A DNA stretch of 64,000 bases from Geodermatophilus ruber (lineage in GTDB: Bacteria > Actinomycetota > Actinomycetes > Mycobacteriales > Geodermatophilaceae), in assembly GCF_900114385.1 (NCBI RefSeq), contig NZ_FOSW01000003.1, forward strand, positions 310,001-374,000, in the 5' to 3' direction. The notes below the pieces were generated by a model that did no database searches, was not told the origin of the DNA, and saw nothing but the letters and a program-made list of their open reading frames with translations. Below are positions 1-64,000 of this stretch, piece after piece. The position numbers were made by a program, and so were the translations under genes. Numbering within the stretch: position 1 is the first letter of the stretch; every line of letters begins with the position of its first letter.

Positions 1-134
1 AGGGCTGTCGTTCTCCTTCTGTGACAGATGGGGGAGGAGATCACGGTGTTACTCGGGCGTACCGCTGGGTCGCTCGCGGGCGATGACACAGATGCAAGCC
101 CCGCGATGACGTTCCTCTATGAGAGGGGTCGACG

Positions 135-443
135 ATGTCCTGTCTGAACTGCGTGAGCGCACACCCGCGCGGCGAGCTCTGGTTCTGCAACCGATGCGGC
201 AAGCCGATGGTTCTGCGCCCCGTGACCACCCAGGGCCTGATAGCGGCGGGAACATCGGTCCGAAGCTCAGTCCTGGGGCTGCGTCCACGGCACCTCGGCC
301 ATGACACGGCGGCTGTGCTTGCAGGGGCCCCAGACCCGCGGGAGGCAGATGTCCTCCCGAACGCCGTTGTACTCGACCTCGACGCCGCGCGGCGGGTCAA
401 AGACGCGGGTCGGCGGGTCGAAGAAGCGGGTCGGCGGTGCTGA
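135..443 (+). CDS. small Cys-rich zinc-ribbon protein (MSC family, copy 1)
   Basis: The 102-residue product opens MSCLNC and has a second pair FCNRCGK around residues 18-22, a four-Cys layout typical of a zinc ribbon. The rest is low-complexity and ends in an Arg-rich helix. A purine-rich GAGAGGGG lies just before the ATG. The first nine coding bases (ATGTCCTGT) are identical to those of the genes starting at 2920, 4061 (minus strand) and 25961, so it belongs to a local family. Its upstream region lacks the stem of the other leaders but has a short hairpin (75-81 with 98-105) and a TGTGAC box near position 20. Function is unknown; metal or nucleic-acid binding is inference only. Confidence 0.5.
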   Translation: MSCLNCVSAHPRGELWFCNRCGKPMVLRPVTTQGLIAAGTSVRSSVLGLRPRHLGHDTAAVLAGAPDPREADVLPNAVVLDLDAARRVKDAGRRVEEAGRRC

Positions 444-521
444 TTTCCTCAGTTGCGGAGCCGGTCGCCTACCGCCCGGCCGGGATCACCGGAGGGTCCG
501 ACCGCCAGAGAGGAGATCAGC

Positions 522-2078
522 GTGAACCTGGGCCGTCACTTCGTCGGTGATCGGTACCAGATGATGACATTGCTGGCGACCGGCGGCATGGGGCAGGTGT
601 GGCGGGCCCGAGACCTCGCGCTGGAGCGGCCTGTGGCCGTCAAGGTGCTGCGCCCGCGGCATGCCGCCGACGCGACCGCCCTGAGCCGTTTCCGGAGGGA
701 GGCGCGGCTCACCGCAGGCCTGACCCACCCGAACATCGCCACGGTCCACGATTACGGAGAAGCCCGGCTGACGCCAGGGCCACGCGGAGACCGGATCCCC
801 TTCCTGGTGATGGAACTGGTCGACGGCGAGCCGCTGTCGGCCGTGCTCCGGCGAGAAGGCCGGGTGACACCGGCCCGCACGTTGCAGATCGTTCGGCAGA
901 CCGCGGCCGGGCTGGCCGCGGCCCACGCGGCGGGCGTCGTCCACCGGGACGTGAAGCCATCGAATCTCCTCCTCGGCCCCGGTGGCACCGTCAAGATCAC
1001 CGACTTCGGGATCGCGTGGTCCGGGTCGAGAGATCCGCTGACCGGACCTGGAGAGGTCATGGGCACCGCGCAGTACCTCTCGCCGGAGCGAGCGCACGGG
1101 GCCATGGCCGGCCCTGCCAGCGACGTCTACGCATTGGGCTTGGTGGCCTACGAGTGCCTGGCAGGCCGCCGCCCGTTCGACGGTGCCAGTCCGGTGCAGG
1201 TCGCCCTCATGCACGCACATGGCGAGCCCGACCCGCTACCCGACGACGTCCCCGCCAGGGTGCGGGAGCTCGTGGCGCGGATGCTCGTGAAGGATCCTCG
1301 AAAGCGAATCGCGGACGGCGCCGCCGTGCTGAGAGCCGTGGAGGAGGCCGTGGCCGGGTCGGCGGTACTCCCTGAGCCGGACCCGGACGCCACGACGGTC
1401 CTGCGGCTCGGCGATCCGGGGCCCCTTCTCGCGGCGAACACCGGCGCCCCGGGGCGGGCGAGACATGCGGCCGTCAGCCGTCGGCCATCCCGGCGGCTCG
1501 TGATCCTTCTCATCCCGGTCCTGGCTCTCGTAGCGGTGCTGGCGGGGGTCCTCGCGGGGGTGGACCGCGCGCCGGCCCCGGCGGCCGGGTCGACCCCGGC
1601 ACCAACCACGACGCTCAGCCTCCGGATCGCTCCTGAGGACTACGTGGGCCGGCCCGTCGGCGAGGTCGAGGCTGAGTTGAGGGGCCTCGGTTTCTCCGTA
1701 CGGGAGCGGGCGTTCCAGACGGCGGACGCGCCCGCCGGCTCGGTGCTTGCCGTCGACCCGACCGGAGAGGTGTCCCCGGGGCAGATCGTCGTGGTCACCT
1801 ACGCCGTCCCCTCTCACGGAGGGAAGCAGGAAGGGGACGCCGCGACTGATGACACCCCAGGACTCGCACCCGAGGGCGTCGCCCCGACGAGGGCAGCCAC
1901 CCCGACGACGGTCGCCGCCCCGACGACGGCCGCCCCCCCAGACCAGCACCGGCCCCGGCAACAGCCGCCGCCCCTCCCCGCCCGGGCGGGGCAACGGGCG
2001 GGGCCACGGCTGAGAACGGCCGACATCGGCGGAACCACGCTGCTCGTGAGACCGTGCGCCAGGGGTCCCTCGCGGTGA
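522..2078 (+). CDS. PASTA-domain serine/threonine protein kinase
   Basis: This is a transmembrane Hanks-type kinase of 518 residues. The GTG at 522 is chosen because AGGAG lies 6 bases before it and the protein then starts directly at the kinase fold. Visible motifs are the glycine loop ATGGMGQVW, the ATP-anchoring lysine of VAVKVL (about residue 41), the catalytic loop HRDVKPSN (141-148), DFG (161) and a GTAQYLSPERA activation segment. A single membrane helix (about 326-346) is followed by one extracellular PASTA domain (about 366-432) and a Pro/Thr-rich tail. PASTA kinases of the PknB type sense cell-wall fragments, but those usually have three or four PASTA repeats, so this is a short relative. 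No cognate phosphatase is adjacent. Confidence 0.9.
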   Translation: MNLGRHFVGDRYQMMTLLATGGMGQVWRARDLALERPVAVKVLRPRHAADATALSRFRREARLTAGLTHPNIATVHDYGEARLTPGPRGDRIPFLVMELVDGEPLSAVLRREGRVTPARTLQIVRQTAAGLAAAHAAGVVHRDVKPSNLLLGPGGTVKITDFGIAWSGSRDPLTGPGEVMGTAQYLSPERAHGAMAGPASDVYALGLVAYECLAGRRPFDGASPVQVALMHAHGEPDPLPDDVPARVRELVARMLVKDPRKRIADGAAVLRAVEEAVAGSAVLPEPDPDATTVLRLGDPGPLLAANTGAPGRARHAAVSRRPSRRLVILLIPVLALVAVLAGVLAGVDRAPAPAAGSTPAPTTTLSLRIAPEDYVGRPVGEVEAELRGLGFSVRERAFQTADAPAGSVLAVDPTGEVSPGQIVVVTYAVPSHGGKQEGDAATDDTPGLAPEGVAPTRAATPTTVAAPTTAAPPDQHRPRQQPPPLPARAGQRAGPRLRTADIGGTTLLVRPCARGPSR

Positions 2079-2784
2079 ACTGACGGCTTCCGTGGGTGAG
2101 CTGACGCCGGACGACCGCTGACGGCCGGGCGCGGCTGCCGTTAGGCGCCGCAGGCGGGGCTCGGCAGATCAGGCCGGGCGTCGGAGCGCCCACCCCCGAG
2201 GAGAACGCCCATGCCGCGGGCCATTCGGCTCCGCTTTCCCAGGTGCCGCGCCGAGCCGGCCGGGCGGGCCTGAGTCGTGTATTCGGCGGGCTCCTGCGTC
2301 CGGCAGCCCGTCGACCACGCAGCGGGCCGGCCTTCCGGCACCCCGTGAGAGGTCAACGGCGCCTCGTGTCGGCCGTCCCTCGACACGATGAGCGCAAGGG
2401 GGACCGTGTCGGTCCGCTGGTCGGCGTCCTGGGGCTCGACGGCCTTGGGCCGGCCGCTCGCCACGAGCGCAGGGACGGCTGCGGGCTGCGGTCTCCTCGG
2501 TGAACGGGTCCCTCCCGACGCCCCGCCCCCTGGCAGAGGCATCCCCCGGCTGACGCATCCCGGAAGGTCCGGTCCGGGTCAGCCGGGGATGCCTCACTCC
2601 CGTCATCGCCGGGCACCCGCCGACGGGTGCGTGAGCGATGGGCTCTGCGCGATCACGAGGGAATCCCTGCAGCTCATGTGTGACGGCGGTGCCGCGCGCT
2701 GGTGTGACATCGGTGCACTGGTGTGACGGATGTGCCAGAACGGCAGAGGTGGGACGACGACGAGCCCCTGTGCCGGTTGTCGCC
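2079..2784. other. gene-poor interval with TGTGAC boxes
   Basis: I see no convincing coding sequence here; open frames on both strands have shuffled, low-complexity translations. Three GTGTGAC boxes start at 2678, 2702 and 2721. The last two lie in a stretch of about 32 bases (2704-2735) that recurs with roughly 70% identity at 4320-4351. These may be operator sites for the small Cys-rich genes on either side, but that is inference. Confidence 0.4.
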
Positions 2785-2919
2785 GATGACGTAAGTGAGG
2801 CGGCCGCGCCACCGTTGGCATCCCGCGCCTTCCCCCCGTGGACGTCGTGCCGGTGGGGCGCGGCCGCCTCCCTAGCAACCGGCACCACTGCGACCACTGC
2901 CCCCGAGGAATGGACTCCG
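2785..2919 (+). promoter_or_regulatory. structured leader of the small zinc-ribbon gene (leader A)
   Basis: GATGAC (2785-2790) is followed by the left arm of a perfect 14-bp inverted repeat (2797-2810 with 2857-2870). The right arm ends 49 bases before the ATG at 2920. The same plan, with compensating base changes, occurs before the genes starting at 4061 (minus strand) and 25961. It could act as an RNA structure or as an operator pair. Confidence 0.55.
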
Positions 2920-3270
2920 ATGTCCTGTCCACACTGCGGCACCGCGGATGAGCGCGGCCGTTTCTGTGACCGTTGCGGTAAGCGGCTGCCCGTCGCCCAT
3001 GCGATTCGCCGGGTGACGCTCCCCCGACGGCCGTCCGCCGGGAGCGAATCGGCCACGGGTATGCGCGCCGGAGACGTTCAGGGGACCGGCAGTGCTCCAC
3101 AGGGCGCGGCGCAGCGTGCCGCCCGAGGGCACGTCGAGGTCGGCGGGGACGATAGGACGCGCCCGACGGCGGAGATCCGGCACATGTACGACACGGCCAT
3201 GGCACGCGCGGCCGTACACGGGCACCGCCCGCTCCAGCGCTACGTGAGCGTCCTGATCGCGCCGTCGTGA
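2920..3270 (+). CDS. small Cys-rich zinc-ribbon protein (MSC family, copy 2)
   Basis: The product has 116 residues. It opens MSCPHCG and continues RGRFCDRCGKRLP, giving CxxC-x(10-12)-CxxC, a plain zinc ribbon. The C-terminal helix (IRHMYDTAMARAA) matches the C-terminus of the copy at 3744-4061 (IQRIYDEGMARLA), so the two are true paralogues and not chance frames. GAGGAA lies 9 bases before the ATG. A shared structured leader precedes it. No known family came to mind; nucleic-acid or protein binding is possible. Confidence 0.6.
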   Translation: MSCPHCGTADERGRFCDRCGKRLPVAHAIRRVTLPRRPSAGSESATGMRAGDVQGTGSAPQGAAQRAARGHVEVGGDDRTRPTAEIRHMYDTAMARAAVHGHRPLQRYVSVLIAPS

Positions 3271-3743
3271 TCTACCGACAGCAGTCAGGCTGACCATCAT
3301 CAGCTCTCGGCCTTCCCACTCGCGCCCCCGCGGACACGCGGTCGGCCACCGGCGAACTCCCCCACGCTGTCACCTGACCGGGTGCCGGTCGGCCCGGTGG
3401 CGATCGCAGTGCGGGTCGGGCCCCCTCGACCGTGCACCAGGTGCTGGTCCGCTGGCGGATGAGCTGGCTCTGGCACGTCGACCGGGTCACCGTCGAACCG
3501 ATCAGCCGCATTCTCGCCGGCCGCCCCCACCACCCGGCCCGGCGGTGCCAACATGATGGCGAGGCCTCGACGGCGGCTGGCGCATCCGCGGCCGCGTCGC
3601 CGGCAAGCACAAGAGCCACGACCATCGCGACGAGAGCCAGCCGGGCACGGTGCACGGCCGGCCGCTGGGGGCAAGCCGGCCCCGTCGACGTCAGGGAAGT
3701 GGGGTGCGGCGTTCTGGAGCCCGCCGGGCTCCTCTGGGTCGAG
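3271..3743. other. interval without a clear gene
   Basis: This gap lies between two convergent small zinc-ribbon genes. A minus-strand frame (3272-3655) opens with a signal-peptide-like stretch (a basic start, then a Leu/Val/Ala-rich segment) but has no conserved domain. A second minus frame overlaps it with a more hydrophilic composition. A frameshifted secreted-protein remnant is possible; I cannot support it further. Confidence 0.3.
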
Positions 3744-4061
3744 CTAGCGGGCGAGATGCGCCAACCGCGCCATGCCCTCGTCATAGATGCGCTGGATCGT
3801 GGCCAGGTGCGGCGCCGCGGCGTCCTCGGGGGCCACATGGCCGACGGCCTCGCCGTCGGCCAAGTGGGCGCGGCACCAGTCGTAGATCGGGGTCATCTGA
3901 CGTTCCCCAGCATCCGCCCGCACGTCCGAACGATGCCTCCCGAGCGGCTGCGGGGCCCGCGACACACCACCCTTCGGCGGGACGGCAGGCGGCTTCCGTT
4001 CACCGCAGCGGTCGCAGGGCCGGCCGCTCTGGTACGCAGGGCCGCAGCGTCGACAGGACAT
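3744..4061 (-). CDS. small Cys-rich zinc-ribbon protein (MSC family, copy 3)
   Basis: The product has 105 residues. It starts MSCRRCG and continues SGRPCDRCGERKPP, again four cysteines in two CxxC knuckles. After a variable basic linker, the C-terminal half carries IQRIYDEGMARLAHLAR, which aligns with the C-terminus of copy 2. It is convergent with copy 2. Its leader forms a 12-bp stem (4153-4164 with 4104-4115) containing one G-U pair where leader A has a Watson-Crick pair. An internal ATG at MTPIYDWC could be a second start. Function unknown. Confidence 0.6.
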   Translation of the reverse strand: MSCRRCGPAYQSGRPCDRCGERKPPAVPPKGGVSRAPQPLGRHRSDVRADAGERQMTPIYDWCRAHLADGEAVGHVAPEDAAAPHLATIQRIYDEGMARLAHLAR

Positions 4062-4176
4062 CCCAGCCTCCCGATGAAGACATCACGTGGTCGCTCTCGT
4101 GGAGAGATGACCGCGACCGCCCGGGGCAGGGGCTGGACGACGTAGCCCATGGCGCGGCCATCTCACTGTCGTCATC
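4062..4176 (-). promoter_or_regulatory. structured leader of the zinc-ribbon gene (leader B)
   Basis: Read on the minus strand, GATGAC (4176-4171) is followed by GTGAGATGGCCGCGCC. The arm 4153-4164 pairs with 4104-4115, leaving 42 bases to the ATG. It has the same order and spacing as the leaders before 2920 and 25961. Confidence 0.55.
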
Positions 4177-5132
4177 GCGGACAGGTCGCTCAGCGGCACG
4201 CGCCGCGGGCCCTCCTGTCACTCCACGAAGCGGAAGCCGCTCCCGGCTCAACCGTCACACCAGGCTCGCCCCGTCGTCCTCGGCTTTGGGTCACGTCACC
4301 GCCGAACCACCTGCGGTCGGTCACGTCGGTGCATTTCTGTGACATGCGTGCACGAGGGGACGCGAGTGACAGGAGCACTTCCTGGTCTGCGTCGATTCGG
4401 AGGCCAGCGCCACCGGCCCGGATCCAGCAGCGTGATCGGCGCTTGGCAGAGCGCTACGGCCGACGGGCAGTCCGGTGCCGACCGCATGGAGCAGTCCGAC
4501 CGGCACGTCTGTCGACGGCCGCACCCCCCCGAACGCAGGCACGATCGGGGCCTATCGGTCGCCGGAAATGACGGGGTCTGCGCCGGTGACCCACTGTTGG
4601 TGTTCGGCGTGCTCGCCGTGCGATGGACTAGAGAGACTCAGGCGGCACCCCGATCTCCCCCCGCGGGTAGATCAGCGACAGATCGTGTCATTCGGGACAG
4701 TCCGTCATCGGCCGGTCCGGCCGGCGGCGCCTGGGTGCCCGATGGGTGAACGCGCGCCACGCCGGACAGGTAGGCGGGAGGGCCGCCCTGATCCGGCGCT
4801 GCCCGCGGACGGTGCTCACCGTCTTGCGCGCCGTGCCCGCCGCAGTGCCGGCTCACGCGCCTCGGCGTCCAACGACTGCAGGGGATGTGCGGTGCCGCTG
4901 GAACGACAGGACATCGGGATCCTCTCCCTGTATGGGCACGTCACCCGGCGGGGCAGTTGTCGGTGTTGTCGCTACAGGGGGCTGGGGGTGGGCGCTGCGG
5001 GGGCCCGGGACCGGGGATCACGCTCGTCGGGCCGTTTCGTATCGCTTGGAGGGGATGCGGCGGACGCTCTGGCGCGGCAGAGCAGCGAGATGATGGAGAA
5101 GCTGTTCCGCCCGTCGACGAGGGACTCCTCCC
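4177..5132. other. gene-poor interval
   Basis: I see no frame with a protein-like translation on either strand. The stretch 4320-4351 resembles 2704-2735 and contains TCTGTGACATG. Otherwise it looks like decayed or non-coding sequence. Confidence 0.35.
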
Positions 5133-5276
5133 ATGGCCGACAAGTCGCCGCACGACAACCACGCCATGAAGAAGTCGGGCAAGGCCGTCAAGGCCAAGCG
5201 CAGCGAACGGAAGGAGAAGCAGCGGGCCGCCACTGAGATGGAGCGACTGATGCACCCCCGCCAGGCCAAGGGCTGA
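5133..5276 (+). CDS. small basic hypothetical protein (MADKSP family)
   Basis: This is a 47-residue, lysine/arginine-rich protein that starts MADKSPHDNHAMKKSGKAVK and ends RQAKG. Very short basic proteins opening MADKSP and containing KKSGK recur, as far as I recall, as 'hypothetical protein' in actinobacteria. A GACGAGGG purine stretch precedes the ATG. The composition suggests nucleic-acid contact or disorder; no function is known to me. It stands alone, with no operon partner. Confidence 0.6.
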   Translation: MADKSPHDNHAMKKSGKAVKAKRSERKEKQRAATEMERLMHPRQAKG

Positions 5277-5842
5277 CCCGTCCCCTCGGGCGAGACCACA
5301 CCGCCCCACCACCGGTGACGGCTACCGGGTCACGCTCGTGTTGGACGGCGCGACGAGCGGGTACGACGGTCCCGATCCGGCCGAGGCGTACGCCTTGCGC
5401 TGCTCCGCCTGCTGAAATCCCGGCGCGCCTCATAGCCGACCCGGGCCTGTCAGCGCGACCTCAGCCGTCGGCCCCGCTACCGCAGCCGAGGATCAACTCG
5501 CACGCGAGAAGCGTGTGCGTATGTAGCGAGTCACCCCTCGGACACCGAGTTGAACCCTCATGGCATCCAGGCCAGTGGGGTGCTTCTGTCTCCACGCTTA
5601 CGCGAGCGGGGCGGGTGGTGCTGGCCCGCTAGGTGTACTGACCACGGACGTTGGTGACGGCGTCTGGTGACATGAGTGAAGTGACCCCCGTCATGCGGAC
5701 AGCGGCACCGCGGTGGCCCCCCGGGGGACGGAGGGGTGAGTCGAGCCGTGACCGCATGGTCCATGCCATGCCCTGAACGGTGGTTGGCTGGAATCGCCGT
5801 CAAGACGCTGGCTGGCATTGCGGCGGGGTATCAAGGGTCAGG
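5277..5842. other. interval with polar repeat copy A
   Basis: No clear gene. A frame at 5317-5415 reads GDGYRVTLVLDGATSGYDGPDPAEAYAL, which looks like a protein fragment but has no start and soon ends. Polar repeat copy A lies at 5513-5557. Confidence 0.35.
5513..5557 (+). repeat. polar intergenic repeat, copy A
   Basis: The copy reads GTGTGCGTATG, a short spacer, then CACCCCTCGGACACCGAGTT. On the complementary strand it contains GTGTCCGAGGGG. Matching elements lie at 12180, 23529, 35986 (partial) and 38954 (partial), all in the same orientation. Confidence 0.65.
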
Positions 5843-6883
5843 ATGGCAGCGGAACCGTTCGGTCGGTTCCCGGTGGCGCGGACGGCGGACGTCGACGAGG
5901 CGCAGGAAGCGATGCGGTCGACGTTTCTGCCGCTGACCCTACGGCCGCTCGATCCGGTCGGCTCCGGGGGCGATCTGGATCTGGGACTGAACGCGACCCG
6001 GGTCGGGGACGTGACGGTCACCTACGTCCGGTTCGGCCGGGGCGTGCAGATCGACACCGCCGAGGCGGACAACTACCACGTGAACCTGCCGATCACCGGC
6101 GGGACTGTGTCTCGCTCCGGGCGGCTGGAGCCGGTGGCGAGCACGCCGCAGCTCGCAGCGGTGTTCATGCCCGAGCTGGACGCCGAGCTCGAGTGGCAGG
6201 CCGGCACCGCGCAGTTCTGCCTGATGTTGCCCCGCCACGTGCTCCAGCAGGAGCTCGAGGCGATGCTGGACCGGCCGCTGGCCGCGCCGCTCGCCTTCGC
6301 CCCGGCGATGGACGTCACCGGCGATGCCGGGCGGGCGTGGGTGGACGCGCTGAGGCTGATCGAACGGCAGAGCAGGTACTCCCACGGCCTGCTCGACCAC
6401 CCGCTGGCGGCCGGCAACCTGCAACGGATCCTGGTCGACGGGCTGCTGCTGGCCCAGCCGCACACCTACACCGACGCCCTCGCCGCGCCGCACCCGCCGG
6501 CGGCCCCGCCGGCGATCCACCGGGCGATCGAGCTGCTGCACACGCACCCCGAACAGCCGTGGACGACCGCGGGCCTGGCCCGCACCGTCGCGGTCAGCGC
6601 GCGCAGCCTGCAGGACGGGTTCGCCCGTACGGTGGGCATCCCGCCGACGCGATACCTGCGAGAGATCCGCCTGCAGCGGATCCACGAGGACCTGCAGGCG
6701 GCCGACCCGCACACCACCACGGTCTCCTCCGTCGCCAGCCGCTGGGGGGTCCTGTACCTGAGCCGAATGGCCGCGACCTACCGCGAGAAGTTCGGGGAGA
6801 GCCCGTCGCAGACCCTGCGCCACGCACCGACTCGTCGCCGGACGCAGATTCTGTTCCGCGCCCAGACTCTGTACCGCGCATAA
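5843..6883 (+). CDS. AraC-family transcriptional regulator
   Basis: The protein has 346 residues from the ATG at 5843, preceded by CAAGGGTCAGG. The N-terminal half (about 1-190) resembles the AraC-binding-like sensor domain found with this subfamily (DVTVTYVRFGRGVQID, YHVNLPITGG). The C-terminal 100 residues form the double helix-turn-helix (AIHRAIELLHTHPEQPW, then TPTRYLREIRLQRIHEDL and FGESPSQTLRHAP). The last 17 residues are an unusual short repeat (QILFRAQTLYRA), whose DNA resembles the 42-bp repeats just downstream, so the natural 3' end may have been altered by repeat insertion. Targets are unknown; no catabolic genes are adjacent. Confidence 0.85.
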   Translation: MAAEPFGRFPVARTADVDEAQEAMRSTFLPLTLRPLDPVGSGGDLDLGLNATRVGDVTVTYVRFGRGVQIDTAEADNYHVNLPITGGTVSRSGRLEPVASTPQLAAVFMPELDAELEWQAGTAQFCLMLPRHVLQQELEAMLDRPLAAPLAFAPAMDVTGDAGRAWVDALRLIERQSRYSHGLLDHPLAAGNLQRILVDGLLLAQPHTYTDALAAPHPPAAPPAIHRAIELLHTHPEQPWTTAGLARTVAVSARSLQDGFARTVGIPPTRYLREIRLQRIHEDLQAADPHTTTVSSVASRWGVLYLSRMAATYREKFGESPSQTLRHAPTRRRTQILFRAQTLYRA

Positions 6884-6900
6884 GGGCCCTGCTGCAGGTC

Positions 6901-6942
6901 TGCGCGAATCGCACCAAACTCTGCGGGTTGCGCGTAGAGCCC
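6901..6942 (+). repeat. 42-bp repeat, first copy
   Basis: It starts TGCGCGAATCGCACC, then AAACTCTGCG. It matches 7561-7602 at about 30 of 42 positions. The left part is a near-palindrome. Related sequence also covers the 3' end of the AraC gene (about 6865-6888). Confidence 0.5.
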
Positions 6943-7259
6943 CCGGCCGGCCGCCGTTGCCTGGATCCTTCAGCGCAGCACCGGCGCTCGGCAGACCGAC
7001 AGCGGGGGCACGGAGGCGCGCCGGCAGCGACCCGCCCCGCAGCTTCGACGCACCGGTGGCGGCCCGGAGTGCCGCCTCCCGCGCCGGAGCCCGCAGGGGC
7101 CGCGTCGTGTCGGACTCCGGACGCTGCCCGGCACGCCGGCCGAGGAGGCGGGGCATGCGCCTCTACGGGCACGACCCGCCGTGGTTCGACTCGGCTCATC
7201 CGCCGCTGCGCCCGTCGCCCTGCGACGGTGTCCCCCCGCGCGATCGGCAACGGGAGCGG

Positions 7260-7507
7260 GCCGGGGCTGGATCGGCTTCACCATCGATCACGCCGGGGAC
7301 CTCTGACCCGACGCCGAACTCACCGCCTCCGGGTTCGTCCGCCACGAGGCCTTCGAGGAGCTGCGCCGACTGCAGCGGATGATCCACCAGGCCGCACCCC
7401 ACGAGCTGCGCACCACCTGGACGGTCGCCGGGCTCCTCGCCGAGATCGAGCAGCTGGCCGGACAGGTAGCCGACGCCCCGTGGATCGGCGCCCGGGTCGT
7501 GGGTTGA
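7260..7507 (+). pseudogene. decayed gene fragment (unknown helical protein)
   Basis: One frame reads WIGFTIDHAGDL, a stop (7304-7306), then about 67 protein-like residues (ASGFVRHEAFEELRRLQRM and LLAEIEQLAGQVADAPWIG) to a stop at 7505. The coherent translation interrupted by a stop, with no start, marks it as a remnant. I do not recognise the family. Confidence 0.4.
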
Positions 7508-7560
7508 TCCGGACCACCGCCCGCCGCGCCCGTAGACCGCTCGGTCGGCTCCCGCGGCGG

Positions 7561-7602
7561 TGCGCGAAGCGCACCGAACTCTGCGCTCCCCGCATAGACC
7601 CG
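7561..7602 (+). repeat. 42-bp repeat, second copy
   Basis: It starts TGCGCGAAGCGCACC, then GAACTCTGCG; the left part is a clean inverted repeat (GGTGCGC-GAA-GCGCACC). With the copy at 6901 it brackets about 620 bp of decayed sequence. Confidence 0.5.
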
Positions 7603-7794
7603 CCCGGACTCCCGCTCTTTCATGGGAGACGGCGGCTCATGTCGCAGGGGGCCAAGCAGTCGGCTCACCTGCGCGCGAAGCCGAGGGCCCACGGCCCTCT
7701 CCTCCGCCCCGGGCTGAGCAGTGGCCCGGGGCGGCGGAGCAGCGGGCCTCGGCCCGAGCGTGGGAGGCGGAGCCGTGTCCGCGGACAGCGGCGA

Positions 7795-8030
7795 GGCGCG
7801 CACGACCGCTGCCAAGATCGCGGGCATCGCCGACGAGCCCGTGACGCTCGCCGACCGGGGCTAGCAGATCCTGCAGGAGCTCTGCCGGGTGCTGCGCTGC
7901 GACGCCATGTCGATCGCCGTGCTGGAGCTGTTCGGGCTGAACAGGCCCGGGCCGCCGCGGCTGTACACCGAGCTTCCCGTCCCGGCGGCCGAGACGGTCG
8001 GCTGGAGCCGGTACCTGTGGCCGGAACTCG
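7795..8030 (+). pseudogene. GAF-domain regulator remnant
   Basis: One frame reads LADRG, a stop (7862-7864), then QILQELCRVLRCDAMSIAVL and about 30 further residues before the translation loses sense. The piece looks like the start of a GAF sensor domain as found in LuxR or ANTAR regulators. The in-frame stop and abrupt end mark it as a pseudogene. Confidence 0.4.
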
Positions 8031-8273
8031 CTCGGCGGCCTCGCCCCGCTCATCGCACGCCATCGACCGGATGCGAGCGATCCGCACGCTCGTGTACGTG
8101 CGATGGTGCGGCCACGCCGGCTGGTCAGACCGGCGGGTGGCGCGCCGGCTCACGTACACGACCGCTCCGGGGGCGACGTGTGCACACATCAGGGGCCCGG
8201 AATGCGTCGATCTGTGGACAGGACGCGCGGTCCAGGGCTGCGCGGGACGCCCGGCCGGAGGACCGTGCCAGGC

Positions 8274-8795
8274 ATGGACATCACCGAAGTGATCCTCTTC
8301 CAGCACCACGAGCAGCGGCGGATGTTCGGCCTGCTCGACGAGATGCCCCGTGACGATACGGCGGGCCTGGCGTCGCTGTGGGGCCGGCTGGAGGTGTTCC
8401 TCGAGGTGCACGCCGAGGCGGAGGAGCGGTACTTCTACCCGCCGCTGCTGAAGCTCGGCAGGGGCAGCCCCGACAGCGATGTCATCGAAGAGGTCGAGGA
8501 TGCGATCAAGGACCACAACGAGATCCGCGACGCCATCCGTAAGGTTCGCGCGAGCGAACCCGGGAGCAAGCAGTGGTGGACCGCGGTCTGGGCTGCCCGC
8601 AAGGAGAACGACGAACACATGGCCGAGGAGGAGCGCGAGGACCTGCTCGACGTCCGGCACCACGTCGACCTGGAGACGCGGCACCGGATCGCGGTCGAGT
8701 TCGTCACCTTCGAGGCGCAGCACTCGCACGGGGTCCCGATCGAGCTCAAGGACCCGCGAGAGTACATCGAGGCGTACCGCACGCAGAGCGCCTGA
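8274..8795 (+). CDS. hemerythrin HHE-domain protein
   Basis: This is a 173-residue four-helix cation-binding protein. The ATG at 8274 is preceded by GGAGGA. Iron-ligand residues of the HHE fold are visible: FQHHEQRR (about residues 9-16), VHAEAEERYFYPPL (about 46-59), DHNEIRD (about 80-86) and ENDEHMAEEERE (about 107-118). Such proteins bind a di-iron centre and are linked to oxygen, nitric-oxide or redox stress. It stands alone between decayed fragments, so nothing nearby narrows its role. The reading frame is intact. Confidence 0.88.
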   Translation: MDITEVILFQHHEQRRMFGLLDEMPRDDTAGLASLWGRLEVFLEVHAEAEERYFYPPLLKLGRGSPDSDVIEEVEDAIKDHNEIRDAIRKVRASEPGSKQWWTAVWAARKENDEHMAEEEREDLLDVRHHVDLETRHRIAVEFVTFEAQHSHGVPIELKDPREYIEAYRTQSA

Positions 8796-9034
8796 GCGAC
8801 TGAGCGGCCCCCGCTGCGTTCCTCCTGCGGGGCTGCTTGATCGCCATCGGGCGGCCGTTGGTCGACAGGGTCGGCGACAGCGCCCAGCACAACATGAAGG
8901 AACTGCGACCCGGATCGGCTGCGGATGTTTGCCGCGACCCCGGCCTCGGTGGGGACGCGCTGCGTCCACGACGGCGGGGCGGCCGGATCGTCGGGGTCGG
9001 GCGACCGCCCACCTCGACCGACGGCGGGGGCGCT

Positions 9035-9158
9035 GATCGCCGATCTGCGGGCCGCGCTCGCCGGCCGGTTGGTCGTGTGCGTGACGCACGACGACCTCGA
9101 GCAACCCGGGGACACCGTCGTCCGCCTGGACCGGGAGGCGGCGCGACTGGCCGGCTGA
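9035..9158 (+). pseudogene. C-terminal fragment of a CydC-type ABC transporter ATPase
   Basis: The frame ends ALIADLRAALAGRLVVCVTHDD, a few residues, then GDTVVRLD, which matches the region after the Walker B motif (H-loop histidine in VTHD) of CydC/CydD ATPase domains. Everything upstream in this frame is non-homologous. It is a stranded 3' end of about 40 codons. Confidence 0.5.
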
Positions 9159-9245
9159 ACCCGGTCGCGCGGGCGGCATCATGGACCGCGGGCAGACCAC
9201 ACCGCAGGCACGCGGCTTCCCCGGCGCCCGGTCGTGGAGGCGACG

Positions 9246-10325
9246 ATGGCAGACGCTGCCGCACCGGCCGTCGTCGTCGGGGTCGTGGCTGCACCTGGGG
9301 CCGCGGCCGACGTGGGGCAGCACCTCGTGGCCGACCTGACCGACGACCTCGCCGACCAACTGCCCACGGTGGCCTGGAAGATCGCCTATGCCGAGGACGG
9401 GCTGGTCCAGCCACCGGCTGACGACGCCGAACTGGTCGCGGCGGCCCGGAAACTCCTGCTCGCCGAGGACTGGGATCTCGCGGTCTGCCTGACCGACCTG
9501 CCGCTCGCGTCGTCGGGCCGGCCGGTGGTCGCGCACGCCAGTCCTGTGCATGGCGTCGCCCTGATCTCGGTGCCCGCCCTCGGCCCCGTCGGCCTCCGAC
9601 GCCGCACACGCACCACCGCGATGGCCCTGATCCGGACGCTGGCCGGGGAGACCGACGAGGAGCCCGGCGCGGAAGAGCCGCCGTCCGGACCCCTCGGACG
9701 GCGCCTGCGCGAGCTCGCCGCCGAGCCCGACGCCGAGGACGTGTCCGAGGGCGCCTGGTTCACCGCCCGCGTGCTCTCGGGCAACCTCCGACTGCTGCTG
9801 GGCATGGTGCGGGCCAACCGGCCGTGGCGGCTTGCCACGCGGTTGTCCCGGGCGTTGACCGCGACGATCGCGGCCGGTGTGTTCGCCCTCGTGACCTCCG
9901 ACATCTGGCGGCTGGCCGACACCCTGGGGTGGGCGCGGATGACGGCGGTCGCGGTCGGCTCGGTGCTCGCCATCGGCGTGACGCTGATCGTCGGTGCCGA
10001 GCTCTGGGAACGGTCCACCGATCCACGGGTGCGCAAGCAGGTGGCGTTGTTCAACCTCGCGACCACCGCGACCGTCGCCATCGGTGTGGTCTCGCTGTAC
10101 GCGGCCCTGTTCGTGCTGGCGCTACCGATTGCGCTGCTGCTCGTCGCGCCGGGCCTGTTCGCCGACGCCCTCGGCCACGCCGTGGGAGTCGGGGACTATC
10201 TCGAACTGGCGTGGCTCACCAGCTCGCTGGCCACCGTCGGAGGTGCCCTCGGCGCAGGGCTGGAGACCGACGAGGCGGTGCGCGAGGCCGCCTACACCTA
10301 CCGGCCCAACACCCCCGCGGAGTGA
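9246..10325 (+). CDS. conserved hypothetical membrane protein
   Basis: The protein has 359 residues. The ATG at 9246 is used because GGAGG lies 7 bases before it. The N-terminal 150 residues are soluble, mixed alpha/beta (VVVGVVAAPGAAADVGQHLV, WKIAYAEDG, WDLAVCLTDLPL) and include a repeated-strand look. After an acidic linker (about 140-165) come four or five membrane segments (ALTATIAAGVFALVTSDIW, AVAVGSVLAIGVTLIVGAEL, ATVAIGVVSLYAALFVLALP with the following hydrophobic run, and the segment near AWLTSSLATVGGALGAGL). I do not recognise a named family; a soluble sensor joined to a membrane domain fits. It is monocistronic, followed by a structured non-coding stretch. Confidence 0.75.
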   Translation: MADAAAPAVVVGVVAAPGAAADVGQHLVADLTDDLADQLPTVAWKIAYAEDGLVQPPADDAELVAAARKLLLAEDWDLAVCLTDLPLASSGRPVVAHASPVHGVALISVPALGPVGLRRRTRTTAMALIRTLAGETDEEPGAEEPPSGPLGRRLRELAAEPDAEDVSEGAWFTARVLSGNLRLLLGMVRANRPWRLATRLSRALTATIAAGVFALVTSDIWRLADTLGWARMTAVAVGSVLAIGVTLIVGAELWERSTDPRVRKQVALFNLATTATVAIGVVSLYAALFVLALPIALLLVAPGLFADALGHAVGVGDYLELAWLTSSLATVGGALGAGLETDEAVREAAYTYRPNTPAE

Positions 10326-10589
10326 GGCCCGTCGGTCAGGACGCCGGGACCTCGACCGGTATCCCCGGTCCGAGCCGCGCCCCCTGGAGCAGCTCCAGGC
10401 GGCGGGGGAAGCCGCCAGGTCCAGCCCCGCGCTGCGAACGTCGGGGCGAGCAGCTGCGCGGCGTCGGCGGCCAGCGCGTCGAACTGCGCGGCGCTGGGCG
10501 GGGTGAGTGTGCGGTGTTCGGTCACGGCGAGGCACCGTCCAAGCCCTCACCAGGGTCGGCAATCGCGGCCGGGCGGTCAGGACGCCGAT

Positions 10590-10715
10590 TGGCGCTCCCA
10601 AGAGTTGCGTGTGCCGATAGCTGCGTCTGCCAATCTGCCGGAGGTTGGCAACGCGCAACTCCCGAATGGCAAGCGCAACAGTTGGCAGCTCAGACAACTC
10701 TGAGCGTGCCAATCA
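10590..10715. other. structured low-GC element with nested inverted repeats
   Basis: This stretch is noticeably less GC-rich than its surroundings. It has an outer pair 10602-10609/10654-10661 (GAGTTGCG with CGCAACTC) and an inner pair 10628-10633/10645-10650 (TGCCAA with TTGGCA). A second hairpin spans 10682-10712: TTGGCA-GCTCAGA, loop CAAC, TCTGAGC-G-TGCCAA. It could be the terminator of the preceding gene, a small RNA, or a recombination or binding site. Confidence 0.5.
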
Positions 10716-11218
10716 CCTGCAACTGCTCATCATGAGCCCGAGCGCCAGTGGCATCGCGTCGAGGTAGGTGCCTCGCCGGCGCAAGCCCCCGGTGGCGGCA
10801 GGAACACCCGAGACAGCGCGGAGTACGACAAGGGGGCCGCTCCCCCGCTGCGGCGCAGCCCACGTCCACGGCGCACCATGCCTCGGACGTTGCCGCGCTC
10901 CAGCGGCTGCTGGCTGCGACTGCGCCCACCGGGACGGTCCGGTCGAGTCGGCCGAGGCCCAACCCCGCTCCCCCGGCCAACCCGGCCGCCCGCGGCGCCA
11001 GCGCCGACTCCTCTACCCATCCCGCCGCGGGCCGGTGCCGGTGAGCAGGCGCCCTGCGGCGCGCTCACCCTGGCCGCCGTCGCCTCCGGCAACAGCCGGC
11101 CCGGCGGCCTCCCGGCAGTCGACCTGCCCAGATAGAAGTCCGGCGCGGCGCTTCCCTCGACGAGGGGGATCGAGCCCCCGGCCGCCGTGTGGGTGGGACG
11201 GGCCACGGTCCACCCGGC
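10716..11218. other. interval without a clear gene
   Basis: A minus-strand frame (10730-11206) contains SIPLVEGSAAPDFYLGR but otherwise looks random. The 17-base stretch GGGCCACGGTCCACCCG at 11200-11216 is repeated inside the next gene near 11630-11646, hinting at a partial duplication. No gene is called. Confidence 0.3.
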
Positions 11219-11788
11219 TCAGGGGGCGTCCGGCAGGCGGTAGCCCCGGCTCCCGGCTCGAGCTCGAACTTCCGCCAGATCCAGCCGCCCGGCGGCGAGG
11301 TCGGCCCGCACCCGAAGCGGGTCCAGTCCGGCGGCGTACGCCACCGCGGCGACCTCGGCCGGTATTCCGGTCCACGCGAACCGCAGCTCCTCGACCATCC
11401 CGACGTACCCGAAGAGCTCGCGCTCGCCGCGCCTCCGCTCGATCGTCTGCGCCAGGTAGGGCAGCGGTTCGACGGCGAGCACCTCCAGCCACGGCACCGC
11501 ATCGGCCCATGGCATCCGGTACACGACGGTCTCTTCCGCAGACTCGACCAGCGGCACCCGCCGGGCCTCGGCGTCCGATCCCTGCACGGCCGCTGCCCGG
11601 GCCAGGATCCGCCCGACATGGGCGTACCGGGCCACGGTCCACCCGGCCCGGTCCAGCCACGCCGCCTTGGGCCCGGGGATCGGCTCCCCGCACGCCTGCA
11701 CCCGCGCCGCGATCAGCGCGGCCACCCGCTCGGCTGCCGCGGCGGCTTCCGGAGCGGCACGGTGGGGAAGGGGGCTGGGAGGAGTCAT
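11219..11788 (-). CDS. hypothetical protein
   Basis: The product has 189 residues from the ATG at 11788, with CGAGGG just upstream. It is soluble and rich in Ala, Arg and Glu, with regular helical segments (AAAAAERVAALIAARVQA, VARYAHVGRILARAAAV, VAAVAYAAGLDPLRVRADL) and a VVYRMPWADAVPWLEVL stretch. The final 60 residues look like a small helical DNA- or protein-binding unit. I recognise no family. Third-position GC bias supports coding. An upstream extension to 11926 is possible but low-complexity. Confidence 0.5.
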   Translation of the reverse strand: MTPPSPLPHRAAPEAAAAAERVAALIAARVQACGEPIPGPKAAWLDRAGWTVARYAHVGRILARAAAVQGSDAEARRVPLVESAEETVVYRMPWADAVPWLEVLAVEPLPYLAQTIERRRGERELFGYVGMVEELRFAWTGIPAEVAAVAYAAGLDPLRVRADLAAGRLDLAEVRARAGSRGYRLPDAP

Positions 11789-12065
11789 CCCTCGAGGGTG
11801 GCACCGGCCATCACCCGCCGAGGTGAGCCACTTACGGACAGTGCCAGGTTCGATTCGTGGTCCCGCGGATGTTCGAGCAGGTCCACGGTTCAGCCGCCGA
11901 GCAGCAGGCGAGGCGGCACCGGTCACGCAGCGTCGCGGAAGTGACCAGGGTCATGGGGGCAGCAGTCCCAGTCGCTGCTGTTTCCGGGCCGGCCCTCAGC
12001 CTGGTGGCGGTCGCGAGCACCGAGGTCGGGCCGGCCGCCTGCATCCTCAGTTGGCCGCTTCCGTG
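11789..12065. other. intergenic region
   Basis: A short plus-strand frame (11944-12060) reads VMGAAVPVAAVSGPALSLVAVASTEVG, a hydrophobic stretch that could be a decayed signal or membrane segment. No supported gene. Confidence 0.3.
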
Positions 12066-12161
12066 GCGTCCCCCCGAGCGCGCAGGCTCGGGGGGACGCG
12101 GTCAGCAGCAGGGGGACCCCGGTCAGTCGAACGAAGAGGCCTGGGCCTGGAGCTCCTCGAG
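12066..12161 (-). repeat. duplicated 3' end and terminator of the MBL lactonase gene
   Basis: These 96 bases match 58786-58884 almost base for base: the last coding part (LEELQAQASSFD), the stop, and the following hairpin. Here the hairpin arms (12066-12079 with 12086-12099) are a perfect 14-bp pair. At 58 kb two extra bases on each side also pair, so the stem is kept by matching changes. Confidence 0.8.
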
Positions 12162-12641
12162 GTCATCACAGGGCGTGGCGTGTGCGTATGCAGCGTGTCG
12201 CCCCTCGGACACTCCCCGGTGGGACCCCGTCCCCCCGATCACGCCGGTGATCCCCCGGCCCGTGGCCGCGCCGCCAGAGGGCGCTGGGATCCGAGCTCCC
12301 CCCGGCCACCGCACCGCGGACAGGTCGACCGCTCGCTCCCCCGCCATCGGTTTGCGGGTCGTGACCCCGGACCCGGATGCCGGGGTTGGGCCTCTCGCCG
12401 GCGGTGCCACGCTCGCCTGCGCGGTCCGGGCCCGCCGACGCAGGACCAGCAGCAGGCCGGCAGGGATGGCTGCGACCGGCATGACGAGACCGAGCAGGAC
12501 GAACCCACAGGCGCCCAGCACGCCCTCCGCCGCCCGCACCACCGGGCGCGGCCCCCGGTCCACCGCCGGTGCGCCGCCCGCACCGATCTGCCGTTCCTCG
12601 GGGGCCCGCGTGGCCGGCGGGCGCCCGGTCGTGGTGACCAT
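12123..12641 (-). CDS. small membrane protein with a rebuilt C-terminus
   Basis: The product has 172 residues. The first 80 include one or two membrane segments (GVLGACGFVLLGLVMPVAAI, then PAGLLLVLRRRAR), ending in a stop-transfer basic cluster. The part after about residue 135 is encoded by polar repeat copy B, and the last dozen residues (LEELQAQASSFD) are copied from the lactonase gene at 58.8 kb. The original end was therefore replaced by a repeat plus a foreign tail and terminator. The N-terminal part may still be functional. No family recognised. Confidence 0.5.
   Translation of the reverse strand: MVTTTGRPPATRAPEERQIGAGGAPAVDRGPRPVVRAAEGVLGACGFVLLGLVMPVAAIPAGLLLVLRRRARTAQASVAPPARGPTPASGSGVTTRKPMAGERAVDLSAVRWPGGARIPAPSGGAATGRGITGVIGGTGSHRGVSEGRHAAYAHATPCDDLEELQAQASSFD
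12180..12230 (+). repeat. polar intergenic repeat, copy B
   Basis: It reads GTGTGCGTATGCAGCGTGTC, then GCCCCTCGGACACTCCCCGG and GTGGGACC. It contains the inverted pair GTGTC/GACAC. It lies inside the C-terminal coding part of the small membrane gene, 18 bases from the junction with the duplicated lactonase tail. Confidence 0.7.
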
Positions 12642-12994
12642 CTCGCGGCTCCCCTCCTCGACGGGAGCCCCACCGTCAGGTCATCCTGGCGACGGATCAG
12701 GGGCACCCTGCTCTCCCACGCTCCACGGGCGGCGCCCCGCTGACCTCACCCCGGCGGGATGGCCTGCTGCGTCCCTGGTGCTCCACCGCCTGAACCGGCG
12801 CGATGTCGGGTCGGTGCACGCGGCGGGTCGCCCCCCGGAACGGCGTGCCGCACTCCGACGACCCGCAGTCGAGCCGGCCGCGCCCGGCGCGAAGCGGTGA
12901 GGGCCCGGCTGCGGGTCCCACGCTCCCGCAGGACGGCACGGCTGAGGGGGGTCGGACGAGGACGAGGCCCGAGGACGGAGGCATGCCGCGGGTC
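12642..12994. other. intergenic region before the formate dehydrogenase operon
   Basis: No supported gene. Short frames on both strands (12697-12984 minus; 12803-12997 plus) have composition-driven translations. The region ends in the operon promoter. Confidence 0.3.
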
Positions 12995-13006
12995 TAGCAT
13001 CCCCTC
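12995..13006 (+). promoter_or_regulatory. leaderless promoter of the MobA-MoaD/AOR/FDH operon
   Basis: TAGCAT (12995-13000) is a good actinobacterial -10 box. It ends 6 bases before the ATG at 13007, which puts the likely transcription start on the start codon itself. There is no ribosome-binding site, as expected for a leaderless transcript. Confidence 0.55.
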
Positions 13007-13855
13007 ATGGCCGAGCGGAGAGCCGGCGTGGTGCTCGCGGGCGGGCGCTCTTCCCGCATGGGTTCTCCCAAGTCAGCCCTGGAGTGGTACGGCTCGACCC
13101 TGCTGCGCCGGACGGTGTCGATCGTCGCCCGCGCCATCGCGGGCCCGGTCGTCGTGGTGCGCGCCCCCGGGCAGGAGCTGCCCGACCTTCCTCCGGACAC
13201 CGAGATCCGTCAGGACCCGTACGAGGGCCGCGGACCGCTGCAGGGGATCGCCGTCGGGCTCGCGGCGCTGGCCGAGCGGGCCGACGTGGCCTTCATCTGC
13301 TCCACCGACCTGCCGTTCCTGCACCCGGCGTTCATCCACGCCGTCCTGGGTGCCGTGGGCCCGGACGTCGACGTCGCGCTGCCCGTGGCTCGCGGGTATC
13401 CCCAACCGCTGGCCGCGGCCTACCGCACCAGCCTGGCCCCGCTGGTCGAGAGCCTCCTGGCTGCCGACCGGCTCCGGCCCGCGTTCCTGTTCGAGAAGTG
13501 CCGGGTCGTCCGCCTCGACGACGCCGCGCTGCGGACCGATCCGCAGGTGGCGGCGCTGGACCCCGACCTCGACTCCGTGGTGAACGTCAACGAGCCGGGC
13601 GAGTACGAGGTGGCGCGGGCCCGCCCCGAGCCGGCCGTCACCGTCGAGTGCTTCGGGTCGGCTGCCGGCCGCCGGGGCAGCGGCCCGCACGCCGTGCGCG
13701 CGGCCACGCTGGCCCGGGCCGCGGCCGCGATCTCGCTGTCCCTGGACCGGCACGTGCTCGCGGCGCTCAACGGTGAGCAGATCACCCGCGACGACCATCT
13801 GCCCCTGACCGCCGGCGACACCGTGGCGTTCATCTCCTCGGACGCCGGGGGGTGA
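13007..13855 (+). CDS. MobA-like molybdenum cofactor guanylyltransferase fused to a MoaD/ThiS-like domain
   Basis: The protein has 282 residues in two parts. Residues 1 to about 205 are a MobA nucleotidyltransferase (VVLAGGRSSRMGSPKSALEW, FICSTDLPFL, VNVNEPGEYE), which adds GMP to molybdopterin for bis-MGD enzymes. Residues about 208-282 form a MoaD/ThiS-like beta-grasp fold (VTVECFGSAAGRRG, HVLAALNGEQITRDDHL) ending exactly in Gly-Gly, the C-terminus that is thiocarboxylated for sulfur transfer to molybdopterin. It is the first gene of a six-gene operon; the next gene starts 4 bases after its stop. Known MobA and MoaD are usually separate. The fusion suggests operon-dedicated sulfuration plus guanylation. 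Confidence 0.85.
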   Translation: MAERRAGVVLAGGRSSRMGSPKSALEWYGSTLLRRTVSIVARAIAGPVVVVRAPGQELPDLPPDTEIRQDPYEGRGPLQGIAVGLAALAERADVAFICSTDLPFLHPAFIHAVLGAVGPDVDVALPVARGYPQPLAAAYRTSLAPLVESLLAADRLRPAFLFEKCRVVRLDDAALRTDPQVAALDPDLDSVVNVNEPGEYEVARARPEPAVTVECFGSAAGRRGSGPHAVRAATLARAAAAISLSLDRHVLAALNGEQITRDDHLPLTAGDTVAFISSDAGG

Positions 13856-13859
13856 CGCG

Positions 13860-15662
13860 GTGCCGGGCGGCTACTTCGGCCGAGCGCTCCTCGTCGACGT
13901 GACGGGTGGCCGGGCTTCGTCCCTGGCGCTGCCCGAGCCGGTGCTGCGCGGCTACCTCGGTGGCGCCGGGCTGGGCACCTGGCTGCTGCACCGGCTGGCC
14001 CCGGCCAGGGTGGACCCGCTGGCGCCGGAGGCGCCCCTGGCCTTCGTGTTCTCCCCGCTGGTGGGTACCCCCCTGACGACCAGCGCGAAGTTCGCCGTGG
14101 TCGCCAAGTCACCGCTGACGGGGATGCTCAACGACGCGCTGGCCTCCAGCCACTTCGCGATCTCCGGCAAGCTCACCGGGCACGACGCGATCGTGGTGCG
14201 CGGGCGCTGCGCCCGGCCGTCGGTGCTGCTGGTCGACGGCGCCGGCGCCCGCCTCGTGGACGCCGCCGACGTGTGGGGGCTGCCGGCCGCCGACGCCGAG
14301 CGCGAGCTCGTGGCCCGGCTGGGCCGCGGCTGGCGGGTCGCCGCGATCGGCCCGGCCGGGGAACGGGGGGTCCGGTACGCGACCCTCTCCCACGACGGGC
14401 GGCATGCCGGCCGCGGCGGCCTCGGCGCTGTGCTGGGCGCGAAGAACGTCAAGGCGGTGGCGGTCCACGCCGCCACGAAGGTCGCGCCGGCCGACCCGGC
14501 GGCCGTCCTCGCCGCGGCGCGGGACCTGCGGGCCCGGTCCTTCGGCCCGGCCACCGCGAAGTACCGGGAGCTGGGCACGCTGGCCAACCTGCTGACGTTC
14601 AACGCGATCAACACCCTGCCGACCCGCAACTTCACCGCCGCCACCTTCGCCGAGGCGCCCCGGCTCGCCGCGGAGGACCTCGCCGAGATGCGCCGCGTGG
14701 CCCGCAACAGCTGCGCCTCCTGCACGATCGGCTGCGAGCACGTGTACCGGGCCGGCGGCGGGAAGTCGGCCAGGGTCGAGTACGAGAACGTCTTCGCGCT
14801 GGGCCCGCTGTGCGGCGTCTCCGACCCCGACGCCGTGCTCACCGCCAGCGCCCGCTGCGACGAGCTGGGGATCGACACGATCTCCGCCGGCGGCACCGTC
14901 GCCTGGGCGATGGAATGCGCCGAACGGGGTCTGCTGGACGCGCCGTGGCTGCGGTTCGGCGACGGCGCCGCGCTGCTGCGTGCGCTGGACGAGATCGGCC
15001 GGCGCGACGGGCTGGGCGCGCTCCTGGCCGAGGGGTCGCGGCGGGCCGCCGCGGTGGTCGGCCGCGGTTCGGCCGGGTTCGCCCTGCAGGTCAAGGGGCT
15101 GGAGCTGCCCGGCTACGAGCCGCGCACGCTGCAGGCGATGGCGCTCGGGCTGGCCGTGAACGCCCGCGGGGCCGACCACAACCGCTCCGGCGCCTACGAG
15201 GCCGACCTCTCCGGCGATCTGGACCGGTTCGCCGGTGGGGAGGCGCACGTCCGCGCGACCGTCGAGACCGAGGACCGCGCCGCGGTCATGGACTCGCTGA
15301 TCCTCTGCAAGTTCCTGCGCGGGGTCTTCACCGACCCCTTCGCGGAGTGGGCCGGCCTGCTGCGCACGGTCACGGGCTGGGACGTCGACGCCACCGAGCT
15401 GCAGGCCACCGCGCGGCGGATCGTCCTGGCCAAGCGGATGTTCAACCTCCGGGAGGGCTGGACCCCCGCCGACGACTGGCTGCCGGCCCGGCTCCTGGAG
15501 GAGCCGCTGACGCTCCGGTCGGGGCGGGTGGCGAGCCTGTCCCCGGCCACCCTGCGCGCCATGGTCGACGGCTACTGGGCCGCCCGCGGGCTGGACCGGG
15601 ACGGCCGCCCGACCTCGGAGTGCGCCGTCGACCTCCTGCTGACCGAAGCGGTCGCGACCTAG
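13860..15662 (+). CDS. aldehyde:ferredoxin oxidoreductase (AOR) family protein
   Basis: The enzyme has 600 residues from the GTG at 13860 and carries the three AOR domains. The N-terminal domain (GRALLVDVTGG, GGAGLGTWLL, SPLTG) binds the bis-pterin. The [4Fe-4S] ligands are C285, C288 and C292 (CASCTIGC) and C483 (DSLILCKFL). The family normally carries tungsten and oxidises aldehydes to acids, or runs in reverse. AOR is commonest in anaerobes; in Aromatoleum a NAD-linked AOR operon also carries MoaD- and MoeA-like genes, as here. No separate electron-transfer FeS subunit is present, so the NuoEF-like protein downstream may serve both this enzyme and the formate dehydrogenase. Substrate unknown. 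Confidence 0.9.
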   Translation: MPGGYFGRALLVDVTGGRASSLALPEPVLRGYLGGAGLGTWLLHRLAPARVDPLAPEAPLAFVFSPLVGTPLTTSAKFAVVAKSPLTGMLNDALASSHFAISGKLTGHDAIVVRGRCARPSVLLVDGAGARLVDAADVWGLPAADAERELVARLGRGWRVAAIGPAGERGVRYATLSHDGRHAGRGGLGAVLGAKNVKAVAVHAATKVAPADPAAVLAAARDLRARSFGPATAKYRELGTLANLLTFNAINTLPTRNFTAATFAEAPRLAAEDLAEMRRVARNSCASCTIGCEHVYRAGGGKSARVEYENVFALGPLCGVSDPDAVLTASARCDELGIDTISAGGTVAWAMECAERGLLDAPWLRFGDGAALLRALDEIGRRDGLGALLAEGSRRAAAVVGRGSAGFALQVKGLELPGYEPRTLQAMALGLAVNARGADHNRSGAYEADLSGDLDRFAGGEAHVRATVETEDRAAVMDSLILCKFLRGVFTDPFAEWAGLLRTVTGWDVDATELQATARRIVLAKRMFNLREGWTPADDWLPARLLEEPLTLRSGRVASLSPATLRAMVDGYWAARGLDRDGRPTSECAVDLLLTEAVAT

Positions 15663-15676
15663 GGAGAAGGACCGAG

Positions 15677-18535
15677 ATGCTGACCGTGTCGCCCACCGAG
15701 CACCTGACCCGCACCGTCACGCTGACCATCGACGGCCGCGAGGTGACCGTGCCGGAAGGGACGACGATCTGGACGGCGGCGCGCGACGCCGGCATCGACG
15801 TCCCGGTGCTGTGTCACGACGAACGGTTCGACCCCGTGGGGGTGTGCCGGATGTGCGTCGTGGACGTCGGCGGCCGGGCCTACGCCGCCGCGTGCGTCCG
15901 CCCCTGCGAGGACGGCATGACCGTCGCCACCTCCACTCCCGACGTGGAGCGGAGCCGGGCGGTGCTCACCGAGCTGCTCGTGGTCGACCAGCCGCCGCGC
16001 GAGCGGGACCCGAAGCAGACCACGACCGGTGACAACCTGCTGCTCGCGCTGGCCGACCGCTACGGGGTTCCCGCCGACGGCCGGCTGCCGCGCGGCTCCG
16101 GGCGCGGCACCGACCTGTCGAACCCGGTGATCGCCGTCGACCACGACGGCTGCATCCTCTGCGACCGCTGCGTGCGGGCCTGCGACGACATCCAGGGCAA
16201 CGACGTCATCGGACGCAGCGGGAAGGGCTACACCACCCGGATCGCGTTCGACCTGAACGACCCGATGGGCAGCTCCTCCTGCGTCACCTGCGGCGAGTGC
16301 GTCGCCGCCTGCCCCACCGGGGCGCTGACCAACAAGCCGATCCGCGACGTGCCGATCCGGCCGCGCACCGAGCTGGACGCCGTGGACAGCGTCTGCCCCT
16401 ACTGCGGGGTGGGCTGCGCGCTGACCTACTACGTGGACCGGGAGCGCGGCGCCATCGCCTTCGCCGAAGGGCGCGACCAGCCCGGCTCGCAGGGCCGGCT
16501 GTGCGTCAAGGGCCGCTACGGCTGGGACTACGCCGCCTCACCCCAGCGCCTGACGACGCCGCTGATCCGGCGGGAGGACTCCTACCCCAAGGGCCCGCTG
16601 TCGGCGGAGGTGCGCGGCGAGGAGGAGGTCGGGCGCAAGGGCCGCACGGGCCGCAGGCCCGGCGGGCTGGTGCCGATGGAGGAGGTGCTGCCGCACTTCC
16701 GGGAGGCCACCTGGGAGGAGGCGCTGGACCTGGTCGCCCGCCGGCTCACGGCGATCCACGCCGAGGGCGGCCCAGGGGCGATCGCCGGGTTCGGCTCGGC
16801 GAAGTGCTCCAACGAGGAGGCCTACCTCTTCCAGAAGCTGATCCGCACCGGATTCCACACCAACAACGTCGACCACTGCACCCGGCTCTGCCACGCCTCC
16901 AGCGTCGCCGCGCTGTTCGAGGGGATCGGCTCCGGCGCGGTGTCGACCACCTACGGCGACGTCGTCAACGCCGATGTCGCCATCGTCGCGGGCAGCAACG
17001 CCCCGTCCAACCACCCGGTGGCCTCGTCGTTCTTCAAGCAGGCGCAGCGAGCCGGGACGACGATCATCTACGTCGACCCGCGCGCCGACCGGATGTCGGA
17101 GCACGCCGACATCTACTGCCAGCTCAAGCCGGGCACCGACGTCGCGTTCTACAACTCGGTGATGTACGAGGTGATCCGCCTCGGGCTGGTCGACGCCGAC
17201 TACGTCGCGACCCGCACCTCCAACTACGACGCGCTGGCCGCCACGGTCGCCGACTACCCGCCCGAGCGCGGCGAGCAGATCACCGGCGTCCCTGCCGACA
17301 CCATCCGCCGGGTCGCCCGCATCTGGGGCGAGGCCCGTGCCGGCGTCATCTTCTGGGGCATGGGGATCTCCCAGCACACGACCGGTACGGACAACGCCCG
17401 CTGCCTGATCGCGATGTGCGCCATCACCGGCAACGTCGGCAAGCCGGGCAGCGGGCTGCACCCGCTGCGCGGGCAGAACAACGTGCAGGGCGCCTCGGAC
17501 ATGGGCCTGATCCCGATGTTCTACCCGGACTACCAGCGGGCCGCCGAGCCCGCTGTCCACGACCGGTTCGAGCGCGTCTGGGGCGCCGACCTCGACCCGG
17601 AACCCGGGCTGACCGTCACCGAGATCATCTCCTCGGCGCTGAAGGGCGGCGTCCGCGGGATGTACATGATGGGTGAGAACCCGTTCCTGTCCGACCCGAA
17701 CATCAACAAGGTCCGCAAGGCGCTCGCCGCGCTGGACTTCCTGGTCGTGCAGGACATCTTCCTCACCGAGACCGGCGAGTTCGCCGACGTCATCCTCCCG
17801 GCGACCTCGTACCTGGAGAAGGAGGGGACCTACACCAACACCGACCGCCGGGTGCAGCTCGGCCGCAAGGTGCTCGATCCGCCCGGACAGGCGCGCGAGG
17901 ACTGGCGGGTGGTGCAGGACGTCGCCCGGCGGCTCGGCCTGGACTGGGACTACACCTCCCCGCGGGAGATCTTCGACGAGGTCGTCTCGCTCATGCCGAG
18001 CTACCGCAACCTGAGCTACGACAACCTCGGCGGCACCGGCAAGCTCTACCCGAACGACGACCCGGAGCACAGCGACGGCACCGTCGTGATGTTCGACGAG
18101 CGGTTCAACACCAGCGACGGCCTGGCCCATCTCGTGCCGGCCGAGTGGCTGCCGGCCAGGGAGCTGCCCGACGACGAGTACCCGATGGTGCTCAACACCG
18201 GCCGGCTGCTCGAGCACTGGCACACCGGCTCGATGACCCGCCGCTCGTACGCGCTGGACACGATCGCGCCCCGCGCCGAGGTCTACGTCAACCCCGAGGA
18301 CGCGGCGGCGCTGGGCCTGGTCGACGGCGGGATGGCGCGGGTCGCGTCCCGGCGCGGCCGGATCGAGCTGCACGTGAAGGTCTCCCACCGCGAGGCGCGC
18401 GGCAACTGCTTCATCCCCTTCCACTTCCGGGAGGCCGCGGCCAACCTGCTGACCATCGACGAGATCGATCCGTTCGGGAAGATCCCGGAGTTCAAGTTCT
18501 GCGCGGTCCACGTCGAGCCGGTGGAGGGGGCATGA
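15677..18535 (+). CDS. fdhF: formate dehydrogenase alpha subunit (NuoG-like N-terminus)
   Basis: The enzyme has 952 residues; GGAGAAGG precedes the ATG. In order: a [2Fe-2S] ferredoxin domain (CHDERFDPVGVCRMC, AACVRPC), a NuoG-type linker, two [4Fe-4S] clusters (CILCDRCVRAC; CVTCGECVAACPTGAL), the molybdopterin [4Fe-4S] motif CPYCGVGC from residue 240, the bis-MGD catalytic core, and the dinucleotide-binding domain with HWHTGSMTRRS. The metal ligand is probably Cys405 in HCTRLCHA, that is, a cysteine and not selenocysteine form. It oxidises formate to CO2 and hands electrons through its FeS chain to the NuoE-NuoF fusion encoded next (4-base ATGA overlap), giving a soluble NAD-dependent enzyme. 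Other molybdopterin oxidoreductase activity cannot be fully excluded. Confidence 0.93.
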   Translation: MLTVSPTEHLTRTVTLTIDGREVTVPEGTTIWTAARDAGIDVPVLCHDERFDPVGVCRMCVVDVGGRAYAAACVRPCEDGMTVATSTPDVERSRAVLTELLVVDQPPRERDPKQTTTGDNLLLALADRYGVPADGRLPRGSGRGTDLSNPVIAVDHDGCILCDRCVRACDDIQGNDVIGRSGKGYTTRIAFDLNDPMGSSSCVTCGECVAACPTGALTNKPIRDVPIRPRTELDAVDSVCPYCGVGCALTYYVDRERGAIAFAEGRDQPGSQGRLCVKGRYGWDYAASPQRLTTPLIRREDSYPKGPLSAEVRGEEEVGRKGRTGRRPGGLVPMEEVLPHFREATWEEALDLVARRLTAIHAEGGPGAIAGFGSAKCSNEEAYLFQKLIRTGFHTNNVDHCTRLCHASSVAALFEGIGSGAVSTTYGDVVNADVAIVAGSNAPSNHPVASSFFKQAQRAGTTIIYVDPRADRMSEHADIYCQLKPGTDVAFYNSVMYEVIRLGLVDADYVATRTSNYDALAATVADYPPERGEQITGVPADTIRRVARIWGEARAGVIFWGMGISQHTTGTDNARCLIAMCAITGNVGKPGSGLHPLRGQNNVQGASDMGLIPMFYPDYQRAAEPAVHDRFERVWGADLDPEPGLTVTEIISSALKGGVRGMYMMGENPFLSDPNINKVRKALAALDFLVVQDIFLTETGEFADVILPATSYLEKEGTYTNTDRRVQLGRKVLDPPGQAREDWRVVQDVARRLGLDWDYTSPREIFDEVVSLMPSYRNLSYDNLGGTGKLYPNDDPEHSDGTVVMFDERFNTSDGLAHLVPAEWLPARELPDDEYPMVLNTGRLLEHWHTGSMTRRSYALDTIAPRAEVYVNPEDAAALGLVDGGMARVASRRGRIELHVKVSHREARGNCFIPFHFREAAANLLTIDEIDPFGKIPEFKFCAVHVEPVEGA

Positions 18536-20235
18536 GCGCCGGGCAGGCGCGCGTCCCCGGGATCGAGGCCCGGGCGGGCAAGTTCCCCGGCCCGAGCCTC
18601 GTCCCGGCGCTCAACCTCATCCAGGAGCGCCGGGGCTGGCTACCCCGCGAGGAGCTCGAGGCGCTGTCCCGCGACACCCGACGGCCGTTGTACGAGATCG
18701 AGGGGCTGATCTCGTTCTACCCGCACTACCGCACCGAACCGCCGCCGGCGATCGCCGTCCACCTGTGCCACGACCTACCGTGCTGGCTGCGCGGCGGGCA
18801 GGACCGCATCGACGCGACGCGGACGCGCTACGCCGGCGATCCTGACGTCGAGGTCGTCGAGGTGTCCTGCCTCGGCCGCTGCGAGCGCGCCCCCGCGGTC
18901 GCGGTGAACGACCAGCCGGCCGCGGCGGCCGCGACCGATGACCTCGTCGCCGCCGCGCGCGCCGGTGCGCTGGCCCCGGTCCCGGCGGCGCGGCCCGGGC
19001 CGGACGGCCGGGGCGGTCCCTGGCCCAACGACCCGTACGCGCCGGGTGAGCAGCGGTACCGCGTCCTGCGGTCGCTGGTCACCGGTGAGCGCACCGCCGA
19101 CGCCGTCCTCACCGCCCTCGAGGACGCGGGGCTGCGCGGCATGGGCGGCGCGGGGTTCCCCACCGGGCGGAAGTGGAAACTGGTCGCCGCGCAGCCGGAT
19201 GGGCCGAAGTACGCAGTCTGCAACGCCGACGAGTCCGAGCCCGGCACGTTCAAGGACCGGCAGATCCTCGCCGAGCAGGCCCACCTCGTGCTCGAGGGCC
19301 TGCTGCTCGGCATGGTCGTCGTGGGGGCCGAGGAGGGGTGGGTCTTCATCCGCCACGAGTACGGCCCCGAGGAGGCGGTGCTCCGGGAGGAGATCGAGTT
19401 CCTGCGCGGCGAGGGTCTGCTCGGTGACGACGTCGCGGGCAGCGGACGGCGGCTGTCGGTGGAGATCTTCACCTCTCCCGGCGGCTACATCCTCGGCGAG
19501 GAGTCGGCCCTGCTCGAGTGCATGGAGGGCCACCGCGGCGAGCCCCGGAACAAGCCGCCGTTCCCCGGCACCTACGGCCTGTGGGGCCGGCCCACGCTGA
19601 TGAACTCGGTGGAGACCCTCGCCGACGTGCCCGTCATCGTCGAGCGGGGCGCCGGGTGGTGGCAGGACCAGGGGGTCGGCGGGTCGACCGGGCTGAAGTT
19701 CTTCGCCGTCTCCGGGGACGTGGCCCGGCCGGGCGTGTACTGCGTGCCGATGGGCACCACGGTCGGCGGCCTGCTGGAGGCGGCCGGCGGGATGGCCGAC
19801 GGCGCCACGCTCGCGGCGGTGCAGCCCGGGGGCGCCTCCTCCAACTTCCTCGGCCCCGACCGGCTCGACGTCCGCCTCGACTTCGACACCCTGGCCGAGG
19901 CCGGTTCGATGCTCGGCTCGGGCGCCATGGTGGTGATGGCCGAGGGCACCGACCTGCTGGCCGCGGCCACCAACGTGCTGCGCTTCTTCCGGAACGAGTC
20001 GTGCGGCAAGTGCGTCCCGTGCCGGGTGGGCTCGGCCAAGGCGTACGTCCTGCTCACCGAGGCGCTCGCCGACGGCGGCCTGGACGAGAGCCGGCGGACC
20101 GTGCTGGCGGAGCTGGAGACGGTGCTGCGGAAGACGTCGATCTGCGGGCTCGGGCAGGTCGCGCTCGGTCCGGTGGTCAGCGTGCTCGGGCTGGAGCGCG
20201 GCGGCGCCGTGGCCCGGCCGCAGCCGCGGGACTAG
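18532..20235 (+). CDS. NADH-dehydrogenase-like NuoE-NuoF fusion subunit of formate dehydrogenase
   Basis: A 567-residue fusion. Residues 1 to about 145 are NuoE-like with the [2Fe-2S] ligands C79, C84, C113 and C117 (CHDLPC, CLGRC). The NuoF part has the FMN/NADH glycine loop GMGGAGFPTGRKWK (203-216), the NADH-site ESEPGTFKDR, and the [4Fe-4S] ligands C491, C494, C497 (CGKCVPC) and C538 (SICGLG). It is the diaphorase that reduces NAD+ with electrons from the alpha subunit, as in FdsABG enzymes where the two parts are separate polypeptides. Start and upstream stop overlap by 4 bases (ATGA), so translation is coupled. MoeA follows 9 bases after its stop. Confidence 0.92.
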   Translation: MSAGQARVPGIEARAGKFPGPSLVPALNLIQERRGWLPREELEALSRDTRRPLYEIEGLISFYPHYRTEPPPAIAVHLCHDLPCWLRGGQDRIDATRTRYAGDPDVEVVEVSCLGRCERAPAVAVNDQPAAAAATDDLVAAARAGALAPVPAARPGPDGRGGPWPNDPYAPGEQRYRVLRSLVTGERTADAVLTALEDAGLRGMGGAGFPTGRKWKLVAAQPDGPKYAVCNADESEPGTFKDRQILAEQAHLVLEGLLLGMVVVGAEEGWVFIRHEYGPEEAVLREEIEFLRGEGLLGDDVAGSGRRLSVEIFTSPGGYILGEESALLECMEGHRGEPRNKPPFPGTYGLWGRPTLMNSVETLADVPVIVERGAGWWQDQGVGGSTGLKFFAVSGDVARPGVYCVPMGTTVGGLLEAAGGMADGATLAAVQPGGASSNFLGPDRLDVRLDFDTLAEAGSMLGSGAMVVMAEGTDLLAAATNVLRFFRNESCGKCVPCRVGSAKAYVLLTEALADGGLDESRRTVLAELETVLRKTSICGLGQVALGPVVSVLGLERGGAVARPQPRD

Positions 20236-20244
20236 AGCCCGAGC

Positions 20245-21471
20245 ATGCCGGGGCACGAGTTCTTCACCGCGCTGACCGTGGCCGAGGCCCTCCGGGGGTT
20301 CCGGCCGGGGCGGCGCTCCGCGGTCGAGATCGTGCCCCTGGACGCGGCACTGCACCGGGTGCCGGCCGCGCCGGTGACCACGCCCGCCCCGCTGCCCGGC
20401 TTCGCCCGGGCCACCGTCGACGGCTTCGCCGTGCGCGCCGCCGACACGTTCGGGGTGTCCGAGGGGCTGCCGGGATACCTCGACGTCATCGGCGCGGTCC
20501 GCATGGGCGCCACGCCGACCACCGGCGTCCGGCCCGGCACCGCGGTGGCCATCCCGACCGGGGGTGCGCTGCCGCCCGGCGCCGACGCCGTCGTCATGGT
20601 CGAGTACACGCAGGAAGCCATGCCCGGCACCATCGAGGTGGTGCGCCCCGCGGCACCCGGCGACGGGCTGGTGCGGGCCGACGAGGACGTTCCGGCCGGC
20701 GCCGAGCTCGTGCCCGCCGGGCGGCCGCTGCGCGCCCAGGACCTCGGCCTGCTGGCCGCCGCGGGGGTGCGCGAGCTCGCCGTCCACGCCCGGCCCGCGG
20801 TGGCCATCATCTCCACCGGCGACGAGGTCGTGCCGGCCACGACCACGGCACTGCGGCCCGGGCAGGTGCGCGACGCCACTGCCGTGGCCCTGGCGGGGCT
20901 GGTCGCCGACGCGGGCGGCGCACCCGACCCGAGGGGGATCGTCCCGGACGACGCCGGGCTCCTCGACGAGGCGCTGCGCGCCGCGATGAAGACCTGCGAC
21001 CTCGCCGTCGTCAGCGCCGGCTCGTCGGTGGGCGCCCGCGACGAGACCGCCGGTGTCGTCGCCGGGCTGGGGCCGCCGGGCATCTTCTGCCACGGCCTGG
21101 CGATCCGGCCGGGCAAGCCGACCCTGCTCGCCGAGTGCGACGGCGTGCCGGTCATCGGGTTGCCGGGCAACCCGCTGTCGGCCCTGGTGGTGTTCCGCCT
21201 GGTCGGCGTGCCGGTGCTCCGCCGGATCGGCGGCTGCCTGCGGCCTCCACCGGAGCCACGCACCCGGGCGCGCCTGGCCCGGCAGGTGCCGTCGGCCGCC
21301 GGGCGCCTGGACGTCGTCCAGGTGCGCCTGGACGACGGGGTGGCCGAGCCGATCTTCGGGCACTCCGCGCTGCTGTCGGTGCTGGCCGCCGCCGACGGCT
21401 ACGTGCTCGTGCCCGAGGCAGCCACCGGGCTGGCCGCCGGCGCCGAGGTCGAGGTGGTGCTCTATCAGTAG
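20245..21471 (+). CDS. moeA: molybdopterin molybdenumtransferase MoeA
   Basis: The protein has 408 residues and the standard MoeA layout: ATVDGFAVRAADTFG (adenylyl-MPT site), IPTGGALPPGADAVVMVEYT, IISTGDEVV, the MogA-like domain with SAGSSVGARDET and GLPGNPLSALVVF, and the C-terminal beta-barrel. It inserts molybdate (or tungstate) into adenylylated molybdopterin. Lying directly behind AOR and FDH, it probably serves their cofactor; which metal it prefers cannot be read from the sequence. A second MoeA-type gene follows in a different frame, overlapping its 3' end. Confidence 0.92.
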   Translation: MPGHEFFTALTVAEALRGFRPGRRSAVEIVPLDAALHRVPAAPVTTPAPLPGFARATVDGFAVRAADTFGVSEGLPGYLDVIGAVRMGATPTTGVRPGTAVAIPTGGALPPGADAVVMVEYTQEAMPGTIEVVRPAAPGDGLVRADEDVPAGAELVPAGRPLRAQDLGLLAAAGVRELAVHARPAVAIISTGDEVVPATTTALRPGQVRDATAVALAGLVADAGGAPDPRGIVPDDAGLLDEALRAAMKTCDLAVVSAGSSVGARDETAGVVAGLGPPGIFCHGLAIRPGKPTLLAECDGVPVIGLPGNPLSALVVFRLVGVPVLRRIGGCLRPPPEPRTRARLARQVPSAAGRLDVVQVRLDDGVAEPIFGHSALLSVLAAADGYVLVPEAATGLAAGAEVEVVLYQ

Positions 21472-23395
21472 CGACACGACCAGCCCGTTCATCCGGGACG
21501 TTCCCGCGGAGCAGGCCCTGGAGGCGTGGCGGCGGGCCTGCGCGGCCGGAGGTTGCCCCGAACGCATCCCGGCCGTGCGCGTGGGCCTGGCCGACGCCGT
21601 GGGCAGGGTGACCGCCGAGGCGGTGTGGGCCCGGCGCTCCTCACCGGCGTTCGACGCGGCCGCGATGGACGGCATCGCGGTCTCCTCCGCCGCCACCGTG
21701 GGTGCGAGTGAGACCACTCCCCTACGCCTGCCCCCCGACGCCTACGACGTGGTCGACACCGGGGACCCGCTGCCGGATGCGCGTGATGCGGTCGTCATGC
21801 GCGAGCAGGTCCACTACGAGCGGACGCCGGCCGGCCCGGTCGCCGAACTCCGCGCCGCCGTCCCGCCCTACCAGCACGTGCGCTCCGTGGGCGAGGACGT
21901 GGCGGCCGGTGAGCTGCTGCTGCCCGAAGGCCACCGGCTGCGTGCTGTCGACGTGGCCGCGGCCGCGGCGGCCGGCGCGGTCGATCTGCTCGTGCGACGG
22001 GCTCCCGTCGTGGCCGTCCTGCCGACCGGGGACGAGATCCGGCCGCTCGGGGGGGCGGTCGAGCCGGGACAGATCCCGGACACCAACTCCCTCATGCTGG
22101 CCGCTCAGGCGCGGGAGGCCGGGTGCGAGGCCGTCGTCCTGCCCATCGAGCCGGACGACCCGGCCCGGATCGCCGCGGCGGTCCACGCCGCGGCCGCCGA
22201 GTCCGACCTGGTCCTCGTGGTGGCGGGCTCCAGCGCCGGACGCGACGACTACACGGCCCAGGTCGTCGAGCAGGCCGGCACCCTCGTCGTCCACGGCGTC
22301 GCCGTGCGCCCGGGTCATCCGGTCGTGCTCGGCCTCGTCGACGCAACCCCGGTGGTGGGCTGCCCGGGCTACCCCGTCTCGGCGGCCCTGACGTTCGACA
22401 TCTTCGCCGCGCCGCTGCTGGCCGCGCTGCAGGGCGCGGCGGTGCAGCGCCGCCCGGTCACCCGGGCCCGGCTGTCCCGCAAGCTCGCCTCCGTGGTCGG
22501 GATGGACGACTGGATCCGGGTGCGGCTGGGCGAGGTCGCCGGCCGGGTCGTGGCCACACCGCTGTCCCGGGGAGCGGGCGTGCTCACCTCCCTCGTCCGG
22601 GCCGACGGGCTGCTCGTCGTCCCCGCCGGTACCGAGGGCCACCAGGCCGGGGAGGACGTCGAGATCGACCTGCTGCGCGGCCTGGACGAGATCAGGCGCA
22701 CGATCGTGGTCATCGGCTCCCACGACCTGGTGCTCGACCTGGCCGCATCGGAGCTGCGCCGCCGCGACCCGCGGATCAGCCTGGCCTCCTCCAACGTCGG
22801 CTCGCTCGGCGGGCTGGTCGCCGTCCGGGACGAGCTGTGCCACCTGGCCGGGTCGCACCTGCTCGACCCGGCGTCCGGCGAGTACACGCTGCCCTACGTC
22901 GACCGGCTGCTGGCCGGTCGGGATGTCGCCGTCGTGCGCCTGGTCCACCGCGAGCAGGGCCTGATCGTCCGGCCGGGCAACCCCCTGGGGCTGCAGGACG
23001 TCAAGGACCTCACCCGCCGGGGCGTCCGCTACGTGAACCGGCAGCGGGGCGCCGGCACCCGGGTGCTGCTCGACCACGAGCTCACCCGCCGCGGCCTGTC
23101 CCCCGACGACGTCGAGGGCTACGCCCGCGAGGAGCACACCCACCTGGCGGTGGCGGGAGCGGTCGCCGCCGGCCGGGCGGACTGCGGGCTGGGCATCCTC
23201 GCGGCGGCCCGCGCCTACGCTCTGGACTTCGTGCCGGTGACGACCGAGCCCTACGACCTCGTCGTCACCGCCGGTCTGCTCGACGCCCCCGTGCTGGCCC
23301 CGCTCTGGGAGCTGCTGGGCTCGGCCGCCTTCCGCGCCGCTGTCGAGGGCCTGGGTGGCTACTGCACCGAGGAGACGGGCCGGCGGATCCGGTAG
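21464..23395 (+). CDS. MoeA fused to a PBP-like domain (molybdopterin biosynthesis protein), no canonical start codon
   Basis: About 643 residues. The first 400 or so are a second MoeA (AEQALEAWRRACAAGG, VGLADAVGRVTAEAVW, FDAAAMDG, PTGDEIRPLGG, VAGSSAGRDDYT, GCPGYPVSAALTFDIF). The last 220 or so are a periplasmic-binding-protein-like domain (VVIGSHDLVLDLAASEL, YVNRQRGAGTRVLLDHEL, CGLGILAAARAYALDFVPV), known from MoeA-PBP fusions that may sense or deliver the oxyanion. The conserved N-terminus begins just after the MoeA stop (21469-21471), but this frame has no ATG, GTG or TTG there; the first is GTG at 21575, too far inside. I give the ATC at 21464 as a nominal start. A rare start codon, frameshifting from MoeA, or a sequence error would explain it. 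Confidence 0.85.
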   Translation: MSSDTTSPFIRDVPAEQALEAWRRACAAGGCPERIPAVRVGLADAVGRVTAEAVWARRSSPAFDAAAMDGIAVSSAATVGASETTPLRLPPDAYDVVDTGDPLPDARDAVVMREQVHYERTPAGPVAELRAAVPPYQHVRSVGEDVAAGELLLPEGHRLRAVDVAAAAAAGAVDLLVRRAPVVAVLPTGDEIRPLGGAVEPGQIPDTNSLMLAAQAREAGCEAVVLPIEPDDPARIAAAVHAAAAESDLVLVVAGSSAGRDDYTAQVVEQAGTLVVHGVAVRPGHPVVLGLVDATPVVGCPGYPVSAALTFDIFAAPLLAALQGAAVQRRPVTRARLSRKLASVVGMDDWIRVRLGEVAGRVVATPLSRGAGVLTSLVRADGLLVVPAGTEGHQAGEDVEIDLLRGLDEIRRTIVVIGSHDLVLDLAASELRRRDPRISLASSNVGSLGGLVAVRDELCHLAGSHLLDPASGEYTLPYVDRLLAGRDVAVVRLVHREQGLIVRPGNPLGLQDVKDLTRRGVRYVNRQRGAGTRVLLDHELTRRGLSPDDVEGYAREEHTHLAVAGAVAAGRADCGLGILAAARAYALDFVPVTTEPYDLVVTAGLLDAPVLAPLWELLGSAAFRAAVEGLGGYCTEETGRRIR

Positions 23396-24114
23396 GACGC
23401 CGTCCTCCTGGCCACTTCTCGCCCCATCGGGAGGACCTGCCCTGCTGCGGATCGCGCCGGGCTGTTGCCCGATCCCGGGACCGGCTACCGCCAGGCCGTC
23501 CATACCCCTGCGCATCCCGGCCGTAGCCGTGTGCGGGTGTGACGTGTCGCCCCTCGGACACCACGAAGTGGGATTCGCCCCATCCCGCCGAGTCGGTGGA
23601 TCACCGACTCCCGGCAGTCAGGCCCGAACGGCCCGCTGGCCCTCCCCCGCCGCAGCGCGTGACCGACGCGCGCACCGCGCTCGCGGCCGCCGTCGGCGGC
23701 GGAGCCGTCGTCGTGATCGCCGACGGCGGCAGGCCCCGGACGGGTCCGGCCATGCCTCGCCTCACCGCCCCCGCTCCGCCGCCGGCGGTCCCTCCGGGCA
23801 GCGGAGCGCCGGTGCCACTCCGCCCGGCGGCTGGGCCTTCGGCGGCAACGCGTCGATGCGGTTGCCCGAGCCGCGGCCGTGTGAGCCCGACCCTTGCGAC
23901 TGACACTCCGAAACGCGCACCTGAACAGGCCGGATGAGGGCCGGCGCATCGCCACGTCGGCGCGTCTACGTGTCAGGAGTGCGAGAAGACCACTGGAGTG
24001 ACCGGCGGGGCGCCCTGACCGGAAAAGTTCCGTCCGATCCGGTTCCGCTCCCGGTCTGCGGCCGCCCATGACCTGACGATCGGACCGCACGGGTAGGGCG
24101 GCGCGAGGAGTGGC
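23396..24114. other. intergenic region with polar repeat C and a possible ribB-like remnant
   Basis: No intact gene. At 23659-23735 the plus strand reads VTDARTALAAAVGGGAVVVI, which resembles the start of a RibB/RibAB protein, after which similarity is lost. It may be a remnant; confidence is low. Polar repeat copy C lies at 23529-23575. Confidence 0.35.
23529..23575 (+). repeat. polar intergenic repeat, copy C
   Basis: It reads GTGTGCGGGTGTGACGTGTC, then GCCCCTCGGACACCACGAAG and TGGGATTC. It is close to copy B over the whole length and in the same orientation. Confidence 0.7.
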
Positions 24115-24726
24115 ATGGGAACGGGTCTGCCGTTCGACAACGTCCTGGCGGCCGCGCAGACGGGAGCCGCGTGGGCGTTCGAGGTTCTCTACCGCGACCT
24201 GTCGCCGGCCGTGACCGGCTACCTGCGTCTGCACGGCGCGCTCGAGCCCGACGACCTGGCCAGCGAGACCTTCGTCGGTGTCTTCACCGGGTTGGCCCGC
24301 TTCCAGGGGGACGAGGCGGCTCTGCGTTCATGGGTATTCACCATCGCCCACCGGCGGCTCATGGACGACTGGCGCCGGCGCAGCCGCCGGCCCCAGCTCG
24401 CCGACCATCCTGATGCGCTGAGCGAAGTGGCTGGCAGCATCGGCGGCGACGTCGAGGACGATGCCCTCGCCCGCGTCGGCGCCGAGAACGTGCACTCGTG
24501 GTGCGCGCAACTGCCAGAGGACCAGCGCACCGTGCTGCTGCTTCGCATCCTGGCCGACCTGACGATCGAGCAGATCGCCGAGGTGATGGAGCGGTCGGCC
24601 GGGGCCGTGAAGGCACTCCAGCGGCGGGGACTTCGCACCCTGCGGGCGCTGCTCGAAGAGGCCTCTCCCGCGGAGGCTGTGAACGGTGCGACGACGGCGG
24701 ACCTCTATCCGGCCGTCGCGCGATGA
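24115..24726 (+). CDS. ECF RNA polymerase sigma factor
   Basis: The protein has 203 residues with GAGGAG 5 bases before the ATG. Sigma region 2 spans about 20-95 (AFEVLYRDLSPAVTGYL, DDLASETFVGVFTGLARF, RSWVFTIAHRRLMDDWRR). Region 4 spans about 130-185 (LPEDQRTVLLLRILADLTIE, QIAEVMERSAGAVKALQRRG). It lacks a region 1 and so is an ECF (group 4) factor that directs RNA polymerase to stress promoters. The next gene starts 10 bases after its stop and encodes a membrane protein, the usual place for an anti-sigma factor. Confidence 0.92.
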   Translation: MGTGLPFDNVLAAAQTGAAWAFEVLYRDLSPAVTGYLRLHGALEPDDLASETFVGVFTGLARFQGDEAALRSWVFTIAHRRLMDDWRRRSRRPQLADHPDALSEVAGSIGGDVEDDALARVGAENVHSWCAQLPEDQRTVLLLRILADLTIEQIAEVMERSAGAVKALQRRGLRTLRALLEEASPAEAVNGATTADLYPAVAR

Positions 24727-24736
24727 CGGGGACGAG

Positions 24737-25606
<870 letters not shown>

Positions 25607-25833
25607 CGCTGTCGCCTCGGTAGCCTCGCCCTTCTGGTCAGCGACAAGGGGCAAGGTCTCGGGCGGCGGCGATGACTGCCCCCGCGCTGCCGCAGCCACA
25701 AGCGCCGGCAGGCCGGAGGCGGCCCTCCGCGTCTCCCTGCTCGACGTCCCCGCTGGGGCGGGAGCGTGGCCCAGCGGGGACAGCGTGACGCGAGAAACTC
25801 CGGCGCCGGCGTACCCCTACACCGGGAGCCGGC

Positions 25834-25960
25834 GATGACCTGGGTGAGATGGCCCCGCCTCGCCTCCCCCGTCGGCCGTTCCGTGCCGCCGGGTGGCAGG
25901 TGGGCGGTGATCTCACCTCTCTTGTGCCGCGTCATGACTTCTTCAGGGGGAAGGCACCCG
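25834..25960 (+). promoter_or_regulatory. structured leader of the DUF5994 gene (leader C)
   Basis: GATGAC (25834-25839) is followed by GGTGAGATGGCCCCGCC. The arm 25843-25850 (GGTGAGAT) pairs perfectly with 25910-25917 (ATCTCACC), with more pairs inside. It ends 43 bases before the ATG. The plan is the same as the leaders of the zinc-ribbon genes at 2920 and 4061. Confidence 0.55.
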
Positions 25961-26518
25961 ATGTCCTGTCCGAACGTCGACGAGCCCCACCAGTGTGGGC
26001 CGAACAACCGCCCGGGCCTGGACGGCGGATTCCGGGCAGGCATCGACGTCCGGGTCAGCCTCCGGGCCGATGCGGGGTGGGGGTCCGCGACGTATGACGG
26101 TGCATGGTGGCCGCGCCGGTACGACCTGGCCGCCGAGTTGCCGGAGCTGATCGCCGAGCTGAGCCGACGGGGCGTCCGGGTCGAGCGGTTCGCGTACTCC
26201 CTGGCGGCCTGGCCACTGCTCCCGCGCAGGATCGCGGTCGCGGACGGGGTGGTCCGCGCCGGTGGCTTCCGCAGCATGGACCCCCAGGTCGTCAGTGTCA
26301 CCTGGGCCGGTGGCTCCCGGCGCGCCGATCTGCTCGTGGTGCCGCCGGAGACCGATGCGCTCACCGGCGCCCGCGCGCTCCGATTGTGCTGCACCCGCCG
26401 AGGCCTCCCCCGCTCGCCACAGATCGTGCTGGCCACTGCTCGGGCGACACCGGCCCCGCAGGTGTCGGTGCCCCATCAGCGGGACAGGCAGCTCTCGCGC
26501 GGGTTCGCGACGAGCTGA
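25961..26518 (+). CDS. DUF5994 family protein
   Basis: The product has 185 residues from the ATG at 25961, preceded by AGGGGGAAGG. After a Cys-containing opening (MSCPNVDEPHQCGP) the body is a DUF5994 domain: RVSLRADAG, YDGAWWPRRYDLAAELPELI, FAYSLAAWPLLPRRI, GGFRSMDPQVVSVTWAGG, ADLLVVPPETDALTGARAL. DUF5994 proteins are common in actinobacteria and have no established function. The first nine bases and the structured leader are those of the small zinc-ribbon genes 20 kb away, so the leader plus 'MSC' start seems to have been grafted onto this unrelated gene. Downstream is a perfect palindrome that probably ends transcription. Confidence 0.8.
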   Translation: MSCPNVDEPHQCGPNNRPGLDGGFRAGIDVRVSLRADAGWGSATYDGAWWPRRYDLAAELPELIAELSRRGVRVERFAYSLAAWPLLPRRIAVADGVVRAGGFRSMDPQVVSVTWAGGSRRADLLVVPPETDALTGARALRLCCTRRGLPRSPQIVLATARATPAPQVSVPHQRDRQLSRGFATS

Positions 26519-27103
26519 GCTCGGCATCCGCCGGTGTACACGGGGTGGCGATTGCCACGACCGCGACGGCCGTGGCCGGCGCCGCGGCCCTCGAGATCCC
26601 GATACAGGTACTCATGAGCGGTCGCCGGTGAGAGGACCGGGCGGTCGAGCACGGATCGACACCGCGGCGCCGTCCCACGGCGACTTCGCCCGGTGCCGCC
26701 ATGACACCGTAGGAACTGGCCGCCGCGAGGGCGGAGCAACGCCGCCACCGGGTTGACGGGTCCCGCCCGCAGGGCCTCGTCACCGTGCGGTCTCTGCCGG
26801 AGCCGTGCCGCGGCCGCGGCACGGCTCCGGCCGGGGCCAACGAGCTGGCCAGTCCGCTCCGGGCGCAGCCTGGCGATTGCCTGTCTCATCGGACGACTCC
26901 CACCAGACCGGTCTCTCACCTCCCGGCCGCGTCGGGCCTGCAGCCGCCGCGTCCACTCCCCCACTCCCGGGGTTCGGCGGAGGAGTTGCCGACCGCGGCC
27001 GGCCGCGCAGTGCCATCCATAGCGCCCGCCCGCCATGGGTGAGGTGTAGCCCGCACGTCGGCCACGGAACGTGAACGGATCGGGATGCGGGGGCGGTCGT
27101 AGG
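26519..27103. other. convergent intergenic region
   Basis: No supported gene. It separates the plus-strand DUF5994 gene from a small minus-strand gene and contains a perfect palindrome at 26796-26831. Confidence 0.4.
26796..26831. terminator. perfect 36-bp palindrome, likely bidirectional terminator
   Basis: Positions 26796-26813 and 26814-26831 are exact reverse complements with no spacer (18 bp per arm, GC-only core). It lies between two convergent genes, where a hairpin terminator serving both strands would be expected. No T-run follows, as is common in actinobacteria. Confidence 0.55.
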
Positions 27104-27289
27104 TCAGGTGGTCGGGGCGACGCCGATCGACTTCGCGGCAGGCCGGGCGGACATGGTCCGCGCCTGCTGCTCTCTCTCGTAACGATCCGTCGACACGGTG
27201 CCCAGGACGACGACGAAGGCCGTCAGTACCAGGAATCCGATCAAGGCCAGGGCCGGCCACAACATCAAGTGTTCGCTCTCCTCATCCAT
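27104..27289 (-). CDS. small single-pass membrane protein
   Basis: The product has 61 residues starting MDEESEHLMLW. One membrane helix (about 10-32, WPALALIGFLVLTAFVVVLG) is followed by a charged tail (STDRYEREQQARTMSARP). Length and layout are those of many unnamed actinobacterial small membrane proteins. A longer frame to 27400 would add 37 non-conserved residues, so the ATG at 27289 is preferred. No partner gene is adjacent. Confidence 0.6.
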   Translation of the reverse strand: MDEESEHLMLWPALALIGFLVLTAFVVVLGTVSTDRYEREQQARTMSARPAAKSIGVAPTT

Positions 27290-27751
27290 CGGGCGTGGAC
27301 CTGTCCGCGAGTGGTCGATACGGACGGCCGGCCGCGTACATGAACGCGACCCACACACGTCATCGCCGCCGACCGGCGTAGGGGTACCGGCCACGAACAC
27401 CTTCCTCTGTCGAGGGGCGAACCCGCAGAACAGCTCCGGCAGCCGCCCGCCGAATTCGACGGCCGCGTCCAGCAGAGCGAGCTTCCCGGCAGCTCCGTCA
27501 CCGCCGGCTGAGAACCCTTCCGGCCGCCGATTGGCCCAACGACGCCGGCCTGTCGCCTGCCGGCTGCCGGCTGCCGTGGAACGGGCGGCGCGGACGATGA
27601 CGAGAGCCGCAGAATCACGTAGGACCCGGTCGTCTGACCAGGCCCTCCGTGGTTGAGCTGCGGGTTCTCCCGAGCGCCGGATTCGGGGAAACGAATCCGG
27701 CTTTTCGGGACGAACCCCGACGCAGTGCGCCGGGGGTGTGCGGCGTCGTGC
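27290..27751. other. intergenic region
   Basis: No supported gene. Minus-strand frame 27265-27618 is composition-driven. Confidence 0.3.
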
Positions 27752-29416
27752 TCATCGCCGGGCGGGGGTGGGCAGCAGGCCCTCCTGGTGGTCGATTTCC
27801 CGCTCCAGCACCCGCAGGCCCGAGTCGGGCAGCTGGCCGACGTCTCGCAGGTGCACCAATCTCTCGCGCTCGGCGTCGAGGACGGCTCGCTGCGCCCGCA
27901 CCCCCGCCTCGTAGTGCGGGTTGAACGGGACCCCGTCCGAGGAGTTCGCCAGCACGTCCAACCGCTGCCGGTATTTGCGCAGCCGGCTCTCCAGCTGGTT
28001 GCGGAGGGCGTTGATCATCTGCCTGTCGACCGGGTCGTGGTCCTCCCGCTCCAGCTCGTCCAGCTGCTCGAGCCCGGCCTGCGCGGCTTCTGCGCGCGCC
28101 CGGTTCTGCAGCCGGGCCTGGTCGGCGGCGTTGGCGTGCAGGCCGAGTGCGCGGACGAGCGGCGCGAACGTCAGCCCCTGGCCGACGAGCGTGACCAGCA
28201 CGACGAGATAGGTGCAGAACAGCAGGAGGTCGCGCAGCGGGAACGGGGCGCCGCTCTCCGTGGTCATCGGCAGCGTCGAGATCGCCGCCAGGCTGATGAC
28301 TCCCCGTGTCCCGGCCCAGCTCAGCACGACCAGCTCACGGCCGGAGAACCGCTCGACGGCCCGGTCGCGGCTGTCCTCGGGGCGGTCCGCGGTGTCGCCG
28401 TCCGCGCGGCCGAGGCGGGTGTGCAGGGACTGCGGCAGCAGCAGCGTGAGCACCAGCCAGAGCGGACGGACCAGCAGGACGACGCCGACGGTGAGGAGGG
28501 AGGCGAGCACGACCGTCGAGATGTCGTACTGGCCCAACCCGGCCACGACCGCCGGCAGTTGCATGCCGATGAGCAGGAAGACGAACCCCTCGAGGAGAAA
28601 GTCGACCAGCCGCCAGACCGCGTCGACCTGCAGCCGGCTGGCACCGGACACCCTGCGGGGGGTGTCGTGGCCGATGACCAGTCCGGCCACCACCACGGCC
28701 AGCACCCCGGAGACGTGCAGCGCCTCGCCCAGCAGGTAGGCCCCGAACGGGGTCACCAGGGAGACCGCGTTCAGCGTCAGCGGGTCCTGCCACAGGCGGC
28801 GGATCCCGCGGACGGCGGTGGCCACCAGGAGCCCGACCGCGACGCCGCCGACGGAGGCCAGGACGAACTGGAGCGCGGTGGCGCCGGGAGAGAAGGATCC
28901 ACTGGTGGCCGCGGCGACCGCGACCGAGAGGAGGGTCAGCGCGGTGGCGTCGTTGAGCAGGCCCTCACCCTGGATCAGGGTGAGCAGCCGGGGCGGCAGC
29001 CCGACCCGGCGTCCCACCGCCAGTGCGGCCACCGGATCGGGCGGGGCGATCGCGGCGCCGAGCGCGACGCCCACGGCCAGGGTGGCCCCCGGGACCAGCA
29101 GGTCGAAGCTCACGCCGACCGCCAGCGCGCTGACGAGCACGAGCAGCACCGACAGGCTGATCACCGTGCCCAGGTTGCGGCGGATCGCCACCAGCGAGGA
29201 GTCCAGCGCCGCGCTGTACAGCAACGGCGGGATGACCACCGTCAGGATCAGGTGGGGATCGAGGACCATGTGCGGTCCGGGGATGAACGCGTACCCGATG
29301 CCGACCAGGGTCTTCAGTGCCGCGGCGGGCAGCCCCGTCCGCTCGGAGATCCGGTGGATCACCACGATCACGACAACCGTGGCGAGCACCAACAGCACCG
29401 TCGATTCGCCGTCCAC
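27752..29416 (-). CDS. Na+/H+ antiporter, CPA1 family
   Basis: The protein has 554 residues from the GTG at 29416. It has about a dozen membrane segments. Family motifs are the ion-binding region GAAIAPPDPVAALAVGRRVG with the paired acidic/hydrophobic site, GEGLLNDATALTLLSVAVA, and RELVVLSWAGTRGVISLAA in the second half. A cytoplasmic helical tail of about 120 residues (RAEAAQAGLEQLDELERED, LRKYRQRLDVL) follows the membrane domain. It exchanges cytoplasmic sodium (or potassium) for protons and so controls pH and salt balance. It is divergent from the SpoIIE phosphatase gene, with only 114 bases between them. Confidence 0.92.
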   Translation of the reverse strand: MDGESTVLLVLATVVVIVVIHRISERTGLPAAALKTLVGIGYAFIPGPHMVLDPHLILTVVIPPLLYSAALDSSLVAIRRNLGTVISLSVLLVLVSALAVGVSFDLLVPGATLAVGVALGAAIAPPDPVAALAVGRRVGLPPRLLTLIQGEGLLNDATALTLLSVAVAAATSGSFSPGATALQFVLASVGGVAVGLLVATAVRGIRRLWQDPLTLNAVSLVTPFGAYLLGEALHVSGVLAVVVAGLVIGHDTPRRVSGASRLQVDAVWRLVDFLLEGFVFLLIGMQLPAVVAGLGQYDISTVVLASLLTVGVVLLVRPLWLVLTLLLPQSLHTRLGRADGDTADRPEDSRDRAVERFSGRELVVLSWAGTRGVISLAAISTLPMTTESGAPFPLRDLLLFCTYLVVLVTLVGQGLTFAPLVRALGLHANAADQARLQNRARAEAAQAGLEQLDELEREDHDPVDRQMINALRNQLESRLRKYRQRLDVLANSSDGVPFNPHYEAGVRAQRAVLDAERERLVHLRDVGQLPDSGLRVLEREIDHQEGLLPTPARR

Positions 29417-29530
29417 GGCGTCAGTCTCGTCCGAGTGCCGGGCGGGCTCAGGTCGGGAGCCGGCCGACCACCGGCCGGATCGATGTGAGTTACCGGACCT
29501 TGCCCTCGCACGCCTCCTCGTGAAGAGTCG

Positions 29531-30898
29531 ATGAGCCGCGATCGGCGCGGACCGACCGGTTGGGCAGTGATGACGCAGCACGATGCACAGATCGACCGTG
29601 ACCTCCGCGGCCCGGAGGACGACGCGCTGACCGGTCTGGGGTTCGCCGACCCGGGCGGCAGAACCCGCGGCGAGAGCCTGGGCGAGCGCCTGCTGGGGTC
29701 CCTCCTCGACCGTGCGCACCTCATGCCACCGCGGCTGGTGGGCCCGCTGGTCGCCCAGGAGATCGCCGAGATGGGCGGGCGCGACGTCTCGATCTACCTG
29801 CAGGACTTCGACCACGCGACCCTGCGCCCGCTCCAGGGGCCGGGGCTGGTCGGTGAGGCGGAGCTGATCGACGACAGCCCCGCGGGTACCGCCTTCCGCA
29901 CCGACGAACGGTGCGAGGTGCATCAGGCCGACGGCAGCGTGCGGCTCTTCGTCCCGATGCTCGACGGCTCCGACCGCGTCGGCGTGCTCGCGCTGACCCT
30001 GCCGGAGGTCGACGACAACGACCGCCGGCTGGCCCAGCGCCTCGCCGGCCTGACCGCCGACCTGGTGGTGACCAAGTCCGGGTACACCGACACGTTCGCC
30101 CGCACCCGCATGACGGCCCCGATGAGCCTGTCGGCGCACCTGCAGTGGCAGATGCTGCCGCCGCTGGTGATGACCACCCCCGACGTCGCCCTCGCCGGGG
30201 CGCTGGAACCGGCCTACGAGGTCGGCGGGGACAGCTTCGACTACGCCCTCGAGGACCAGACGCTGCACCTCGCGGTGTTCGACGCCATGGGCCACGGCGT
30301 CGAGGCGGCCATCATGGCCACCCTGATGATCGCCGCCTACCGGCACGGCCGGATCAACGGCAGCGCGCTTCCCGAGATGTACCGGGAGATGGACGGCGTC
30401 ATGGCGTCCTCGTTCCCCGGACGGTTCGCCACCGCGATGCTCGGCAAGCTCGACACCGTCACGGGCGAGCTGACCTGGATCAACGCCGGTCACCCCAGCG
30501 GCCTGCTCATCCGCGACGGCCGCGTGGTCGACGAGCTGAGCGGCCCCATCACCCGGCCGGTCGGGTTCGGGCACGCCGCGCCGCACGTCCACGCGGCACA
30601 GTTGCGCCCCGGCGACCGCGTCCTCTTCTTCACCGACGGCGTCGTCGAGGAGCGGGTGGCCGGCGGCGGCCAGTTCGGCGAGCAGCGGTTGCGGCAGTTC
30701 ATCGAGGCGAACGCCCTGGAGCAGCTGCCCCCGGCGGAATCGGTCCGCTTGCTCTCGCACGCGCTGCTGAAGGGCCGCGGCGGGCGCACCAGCGACGACG
30801 CGTCGCTGCTCATGGTCGAGTGGAGCGGACCGCCCCGGGACGACGAGCTGGCACGCGGCATCCCTGGCGGGGTGCCGGCAGGGACGGTGCTCGCCTGA
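29531..30898 (+). CDS. GAF-SpoIIE PP2C-type serine phosphatase
   Basis: The protein has 455 residues. A GAF-like N-terminal sensor (about 60-180, DVSIYLQDFDHATLRPLQG, VRLFVPMLDGSDRVGVLALT) precedes a SpoIIE domain (about 210-435). That domain carries the metal-binding acidic motifs EVGGDSFDYAL, VFDAMGHGVEAAIMATL, INAGHPSGLLI, DRVLFFTDGVVEER and GRTSDDASLLMV. Such phosphatases act on anti-anti-sigma factors in partner-switching stress circuits. ATG at 29570 (MTQHDAQ) is an alternative start. An RsbW-like ATPase is encoded 240 bases downstream. No anti-anti-sigma gene is in the window. Confidence 0.9.
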   Translation: MSRDRRGPTGWAVMTQHDAQIDRDLRGPEDDALTGLGFADPGGRTRGESLGERLLGSLLDRAHLMPPRLVGPLVAQEIAEMGGRDVSIYLQDFDHATLRPLQGPGLVGEAELIDDSPAGTAFRTDERCEVHQADGSVRLFVPMLDGSDRVGVLALTLPEVDDNDRRLAQRLAGLTADLVVTKSGYTDTFARTRMTAPMSLSAHLQWQMLPPLVMTTPDVALAGALEPAYEVGGDSFDYALEDQTLHLAVFDAMGHGVEAAIMATLMIAAYRHGRINGSALPEMYREMDGVMASSFPGRFATAMLGKLDTVTGELTWINAGHPSGLLIRDGRVVDELSGPITRPVGFGHAAPHVHAAQLRPGDRVLFFTDGVVEERVAGGGQFGEQRLRQFIEANALEQLPPAESVRLLSHALLKGRGGRTSDDASLLMVEWSGPPRDDELARGIPGGVPAGTVLA

Positions 30899-31138
30899 CG
30901 TCGCGCTGCGCGGTAGCCCGGCGCCTGGTTGGGTGAGGCGGCCAGACGCCCACTCCCCACACCTCTCGTCCTGCTCGTGCGCTCTTCCCATCGCGTCGCC
31001 CCGGCGCCCATCGCAGGAATTCGAGGACTCCGGCCGTGCACATGACGCCTCCCTCCGGCGCCTCCCGTGGTTGAGGGCTTCCGGGTACCGACGCCCCGTG
31101 TCCCCCGGCAGTCCCCCGACCGCTGGGCCGGCGGCCAC

Positions 31139-31549
31139 ATGCCGCACGCCTACGACTGCTGGACCTGGGAGCTGAGGACGCTCGGGGACCTGCCCGGTGT
31201 GCGGGCCGCCGTCCGGCGGCACCTCGCCGACGACGACGTGCGGCCCACCCCGCCGGACAGCGAGGCGGCCGAGCGCTTGGTGCTGGCGCTGGACGAGCTG
31301 GCCTCCAACGGGCTGCGCCACGGCCGCTTGCCCGTCGGGCTGCGGGTGTGCCCGCTGCCCGACCACTGGCTGGTCGACGTCATGGACGCGGCCGTCGGCG
31401 CCCCGCCCTCGCCCGATCCGGGCCGCCCCGCCGGCCAGGGCGGGTACGGCCTGTTCGTCATTGCGGCGTACGCCACGGGCTACGGCTGGGTGGCCGAGCA
31501 CGAGTGCAAGCACGTCTGGGCGCTGCTCCCCCGCGTCGTCGTACGCTGA
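31139..31549 (+). CDS. ATP-binding anti-sigma/RsbW-like HATPase
   Basis: The product has 136 residues from the ATG at 31139 (GTG at 31067 would add 24 non-conserved residues). It is an HATPase_c fold of the serine-kinase type: LVLALDELASNGLRHG (N box, Glu-Asn), VDVMDAAVG (D box, degenerate), GQGGYGLFVIAAYATGYGW (G box). These proteins bind ATP and either sequester a sigma factor or phosphorylate an anti-anti-sigma factor. Its position behind the SpoIIE phosphatase suggests opposing functions in one circuit. The D box lacks the usual DxGxG, so kinase activity is uncertain. Confidence 0.85.
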   Translation: MPHAYDCWTWELRTLGDLPGVRAAVRRHLADDDVRPTPPDSEAAERLVLALDELASNGLRHGRLPVGLRVCPLPDHWLVDVMDAAVGAPPSPDPGRPAGQGGYGLFVIAAYATGYGWVAEHECKHVWALLPRVVVR

Positions 31550-31733
31550 CCGGCCCGAGCGCCGTCCGGCGCCCGGTCATGAGGGATCGGGCTCTGCTAC
31601 CCCGGCCCTGCGCTTCCGCTCCGCCGGGCCGGCGGCGCGCCCTTCGGGCCCACGATCCCGCCGCCGGCTCTCCATGAACGTCCATGGGGCGACCGCTACT
31701 TCGTCCGGCTGGCTGACACGGCGCCGCCTCCGC

Positions 31734-33380
31734 CTAACTCCGCGGCCGGCGGCGGGCAGGCGACCGAGTCCTGGCTGTGGGAGCACGGTCGGGGAACTGG
31801 CCGGTGAGGACGAGCTGCTCGGCCAGGACGCGCACCTTCACGTTGGCCGCCATCGACTCCTCGCTGAGCGCCCGGAAGGCCTGCTCGGCGGTCAGCTTGC
31901 CCCGTTCCATCAGGATGCCCTTGGCCTGCTCGATCACCGCCCGGGACGTCAGCGCGGTTCGCAGGTTCTCGACCTGGTTCCGGGCGCCACGGTAGGCGGA
32001 GGCGCTCCCTGCTGCGGCGGCCGCGAAGTCGGCGACGCGGGCGGCTGCCGCCCGACCGGCGGAGCCGAAGACCTGCGGCCCGGTCGCGTAGATGTTCAGT
32101 GATCCGGTGACCGGCCCGTCGGCGTCGATGACGAGCGGCACGGACAGGACGGACAGCGCGCCGTGCCCGGTGGCGCTCCGGGCGTACGCCGGCCAGCGGG
32201 GCTCTGTGCGGCTGTCGGGGATCTCGGTCGGCTCACCGGAGCGGGCCGCGTGCAGGCAGGGGCCGTCGTCCTGCTCGTACTGGCAGGCGTCGAGCTCGAG
32301 GGCGAGCTGTCCGGTGCTGGCCACGGTGGTCGCCTGGTTCTCGACCAGCAGGGTCACCGACACCTCGGCAGCTCCGGGTACCGACGTCTTCGCCAGGTCC
32401 GCGGCGGTGCCCAGCAGCCGCGGCAGGGACTGCTCCAGGACCGGTCGCCCGGGGAGGCGCCCCGGTGGGACGGCCACGTTCGGGTAGGAGCGGTTCGCGC
32501 CGGGCAGCGCCCGCCGGAAGGCGGTGAGGAAGGCGCGGCCCGCTGCTCCGCGCAGCGCCTCGTCCCGGTAGACGATGCCCAGCTCCCACAGGGGCGCGTC
32601 GGCCAGCGTCGCGACGTCGACCCGGCCGAAGACCTCACTGTTGGCACTCGACGCGGGGCCGTAGGAGATGCCCATGCCCTGGTGCACCAGGGCGAGGACG
32701 CCGAGCCAGGTATCGACCTCGAGCCGGATCTCCCGCTGCAGTCCGTGCTCGGCCAGCAGAGAGTCGAACAGCTGGCGCGCGAGCTGTGCCCGGGGCAGGT
32801 CGATGACGGCTTCGCCGATGAGCTCCCGAGGATGCACGTCGCGCGCGCCGGCCAGCCGGTGACCTGCGGGGCAGAGGACGACGAGCTGGTCGTGGACCAG
32901 CGGGTCGAAGCGGAGTGTGGACCCTGGGCGGTCGGTTCGGGGGGCGAGGGCGAAGTCGACCTGCCCGCTGGCCACCAGGTCCGGGGCGGTTCTCGCATCG
33001 GCCGGGAGCAATCGGACCTGCACGCCTGGGTGCTCCTGGTGGAAGCCGCGCAGCGTCTGGACCACGTCGATGATGCGCGGGGGGACCACGAAGGCGACGC
33101 GGACCGTGCCGCGCAGCAGGCCCTCGACCTCCGCTACGGCGTCCCGCGCACGTCCTGCCTGCTCGACCATCGCCCGCGCCGGCGCGAGGAAGGCCCGGCC
33201 GGCGTCGGTCAGCTCGGCGCCCCGGCGGCCGCGGATGAACAAGGTCGTGCCCAGGTCGCGTTCGAGGGCCAGCAACGAGGCCGACAGGCTCGACTGCACC
33301 ATGTAGACCCGTGCCGCGGCGGCGGTGAACGACCCCTCCTCCACCACGCTGAGAAAGTGCTCGAGCTGCCTCAACTCCAC
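31734..33380 (-). CDS. LysR-type regulator fused to GAF and ANTAR domains
   Basis: A 548-residue unbroken frame. Residues 1-60 are a LysR winged helix (VELRQLEHFLSVVEEGSFTA, SSLSASLLALERDLG, FIRGRRGAELTDAGRAFL). About 90-290 is a LysR effector domain (VRVAFVVPPRIIDVV, DLVASGQVDFALAPRTDRPG, GMGISYGPAS). A GAF domain follows at about 310-450 (LALELDACQYEQDDGPCLHA, ALSVLSVPLVI). An ANTAR RNA-binding domain lies at about 460-525 (ALTSRAVIEQAKGILMERGK, AFRALSEESMAANVKVRVLA). GAF-ANTAR proteins act as antiterminators; LysR proteins act at promoters. I know no common protein that joins them. GTG at 33380 gives the normal LysR start; GTG at 33419 adds 13 residues. Confidence 0.85.
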   Translation of the reverse strand: MELRQLEHFLSVVEEGSFTAAAARVYMVQSSLSASLLALERDLGTTLFIRGRRGAELTDAGRAFLAPARAMVEQAGRARDAVAEVEGLLRGTVRVAFVVPPRIIDVVQTLRGFHQEHPGVQVRLLPADARTAPDLVASGQVDFALAPRTDRPGSTLRFDPLVHDQLVVLCPAGHRLAGARDVHPRELIGEAVIDLPRAQLARQLFDSLLAEHGLQREIRLEVDTWLGVLALVHQGMGISYGPASSANSEVFGRVDVATLADAPLWELGIVYRDEALRGAAGRAFLTAFRRALPGANRSYPNVAVPPGRLPGRPVLEQSLPRLLGTAADLAKTSVPGAAEVSVTLLVENQATTVASTGQLALELDACQYEQDDGPCLHAARSGEPTEIPDSRTEPRWPAYARSATGHGALSVLSVPLVIDADGPVTGSLNIYATGPQVFGSAGRAAAARVADFAAAAAGSASAYRGARNQVENLRTALTSRAVIEQAKGILMERGKLTAEQAFRALSEESMAANVKVRVLAEQLVLTGQFPDRAPTARTRSPARRRPRS

Positions 33381-33474
33381 CTGATTAGATGCACATTCCG
33401 GGGACGGCAGAGCAATCACGGGTATCCACTGGTCGCCATCGTCGTAGACGATGGATGGGCGCCGCCACCGCTGC

Positions 33475-34686
33475 TCAGTCCAGCCGCAGCCGTCCGTCGA
33501 CCACGTCGCGGGCGACCTCGGTGAGCGTCCGGTCGATCACGAACGCACGGGCCCGGATTGCGCTGAGCGCACCGTCGATGGTGAGCCCCAGCTGCGCCGA
33601 GACGATCCCGGCGGCGAGCGACACCTCGCGGTAGGAGCCGGTCGTGCCATCCGGGACGAGCAGCTCGGTGTCGATCCGGTCGAGGTCGGCGAGCACGGCC
33701 ACCCCGGCCAGGTCGGCGAGCACCGCGGCGTCGATCCACTCGTCGGGGCCGGCGGGCTCCGGGGCGCGGCGGTACATCGTCAGCGTGCCGAGGACGGTGC
33801 CGGCGACGGAGAGAGGAAACGCCCACACGCCGGTGAGCCCGGCGGTCGCGGGCGTCCTCGCGAAGCCGGGCCAGCGGCCTCGCTCCGTGGCGACGTCGTA
33901 GAAGACCGGCGCCCGATCGGTGAGGGCGGTGAACGTGGGGCCCTCGCCGAGGGTGGACTGCAGCTCCTCGAGGGCCGCCGTCCACCGGTCGGTCGTCGCC
34001 AGGGATTCCTGCAGGCCGTCGCCGAGGCACGCCGTGACCGCCGCCCCGTCGACTCCCGCCAGGTTCGTCACGACGGCGCGGCACAGCGCATGGGACCAGC
34101 CACGCCAGGCGCGGTCGCTGACGCGGTCGCAGACGGCCTCCCACAGCTGCCGACGTCGCACGACGGCAGGAGAGGCGCCAGCCGGCCCTCGCGCCACGAC
34201 CAGCGCCGTCAGTGCCTCGCGCAGTCGCGCGGCCGCCACGGCTGCCCCCGGTGCCGGGCAGGGCGCAGTGAGCTGTGCCAGCGCGGTGATGTCCTGGGCG
34301 TGGTGCAGGATTCCCGTCACCCGGTCTCGTTCGTCCAGGACGGGGATGTTCACCGGACTCCAGGTCCGCTCGACGAACAGTCCCGAGCCCCGGACCGGCT
34401 CGACGTCGTACCGCTGCACCTGCATGGTGTGCGGTCGCGCCGAGCGCAGCACGTGGGTCAGGGACGCGGTCAGGTTGCGCACCCCGTGCGCCGCCGGGGT
34501 GTCGGGGTTGTCGGGGAACGCCTCGACGAGGACCTCGCCGAGCAGCGCCGTGCGGTCCCGCCCGCTGGTGGCCAGATAGGCGTCGTTGACCGCCCGAATC
34601 CGAAGGTTGACGTCGAGCAGCACGTAAGCGGCGGACCCATCGAGGAACTCCGGCCTCTCGGCCATGGCCCTCAACGCGTGGTGCAC
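33475..34686 (-). CDS. PAS-GAF-ANTAR-type regulator
   Basis: The protein has 403 residues. The GTG at 34686 is chosen because GGAGGAGG lies 5 bases before it. A PAS domain (about 15-140, FLDGSAAYVLLDVNLRIRAV, GILHHAQDITALAQL) is followed by a GAF domain (about 190-335, DGAAVTACLGDGLQESLATT, GEGPTFTALTDRAPVF, GVWAFPLSVAGTVLGTLTMY). A C-terminal ANTAR-like unit follows (YREVSLAAGIVSAQLGLTID, GALSAIRARAFVIDRTLTEV). The ANTAR part is divergent: it has AAGIVSAQLG where classical members have QAKGIL. Its gene ends 95 bases before the LysR-GAF-ANTAR gene begins, in the same direction, so the two may be co-regulated. Confidence 0.8.
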   Translation of the reverse strand: MHHALRAMAERPEFLDGSAAYVLLDVNLRIRAVNDAYLATSGRDRTALLGEVLVEAFPDNPDTPAAHGVRNLTASLTHVLRSARPHTMQVQRYDVEPVRGSGLFVERTWSPVNIPVLDERDRVTGILHHAQDITALAQLTAPCPAPGAAVAAARLREALTALVVARGPAGASPAVVRRRQLWEAVCDRVSDRAWRGWSHALCRAVVTNLAGVDGAAVTACLGDGLQESLATTDRWTAALEELQSTLGEGPTFTALTDRAPVFYDVATERGRWPGFARTPATAGLTGVWAFPLSVAGTVLGTLTMYRRAPEPAGPDEWIDAAVLADLAGVAVLADLDRIDTELLVPDGTTGSYREVSLAAGIVSAQLGLTIDGALSAIRARAFVIDRTLTEVARDVVDGRLRLD

Positions 34687-34835
34687 GGCGACCTCCTCCA
34701 AGCACGGCGCGCGGACCGGCCCATCCCGGGAGGTGGGTGGGTCGGTGGCGGCGAGAGTATGCAGCACGCTGCTCCCGGCGGGCGAGCCCCTGCGCGTCAG
34801 CCCGGCGGATCCTCCGCTGCGGGTGGGGGCCGGAC

Positions 34836-35168
34836 CTACGGGTACCAGATGCTGAGGAGTACCGGCTTACCCGCCGGATCGGCGAGCGCTTCCGGCTGGA
34901 CACCCTCGGCTCCCGGGAGCAGGCCGTCCTCGACGACTGATGACCCAGCGGGGCCTCGTCGGTGGTCGTGGTCAGGTAGGAGCTGCCTCTTCAACTCTCG
35001 GTGTTGCGCCTTCGCTGCCGTCATCGTCTCCCGCTGACGGTGATCGGCGGCATCTCCCTCTCGCACGAACACGGCCGTCCCGCCCCGACCGCTGTTCTGG
35101 AAGCTCTTCACCGTTCGGCGCATGTCTTCCCAGGCCGTGGCGACCTCATGCACTGCTTTCGTCACCAC
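34836..35168 (-). CDS. hypothetical protein (uncertain)
   Basis: A 110-codon frame starting MVTKAVHEVATAWEDMRRTV is hydrophilic and helical over its first 70 residues (REGDAADHRQRETMTAAKAQ, HRELKRQLLPDHDHRRG). The codon pattern is plausible but weaker than that of neighbours. The last 40 residues overlap a plus-strand fragment (EYRLTRRIGERFRLDTLGSR). No family, no clear ribosome-binding site. It may be a remnant. Confidence 0.35.
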   Translation of the reverse strand: MVTKAVHEVATAWEDMRRTVKSFQNSGRGGTAVFVREGDAADHRQRETMTAAKAQHRELKRQLLPDHDHRRGPAGSSVVEDGLLPGAEGVQPEALADPAGKPVLLSIWYP

Positions 35169-35456
35169 TCATTCGCGTATGGCGAAATGCAGATCGCCGG
35201 CACCGACCCCGCCCGGGCAACCCATGCCGCGACCCGCTTCGCACCGCCCCACGGGGCGTGATCCAGCAAGTCGGCCGGATGACATCCAAGTCGCCGTCCG
35301 GGTGGTCGGGTTGCGCCCGCCGGGGCGGGCCATCGCTCCCGGCCGGCGGCTGGCAGCCGTGACCGGGAACGGTCGCGTCCGGCCCCACCGATGAGCTTCG
35401 CGGGCCCGCGCGGTCCATCCGGTCGTACCCGTCCCGCATCGACCTGGAGATCCGCC

Positions 35457-35909
35457 GTGACCACATCTGCCCACCCCGCCCGCCACCTGTTCGTCACCAT
35501 CCCCGTTGCGGACCTCGAGCGCAGCAAGGCGTTCTTCGCGGCGCTCGGCTTCACCTTCGACCCCAACTTCTCCGGCGAGACCGCCGCCTGCATGGTGGTC
35601 GGAGAGCAGGCCCGCGTCATGCTCGGCAGCCACGAGACCTTCGCGCAGTACTCGCACCGGCCGATGGCCGATCCCACCACGCACGCACTGGCGCTCTTCA
35701 GCTTCAACGTGCAGACCCGCGAGGAGGTCGACACGGTCGCCGCGGCCGCGCTGGCCGCGGGCGGTGTGGAGGCGGACGGCCCCGAGGACCACGGGTTCAT
35801 GTACTCGCGGAGCTTCTTCGACCTCGACGGGCACGGCTGGCAGGTCATGTGGATGAACCCGGCGGATGCGCGGCAGGGCGCGGCGGAGTTCGTGGTGGCG
35901 GCCCAGTAG
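35457..35909 (+). CDS. VOC (glyoxalase/bleomycin-resistance) superfamily protein
   Basis: The product has 150 residues. The GTG at 35457 has GGAGA 7 bases upstream. It is a two-module VOC fold: HLFVTIPVADLERSKAFFAA and LGFTFDP in the first, then ALALFSFNVQTREEVDTVAA, HGFMYSRSFFDLDGHGWQVM in the second. The sequence matches the subgroup annotated as glyoxalase/bleomycin-resistance or extradiol-dioxygenase-like, whose substrates are mostly unknown. It stands alone with no resistance or ring-cleavage genes beside it. Confidence 0.88.
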   Translation: MTTSAHPARHLFVTIPVADLERSKAFFAALGFTFDPNFSGETAACMVVGEQARVMLGSHETFAQYSHRPMADPTTHALALFSFNVQTREEVDTVAAAALAAGGVEADGPEDHGFMYSRSFFDLDGHGWQVMWMNPADARQGAAEFVVAAQ

Positions 35910-35985
35910 GCCGACGCCTCGACACGTCTCCGTCCGGCAGCGACCTTTGGACACACCCCTGTGGGTCACCGCGGCGCATGGAGCC

Positions 35986-36009
35986 GTGTGCGCATGTCTC
36001 GCCCGATCA
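35986..36009 (+). repeat. polar intergenic repeat, partial copy D
   Basis: It reads GTGTGCGCATGTCTCGCCCG, then ATCA, and abuts the stop codon of the minus-strand LLM gene. Same orientation as the other copies; the right half is missing. Confidence 0.45.
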
Positions 36010-36975
36010 GGTCAGGAGTGCCGCGAGCGAGGCGTCGGAGGCGGCGAGCGCCGCGCGATCGTAGGTGGCGCCGCTGGCGAGCAGTTCGTCCGCGCCGGTG
36101 CGATCGACGAGCTGCTCGAGCCGGCGACGCACCGTCGCCGGCCCACCGGCCGTGACGGCGTCGAGGCCGCGCGCCACCCGATCGGCGTCCTGGTCGTCCC
36201 AGCGCTGGTGGCGGATGGACGCGACCGGCTCGAGGGAGTCGAAGACGCCGGTGCGGCGCGAGCGGACCATCGCCCACACCTCCGGCAGGGCCAGCTCACG
36301 GCCCTCCGCATCGGTGTCGGCGACCAGCACGTCGACCGAGACGGTGACATGGGGCCGGCTGCCCCGGTGGGGGCGGAATTCGCGGCGGTAGGCAGCGAGC
36401 AGGTCACCGAGGTCGGGCCGGGTAAGCACCGGACCGCCCAGCACGACCGGAAGCCCCAGCCGAGCGGCGACCTGGATCCCGCGTCCGGTGGCGAGCACGA
36501 AGAGCGGGAGGGGCTCGTCCACCAGCGGGCGCGCGGTGACCGGCGCGGTCCGCTCGAGGTAGCCCCGGACCTCGGCGAGGTCGTCGGCGAACGAATCCGG
36601 CGCGTCATCGGGACGGCGCAGCGCACGGCGAACAGGTGCGGTGAAGCCGAGTGAGCGGCCCAGTCCGATGTCGACCCTGCCCGGGTGGAGAGCCGCCAGC
36701 ATCAGGAACTGCTCGGCCACGACGAGTGGCTGGTGGTGGGGCAGCATCACTCCGCCCGATCCGAGCCGGATCGCCGCCGTGCGCGCCCCGATCGCCGCAA
36801 GCAGCACCGCCGGCGCTCCGGACGCGATGCCCGGGACGCCGTGGTGCTCGGCCACCCAGAACCGGGAGTAGCCCAGCCGCTCCGCCGCGACCGCCCGCTC
36901 CACGGTGTGCGTCAGGGCAGCCCCCTCCGGCTGGCCGGTGCGGGTGCGGGATCGGTCGAGCAGCGAGAGCCTCAC
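36007..36975 (-). CDS. LLM-class flavin-dependent oxidoreductase (luciferase-like)
   Basis: The protein has 322 residues from the GTG at 36975 (VRLSLLDRSRTRTG). It is a luciferase-like TIM barrel: FWVAEHHGVPGIASGAPAVL, IRLGSGGVMLPHHQPLVVAE, PGRVDIGLGRSLGF, LGLPVVLGGPVL. A TTG four codons upstream is an alternative start. Members use reduced FMN or F420 to oxidise diverse small molecules; this one resembles the MsnO8-type group. It is transcribed away from the ABC1 kinase gene. Substrate unknown. Confidence 0.88.
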   Translation of the reverse strand: MRLSLLDRSRTRTGQPEGAALTHTVERAVAAERLGYSRFWVAEHHGVPGIASGAPAVLLAAIGARTAAIRLGSGGVMLPHHQPLVVAEQFLMLAALHPGRVDIGLGRSLGFTAPVRRALRRPDDAPDSFADDLAEVRGYLERTAPVTARPLVDEPLPLFVLATGRGIQVAARLGLPVVLGGPVLTRPDLGDLLAAYRREFRPHRGSRPHVTVSVDVLVADTDAEGRELALPEVWAMVRSRRTGVFDSLEPVASIRHQRWDDQDADRVARGLDAVTAGGPATVRRRLEQLVDRTGADELLASGATYDRAALAASDASLAALLT

Positions 36976-37246
36976 ACCACCGGCCAACCGGCGATGCCCC
37001 GGCGGGCTTCCGATCCAGCCCCTGAGCAGGGACTACCTCGACGGCACCACCCCGGCCGGGCTACGGAGCGTCAGCCGGTCAGGCTCCGGACCCGTCAGCA
37101 CACCGCGCCGCTCCCCCACCGGGACGGCGTCTGGGGGACTGCTCCCCCATCGCGGTGCGCGGTGTGGATTCACCCCATCCGGCATTTCTGTCGCCCGACC
37201 GCTGCGGCCAGGAGTCAAGGGGCCCCCTACCTGGTAGTCCCCCCGT

Positions 37247-38929
37247 GTGGGTTCCCATCTCGACGTCGGGCACGCGGCCCGCTACGCCACCCTCGGCCGA
37301 CTGCTCCTCAAGCACCGAGGGGCTCCGCTGACCGGGCCGGGCCAGACCTCGGATCTCGATCTCGACGGGTACGCACCCGACGGGAGCGAGGTCACCGAGG
37401 CGGACGCGGTTCAGCTCGTCGAGGAGCTCGTCCGCATGGGGCCGACCTTCATCAAACTGGGACAGCTGCTCTCCACCCGGGCGGACCTGCTCCCTCCGGT
37501 GTACCTCGAGGCCCTGTCCCGGCTTCGCGACGACGTCGAGCCCATGGAACGCGGCGTGGCCGAGAAGGTGATCGAGGAGGAGCTCGGGGTTCGGATCACC
37601 CACGCGTTCGGCAGCTTCGAGCCGGATCCCATCGGCTCCGCCTCGCTGGGGCAGGTGCATCGTGCGACGCTGCGGGACGGCCGGCCCGTGGCGGTCAAGG
37701 TCCAGCGGCCGGGCATTCGCCGTCGGGCGCTGGAGGACATGGAAGTGATCGCCGAGCTCGCCGAGTTCGTGGACAACCACTCGGAGAGGGCATCGCGCCT
37801 GGGCTTCGGCTCCATGGTCGAGCAGTTCCGTGCGTCCCTGGTGGGGGAACTGGACTACCGCCGGGAGGCCGCCAATCTCGAGGTGCTGGGTGACGCCCTC
37901 GCCGAGTACGACCGGATCGTCGTCCCGCGGCCCGTTGACGACTACACCACCTCGCGGGTGTTGACGATGGACTACGTGGACGGGCGCAGCGTCGACTCGC
38001 TGACCCCCCTGGGCCGTACCGAGCTCGACAGCGAGGATCTCGCCGATCAGCTCCTCGGCGCCTATCTGCACCAGGTGCTGGTGCACGGCTTCTTCCACGC
38101 CGATCCCCACCCCGGCAACGTCCTCCTGACTCGGGACGGACGCCTGGCCCTCATCGATCTGGGAATGGTCGCCCGGCTGTCCCCGGAGATCCAGGACCAG
38201 TTGTCGCGGCTCCTGCTCGCCATCTCGTCGGGCGATTCCTCGGCCGCGGCCGACGCCCTGGAACGTCTCGGCGACCGCCTCGACGACTACGACCCCGAGG
38301 CCTTGCGCACGCGGGTGGCGGACCTGCTGCTGCGGTACGGACGCGCCACCGTCGGCGAGTTGTCGGCCGGCCGCAGCCTGGTCGAGCTCGCCATGGCGGC
38401 CTCGTCGTGCGGGCTCCGCCCCGGCGCCGAGCTGACGATGCTGGCCAAGTCGCTCCTCAACCTCGACGAGGTGGCCCGCACCCTCGACCCCGGTGTGCGG
38501 ATCGACGAGATCATCGAATCGCATGCGGCCGCCGTGATGCGCCACCGGATGGCCGAGAAGGTCCGGCCGGCCAAGGTGATGCGTTCGGCGCTCGACGCCG
38601 CCGCGTTCGCCGAGCAGCTGCCGAACCGCCTCAACAAGGTGCTGGAGTCACTCGCGGAGGGGCGCGTCAACCTGCGCCTGGAAGGGCTGGACGAGGGATC
38701 GGTCATACGGGGTGCGCAGAAGCTGGCCAACCGGGTCACCGCCGGCGTCATGATCGCGGCGTTCGTCATCAGTGCCGCCCTGTTCTCCTCGGCTCCTCAT
38801 GCCTCGACCCTCTGGGGTTATCCGTTACTGACCATCGTCTTCCTCGGCCTGGCTATCCTCACCGCGGTCTGGGTCGCTGTGGGAATGCTGCGGCGCGATC
38901 TCCCGGAGCGCCGGAGCGGCCGTCGCTAG
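37247..38929 (+). CDS. ABC1/UbiB-family atypical kinase (AarF)
   Basis: The protein has 560 residues with a GTG start. The KxGQ signature appears as FIKLGQLLSTRADLLPPVYL. The kinase core follows: IGSASLGQVHRATLRDGRPV, VAVKVQRPGI (ATP-binding lysine), FRASLVGELDYRREAANLEV, HGFFHADPHPGNVL (catalytic loop), LALIDLGMVARLS (metal-binding Asp). Two membrane helices end the protein (ITRVTAGVM-like segment at about 500-520 and LLTIVFLGLAILTAVWVAVG). UbiB/ABC1 proteins are ATPases linked to isoprenoid quinone metabolism. It converges on glpD, with only 49 bases between the two stop codons. Confidence 0.92.
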   Translation: MGSHLDVGHAARYATLGRLLLKHRGAPLTGPGQTSDLDLDGYAPDGSEVTEADAVQLVEELVRMGPTFIKLGQLLSTRADLLPPVYLEALSRLRDDVEPMERGVAEKVIEEELGVRITHAFGSFEPDPIGSASLGQVHRATLRDGRPVAVKVQRPGIRRRALEDMEVIAELAEFVDNHSERASRLGFGSMVEQFRASLVGELDYRREAANLEVLGDALAEYDRIVVPRPVDDYTTSRVLTMDYVDGRSVDSLTPLGRTELDSEDLADQLLGAYLHQVLVHGFFHADPHPGNVLLTRDGRLALIDLGMVARLSPEIQDQLSRLLLAISSGDSSAAADALERLGDRLDDYDPEALRTRVADLLLRYGRATVGELSAGRSLVELAMAASSCGLRPGAELTMLAKSLLNLDEVARTLDPGVRIDEIIESHAAAVMRHRMAEKVRPAKVMRSALDAAAFAEQLPNRLNKVLESLAEGRVNLRLEGLDEGSVIRGAQKLANRVTAGVMIAAFVISAALFSSAPHASTLWGYPLLTIVFLGLAILTAVWVAVGMLRRDLPERRSGRR

Positions 38930-38953
38930 GTCGTTGTCGCGAGGGCTGCAGGC

Positions 38954-38980
38954 GTGTGCGTATGTACCAAGTCGCAGGTC
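38954..38980 (+). repeat. polar intergenic repeat, partial copy E
   Basis: It reads GTGTGCGTATGTACCAAGTC, then GCAGGTC, and runs into the stop codon of the minus-strand glpD. The left half is identical to copy A; the right half is missing. Confidence 0.5.
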
Positions 38981-40691
38981 AGGCCATGCTCGTTGCGCCC
39001 ACCCGCACGTCAGGCGCGCCCAGCCGCGCGGCATCTGCGGTGTGGTCGTCGGCCTGCTCCTGGGACTCCCGTTCGGCCTCGACCCGGAGCCGGTAGTGCT
39101 CGACCTCCCGGTCGGCGTGGTCTGCGGTCCAGCCCAGCAGCGGCGCGACGATGTCGGCGACCTCGCGGGCGGCGGCCTCCCCCCGGTCGGGCACCTCGAT
39201 GGAGATCCGGGTGCGCCGGGTGAGAACGTCGTCCAGGTGCAGGGCGCCCTCGTGGCTCACCGCGTAGCGCACCTCGGCCTTCAGGTACTCGGGTGCGGTG
39301 TCCAGAGGCTGTCCCAGCTCCGGCTGCTCGGCGATCAGGTCGAACAGCTCCCCGCAGAGCGTCCCGTACCGCCCCAGCAGGTGCTCGACCGTCGCCACGG
39401 GGAGGCCTGTGCGCTCGGCGGTGAGCCGCCGGGCGTTGTGCGCGGCGAAGTACCCCTCCGCCCCGACGAGCGGAATGCGCTCGGTGATCGACGGGGGAAC
39501 GGTGCGCTCCAGGCCGTGCACGGCGGAGTCCACGGCGTCCTTGGCCATCACCCGGTACGTGGTGTACTTCCCGCCGGCGATGACGGTCAGGCCGCGGACC
39601 GGGCTGGCGACCGCGTGCTCACGGGAGAGCTTGCTGGTCGCCTCGGACTCCCCGGACAGCAGCGGCCGCAGCCCGGCGTAGACGCCCACGACGTCCTCCC
39701 GGGTGAGGGGGTCGGCCAGCAGGGTGTTGGCGTGGTCGAGCAGGTAGTCGATGTCGCTCCTGCTGGCGGCCGGGTGGGCGAGGTCGAGATTCCACTCGGT
39801 GTCGGTGGTGCCGATGATCCAGTGGCTTCCCCACGGGATGATGAACAGCAGGCTCTTCTCCGTGCGGGTGATGATCCCGGTGGCACTGTTGATCCGGTTC
39901 CGGGGGATGACCAGATGGACGCCTTTCGACGCGCGGACCTGGAACTGCCCCCGCCCCCCGACCAGCTTCTGGATCTCGTCGGTCCAGATCCCCGCGGCGT
40001 TGATCACCTGCTCCGCGCGGATGGTGAACTCGCCGCCGTCCTCGAGGTCGCGGACGCGCACCCCCGAGACCCGGTCGCCCTCCCGTAGGAACTCGGTGAC
40101 CCGGGTGCTGGTGACGCACAGCGCCCCGTACGTCGCCGCCGTCCGGGCCAGCATCATCGTGTGCCGGGCGTCGTCGACCTCGCCCTCGTAGAACCGGACG
40201 GCGCCCCGGATGGCCGACCGCTTGCCCGACGGGAAGGACTCCGCCGTCTTCTTGCGGCCGAGGTGCCGGTGGTGACCGGGCACGCCCCGCCCGGCGCCCA
40301 TCACGTCGTAGACCCCGATCCCGAGCCCGACGTAGGCGCGGTCGATGCGCTTCTCCAGGGGATAGATGAAAGGCACCGGCCGGGCCAGGTGCGGGCACAG
40401 CGTGTTGAGCACGAGGCTGCGTTCGCGCAGCGCCTCGAAGACCAGGCTGAAGTTGAACTGCTCGAGGTAGCGCAACCCGCCGTGGAAGAGCTTGCTCGAC
40501 CGGCTGGAGGTGCCGGCGGCGAAGTCCCGCGCCTCCACCAGACCGACCTTCAGCCCCCGGGTGGCCGCGTCCAGCGCGCTGCCGGCGCCGACGACGCCGC
40601 CGCCGATGACGAGGACGTCGAGTTCCTCTCCCGCCAGTCGCTGGAGGGCGGCGGTGCGGTACTCGGGGCTGAGCGCGGCTGAGATGGTCAC
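38979..40691 (-). CDS. glpD: aerobic glycerol-3-phosphate dehydrogenase
   Basis: The enzyme has 570 residues. The GTG at 40691 has AGAGGA 5 bases upstream. FAD-binding Rossmann motif DVLVIGGGVVGAGSALDAAT sits near residue 25; GLVEARDFAAGTSSRSSKLF, HGGLRYLEQFN, INAAGIWTDEI and HWIIGTTDTEW are typical GlpD sequences. A C-terminal helical domain (about 400-540) is complete. It oxidises sn-glycerol-3-phosphate to dihydroxyacetone phosphate and passes electrons to the menaquinone pool. It is the last gene of the glpF-glpK-glpX-glpD operon, 47 bases after glpX. Confidence 0.95.
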   Translation of the reverse strand: MTISAALSPEYRTAALQRLAGEELDVLVIGGGVVGAGSALDAATRGLKVGLVEARDFAAGTSSRSSKLFHGGLRYLEQFNFSLVFEALRERSLVLNTLCPHLARPVPFIYPLEKRIDRAYVGLGIGVYDVMGAGRGVPGHHRHLGRKKTAESFPSGKRSAIRGAVRFYEGEVDDARHTMMLARTAATYGALCVTSTRVTEFLREGDRVSGVRVRDLEDGGEFTIRAEQVINAAGIWTDEIQKLVGGRGQFQVRASKGVHLVIPRNRINSATGIITRTEKSLLFIIPWGSHWIIGTTDTEWNLDLAHPAASRSDIDYLLDHANTLLADPLTREDVVGVYAGLRPLLSGESEATSKLSREHAVASPVRGLTVIAGGKYTTYRVMAKDAVDSAVHGLERTVPPSITERIPLVGAEGYFAAHNARRLTAERTGLPVATVEHLLGRYGTLCGELFDLIAEQPELGQPLDTAPEYLKAEVRYAVSHEGALHLDDVLTRRTRISIEVPDRGEAAAREVADIVAPLLGWTADHADREVEHYRLRVEAERESQEQADDHTADAARLGAPDVRVGATSMA

Positions 40692-40738
40692 GGATCGTTC
40701 CTCTGCTCGGGGGGCAACCGGAGGCCGGAGGCAGCTGG

Positions 40739-41740
40739 TCAGTGGCTGATCAGGTTGGAGCGGCTGCGGTCGTGCCGGGTCTCGATCACACGGACTGCGC
40801 CGGATCTCGACCGCATGGACAACGACTCGGTGACCACCGAGTTCTCCCCGAAACGGACACCGTGCAGCAGCGCGCCGTCGGTGACGCCGGTGGCACCGAA
40901 GAACACGTCGTCGCCGGAGACGAGGTCCCGGGTGGTGAGGATGCGGTCCAGGTCGTGGCCGAAGTCCAGAGCGGCCCGTCGCTCCCCCTCGTCGCGGGGC
41001 TGCAGCCGGCCGAAGATCTCCCCGTCGCTGCACCGCAGCGCGCACGCCGCGATCACCCCCTCCGGCGTGCCGCCGACGCCGACCAGCAGGTCCACCGCCG
41101 AGCCGGGTTGACCGACGGCGATGGCGCCGGCGACGTCGCCGTCGAGCAGGGACCTGACCGCGGCACCGGCCCGGCGGATCTCGGCCACCAGGTGGTCGTG
41201 CCGCGGCCGGTCCAGCACGGCGACCGTGAGGTCCTCCTGCCGCTTGCCCAGCGCGCGGGCCAGCGTCGCGAGGATGTCTGCGATCGGCGCCTCGGGGTCG
41301 ACCGAGCCGGCGGCGGCGCCGGGCACGACCAGCTTGTGCATGTACACGCACGGCCCCGGGTCGAACATCGTGCCCCGCTCGGCCAGTCCCACGACCGCGA
41401 CCGCGTCGGGCAGCCCCTTGGCGGCGGCGGTGGTGCCGTCCACCGGGTCGACGGCGATGTCGACCTCGGGGTCCGAGCCGTTCCCGACCTGCTCGCCGTT
41501 GAACAGCATCGGGGCCTCGTCCTTCTCCCCCTCGCCGATGACCACGACGCCGCGCATCCCGATCGAGCCCAGCACCGGCCGCATCGCGTCCACCGCAGCC
41601 CCGTCGACCTGGTTCTTGTCCCCGCGGCCGACGTAGCGTGCCGCGGAGATGGCGGCGGCCTCGGTGGCGCGGACCAGCTCCAGCGCCAGGTTGCGATCCG
41701 GGTCGAGCGCCGTGCCGGAGGCGAGACCGGCGCCGGTCAT
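40739..41740 (-). CDS. glpX: class II fructose-1,6-bisphosphatase
   Basis: The enzyme has 333 residues. Metal and substrate sites are visible: [80 protein letters not shown]. It removes the 1-phosphate from fructose-1,6-bisphosphate in gluconeogenesis, so growth on glycerol is coupled to sugar synthesis. Its ATG overlaps the glpK stop by 4 bases (ATGA), meaning coupled translation. Actinobacteria normally depend on GlpX as their main FBPase; whether a second copy exists elsewhere cannot be seen here. Confidence 0.95.
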
Positions 41741-43315
41741 GCGCCCGCACCCGACGGGGTCGGGAGGGCGGCTTCCGGGTCGGCCGGCGCCGCTCCGACC
41801 GGGTCGTCGTCGACGTCGACCCAGTCGAGGGTCCGCTGGACCGCCTTGCGCCATCCGGCATGCCCCGCGACGCGCTGCTCGTCGTCCCACTGCGGTTCCC
41901 AGCGGCGGTCCTCGGCCCAGTTGGCCCGGAGCTCGTCGGTGTTCTTCCAGAACCCGCAGGCCAGTCCCGCGCCGTAAGCGGCGCCGAGCGCGGTGGTCTC
42001 GGCGACCACCGGGCGGCTGACCGGCACCCCGAGGATGTCGGCCTGCATCTGCATGCACAGCTCGTTGGCGGTGACGCCGCCGTCGACCTTGAGGACCTCG
42101 AGGTGCACGCCGGAATCGGACTCCATGGCCTCGGCGACGTCGCGGCTCTGGTAGCAGATGGCCTCGAGGGTGGCCCGGGCGATGTGCTGCCTGCTGTTGA
42201 AGCGGGACAGCCCGACGATCGCCCCGCGGGCGTCGGAGCGCCAGTACGGCGCGAACAAGCCGGAGAAGGCCGGGACGAAGTAGACACCGCCGTTGTCGGG
42301 GACCTCGCGAGCCAGCACCTCGCTGTGCGCGGCGTCGCGAATGATGCCGAGCTGGTCGCGCAGCCACTGGACCGCCGAACCGGTGACGGCGATGGAGCCC
42401 TCGAGGGCGTAGCGCACCGGCTCGTCGCCGAATCGGTAGCAGACGGTCGTGAGCAGGCCGGCCTGCGACCGCACCAGCTCCGTGCCGGTGTTGAGCAGCA
42501 GGAAGTTGCCGGTCCCGTAGGTGTTCTTGGCCTCCCCCGGGTCGAAGCAGACCTGGCCCACCATGGCTGCCTGCTGGTCACCCAGCGAAGCGGTGAGCGG
42601 GACCTCGCCCCCGAGCGGCCCGGAGGTCCGTGTGGTGCCGTAGCCCCGCGGGTCCGCGGACGGCCGGATCTCGGGCAGCATCGCGCGCGGGATGCCGAAG
42701 AAGGAGAGCAGCTCGTCGTCCCAGTCGAGGGTCTCCAGGTCCATCAGCATGGTGCGGGAGGCGTTGGTGACGTCGGTGATGTGGACCCCGCCGTCCGTGC
42801 CACCGGTCAGGTTCCACAGCAGCCACGAGTCCGTCGTGCCGAACAGCGCATCACCACGCTCGGCAAGCTCCCGGACGCCGTCGACGTTCTCCAGGATCCA
42901 CTGGACCTTGCCACCGGCGAAGTAGGTCGCCGGGGGGAGGCCCGCCCGGTGCCGGATGATCTCGCCCTTGCCCTCCCGCTCCAGACGAGCGGCGATCCGG
43001 TCGGTGCGGGTGTCCTGCCAGACGATCGCGTTGTACAGCGGACGACCGGTGCGCCGGTCCCAGACGACGGTGGTCTCCCGCTGGTTGGTGATGCCCAGCG
43101 CACCCAGATCGGGCGCGCTGATGCCCAGCCGGTTCATCACCGTGCGGATGACGGTTCGGGTCCGTTCCCAGATCTCCACCGGGTTGTGCTCGACCCAGCC
43201 GGCCCTGGGCATGATCTGCTCGTGCTCCAGCTGGTACCGGCCGGCCTCCTGCCCGGCGTGGTCGAAGACCATGAACCGGGTGCTGGTGGTGCCCTGGTCG
43301 ACTGCTCCGATGAAG

Positions 43316-43323
<8 letters not shown>
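41737..43323 (-). CDS. glpK: glycerol kinase
   Basis: The enzyme has 528 residues with GGAAGGAG 8 bases before the ATG. Family signatures: [119 protein letters not shown]. It phosphorylates glycerol to glycerol-3-phosphate. Its start overlaps the glpF end by 8 bases and its stop overlaps the glpX start by 4. The C-terminal tail (about 25 residues, Pro/Ala-rich) is a little longer than usual. Confidence 0.96.
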
Positions 43324-44251
<928 letters not shown>

Positions 44252-44352
44252 GACCTGTACCTCTGCTCGGTAGCTGGTGCCGCTGTCACCTGTCAGGCGC
44301 TGCGCCGACTCCCGGACGACCGCGAGGCGACTGGCAGGTACCGTAAGGGGGC

Positions 44353-44368
44353 TGTGAGCTGCCTCACA
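44353..44368 (-). promoter_or_regulatory. Crp/GlxR-type operator in front of the glpFKXD operon
   Basis: TGTGA-GCTGCC-TCACA is an exact match to the Crp/GlxR consensus TGTGA-N6-TCACA. On the minus strand it is followed, 7 bases on, by TACGGT (44345-44340), a possible -10 box, placing the operator near -35. Glycerol genes are classic targets of cAMP-dependent control in actinobacteria. Confidence 0.75.
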
Positions 44369-44574
44369 ACTCGACCGGCATTCCCCGCCGATCGACGTCG
44401 TCCCTGTCGAACCTGCTCTACGGCGGCTACCTCGAGATCGTCCTCGCGCGGTCCACGAGCCACTCGCTGGACCGGCACATCAGCACCGGCGGCCAGCCAC
44501 GTCACCTGCCGAGCGCGGGCGGCCGCGCTCGCCGCCTGCCGCAGCGCGGCCGGTGCCTTACCTCGGTACCCGCA
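44369..44574. other. short interval upstream of the glycerol operon
   Basis: A plus-strand frame reads SNLLYGGYLEIVLARS without a start and soon loses sense; it may be a fragment. No gene is supported. Confidence 0.3.
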
Positions 44575-46668
44575 CTAGGCGCGCCGGACCGGAGCCGCGA
44601 GCCGCGTCGGTGACCCACCGCCGGCGCCGGTGCCGACCTCGACCAGCCCGCGGCCGAACGCGTCGACCCGGCCCCACCGTCCGGGGATGTCGAGCAGCTC
44701 GATGCGGCCGATGCCGACCGGCAGTGCCGGCTCGACCACCAGGTGGTTCCCGTGCGGCTCCAGGCCCAGCATCGTGCGCAGGTACAGCAGCGGCGCCCCG
44801 GTGGACCACGCCTGCGGGCTGCAGGCCGTGGGGAACTCGACGGGGTACTTCGTCAGCGTGCGCTCGTAGCCGCCGAACGCCTCGGGCAGGCGGCCGTGGT
44901 AGAAGTCCGCGGCGTCCAGGTTGCCCGCCGCGATCCGGGCGGCCTCGACGGGGAAGCCGTAGCGGCGCAGCCCCCAGGCGATGAACGAGTTGTCGAACGG
45001 CCACACCGTGCCGTTGTGGTAGCCGATCGGGTTGTACCGGGCCTCACCCGCGGCCAGGGTGCGCACGCCCCAGCCGGAGAACAGCCGGGGGCCGAGCAGG
45101 TGCCCGGCGATCGCCGGCGCCCGGTCGGCGTCGACGATGCCGCTCCACAGCAGGTGGCCGACGTTGGACGACAGCGCGTCCACCCAGGCGCCGTCGGCGT
45201 CGAGGGCGAGCGCGTAGTACTGCCCGTCCTCGATCCAGAAGTCGCGGTTGAACCGGTTCTTGAGGTCGGCCGCCGCCCGCTCGAGGTCGTCGGCGTAGGC
45301 GGGGTCGTCCCAGAACTCGCGCGCGAGGCGGGCGCCGCGCATCTTGGCGTCGTAGGCGTACCCCTGCAGCTCGCAGGTGGCTCGCGGGAATCCGGGCAGC
45401 CGGCCGTCGCGGTACGAGATCCCGTCCCAGGAGTCCTTCCAGCACTGGTTCTCCAGGCCGGTCTCCTCGTTGCGCCGCTGGTAGGCGACGTAGCCGTTGC
45501 CCTGCAGGTCCGCATAGTCGTCGATCCAGCGCAGCGCCGCGCGCAGCTCCTGCTCGTACTGGCGCACCAGCTCGGCGTCCCCCGTCCACCGCTCGTACTC
45601 GTCCGCCAGGACCACGTACAGCGGCGTGGCGTCGGCGGTGCCGTAGTACGGGGTGTGCGGTCGCTCCTGGAACGCGCTCAGCTCGCCGTAGCGGACCTCG
45701 TGCAGGATGCGGCCGGGGTCCTCGTCGCGGAAGTCGTCGACGCGGTTCCCCTGCCAGTCGCCCAGCACCCGCAGCGTCGTCCTCGCCAGTTCCGGGGCGA
45801 AGGGGAGGGCCTGCAGGCTGGTGAAGATGCTGTCGCGGCCGAACATCGTCATGAACCACGGCAGTCCGGCCGCGGGCAGGCTGTGCGGACCGGCGATGAT
45901 CGGCGAGAACCGCAGCGCCGCGAGGTCGATCAGGCTCCGCCGGTAGGTCGCGACGAGGGAGTCGGAGTCGCACGTCAGGCGCGGTGCCCGGGCGAGCCAG
46001 CGCTCGAGGTCCTCGAGCATCTCCCGCCGCTCGTCGTCGGCGGCCGCCGTCGGCTTGAGGGGGCGTTCGCCGGGTCCCAGGACCACCGCGCGGACGGTCA
46101 GCTCGGTGTGCCAGGCGCCGTGCGGCTCGATGTGGGTGGTGAACGTCAGCCCGTGCTCGTCGACCTCGGCGGGTTGGGTCGAGGTCACCGTCGTGCTGCG
46201 GTGGAACGTCTCCCGTCGGTAGCTCATCACCAGTTGCCCGGCCACCGCCTCGACGGTGTACGAACCCTTCTTCTGAAGGGCGTCCTTGACCTCGAACAGG
46301 TCCGCGAAGTCGGCTGCCGCCTCGATCCGGATCGTCAGTTCGACCGGCTTCACGTCGTGGTTGAGCACGGTGAGCTGCTCGAGGAAGCCGTCGGCGACCG
46401 CGCGCTGGCGGATGACGGTGGTCTTCGCGTCGACGTAGACCGTGCCGGTGCCCGGGACGAGGAAGAACCGGGTCTCGAAGTACTGCAGGTCGTCGGTGGA
46501 GAGGGCGGTCAGCCGCTCGTCGTCGACCGTCAGCACCCACCGCGACAGGAACCGGGTGTCGAACGCGAACAGCCCGGTCGGGTCGGTGGGCGAGGCCTCG
46601 ATGTCGCCCCGCCTGTCGCAGACCACGAACGTGCTGCCGTTGAGGATCCGGACGAGGTCCTCGCTCAC
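44575..46668 (-). CDS. glycogen-debranching-like glycoside hydrolase (amylo-alpha-1,6-glucosidase family)
   Basis: The enzyme has 697 residues from the GTG at 46668. The first 200 or so are the N-terminal beta domain of bacterial glycogen-debranching proteins (FVVCDRRGDIEASPTDPTGL, FAFDTRFLSRWVL, YFETRFFLVPG). The rest is an (alpha/alpha)6 barrel with MTMFGRDSIFTSLQALPF, YYGTADATPLYVVLADEYER, ENQCWKDSWDGISYRDG, CELQGYAYDAKM and NGTVWPFDNSFIAWGLRRYG, which hold the acidic catalytic residues. It probably hydrolyses alpha-linked oligosaccharides. Its start overlaps the SCP2-like gene by 4 bases (GTGA), so the two are translationally coupled. Confidence 0.88.
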   Translation of the reverse strand: MSEDLVRILNGSTFVVCDRRGDIEASPTDPTGLFAFDTRFLSRWVLTVDDERLTALSTDDLQYFETRFFLVPGTGTVYVDAKTTVIRQRAVADGFLEQLTVLNHDVKPVELTIRIEAAADFADLFEVKDALQKKGSYTVEAVAGQLVMSYRRETFHRSTTVTSTQPAEVDEHGLTFTTHIEPHGAWHTELTVRAVVLGPGERPLKPTAAADDERREMLEDLERWLARAPRLTCDSDSLVATYRRSLIDLAALRFSPIIAGPHSLPAAGLPWFMTMFGRDSIFTSLQALPFAPELARTTLRVLGDWQGNRVDDFRDEDPGRILHEVRYGELSAFQERPHTPYYGTADATPLYVVLADEYERWTGDAELVRQYEQELRAALRWIDDYADLQGNGYVAYQRRNEETGLENQCWKDSWDGISYRDGRLPGFPRATCELQGYAYDAKMRGARLAREFWDDPAYADDLERAAADLKNRFNRDFWIEDGQYYALALDADGAWVDALSSNVGHLLWSGIVDADRAPAIAGHLLGPRLFSGWGVRTLAAGEARYNPIGYHNGTVWPFDNSFIAWGLRRYGFPVEAARIAAGNLDAADFYHGRLPEAFGGYERTLTKYPVEFPTACSPQAWSTGAPLLYLRTMLGLEPHGNHLVVEPALPVGIGRIELLDIPGRWGRVDAFGRGLVEVGTGAGGGSPTRLAAPVRRA

Positions 46669-47039
46669 GACGGCGGCCCTCCCGCCGCGGCGACGGCGCG
46701 ACCGGCCGAGCCGCCCGACGTGCGCGGGAACAGCCGCTGGGCCAGCACCATCAACTCGAAGTCCCCGTCGATGGCAGCCGCACCCCGGAGCAGCGCCGCC
46801 AGCGCGCTGGTCCGGCCGCTCACGACGTCGTCGCAGACCGCGCGCTCCGCGATGATCACGCAATCGGCGGGCTCGTCGCTCACGGCCACCCGGAGGTCGC
46901 CGTGGTCGATCCGGACCAGCCGGTGCTCGGTCCGGTCGCCGTCGAGGATGTCCCAGCGCACGGTCGCGCTGAGCCGCCTGAGCATCGGTTCATGTCCGCG
47001 GCGTTCCAGATCCGCGAAGAAGTCGTCGATCGCCGTCAT
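46665..47039 (-). CDS. SCP2 sterol-binding-domain-like protein
   Basis: The product has 124 residues from the ATG at 47039. It has the one-domain SCP2 pattern: FFADLERRGHEPMLRRLSAT, VRIDHGDLRVAVSDEPADCV, SALAALLRGAAAIDGDFELM. SCP2 folds bind lipids or act as helper domains; the actinobacterial single-domain forms have no assigned function. Its 3' end overlaps the start of the debranching-like gene by 4 bases, a tight pairing that suggests one transcript. Confidence 0.75.
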   Translation of the reverse strand: MTAIDDFFADLERRGHEPMLRRLSATVRWDILDGDRTEHRLVRIDHGDLRVAVSDEPADCVIIAERAVCDDVVSGRTSALAALLRGAAAIDGDFELMVLAQRLFPRTSGGSAGRAVAAAGGPPS

Positions 47040-47763
47040 GGAGGAGTCCCCCTGCGCCCGGGATCGGGTGGGCGGCCGGCGTCGTCGCGGCCGCGTCGGC
47101 ACCCCCGCGTCTCCTCCGCGGGCCGACAGACCGAACCTACCGGCGCGGCGGTGCGGGCGTCTCGGCCGCGACCCCGCTGTACTGCGCTGCCGGGCGCATC
47201 TGGCAATGGCGCGACACGTCTGGCAACCGGGCGCCCCTCCCGGATCCGGGCATCGCGCGCACCCACCGTGCCGATGTGGCCGAGACCCCGTCCCGGCGCC
47301 GGCCGCCCGGGCGGGTGCGGCACGACCCGTTCGGCGGGACGCCGCGACACTGTGGCTGGATAGGCGGCTGCCCCCTCCCACCTTCGCGGCGCTCTCGGTC
47401 GGTGACCTGCGTGGCGCCGGCCGGCGACGTCTCGGGTGGTGGGGATGTCGACGGCAACTCATCCATCTCGTCGCCGAAGAGGACGCCGCGAACACGATGC
47501 TGGGTGATCTCGTCCGATCGGCCGCGCCCCTCCCCCACTGCGGAGACCGCAGGTGGGACGGCTCCCCCTTCGCGGCGCCAAGTCCCCCTCGGACACAGAG
47601 TCGAAGGGCCCGCAGCGACGGGTAGAACCGCCATCGCCGCGGGCCCTTCGTCGTTCACGACCTGTGCAGCCGAGGGCGAGCGTCGCGGTCGACCTGAACC
47701 GGCCTGGTCCTTCAGCGAAGGCTCGGGGGTCCCGTGCTCACCGGATCGTCCGGGAGGACCCGG
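47040..47763. other. intergenic region with a strong hairpin
   Basis: No supported gene in about 720 bp. It contains CCCCCTCGGACACAGAGT at 47584-47601, which resembles the right half of polar repeat copy A, directly followed by a hairpin. Confidence 0.35.
47602..47650 (-). terminator. hairpin downstream of the ScyD-like gene
   Basis: CGAAGGGCCCGC (47602-47613) is the exact reverse complement of GCGGGCCCTTCG (47639-47650), with a 25-base loop. It starts about 115 bases past the stop of the minus-strand ScyD-like gene. Terminator is the simplest reading; the long loop is unusual. Confidence 0.5.
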
Positions 47764-48828
47764 CTACGGAGCCGGAGCCGGAGCCGGTGTGGGGCCGAAG
47801 GTGCCGGCGCCCACCCGGACAACGGCTCCCGGAACCGGTCCGGGGAAGCCGGCGCTGTCGGCCGTGGAGTACAGCCGGCCGTCCTCGACCAGCACGCCCA
47901 CGGGCGTGGGGATCGGGCTGTACGTCCGGTTGCCGCGCCGGTCGATCCGCACGATCTGGCCCTCGGTGATCTCCGAGACGTAGATGGTGCCGTCCCGGCC
48001 GACGGCGACACCGGTGGCGCTGGTGAGGTCCTCGATCACCCGCACCACGTGACCGCGCTGGTTCAGCACGTAGATCCGGGCCGCACCGGGGACCTCGGCG
48101 CCCAGGGTGCTGACGTAGAGCAGCCCGTCCCGCCCCTCGACCACGCCGGTGGGCACCGGGTCGCAGCCGACGGTGCCCGGGTTGGCCTGGCGGCCGGCGC
48201 AGCCCTCGACCTCGCCCGGGCTCACCAGAGGCGGCACGAAGAAGGTGCTCACCTTCCCGGTGCGGCGGTCCACCGCCAGCACGGCGTTGGCGGCGGCATC
48301 GGCCACCAGGACCCGCCGGTCCTGGGCGAGCACCGAGAACGGGTTGGACTGGGCGTCCGGGGCGTCGGGGTCCTGGCCGTCGGGGTTGTTCGCCTTCTCG
48401 TACGCGAGCAGGTCGATCTTCTTCAGCACCTCGCCGTTCGGCTTGGCGATCAGCAGCGCCATGGAGTCCTGGCCCGGGCCCGGCTGGGGGGCGCCCGGCA
48501 CCGGCGCCGGCGCGCCCACCGCGACGAACAGCAGCCCGTCGTCGTAGTCGACGCCCTGCGGGCTGAACAGCCCGTCGAGCAGGGTGGTCACCGTGCCCGT
48601 GCGGACGTCGATCGCGGAGATCCCGCCGGAGTCGGACTCGGCGACGACGAACCGCTGGCCGCGGTACTCGTTCAGCTGCCGAGGGCCGGACAGACCTTCG
48701 GCCACCGTGGTGACCGACGCGTCGCCCCGTCCGCTCCGGTCCCGGTCGTCGGCGCCGGCCGTGCCGGGTGACGCGGCGATGACGCCGAGCGCGGTGAGCA
48801 TCACGGCGGCTGCTCTCGAGGGCTTCAT
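47764..48828 (-). CDS. secreted ScyD/ScyE-family beta-propeller protein
   Basis: The product has 354 residues from the ATG at 48828, 8 bases after AGGAG (an ATG two codons upstream is too close to it). A signal peptide (AAAVMLTALGVIAASPGTAG, cleavage near ADD) leads into NHL-like propeller repeats: VAEGLSGPRQLNEYRGQRFV, GLFSPQGVDYDDGLLFVAVG, PTGVVEGRDGLLYVSTLG, SATGVAVGRDGTIYVSEITE. Family named after cyanobacterial scytonemin-cluster proteins of unclear function. The C-terminus ends in a PAPAPAP tail, perhaps cell-wall facing. It appears monocistronic. Confidence 0.85.
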   Translation of the reverse strand: MKPSRAAAVMLTALGVIAASPGTAGADDRDRSGRGDASVTTVAEGLSGPRQLNEYRGQRFVVAESDSGGISAIDVRTGTVTTLLDGLFSPQGVDYDDGLLFVAVGAPAPVPGAPQPGPGQDSMALLIAKPNGEVLKKIDLLAYEKANNPDGQDPDAPDAQSNPFSVLAQDRRVLVADAAANAVLAVDRRTGKVSTFFVPPLVSPGEVEGCAGRQANPGTVGCDPVPTGVVEGRDGLLYVSTLGAEVPGAARIYVLNQRGHVVRVIEDLTSATGVAVGRDGTIYVSEITEGQIVRIDRRGNRTYSPIPTPVGVLVEDGRLYSTADSAGFPGPVPGAVVRVGAGTFGPTPAPAPAP

Positions 48829-49250
48829 GGACATCTCTCCTGGGAGTCGGGGGGGAGCTGAGAACCCGGCGGAGAGTTCCGGCTACGCCGCGTGCACCTC
48901 AAGACCACCAGGCATCACGGAGCGGAGGCGACACCGCCGACCTCGTGTGTCGTGGCTCCCGGTGGTCGCCGCAATCCGCGGCGTCGCAGGCCGCATCGCG
49001 CTCCGCCCGGGTGCGCCGGAAATCCGGAGGACGTCCCCGCGTCGATCACATCGCCCGCCGCGGCGTATGGGCAGATCAGATACGGATCGGTGCGATCCAC
49101 CGCGTTCGGTGCGCCCGGCCGGCCGGGGATTGTAGCGGGGGCGCCGACGGACGGCGATGTCGTCGTTGGCCGTTCCGCTGTTCACGAGCAGCGCGCTCCC
49201 CGGTCCACTCCTCCGCGAGCTGATGTCGAACGTGCCTGCCCCGGCATGAG
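48829..49250. other. intergenic region
   Basis: No supported gene on either strand; short frames have Arg/Pro-rich, composition-driven translations. Confidence 0.35.
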
Positions 49251-50516
49251 TCACGCGCCCGACGATGACCGGGGTGAGGTGCCCCGCCGGTGGCCCCTCC
49301 GCTCCCGCAGTCTCGTCCTGAGGGCCGCGACCCGGCGGCGGACGGCGTCCCGGACGGCGGCGGCGCCGATCGCCAGCGCGCTCGGGCCGGCGCCGACGTC
49401 CGGGGCCTGGCCGGTCCGCGCGGTCTCGTCGAGGGCGTGCGCGAACTGCTCGAACATCCGCTGGCTCACGTCACCGGCCAGCGCGCGGCCGAACTGGGCG
49501 ATCCGGCCGGAGAGGAACACCGCGGCGTCGGCGCGCAGTTCGGTGCCGCCGTCGGGGGTGGCCGTCGCGCGCAGTCCGATGTCGGCGGCGGTGCGGTTGC
49601 CGCCGGTGTCCGCACCCTGGGCCAGCAGCGCCAGCCGGTGCTCGGCCTCGTCGCGCTCGGTGATCCGCGCCAGGCCCCGGAAGGCCAGCCGCACCGGGCC
49701 GAGCGCCACCTTGGCCCGGCCCCGGTAGCGGTCGTCGCCGAGGTCCTCGGTCATCTCCGCCCCCGGCAGGCAGCGGGCCAGCCGGTGCACGTCGGTCATG
49801 ACCGCCCAGACGTCGGCGAGCGAGCTGGTCAGCAGGCGGGTGACCTCGACGGTGAGGGTCGGGGTGCCGGTCGGCCGGGTGATGTCGGTGGGCACCGCCT
49901 CCTCGGCGTCCCCCACCGGCGCCCTGTCCAGGGCGATCGAGCTGGTGCCACCCCCGCGGCCGACGAGGGTGCGCGGCGCGCAGTTGCGCGGCGGCGGCAC
50001 CCCCTCCGGGTGCGCCTCGGCGAAGTCGGCGACCGCCGCGAGGATGCCGCGGTAGCCGGTGCACCGGCAGATCACCCCGGACAGCTCCTCGGGCAGGCTG
50101 TCGGCGTCCACCCCGGGCTCGTGCGCGAGCAGGTCGTAGGAGCTCATCAGGAAGCCGGGGGTGCAGAAGCCGCACTGCAGCGCGTGGTGGTGGCTGAAGG
50201 CCTGCTGCAGCGGGTGCTGATCGTCCTGGGTGCCCAGCCCCTCGACCGTGACGACGTCGGTGCCCTCGGCCTGCACGGCGAAGACCAGGCAGGCGCGGGC
50301 GGCGTCGCCGTCGATGAGCACGGTGCACATGCCGCACACGCCGTGCTCGCAGCCCAGGTGCGTGCCGGTCAGGCCGAGGTGCTGGCGCAGCGCGTCGGCC
50401 AGGTGCATGCGGGCTGGCACCCGGATGGTCACCGGGGTCCCGTTGACCGTGAACGAGACGTCGATCAGCTCGTCCGCTGCGGCCTTCACCGCGCGCTGGT
50501 GCTCGGTGGTGGTCAT
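49251..50516 (-). CDS. 2Fe-2S subunit of a molybdenum hydroxylase fused to a CoxG-like SRPBCC domain
   Basis: A 421-residue fusion. Residues 1 to about 175 are the CoxS/HmfC-type iron-sulfur subunit: [2Fe-2S] ligands in GCEHGVCGMC with a following Cys (plant-type cluster) and in CGFCTPG and CRCTGY (second cluster). After a linker of about 40 residues, about 222-370 is a SRPBCC/CoxG domain (LLTSSLADVWAVMTDVHRLA, CLPGAEMTEDLGDDRYRGRA, SGRIAQFGRALAGDVSQRMF), then a basic C-terminal helix (ALAIGAAAVRDAVRRRVAAL). In CO dehydrogenase, CoxG is a separate protein linked to membrane or quinone delivery. It is the last gene of the operon and overlaps the FAD-subunit gene by 4 bases. Confidence 0.88.
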   Translation of the reverse strand: MTTTEHQRAVKAAADELIDVSFTVNGTPVTIRVPARMHLADALRQHLGLTGTHLGCEHGVCGMCTVLIDGDAARACLVFAVQAEGTDVVTVEGLGTQDDQHPLQQAFSHHHALQCGFCTPGFLMSSYDLLAHEPGVDADSLPEELSGVICRCTGYRGILAAVADFAEAHPEGVPPPRNCAPRTLVGRGGGTSSIALDRAPVGDAEEAVPTDITRPTGTPTLTVEVTRLLTSSLADVWAVMTDVHRLARCLPGAEMTEDLGDDRYRGRAKVALGPVRLAFRGLARITERDEAEHRLALLAQGADTGGNRTAADIGLRATATPDGGTELRADAAVFLSGRIAQFGRALAGDVSQRMFEQFAHALDETARTGQAPDVGAGPSALAIGAAAVRDAVRRRVAALRTRLRERRGHRRGTSPRSSSGA

Positions 50517-51394
50517 GACGGGCTCTCCGTTGCTCGGCGGTGGGCGCGGGCCAGCTCGCGGGCGGCGAGGACGGCGAACAGCCGCCGCCGGTAGCCCTGC
50601 GAGCCGTGGGCGTCCCCCGCGGTGTCGACCATCTCCCGGGCCAGCTCCTCGGTGCCGGGGCGCAGCGCGGTCTCGACGTCGGCCTCCCCGGCCGCGGCCC
50701 GGACCAGCTCGGTGACGTCACGGGTGACCGGGCGGTCGGAGACCCCGAAGCCGGACAGCACCGCCTCGGCGACGGCGCCGTCCCGGGAGCGGACCCGGGT
50801 GACGACGCCGGCCAGCGCGAAGTCGCCGTGCCGGCGGGCCAGCTCGGCGAAGCCGAAGCCCTCCCCGGGCCCGGCAGCCGGGAACTGCACGGCGGTGAGG
50901 ATCTCGTCCGGGCCGACCGCGGTGGTCATCGCACCCTGGAAGAAATCAGCTGCGCGCACGGTGCGCCGCCCGCGCGGTCCGGTGACCTCCAGGGCCGCCC
51001 CCAGGCAGAGGGCGACGGCGGGCAGCTCGGCACCGGGATCGGCGTGCGCCAGGCTGCCGCAGACCGTGCCGCGGCTGCGCAGCTCGCGGTGCCCGACGAA
51101 GGGCAGCGCCAGCCCGAGCAGCGGCACGGCGGCCGCCGCGGAACTGCGCTCCACGTGCCGCTGCCGGACCGTGGCACCGATCCGCAGCGCGCCGTCGCGG
51201 CGCTCGAGCCCGTCGAGGCCGGCGACGGCGTTGATGTCGACGAGGGTGCCCGGCCGGCCCAGGCGCATCGCCAGGACCGGCACCAGGGACTGCCCCCCGG
51301 CCAGCACCTTGCCGTCACCGTCGGTCGCGGCCAGCTCGGCGACGGCGTCGTCCAGCGTCGCCGGGCGCACGTAGGCGAACGGGGCCGGCTTCAC
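50513..51394 (-). CDS. FAD-binding subunit of a molybdenum hydroxylase (CoxM/HmfB type)
   Basis: The subunit has 293 residues. FAD-binding motifs AGGQSLVPVLAMRLG and ELRSRGTVCGSLAHADPGAE (with the second glycine motif) are intact, followed by the CO_deh_flav_C domain (about 180-285). It passes electrons from the FeS clusters to the acceptor. It overlaps the FeS-CoxG gene by ATGA and starts 5 bases after the stop of the hydratase-family gene, so it is cotranscribed. Confidence 0.92.
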   Translation of the reverse strand: MKPAPFAYVRPATLDDAVAELAATDGDGKVLAGGQSLVPVLAMRLGRPGTLVDINAVAGLDGLERRDGALRIGATVRQRHVERSSAAAAVPLLGLALPFVGHRELRSRGTVCGSLAHADPGAELPAVALCLGAALEVTGPRGRRTVRAADFFQGAMTTAVGPDEILTAVQFPAAGPGEGFGFAELARRHGDFALAGVVTRVRSRDGAVAEAVLSGFGVSDRPVTRDVTELVRAAAGEADVETALRPGTEELAREMVDTAGDAHGSQGYRRRLFAVLAARELARAHRRATESPS

Positions 51395-51399
51395 TCAGC

Positions 51400-52182
51400 T
51401 CACCGCCCGACGAAGTCGGGCTTGCGCTTCTCGCCGAACGCCGTGACGCCCTCGGCGAAGTCCTGCGTCGCCCGCAGCATCGCGTAGGCCTTCCGCTCCA
51501 GCTCGATGCCGGTGTACAGCGGGCCGTCGATGCCCCGGTCGAGCACCTCCTTGCCGGTCTGCAGCGCGATCGGTGAGAAGCCGAGCAGCTTGGTGACCAG
51601 CTTCTCCACGCCCTCGTAGAGCGCGTCGCGGTCGGCGAAGAGCTCCTCGGAGACCAGGCCCCAGTCGAGCGCGTCCTGCGCCTGGATCCGGGTGGCGGTG
51701 AGGATGTGGTACTTCGCCCGGGAGAGGCCGATCAGCCGGGCCAGCCGCTGGGTGCCGCCGCTGCCGGGGATCATCCCGAGGTTCATCTCCGGCAGCGCGA
51801 ACTGGCTGCGGCCGGTGGCCAGCCGGATGTCGCAGGAGAGCGCGAGCTCGAGGCCGACGCCGAAGCAGTAGCCGTCGATGGCCGCGATGACCGGCTTGCC
51901 GCTGCGGGCCGGGGCGGTGATGTCCTGGCCGAGGTGGGAGAGGTCGATCGGGTCGACCTCCATGAACCCGGCGATGTCGCCGCCGGAGGTGAAGTGCTTG
52001 CCGTCGGACCGGATGACGACGGCGCGCACCCGCTCGTCCCGGTCGATCTCGGCGAAGCGCTCGGCCATCTTGGCCCGCATCTCCATCGTGACGACGGTGT
52101 AGCCGCCGTGGGAGAGGGTCAGGTAGGCGACCCGGCCGTCGTGGCCGTGGTCGAGCAGGACGTCGCCACCGGTCGTGGGCAT
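51400..52182 (-). CDS. enoyl-CoA hydratase-family protein, likely 2-oxoglutaroyl-CoA hydrolase (HmfE-like)
   Basis: The protein has 260 residues and a crotonase fold: the oxyanion-hole segments are HFTSGGDIAGFMEVDPIDLS and PVIAAIDGYCFGVGLELALS, then ALPEMNLGMIPGSGGTQRLA. The sequence, especially the SGGDI...APAR...GYCFGVG...EKRKPDFVGR pattern, resembles what I recall of the group annotated 2-oxoglutaroyl-CoA hydrolase in furoate degradation, more than beta-oxidation hydratases. It would hydrolyse the ring-opened CoA ester to 2-oxoglutarate. It lies between the Mo large-subunit and FAD-subunit genes, an order that supports a pathway role and not a general one. Confidence 0.8.
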   Translation of the reverse strand: MPTTGGDVLLDHGHDGRVAYLTLSHGGYTVVTMEMRAKMAERFAEIDRDERVRAVVIRSDGKHFTSGGDIAGFMEVDPIDLSHLGQDITAPARSGKPVIAAIDGYCFGVGLELALSCDIRLATGRSQFALPEMNLGMIPGSGGTQRLARLIGLSRAKYHILTATRIQAQDALDWGLVSEELFADRDALYEGVEKLVTKLLGFSPIALQTGKEVLDRGIDGPLYTGIELERKAYAMLRATQDFAEGVTAFGEKRKPDFVGR

Positions 52183-52214
52183 GCGGGGAGCTCCTCGGTT
52201 GCAGGGGGTGGGTG

Positions 52215-54644
52215 TCAGGCCGGACGGCGGACACCGTCGAGCAGGTCGAACAGGACGGTGCCGTGCACCGGCAGCTGGTTGATCGCCAGGCCGTGCGGGG
52301 ACAGCGCGTCGGTGACCGCGTTGGCCACGGCCGCCGGGAAGCTCATCGAGCTGCCCTCGCCGCTGCCCTTCGCACCGAGCGGGGTCAGCGGCGACGGCGT
52401 CACCACGTGGTCGGTCACCAGGGGGAACCCGGCCTCGGCGGTGGTCGGGCAGAGGTAGTCGAGGAAGGTCGCCGACGTCGGCTGGCCGCCCTCGGAGTAG
52501 GTGAACTCCTCGTACATCGCCCCGCCGAGGGCCTGGGTGAGCGCGCCGTGGACCTGGCCGTCGAGCAGGGTCTGGTTGAGCACGGTGCCGGCGTCGTGCA
52601 CGGAGGAGACCCGTTCGATGGTGATCTCGAGGGTGTCGGGGTCGATCCGCACCGCGACGAGCTCGGCGACGAAGCCGTAGCAGAGGCTGGAGTTGATCCG
52701 CTCGTCGCGGGTGGCCGCGCGGACCTCGCGCGGGGCGAAGGCCGCCTCCTCGTAGAGCCGGGCCGGGGTGCCCTCGGGCAGCGCGCCGGGGTCCCAGTGC
52801 ACGACGCCGGCGGCGTGCCGGAAGAGCACGGACCGGCCGGGGTCGCCGGTCACCCGGACCGTGCCGTCGGCGAGCTCGAGCTGCTCGGGCGCGGTCTCGA
52901 GCAGCACGCTGCCGGCGGCCTTCACCGTGCCGGCGATCCGGTCGCAGGCCGCGACGACGGCGCTGGTGACCAGCGGCGCGAAGCGGGAGGAGTAGCTGCC
53001 CGAGGTGACCGTCCAGGGGGTGGTCGCGGTGTCCATCTCGATGACGACGCGGACCTGCTCCTCCGGCAGCCCGAGGCGCCGGGCGGCGACCTGCCGCGCG
53101 GTGGTGGCGTGCCCTTGGCCCTGCGGGACGCTGCCGAGCAGCACCGTGACGATGCCCTGGACGTCGACGCTGACCCGGACGTGCTCGGTGGAGCCGGACT
53201 TGTCACGGCCGGGCTTGCGGTCGGCGGCGGGCGTGGCCAGCCCGACGTAGCCGATGTTGGTGCCGGAGGGGTCGACGACCGCGGCCAGGCCGATGCCGTA
53301 GAGCTCGCCGCGCTCGCGGGCCGCCGCCTGCCGGCGGCGCAGCTCGTCGAGGTCGGCGTTGCGCACCGCGAGGCGGATGGCCGCCTCGTAGTTGCCGGAG
53401 TCGTAGACGCCGCCGGTCGGGGTCTCGTACGGGAAGGCGTCGGCCGGCACCAGGTTGCGGCAGCGCGCCTCGACGACGTCGAGCCCGGTGGCCCTGGCGA
53501 CGTCGTCCATCAGCCGCTCCAGGCCGAAGTAGAGCTGCTGGCCGCCGAAGCCGCGGTTGAGCCCGGTCGGCATGGTGTTGGTGACGACGGCGCGGGCGCG
53601 GATCTGCACGGCCGGGATCCGGTAGGCGCCGGTGATGTTGCCGTAGCAGCGGTAGAGGGTGCTGGGCTCCGGCGGGCGCATGTAGGCGCCGACGTTGTCG
53701 GCGAGGTCGGCGCGCAGCGCGGTGATCCGGCCGTCGTCGTCGACGGCCGCCTCGAACCGCATCATCCGGTCGGCCCCGGTGGAGCTGGCGAGCAGGTGCT
53801 CGACGCGGTCCTCCGACCAGCGCACCGGTGTCCGGGCGTACTTGGAGGCCAGCGCCAGCAGGACGACGTAGGGATAGATGCCGGCCTTGATGCCGAAGCT
53901 GCCCCCGATGTCGGCCGGCACGTGCAGCCGCACCCGGGAGGTCGGGATGCCCAGCGCCCCGGCCATGACCGGGACCATGGTGAACGGGCCGTGGAAGTTG
54001 GCCCAGGCCTCGACCGCGGGACCGGCCGGCTCGTCGGTCCAGTTCGCGACGACGGAGTAGCACTCCATCGGCACCGAGGAGTAGCGCGGGAAGTCGTAGG
54101 TGCCCGTGACGACCTGCGCGGCCTCGGCGAAGGCGCGGTCGACCGCACCGAAGGTGAAGGTGCGGTCGGTGGCGATGTTGGAGCCCTGGTCCTCGTGCAG
54201 CAGGGGGGCGTCGTCGGCGAGGGCGGCGCGGACGCCGACGACCGGGTCGAGCAGCTCGTACTCGACGTCGACGAGCTCGGCGGCGTCCTCGGCGACGTAC
54301 CGGTCGCTGGCGACGACGACCGCCACCGGCTCGCCCACGTAGCGGACCTTGTCGGTGCCGGTCGGGAAGTACGGCATCCGGGTGGTCACCGACAGCGGGA
54401 AGGGCTCGAGCTCGGCGGCCACCTCCTCCGGCCCGATGACGGCGGTGACGCCGGGGTGCCGACGGGCACGGGACAGGTCCACCGTGCGGATCCGGGCGTG
54501 CGGGTGAGGGCTGCGGACGATCGCCGCGGTCAACGTGCCCGGCAGCGGGTCCAGGTCGTCGAGGAACCTCCCCTGCCCGGTGACGAGCGGGGCGTCCTCG
54601 ATGCGGGTAGGAGTCCAGCGGGGGGCGGTGTCGGCGTCAGGCAC
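52215..54644 (-). CDS. molybdopterin-binding large subunit of a xanthine dehydrogenase-family hydroxylase (furoyl-CoA dehydrogenase-like)
   Basis: The subunit has 809 residues with a GTG start overlapping the ligase stop by 8 bases. It has the N-terminal a/b-hammerhead (VTGQGRFLDDLDPLPGTLTA, TAVIGPEEVAAEL) and the cofactor domains, including the active-site loop TGLNRGFGGQQLYFGLERLM near residue 362 and the catalytic-Glu region LGAKGSGEGSSMSFPAAVAN near 750. The loop lacks AYxCSFR, so it is not a CO dehydrogenase. With the ligase and hydrolase genes around it, hydroxylation of an aromatic acyl-CoA, best guess 2-furoyl-CoA, is the likely reaction. Confidence 0.88.
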   Translation of the reverse strand: MPDADTAPRWTPTRIEDAPLVTGQGRFLDDLDPLPGTLTAAIVRSPHPHARIRTVDLSRARRHPGVTAVIGPEEVAAELEPFPLSVTTRMPYFPTGTDKVRYVGEPVAVVVASDRYVAEDAAELVDVEYELLDPVVGVRAALADDAPLLHEDQGSNIATDRTFTFGAVDRAFAEAAQVVTGTYDFPRYSSVPMECYSVVANWTDEPAGPAVEAWANFHGPFTMVPVMAGALGIPTSRVRLHVPADIGGSFGIKAGIYPYVVLLALASKYARTPVRWSEDRVEHLLASSTGADRMMRFEAAVDDDGRITALRADLADNVGAYMRPPEPSTLYRCYGNITGAYRIPAVQIRARAVVTNTMPTGLNRGFGGQQLYFGLERLMDDVARATGLDVVEARCRNLVPADAFPYETPTGGVYDSGNYEAAIRLAVRNADLDELRRRQAAARERGELYGIGLAAVVDPSGTNIGYVGLATPAADRKPGRDKSGSTEHVRVSVDVQGIVTVLLGSVPQGQGHATTARQVAARRLGLPEEQVRVVIEMDTATTPWTVTSGSYSSRFAPLVTSAVVAACDRIAGTVKAAGSVLLETAPEQLELADGTVRVTGDPGRSVLFRHAAGVVHWDPGALPEGTPARLYEEAAFAPREVRAATRDERINSSLCYGFVAELVAVRIDPDTLEITIERVSSVHDAGTVLNQTLLDGQVHGALTQALGGAMYEEFTYSEGGQPTSATFLDYLCPTTAEAGFPLVTDHVVTPSPLTPLGAKGSGEGSSMSFPAAVANAVTDALSPHGLAINQLPVHGTVLFDLLDGVRRPA

Positions 54645-56154
54645 GGGCGCCTCCGGTATCGAGGTCGGCCAGGGACTGGTACTCCCCGGCGGTCAGTGCG
54701 CGGCGGAGGGTCTTGCCGACGGCGGAGCGGGGAATGGCGCCGATCGCCACGACGCGCTTGGGCCGCTTCAGCGACGGGAGGTGGCTCGTCGCGTAGTCCT
54801 GCAGCTCGCGCACGGCCTGGTCGGGGGCGCGGCCGTCGGCGGGGACGACGAACGCGGTGACCGCGCTGCCCCAGCGCTCGTCGGGCATCCCGACGACGCA
54901 GACGTCCGCGACGGCGGGGCAGCGCACGAGGGCGGCCTCGATCTCGTCGGGGTAGATGTTCTCGCCGCCGGAGTTGATCATGTCGTCGACCCGGCCGGAG
55001 ACCCACAGGTCGCCGTCCTCGTCGGCGGTGGCGAGGTCGCCGGTGTAGTACCAGCCCCGGCGGATCGACTTCTCGTCGGCGTCCGGGCGGTGCCAGTAGC
55101 CACCGAACGCCTCGGGGCTGGCCATGCTGACGATGACCTGGCCCTGCTCCCCCGGGCCGACCAGCGCGTCGGGCGCGGCGCCGACGTCGGGCTCGACCAG
55201 CCGGACTCGGGAGAACAGCCCGGCGCGGCCGGCGCAGCCGGGCTTGCGCAGGCCGTCGGGGCCGATGGTGAAGGTGTAGATCTCGGTGCTGCCGTAGTGG
55301 TTGACCAGCACCTGCGGGTTCAGCGCCTCGGCCAACTGCTCGGCGAGGGCCGGGGTCATCGCCGCGCCGGCGTAGGCCAGCCGGTCGACCCCGGTGCCGG
55401 CGAAGCCGTCCTCGCGCAGCAGCGACCAGTAGATGGTGGGCACCAGGTACAGCGAGCTGACCCGCTCCTCCTGGATCAGCCGCACGGACTCGGCCGCGTC
55501 GAACCGGGCCTGGGGCACCCACGTGCCGCCGCAGACGATGCTGGCCAGCAGGGTGCGCAGCCCCATGGTGTGGAACAGCGGCATGACCCCGAGGACGATC
55601 TCGCCCTGCCGCAGCTGGGTCTGCACCAGGTGGGCGACGGCGGCGGTGTGCTCGGCACGGTGCGACCGGGGCACGCCCTTGGGGCGGCCGGTGGTGCCGG
55701 AGGTGTAGAGCATGACGCTGATGCCGGACTCGTCCGGCGGGTCGCCGAGGGCACCGTCCGGCTGGCCGTCCACGGCCAGCTCGCCGACGTCGCGGTGCCG
55801 CGTCGAGATCCCGGCCCTCTCCGCCGTCGGGGCTGTGGTCTCGTCGGTGACCAGCAGGGCCGCCTCGGCGTCCTCGAGGCAGTAGCCGAGTTCCTCGGGA
55901 CCGAGGCGCGTCGACAGCGGGACGCTGACCGCGCCGAGCTTCTGCGCGGCCAGGTGCAGGCTGGCCAGGGGCTCGCCGCCGGCCAGGAAGAACCCGACCC
56001 GGTCGCCACGCCGGACCCCGAGATCGGCCAGGGCACGGGCGAGCTGGTTGGTGCGCGCGTCCCACCGGCGGTACGACAGCGGCCGGGGACCACCGACCGC
56101 GCGGCGGTCCGGGTGACGCTGGGCAGTCCATGTCAGGGCGGTGGCGAGGTCCAT
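54637..56154 (-). CDS. AMP-dependent acyl-CoA ligase (2-furoate-CoA ligase-like)
   Basis: The enzyme has 505 residues with GGAGGG 6 bases before the ATG. ANL-superfamily motifs: VMLYTSGTTGRPKGVPRSHR (P-loop-like), NHYGSTEIYTF (A5), GWYYTGDLATADEDGDLWVS (A7), GRVDDMINSGGENIYPDEIE (A8) and the catalytic lysine in SAVGKTLRRAL near the end. It is closest in look to benzoate/2-furoate-CoA ligases. It is the first gene of the operon and supplies the CoA ester for the Mo enzyme. It is divergent from the PadR gene, with an operator-bearing gap of 73 bases. Confidence 0.88.
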   Translation of the reverse strand: MDLATALTWTAQRHPDRRAVGGPRPLSYRRWDARTNQLARALADLGVRRGDRVGFFLAGGEPLASLHLAAQKLGAVSVPLSTRLGPEELGYCLEDAEAALLVTDETTAPTAERAGISTRHRDVGELAVDGQPDGALGDPPDESGISVMLYTSGTTGRPKGVPRSHRAEHTAAVAHLVQTQLRQGEIVLGVMPLFHTMGLRTLLASIVCGGTWVPQARFDAAESVRLIQEERVSSLYLVPTIYWSLLREDGFAGTGVDRLAYAGAAMTPALAEQLAEALNPQVLVNHYGSTEIYTFTIGPDGLRKPGCAGRAGLFSRVRLVEPDVGAAPDALVGPGEQGQVIVSMASPEAFGGYWHRPDADEKSIRRGWYYTGDLATADEDGDLWVSGRVDDMINSGGENIYPDEIEAALVRCPAVADVCVVGMPDERWGSAVTAFVVPADGRAPDQAVRELQDYATSHLPSLKRPKRVVAIGAIPRSAVGKTLRRALTAGEYQSLADLDTGGARA

Positions 56155-56191
56155 GCGTCACCCTCCGAAACCCGATCGACAATGATCTGGG

Positions 56192-56227
56192 TTGGACCAT
56201 ATAGACCAGAAGATTAGGCTGGCAATC
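56192..56227 (+). promoter_or_regulatory. leaderless PadR promoter with overlapping operator and divergent ligase promoter
   Basis: TTGGAC (56192-56197), a 17-base gap and TAGGCT (56215-56220) form a strong promoter. The GTG start of the regulator comes 7 bases later, so the transcript is leaderless. An imperfect palindrome (GGACCATATAGACC, 56194-56207) covers the -35 side. On the other strand TTGCCA and TATGGT (18-base gap) form a likely promoter for the ligase operon, crossing the same palindrome. Confidence 0.6.
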
Positions 56228-56803
56228 GTGGCGTCCGAACGGCTCTCGCCGACCTCCTACGTGGTGCTCGGGACGCTCGGGCTGCGCGGGCCGTCGACGT
56301 CCTACGACCTCAAGCGGGCGGTCAACCGGTCGATCGGCTACTTCTGGACGTTCCCCCACGCCGCCCTGTACTCGGAGCCGCAGCGCCTCGAGCAGATGGG
56401 GCTGCTGACCGCCTCCAGCGAACAGGAAGGCCGCCGGCGGCGGACGTACTCGATCACCGAGGAGGGGCTGCGGGAGCTACGCGCCTGGCTGGCCGCGCCG
56501 ACCAACGAGCACTTCCAGCTGCGCGACGTCGCTGAGCTGAAGCTGTTCTTCAACGAGCTCGGGGAGCCCGGGAACGTGACGCGGCTGGCGCGCGAGCAGA
56601 TCGCCGCGCACACCGAGCGGATCGCGGTCTACGAGGACATGCAGCGGCGGTACGGCGACGTTCGCGGCGTCGCCCCGCGGATGGTCACGCTCCGGCTCGG
56701 CCTGGAGATGGAGCACGCGGCGCTGCGGTTCTGGACCGCGCTGGAGAAGGACCCCGACGCGTGGCTGCCCCCGGTGGCCGGCGACGCGGCCGCCCGGGGG
56801 TAG
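56228..56803 (+). CDS. PadR-family transcriptional regulator
   Basis: The protein has 191 residues from the GTG at 56228, the position that fits the leaderless promoter. It has a winged helix (SPTSYVVLGTLGLRGPSTSY, DLKRAVNRSIGYFWTFPHAA, LYSEPQRLEQMGLLTASSEQ) and a C-terminal dimerisation helix bundle (Vir_C-type, about 95-180). PadR repressors usually bind phenolic or aromatic-acid effectors or their CoA esters. It sits divergent to the putative furoate operon and probably represses both genes through the shared palindrome. Confidence 0.9.
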   Translation: MASERLSPTSYVVLGTLGLRGPSTSYDLKRAVNRSIGYFWTFPHAALYSEPQRLEQMGLLTASSEQEGRRRRTYSITEEGLRELRAWLAAPTNEHFQLRDVAELKLFFNELGEPGNVTRLAREQIAAHTERIAVYEDMQRRYGDVRGVAPRMVTLRLGLEMEHAALRFWTALEKDPDAWLPPVAGDAAARG

Positions 56804-57567
56804 ATCAACGAGGCGGTGGCCGCACGCGGCCACCTGGGCCGACGAGCACCGCGGCCCGGGCCGACGGGGCAATCATGATCAGCGATCTGCCCACCTTGCA
56901 TCCGGCCGATCCTGCGGCCGCACCGGACGAGGCTCGCAGCATCGACCCGGCCGGCCTTCGTCACAGCTGCAGCCGGGAGTGGGGCCGCGCTCCTGGTCGC
57001 CCGCTCAGCCGCGTTGCGACCACCTTTCGGCAAGGGATCAACTTCTCGCCCGGGCCGGAGCACCTCGGCCCAGCACGGTCGAACCTGTGCACGCACAGCG
57101 CTCCTGTGGGCGCGCGCGGCCTCCTGTGCGGCTCAGCGCCGACTTTCCACTCAGCTGCACGTCCGACACGCCTCTCCCATTCCGCGACATCCGGTCACGC
57201 GCCCGAGCGACAAGTTTCTCTTCCCCATTTTCAGCGGCACGCTCCGCGGAATGTCCTCATGCTCCCGGAGTGCGGCAACCCCGAATCGCATCGCAACTCC
57301 GGTGGACGACGCCCGGGAATCCGTTCGGTCATCGGCAGCCCCTCGGACGGGTGGTGAGCCGACTGCCGGCGGGCGACCGCGCAGTTCCGGCCCGGGTCTC
57401 CCCCGTCGGCGCGCGCCCACCGCGCTCGCGCCTCGCGCCTCGCGCCTCGCGCCTCGCGCCTCGCGGCTGACGAGAGGATGGCCGCGCTTTCCCATTCGCC
57501 GACAACCGAGGGTCGTAGGACGAAAGTCCCGCCCGGCGCTGAATTCGTTCGCAGATAGGTTCCCGAT
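56804..57567. other. long intergenic region with a 7-bp tandem repeat
   Basis: No supported gene. Between 57426 and 57467 the unit TCGCGCC (or CGCCTCG) is repeated about five times in tandem. The region upstream of the next gene has GAATTCGTTC and AGATAGGTT near 57541-57562, a plausible promoter. Confidence 0.4.
57426..57467. repeat. heptanucleotide tandem repeat
   Basis: About five copies of a TCGCGCC-type 7-base unit lie head to tail in a non-coding stretch 100 bases before the secreted-protein gene. Slippage here would be frame-changing but falls outside genes. Confidence 0.75.
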
Positions 57568-58437
57568 ATGCGGACTCCTCGATTTCTGATCGTTCTCGCG
57601 GCGGCGGCAACCGCCGCGGGCGCCGGCGTCGTCGCCCTCCCGGCCCAGGCCGCCGTGCCGGCCGAGTGTGCGCCTGACCCCTGGGAGCCCGACGGCGATT
57701 TCGGCTTCTCCGCCGGTGTCGCGGCGCCGGTCACGGTCGGCAGCACGGTGACCAGGGCGATCTGCCAGGCCCCCAACCCCTTCCCGCGCACGACCGCGGG
57801 CCAGGACTTCGACTTCTTCCGGTTCACCACGACGGGCGGCAAGTCCTACACCGGCGAGATCACCGCCGCCGGCTCGGCGCTCGGCCTCGGAGGCCAAGGG
57901 GGCCTGCAGATCGGCGGCCTGTACCGCGTGAACGCCGACGGGTCGGGCACGTCCATCAACAACGTGACGATGGCCAACAGCTTCGAGCGCTTCACCACCG
58001 ACGTGCTCCCGGCAGGCGAGTACGGGTTCCTCACCTATACGCCCGACAACCAGGTCTACACCGGCAACGTCCTCGACATCCGGACGGTCTCCGGCGCGGA
58101 CGGGGCCTACTCGGTGAAGGTCTCGGAGTCCGCGGTATCCGTGCCCACGGTCGCCAGCGTCACGCTGCGGTCGAACTCGGTCAGGTACGGGTCGACCGTG
58201 ACGGGCACGGTCACGATGAGCGGCCCGGCCCCGGAGGGCGGGATGTTCCTCTTCTCTGAGTCGAGCTCAAGGCTCACAGCGAACCCCAGCTCGCCGTACC
58301 TGCCCGCCGGCGCGAGGACCGTTGCCTTCACGGTCACCACGACGAGCCAGCGCCCGAGTCGTGACATGCAGGTGACGATCTCCTTCAACACGACGACCGG
58401 CACACCGAAGTCCGTCGTCCTGACCGTCAGACGGTGA
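57568..58437 (+). CDS. secreted hypothetical protein
   Basis: The product has 289 residues. A clear signal peptide (RFLIVLAAAATAAGAGVVAL, then PAQAAVPA) is followed by a beta-rich exported body with three short parts: an N-terminal domain with two Cys (ECAPDPWEPDGDFGF, RAICQAPNPFPRTT), a jelly-roll-like region resembling bacterial pre-peptidase C-terminal (PPC) domains (DFDFFRFTTTGGKSYTGEIT, TDVLPAGEYGFLTYTP), and a C-terminal Thr/Ser-rich beta domain (VTGTVTMSGPAPEGGMFLFS). PPC-like folds usually assist enzymes; alone, function is unknown. Two conserved Cys may form a disulfide. Confidence 0.75.
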   Translation: MRTPRFLIVLAAAATAAGAGVVALPAQAAVPAECAPDPWEPDGDFGFSAGVAAPVTVGSTVTRAICQAPNPFPRTTAGQDFDFFRFTTTGGKSYTGEITAAGSALGLGGQGGLQIGGLYRVNADGSGTSINNVTMANSFERFTTDVLPAGEYGFLTYTPDNQVYTGNVLDIRTVSGADGAYSVKVSESAVSVPTVASVTLRSNSVRYGSTVTGTVTMSGPAPEGGMFLFSESSSRLTANPSSPYLPAGARTVAFTVTTTSQRPSRDMQVTISFNTTTGTPKSVVLTVRR

Positions 58438-58784
58438 GCGCGGGACACCGCCGGGCGTGAGGCGTTACCCGACGGGAGGATGCCGTCCGCTCCTGCGGGG
58501 ACAGGGACGGGTCGAGCGGCCGCCTCACGAGCCGCTGGAAACCGGCCCGGTACTGGCCGGGCGCGCCGAGCAGGCCACAGATCACCCGTGAGGGGATCTC
58601 GCTTCCCGAAGCCGTCCTCGGCGCTCATGTCCTCGTCGGCGAGGCCGCGAGAGAAGTCAGGAGGCAGCGCCACGCTGAACCGCCGGGAATCGGACAGCCC
58701 CCGACGTCCGCGTGTCGCGCCACCAACCAGGCGCCGGCCCCGCAGGCGCGCTCGCACGTCGCCTCGGGGCGGAACGAGCCGTCG
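58438..58784. other. intergenic region
   Basis: A minus-strand frame reads FSVALPPDFSRGLADEDMSA, then EDGFGKRDPLTGDLWP, which sounds protein-like but lacks a start and a clear end. No gene is called. Confidence 0.3.
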
Positions 58785-58823
58785 CGCGTACCCCCCGAGC
58801 GCGCAGGCTCGGGGGGGTACGCG
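58785..58823 (-). terminator. terminator hairpin of the MBL lactonase gene
   Basis: Arms 58785-58800 and 58807-58823 pair over 16 bp with one bulged G; loop GCGCAG. It starts about 23 bases after the stop of the lactonase gene. A near-identical hairpin plus gene 3' end occurs at 12066-12161. Confidence 0.7.
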
Positions 58824-58845
58824 GTCAGCAGCAGGAGGACACCGG

Positions 58846-59670
58846 TCAGTCGAACGACGAGGCCTGGGCCTGGAGCTCCTCGAGAGTGGTGGCGTCGTGG
58901 CCGAAGACCATGGTGCCGTCGTAGCGCTGCTGGAGCTGCTTGATCCAGCGGTAGCTCTTCCACCAGTCGAAGCTGTCGCGCCCGAGCCAGCCCTGCGGGA
59001 CACCCTGCTCGAACAGGTCCCGCACGTGGAACAGGTCGCTGGTCAGGAAGAAGTGCCCCGAGTTGTTGGTCTCCACCTGCATGGTCATCAACCCCGGGGT
59101 GTGGCCGGGCATGTGCCGAAGGGTGATGCCCTCGAACAGCTCGGTCTCCTCGCGGTGGATGGGCTGCCAATTGAGCTCCCAGTTCAGATCACCGGGCACG
59201 TACGGGCCGATGTCCTCCTTGGTCGCCACGGCGTAGTAGTGCTCCTTGATCTCGAGCTCGTGGGCGTAGATCGGGATGTTCTTGCCCCGGAAGTGCTCGA
59301 GCCCGCCGGCGTGGTCGAGGTGCAGGTGGCCGATCACGATGGCGTTGATGTCGTCGATGCCGTAGCCGGCGGCCTCCAGCGCCTTGTCGAGGTGGTGGCG
59401 CTCCTCGTAGACGTTCAACGGGAACGCGTCGTAGGCCGGCGCCGGCCATTCCTCCTTCGCGTTCTGCGCGCAGCCGGTCTCGAAGAGGATCGGACCGTGC
59501 TTGGGATGCTCGATCACCGCGGCGATCACGGCGACCCGGCGGCGCTCGTACTGCGGGTTCGGGTCGGACTGCACCGCGGCATTGCAGCCGCGCATGAAGA
59601 AGCCGTCATCGGTGTCGATCCGCCCGAGATCGAGCAGAGACAACTTCATGCCCTTGATTCCTGGGGTCAT
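58846..59670 (-). CDS. MBL-fold N-acyl homoserine lactonase-family hydrolase
   Basis: The enzyme has 274 residues. The ATG at 59670 has GAGAGGATGAGG upstream; a second ATG at 59649 (MKLSLLDLG) is a possible start. Metal motif GHLHLDHAGG (HxHxDH), HMPGHTPGLMTMQVE, FFLTSDLFHVRD and a C-terminal FGHDATT histidine mark a di-zinc metallo-beta-lactamase fold. The AttM/AiiA-like group opens lactone rings of quorum signals, though many members act on other lactones. The 3' end (LEELQAQASSFD) plus its terminator is duplicated at 12.1 kb. It stands alone. Confidence 0.82.
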   Translation of the reverse strand: MTPGIKGMKLSLLDLGRIDTDDGFFMRGCNAAVQSDPNPQYERRRVAVIAAVIEHPKHGPILFETGCAQNAKEEWPAPAYDAFPLNVYEERHHLDKALEAAGYGIDDINAIVIGHLHLDHAGGLEHFRGKNIPIYAHELEIKEHYYAVATKEDIGPYVPGDLNWELNWQPIHREETELFEGITLRHMPGHTPGLMTMQVETNNSGHFFLTSDLFHVRDLFEQGVPQGWLGRDSFDWWKSYRWIKQLQQRYDGTMVFGHDATTLEELQAQASSFD

Positions 59671-60087
59671 CGTTGACCTCATCCTCTCCAGCCGTCGAGG
59701 AACTGCAGTGCATCACGGTCGACCACGTCGGTCGGCCCTTCTTGCCACAGGTGGGCCCCTTCGAGAAAGGCCCATCCCGATCCTGCGAGCGTGACCGCCG
59801 ATGTCCATCACGACACAGACGCGGCATGGTGCTCGGGGGATGAGTCAGGTGTCAACGACCGAACGTGCTCCCGTTCCGCCAGCCGCCGTCATGAGCGACG
59901 CCGCCCGCTGATCACCGTGCCGCGGTGACGCCCGAGCGGCCACGGCAAGTTCCCGACCGCACGTCAGGCGCCGCCGAACGCGGCCGACCGGTCCCCCCGC
60001 ACCGGCGCGGACACGGTTCTGCGATGGTGACTGCTCCGAGGCGCACCTCGCCCAGACCACGCCCGAAGGCCGGCAGCGCCTGCGGAG
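59671..60087. other. intergenic region
   Basis: No supported gene in about 415 bp on either strand. Confidence 0.35.
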
Positions 60088-60693
60088 TTAGCTGACGCGG
60101 CGATAGCGGATGTGGGTGGTCAGCGGAGAGTGAAGCACCTCGGCGGGTTCGAAGCCGAAGGATCCAACCCCGTCGAAGATGCGCTCGCCCGAACCGAGCA
60201 GGACCGGTGCGATGTCGAGGGTGAGCTCGTCGATCACGCCGGCGATCAGTGCCTGTCGGACGGTCGAGGCCCCACCGGCGATGTCCACGCCCTTGTCCCC
60301 GGCGGCCTGACACGCTGCGGAGTAGGCCGCGTCGAAGCCCTCGGTGACGAAGTGGAAGGTCGTCCCGCCCTCCATCTGGATCGGGTCATGTCCGTGATGG
60401 GTCAGCACGAACACCGGCGCGTGATACGGCGGTTCGGGGCCCCACCACCCGGTCCATGCCTCATCCCAGTCCCCGCGGATCGGACCGAACATGTTCCGAC
60501 CCATCACATACGCGCCCCGCGGGCGCATGAGCCACTCGTTCGCGACCTTGTCGGCATCGTTGGCTCGCGGGTCGCCGATGTGCCAGCCGTGCAGCTCGCG
60601 CCCCCGCTTGCCCAGGGGGTCCTCGCGGCTCTGGTCCGGCCCGGCGACAAAGCCGTCCAGCGAGATCGACATGTGACACGTGGTGTCCGGCAC
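60088..60693 (-). CDS. dihydrofolate reductase-family (RibD C-terminal-like) protein
   Basis: The product has 201 residues. The GTG at 60693 is chosen because AGGAGG lies 5 bases before it. Fold signatures: HMSISLDGFVAGPDQSREDP, RGAYVMGRNMFGPIRGDW, PVFVLTHHGHDPIQMEGGTT, VDIAGGASTVRQALIAGVID, ELTLDIAPVLLGSGERIFDG. This group of RibD-C/DHFR-like reductases uses NADPH; most members have no known substrate and are unlikely to be true folate enzymes. It is monocistronic. Confidence 0.85.
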   Translation of the reverse strand: MPDTTCHMSISLDGFVAGPDQSREDPLGKRGRELHGWHIGDPRANDADKVANEWLMRPRGAYVMGRNMFGPIRGDWDEAWTGWWGPEPPYHAPVFVLTHHGHDPIQMEGGTTFHFVTEGFDAAYSAACQAAGDKGVDIAGGASTVRQALIAGVIDELTLDIAPVLLGSGERIFDGVGSFGFEPAEVLHSPLTTHIRYRRVS

Positions 60694-60807
60694 CCCAACC
60701 TCCTGAGTGACTGCGACTTGCAAGCGGTCGTGCGGACGGTAGCGGGTGATGGCGAACCGCACGTGCTCCTCAGCGCGCTAGGAAATGGACCTATCGCGTC
60801 GATCTTG

Positions 60808-60841
60808 TTTGCCGTACTCAGCCAGACCTGAGTACGGCAAA
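60808..60841 (-). terminator. perfect 14-bp hairpin between two minus-strand genes
   Basis: Positions 60808-60821 and 60828-60841 are exact reverse complements with a 6-base loop (CCAGAC). It lies 71 bases past the stop of the small gene at 60912-61079 and 114 bases before the DHFR-like start. Terminator of the first or an operator of the second are both possible. Confidence 0.5.
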
Positions 60842-60911
60842 GAGGGTGAGAGATGGGTCCGATGCGGTGGCCGCGACTCCTGTTCACTGCTCCAGCCAGG
60901 ATCCTCCGGCG

Positions 60912-61079
60912 CTACGCGGTTCCGGTCGCGCCTTCCGCCTCGAACTCCAGCTCCACCTCGGAGCGGTCGAAGCCGAACGCGGTGATGACCTCATCAAGGC
61001 CGCCGCGGTGTCCGTCGTCCGTGACAGTCCGCAACGACATCAGGACCGCATCCACAGTCGGCACCCCGTCGTCCGCCAT
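60912..61079 (-). CDS. small acidic hypothetical protein
   Basis: The product has 55 residues starting MADDGVPTVDAVLMSLRTVT and ending VELEFEAEGATGTA. Two predicted helices and an acidic end suggest a regulatory or adaptor fragment. A longer frame to 61196 adds non-conserved residues. The strong hairpin downstream supports a real transcription unit. No family known to me. Confidence 0.5.
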   Translation of the reverse strand: MADDGVPTVDAVLMSLRTVTDDGHRGGLDEVITAFGFDRSEVELEFEAEGATGTA

Positions 61080-61575
61080 GCGGCCAACGTAGCGAAGAGG
61101 GCGCACGTCACCGAGGGCGTCGGCCTCGTCGACACCCTCGACGGCTCCGTCGCGCGGGTGCGCGCCGGCAGGTCCCAAAAGCCGTTGCACAGGCATCTAC
61201 GCACCCGTCCTGGTCCGTTGCCTGACCCGTCTTGCTGGCCCGCCGGGATACGCGGATGATCTTGAGACGCGCCATGGACAGCGGTGCTCGGCCGATGAAG
61301 CCGCTCCGGTGTCCGGCTGCCGCGGAGCTCGTGTACGGCAGGTGATGGGTGAAGCACCGGGGCGTGAGCGGCGGCCGCAGGACCGACTTCTTCATCAGCC
61401 ACGCCGGTATCCCGCGACCACGCAGCGAGTTGACAACGTACGCCTACTCGGATGGGTCATTCTGAGCTGAATTCGTTCCGCATTCCTTCAGGCGTCGACC
61501 GCTGGTGTCGATGAGTGTGCTGAACCGCCGCTCCGGCTGCGGTTGTTCACAAGCAACGCCGCAGAGGAGCAGTAG
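61080..61575. other. intergenic region before the response regulator
   Basis: A minus-strand frame (61108-61395) starts MKKSVLRPPLTPRCF but its translation is Arg-rich and unlike known proteins. No gene is called. Confidence 0.3.
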
Positions 61576-62757
61576 TTGAACGGCCTGCCCGTACTTGACC
61601 CCGTGCTCACGCCCCAGACGACCAATGGTCCTCCGATTCTCCTGGTGGACGACGAGGCGGCGATCCTGGGCGGGCTGCGCCGCCAGCTGCGACCGTGGTT
61701 CACGGTGCACACGGCCACCAGCGGCGCCGAAGCGCTGCAGTTGCTGGAGTCCCAGCCGGTCACGGTCGTGGTGTCGGACATGCGCATGCCCGAGATGGAC
61801 GGGGCCACGTTCCTGTCGCACGTGCGCCAGCACGACCCGGACATCGTGCGCATCCTGTTGACCGGGAACGCCGACGCCGAGACCGCGATCACGGCAGTCA
61901 ACGAGGGGCAGATCTACCGGTTCCTGACCAAGCCCTGCCCGCCCGAAGTCCTCGTGGCCGAGCTGGGCAGCGCGGTCGAGGTCCACCGGCTGGTGAGGGC
62001 AGAGAAGGAGCTGCTGCGGACGACGCTGCGCAAGACGGTGGCGTCGCTCACCGCGACGCTGTCCCTCGCCCAGCCGGCGCTGCTGGCCCGCGCCGTCCGG
62101 ATCAACCGGATCGTGTCCGAGCTGGTGGAGGCCCTCGAGGTAGAGGAACCGTGGGAGATCGAGGTGACCTCGATGCTGACCCACCTGGGCGCGGTCACCC
62201 TCCCGCCGACCGTCCTGGCGAAGCTGGACGCCGGCCGGCCCCTGGATGAGGACGAGCGGGAGATGGACAGCCGGGTCATCGGCCTGAGCCGGGACCTGGT
62301 GGGGGACATCCCCCGGCTCGAGCGCGTTGCCGAGGCCATCGGCTGGCAGCGGGCCCGCTACGACGGCAAGGGAAACGGGCCAGGCGTCCCCGGCGGCGAG
62401 GACCTGCCCCTCGGGGCACGGATCCTGCGCGCCGCCGTGGACTTCGACGCCGGCATGAGCGTGCGGCGGTCGGTGCAGGACACCATCGCCGTCCTGCAGG
62501 CCGACGCCGGCGCCTACGACCCCCAGGTGCTCGAGGCCCTGATCCGCTGCCACGCCGTGGAGGAGGTCACCTCCCCGCCGCGGCCGGTGGACGTTTACGA
62601 CCTCCAGGAAGGCATGGAGGTCTTCGACGACATCGTCACGATGTCCGGGGTGCTGCTGGTCGGGCGCGGGACGGTGGTCACCGAGGCGCTGATCCACCGT
62701 CTGGAGAACTACGCCGGCCGGGGCGAAGTCACCGGTGTCATCCGGGTGAAGGGCTAA
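61576..62757 (+). CDS. response regulator with a degenerate HD-GYP-like output domain
   Basis: The protein has 393 residues. The TTG at 61576 has GAGGAG 6 bases before it. Receiver domain about 18-135: PILLVDDEAAILGGLRRQLR, VVVSDMRMPEMDGATFLSHV (phospho-Asp), ILLTGNADAETAITAVNEG and the FLTKPC lysine. The rest resembles RpfG-type HD-GYP output, but the metal-binding His-Asp pair is absent (MLTHLGAVTLPPTVLAK where HDIGK-type sequence is expected) and GYP is GPGVP in a DGKGNGPGVPGGEDLPLGAR stretch. It therefore probably signals by binding and does not degrade cyclic di-GMP. The histidine kinase gene starts 8 bases downstream. Confidence 0.85.
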   Translation: MNGLPVLDPVLTPQTTNGPPILLVDDEAAILGGLRRQLRPWFTVHTATSGAEALQLLESQPVTVVVSDMRMPEMDGATFLSHVRQHDPDIVRILLTGNADAETAITAVNEGQIYRFLTKPCPPEVLVAELGSAVEVHRLVRAEKELLRTTLRKTVASLTATLSLAQPALLARAVRINRIVSELVEALEVEEPWEIEVTSMLTHLGAVTLPPTVLAKLDAGRPLDEDEREMDSRVIGLSRDLVGDIPRLERVAEAIGWQRARYDGKGNGPGVPGGEDLPLGARILRAAVDFDAGMSVRRSVQDTIAVLQADAGAYDPQVLEALIRCHAVEEVTSPPRPVDVYDLQEGMEVFDDIVTMSGVLLVGRGTVVTEALIHRLENYAGRGEVTGVIRVKG

Positions 62758-62765
62758 GCGATCCC

Positions 62766-64000
62766 GTGTTCTCGCTGCTCGCCCCCGACGGGGGCACCCC
62801 GTCCGCGCCGTTGAAGGTCGATTTCCGCGCCATCCTGGACGCCTGCGCCGAAGGGGTCTACCTGGTCGACACGAGGGGGATCTGCCGATACGCCAATGCC
62901 GCGGTGGGTGAACTGCTGGGCCTGGCCGTGGCCGACCTGATCGGCTCGAACATCCACGAGGTCATCCACCACAGCCGCCCCGACGGCTCGCCCTTGCCCC
63001 GCGAAGAGTGCCCGATGTACCGGGTCGCGGCACTCGGCGGGGCGGCCCAGGCCGACGACGAGGTGCTGTGGCGGGCCGACGGCACGCCCGTCGCGGTCGA
63101 TTACCGGTCCCGGCCGCTGCGCCTGAACGGGCAACTGGTCGGCGCCGTGGTGACGTTCACCGACGCCACCGAGCGGCGCTCGGCAGTGGCCGAGCTGGCC
63201 GGGATCCTGGCGACCGCCGGTGACGCCTTCGTCGGGATCGAGCACGACGGCGCCATCACCGGATGGAACGCCGCCGCGGAATCCCTCCTGGGCTGGACGG
63301 CGTCCGAGGCCATCGGCCGGCCCCTGGTGGAGACGATCGTGCCGGTGCGCCTCCGCGAGGAGTACGCGGCTCGGCTGCAGGCCTTGCACACCCTCGAAGA
63401 GGCGGACATGCCCGTCGGGCCGGTCGAGTTCACCGCCCAGAACAAGGCCGGGGGGGAGATCGCGATCGAGCTCACCATCGGACGCATGCCGTGGGCCGGG
63501 GCGTGGCGGTTCCACGCATTCCTCCGCGACGTCACTGAGCGCCGTGCCATGGCGTTGGCGCTGGAGACCTCCGAGATGTTGCACCGGCACCTGGCCGAGA
63601 ACAGCGGCGACCTGATGAGCCGCCATCGTCCCGACGGCGAGCTCCTCTACGTCTCACCGGCCTCACTGGACGTCCTCGGGATCGCGCCGGACGAGCTGAT
63701 CGTCCGCAACGGCCGCGAGCTCGTGCATCCCGATGACCTCGAGTGGATGGACCACATCGACGTCGACCAGATCGCCCCAGGAGAGCGTCTTGAGGTGACC
63801 TTCCGGCTGCGCCACCGTGACGGCCACTGGGTGTGGGTGGAGGCGGTCCTCTCCGTGCTGCGGGACAGCAGCGGCGCGGTCAGCGAGATCCAGATGAGCA
63901 CCCGGGACATCACCGATCGCCAGGCCCGCGAGGCGGCGAGCCAGCAAGCATCCCGGCTGGAGTCGCTCGGCCGGCTCTCCGCCGGGCTGGCGCACGAGAT
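62766..64000 (+). CDS. multi-PAS sensor histidine kinase (truncated by the window end)
   Basis: At least 411 residues are present from the GTG at 62766; the frame runs off the edge. Three PAS domains are visible: residues about 17-135 (FRAILDACAEGVYLVDTRGI), about 138-255 (ATAGDAFVGIEHDGAITGWN, HAFLRDVTERRAM) and about 262-395 (HRPDGELLYVSPASLDVLGI, TRDITDRQA). The last visible residues RLESLGRLSAGLAHE are the start of a HisKA domain, so the phospho-accepting histidine is just inside the window. No membrane segment is present before the PAS domains, so it is a soluble kinase. Short spacing to the response regulator suggests a cognate pair. Confidence 0.9.
   Translation, partial: MFSLLAPDGGTPSAPLKVDFRAILDACAEGVYLVDTRGICRYANAAVGELLGLAVADLIGSNIHEVIHHSRPDGSPLPREECPMYRVAALGGAAQADDEVLWRADGTPVAVDYRSRPLRLNGQLVGAVVTFTDATERRSAVAELAGILATAGDAFVGIEHDGAITGWNAAAESLLGWTASEAIGRPLVETIVPVRLREEYAARLQALHTLEEADMPVGPVEFTAQNKAGGEIAIELTIGRMPWAGAWRFHAFLRDVTERRAMALALETSEMLHRHLAENSGDLMSRHRPDGELLYVSPASLDVLGIAPDELIVRNGRELVHPDDLEWMDHIDVDQIAPGERLEVTFRLRHRDGHWVWVEAVLSVLRDSSGAVSEIQMSTRDITDRQAREAASQQASRLESLGRLSAGLAHE

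Follow-up and report, generated by a model that had tools for sequence, protein, structure and literature searches.

A LysR-GAF-ANTAR gene and its surroundings

We analysed a 64,000-nucleotide stretch of the Geodermatophilus ruber genome (hereafter, the window; contig NZ_FOSW01000003.1, positions 310,001 to 374,000). On its minus strand, an open reading frame without internal stops (33380-31734) encodes a protein of 548 amino acids with a computed mass of 58.4 kDa. The program-made frame begins farther upstream, at 33419; we placed the start codon at the GTG at 33380, which matches the start conserved among relatives (M/V-ELRQ). Pfam identified four domains in the product: a LysR winged helix-turn-helix (HTH_1, residues 3-62, 33195-33374, 69.1 bits against a cut-off of 26.6), a LysR effector-binding domain (LysR_substrate, residues 87-292, 32505-33122, 123.5 bits, cut-off 28), a GAF domain (GAF_2, residues 317-456, 32013-32432, 46.2 bits, cut-off 28.6) and an ANTAR domain (residues 471-524, 31809-31970, 70.7 bits, cut-off 27.3). 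Judged by these scores, chance matches are excluded for all four. The frame and the four above-threshold domains bear out the proposal of the initial annotation that a complete LysR regulator, a GAF sensor and an ANTAR domain form one continuous chain. Third-codon-position GC content was 0.87-0.97 in all 12 segments (60 codons or fewer) of the gene, and because it is steady along the gene, we read both halves and the join as coding.

Few bacterial DNA-binding regulators are as common as LysR proteins, which are typically about 300 residues long and almost always have just the two LysR domains, an arrangement that is usual, not obligatory. ANTAR proteins act on RNA after initiation. With 548 amino acids and added GAF and ANTAR domains, the fused protein departs from the usual LysR plan. 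Its best NCBIfam matches were LysR regulators, such as CynR (122.7 bits versus a cut-off of 277), and because all of them fell below their equivalog cut-offs, a specific LysR function cannot be named.

An AlphaFold2 model based on a 30-row alignment (mean pLDDT 80.9, pTM 0.44) showed a LysR fold, an unstructured linker (residues 295-317), a confident GAF domain and the ANTAR helices. The sensor domain precedes ANTAR, and one continuous long helix (residues 439-494, 31899-32066) runs from the former into the latter. The alignment misplaced distant LysR rows after residue ~196, and the C-terminal half of the LysR part is less sure. No fixed contact between the two halves was predicted; two bodies linked by a flexible tether would be in keeping with the low pTM, which a thin alignment could also cause.

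The 50 Foldseek matches listed were all LysR structures of the full-length type (CbnR, OxyR, CcmR, BenM and others), with no match to the second half among them. Using phmmer, we matched the ANTAR structures 6wsh, 6hmj and 4akk with E values below 0.01 and 1qo0 and 1s8n at 0.19; all five share the ANTAR core with the fused protein. These are the nitrate regulatory protein NasR (4akk), AmiR (1qo0), Rv1626 (1s8n) and, presumably, PAL (6hmj) and EutV (6wsh, whose numbering we take to be shifted by 2). Partner domains in solved ANTAR proteins are receiver, NIT or PAS/LOV domains, and we know of no DNA-binding partner domain in those proteins. PMC8934654 gives some of these partner domains, and it lists R142, K143, K147, E160, Y164, M172, N173, R175 and R177 as RNA contacts of EutV. 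In the 6wsh alignment (offset 2), the corresponding residues of the fused protein are R, A, Q, A, F, M, A, N and K, respectively, each matching the commonest residue of the standalone subfamily except at the variable position N173. As far as that contact list goes, the differences from EutV neither prove nor exclude RNA binding.

Directly upstream and in the same direction lies a gene (33475-34767, minus strand) that had been annotated as PAS-GAF-ANTAR. Its PAS_4 (35.6 bits, cut-off 23.1) and GAF (29.5 bits, just passing the cut-off of 28.6) domains stood, whereas its ANTAR-like C terminus stayed below the cut-off of 27.3, with 16.3 bits and, in a whole-genome ANTAR search, 19.6 bits. We matched this neighbour in one of the 26 genus genomes, its own (E<=1e-40). 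On the other side are genes for a sigma-70-type factor (24115-24726) and, by Pfam, a sodium/proton antiporter (27752-29443), a SpoIIE-type phosphatase with a sub-threshold GAF match (29531-30898) and an RsbW-like ATPase domain (31067-31549). Lying beside the ANTAR genes, this segment (24115-31549) resembles, we infer, a partner-switching stress cluster.

We compared the window frames touching 18000-50000 with 17 standalone GAF-ANTAR regions of the genus and two from the same genome (tblastn, E<=1e-12). No flank was consistent across the 19 regions: SpoIIE-phosphatase-like matches (35-43% identity) appeared in two, RsbW-like matches in four and a PAS-GAF-like match (37%) in one. A GAF-ANTAR gene lies about 230-1,350 bases from an RsbW-like ATPase gene in five loci (own-genome C27, L183; G005 C367, L179; G003 C9, L178; G007 C2, L180; and G022 C1, L031), possibly a recurring pair. 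Elsewhere in the window, a molybdopterin oxidoreductase frame (14273-18535) spans 1,420 codons, the first ~480 of which carry no listed Pfam domain, possibly through an overlong start call.

Origins of the two halves and their junction

The gene is a lineage-specific fusion, seen in one species and in one genome. We found no second full-length fusion, the window's gene standing alone, in 26 genus genomes (E<=1e-60), in 112 family genomes (1e-75, up to 12 candidates scored per genome) or in 397 order, 394 class and 396 phylum genomes (1e-80, 1e-55 and 1e-38, respectively, up to three candidates scored per genome), samples that overlap and that remote or independent LysR-ANTAR fusions could escape. 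The two halves did not occur together in the best 80 of 499 relatives from a genome contig search. When we tested 108 GAF-ANTAR and 74 LysR frames, copies of the window's gene were the only frames of at least 100 amino acids to match both halves (E<=1e-8), and in a plasmid search no place covered 80% of the query. Two candidates were rejected: a Telmatospirillum match given as residues 1-405 (L089), which is a plain LysR gene of 308 codons, and plasmid match H1, in which a LysR gene adjoins another gene. The initial annotation knew of no described protein of this kind; the open-licence PMC literature, judged largely from titles and the starts of abstracts, yielded no LysR-ANTAR combination and did not contradict this. 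As far as those searches go, the joining of LysR to GAF-ANTAR is new, the families and the GAF-ANTAR arrangement being known.

The nearest match of the LysR half in its own genome is a standalone LysR gene (66% identity over residues 1-294); in a 28-row tree the two were also sisters, with moderate support (88/87) that falls below the tree program's mark of 95/80. Its branch measured 0.40, against 0.20 for its sister. The subfamily is patchy, with matches in 14 of the 112 family genomes, its own included (E<=1e-75). At this threshold, genomes G058, G095 and G098 (95, 70 and 80% complete) held 4, 5 and 5 matches, respectively, and the LysR neighbours scanned there (L049, L038 and L051) differ in kind. 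We found no conserved target gene beside the LysR relatives among ten neighbours of eight loci (a hydrolase, an MFS, a flavohaemoglobin-like, two TetR, a kinase, a TauE, two receiver-HD and an EAL gene).

The DNA-binding end is well kept: 49-59 of the 65 N-terminal residues were identical to those of 26 of the 27 standalone relatives (the outlier, L060, had 36/65). Of 111 columns conserved at 90% or more, the LysR half departed at 4, which is also the median; at a looser 70% level, it departed at 32 of 195 columns (median 19.5), with 5 of 28 rows, itself included, departing at as many. Two near-fixed positions of the effector domain are altered, W199Q and G198A. Counted from the conserved start, 22 of 28 standalone LysR rows (L063 and L037 being identical) are 293-308 amino acids long, so that most of them end near the fused protein's entry into the linker; five others are 313-335 amino acids long, and L055 is open to 508 amino acids, with no GAF-ANTAR match. 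The fused gene has the helix-turn-helix, effector domain, conserved start and T-N11-A-type palindrome in common with LysR-type regulators (BenM, CbnR and CcmR; standalone L002, L037 and L038). By contrast, the fused gene lacks a stop after the LysR domain and carries GAF-ANTAR.

For the second half, standalone GAF-ANTAR matches were present in 17 of the 25 other genus genomes (E<=1e-60), and the nearest 24 standalone rows were 54-60% identical over residues 316-528. It grouped with the genus's standalone subfamily (support 93/90) in a 47-row tree that includes an anomalous frame (L065 at 1903, branch 7.08); the fused row, whose branch of 0.97 compares with a median of 0.21 for end branches, was flagged as long, and its placement was marked as unsure by the program. 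The fused gene is the genome's sole member of this subfamily, the next GAF-ANTAR of the genome being 40% identical.

All ten columns invariant in 99 aligned relatives are retained, in the GAF domain (Q367, G373-P374-C375 and R395) as in the ANTAR domain (R480, A486, G488, A501 and A520). On this alignment, the RNA half has lost none of the residues that are invariant in the family. Of 66 conserved columns, the GAF-ANTAR half differed at 7; the median across 100 rows was 6, and 42 rows differed at as many or more. Mean identity to 25 subfamily members was 0.58 for the GAF domain, 0.44 for the helix and 0.60 for the ANTAR domain, versus 0.72, 0.70 and 0.70, respectively, among the members themselves. 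Actinobacterial GAF-ANTARs (the genus subfamily, for example L011, L014 and L023) share with it the Q-G-P-C motif of the GAF domain, the long helix and the R-x-x-I-x-Q-A-K-G core of ANTAR; unlike the fused protein, those of the genus are standalone with their own start, and a same-frame LysR was absent in all loci tested.

The genome has nine ANTAR matches, eight of them above the cut-off. Six other above-cut-off frames, scanned with Pfam, had a receiver, a histidine kinase with a receiver, PAS, GAF (two frames) or no named domain as partner, and never LysR; the seventh (L188, the same place as L004) had no LysR match. The histidine kinase frame (L189; G000:C16, ~42153) combines HisKA, HATPase, Response_reg and ANTAR and is cut at the locus edge.

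The junction and linker (residues 295-317, 32430-32498, minus strand), which we delimited by the ends and starts of standalone relatives, had a pLDDT below 50. Within it, the GTG-GCC at Val302 (32477-32475) may be what is left of the GAF-ANTAR start codon. Of 26 standalone GAF-ANTAR rows, 22 have GGAGG ahead of the likely start codon, GTG or ATG (a 23rd pattern match, in L026, lies away from the likely start and was not counted), and no GGAGG stands before the GTG-GCC-GTC at Val302. Standalone GAF-ANTARs also have about 20 residues before a shared G-R-L, most of which are absent from the fused protein. Because the usual ribosome-binding site is missing, the GAF-ANTAR half probably has no separate product and is made solely as part of the fusion. 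We rejected two internal starts: GTG 302 has no GGAGG, and GTG 340, although preceded by CGGAG, would truncate the GAF domain. The junction is most simply read as the scar of a deletion that brought together a LysR gene and a GAF-ANTAR gene downstream of it and that would have removed the LysR stop along with the second gene's initiation signals. None of the 19 regions compared had LysR and GAF-ANTAR genes side by side, as in such an ancestral arrangement.

The predicted operator and the search for RNA targets

A T-N11-A dyad is the LysR-type rule for regulated promoters. An exact palindrome of this type, CCATCG-N7-CGATGG (33436-33454), lies 74 to 56 nt upstream of the fused gene's GTG start and is conserved upstream of standalone LysR relatives. 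It falls after the neighbour's stop and before the conserved start, although the fused gene's stop-to-stop frame extends across it. Among 29 close LysR relatives, of which the window counts as one, the box was present within 150 nt exactly in 8, with up to one mismatch in 12 and with up to two mismatches in 19, where shuffles expected 0.00, 0.05 and 0.58, respectively; the pattern had been defined after inspection of the same upstream regions. Nine of the 29 had no box within three mismatches, and the LysR paralogue in the same genome had one with two mismatches only. In 37 distant relatives, we found no box that was exact or had a single mismatch, and two with up to two mismatches (0.00 exact and 0.46 with up to two expected).

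These counts cover 66 upstream regions from 74 LysR frames. Left out were L063 (the same as L037), frames whose match started after residue 3 and upstream stretches shorter than 100 nt; the window copies L001, L143 and L144 were entered once, as the window. At the two-LysR loci L044 and L052, the second gene replaced the first and was counted as distant; the first LysR copy of L044, outside the count, carries an exact box. The boxes with up to two mismatches in L059, L058 and L010 overlap the ribosome-binding site at -22; these three are unlikely to be operators. The palindrome occurs upstream of L027, L038, L039, L040, L042, L050 and L051, in the Geodermatophilaceae LysR subfamily.

Conservation extended beyond the box itself: in the columns that follow it, the window agreed at 14 of 17 conserved positions, against a shuffle mean of 4.8, and none of 2000 shuffles reached 14. 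The whole genome contained the exact box at three places and, with up to one mismatch, at 29; the reversed pattern, which is a weak control in DNA of high GC content, matched at 8. The other two exact boxes appear to lie inside genes, one in an SMC-like frame (judged by eye) and one in another coding-like frame. A longer box pattern with two mismatches matched all 108 family genomes and was uninformative.

Because the LysR promoter has been kept, with an exact box upstream, we predict that the fused gene retained LysR-type autoregulation, for which the box provides good comparative evidence. The conserved LysR-type box before the gene lends the DNA-binding half better support than the initial annotation knew when it proposed control of initiation. 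Independently of the fusion, CCATCG-N7-CGATGG is a testable operator prediction for the Geodermatophilaceae LysR subfamily.

On the RNA side, an Rfam gathering search of the window gave no match, Rfam's coverage of ANTAR target families being uncertain. A simple scan of the window for tandem hexaloop hairpins gave four hits for the minus strand, where 0.4 were expected, and none for the plus strand, with 0.3 expected; none was at or near the fused gene. Minus-strand candidates at 36125-36187, 41428-41465 and 5276-5321 may be chance occurrences in GC-rich DNA.

A possible DNA-bound, RNA-acting regulator

With about even confidence, we favour a species-specific fusion in which one copy of a LysR autoregulator of the Geodermatophilaceae, together with its promoter and operator, was joined in frame to a GAF-ANTAR gene, giving a DNA-bound, signal-sensing and RNA-acting chain. 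The LysR half would bind the CCATCG-N7-CGATGG box and control its own synthesis. The GAF half, with the Cys375 that is invariant in 99 aligned relatives, would sense a ligand or redox state, and the signal would pass along the single long helix and switch the ANTAR domain, as thought for ordinary GAF-ANTAR proteins; ANTAR would then act on target transcripts. Dimerisation of one half may assist the other. LysR proteins are dimers of dimers. According to PMC3369931, ANTAR domains function as dimers and GAF domains can dimerise; because all three dimerise, the fusion would be compatible in stoichiometry. Actinobacterial ANTAR systems may affect translation besides termination (PMC8164766).

The initial annotation had suggested that initiation and elongation could be controlled from one polypeptide. 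Because the ANTAR domain appears intact at its invariant positions, initiation and post-initiation control from one chain is possible, and dual DNA and RNA control by the fused protein is plausible. A further step is doubtful but conceivable: a LysR oligomer held at promoters by its helix-turn-helix might offer the nascent transcript ANTAR dimers under signal control; one protein would then pick promoters and go on to decide on completion or translation, its own gene first. Several observations count against the fusion as a working regulator of both DNA and RNA, namely the long branches of both halves, the 32 departures of the LysR half at the 70% level, the lack of any ANTAR target RNA in the Rfam and hexaloop searches of the window, the nine close relatives with no box, the two-mismatch box of the paralogue, the lack of a predicted fixed contact between the halves, and the occurrence of the fusion in a single genome, with no second case to indicate that selection keeps it.

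The intact LysR promoter and box would also suit promoter capture, in which GAF-ANTAR does the RNA work and the LysR half, its response to an effector perhaps lost, serves mainly to supply an autoregulated promoter and a means of dimerising. The W199Q and G198A changes point in this direction, as does the standing of the fused gene as the genome's one member of its GAF-ANTAR subfamily. However, standalone relatives preserve the LysR helix-turn-helix and the 90%-conserved columns no better than the fused protein does, and the longer branch belongs to the GAF-ANTAR half; we consider this reading unlikely.

Alternatively, a sensor could have been added to a LysR regulator, with the GAF domain tuning DNA binding in response to its signal and ANTAR, lacking any RNA to act on, left as a helical end that is vestigial or only dimerises. 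The strong divergence of the GAF-ANTAR helix and the empty Rfam and hexaloop searches at this locus are consistent with such an arrangement. Yet R480, Q485, A486, G488, F502, M510, N513 and K515 are as in the standalone subfamily, and ANTAR scores as high as 70.7 bits, which makes this account quite unlikely in our view.

We see a slim chance that the fusion is recent, near-neutral and decaying, with no joint function. Its restriction to one genome and the long branches of both halves would fit; however, divergence has been ample for decay to show (66% identity to the paralogue), yet the frame is open, and the most strongly conserved columns and the promoter are retained. An assembly or sequencing artefact that joined two genes is highly improbable: this is one draft assembly of 32 contigs, judged from the assembled sequence, but the join lies well within a 523-kb contig, the frame and codon pattern continue across it, a DNA search of the genome found no long repeat there able to mislead an assembler (the best other match of the fused gene, the LysR paralogue at 76% identity, ends at residue 289), and the genome holds no near-identical separate copy of either half.

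A natural chain of LysR and ANTAR whose own promoter carries a predicted operator offers a directly testable case for physically coupling promoter choice and transcript fate.
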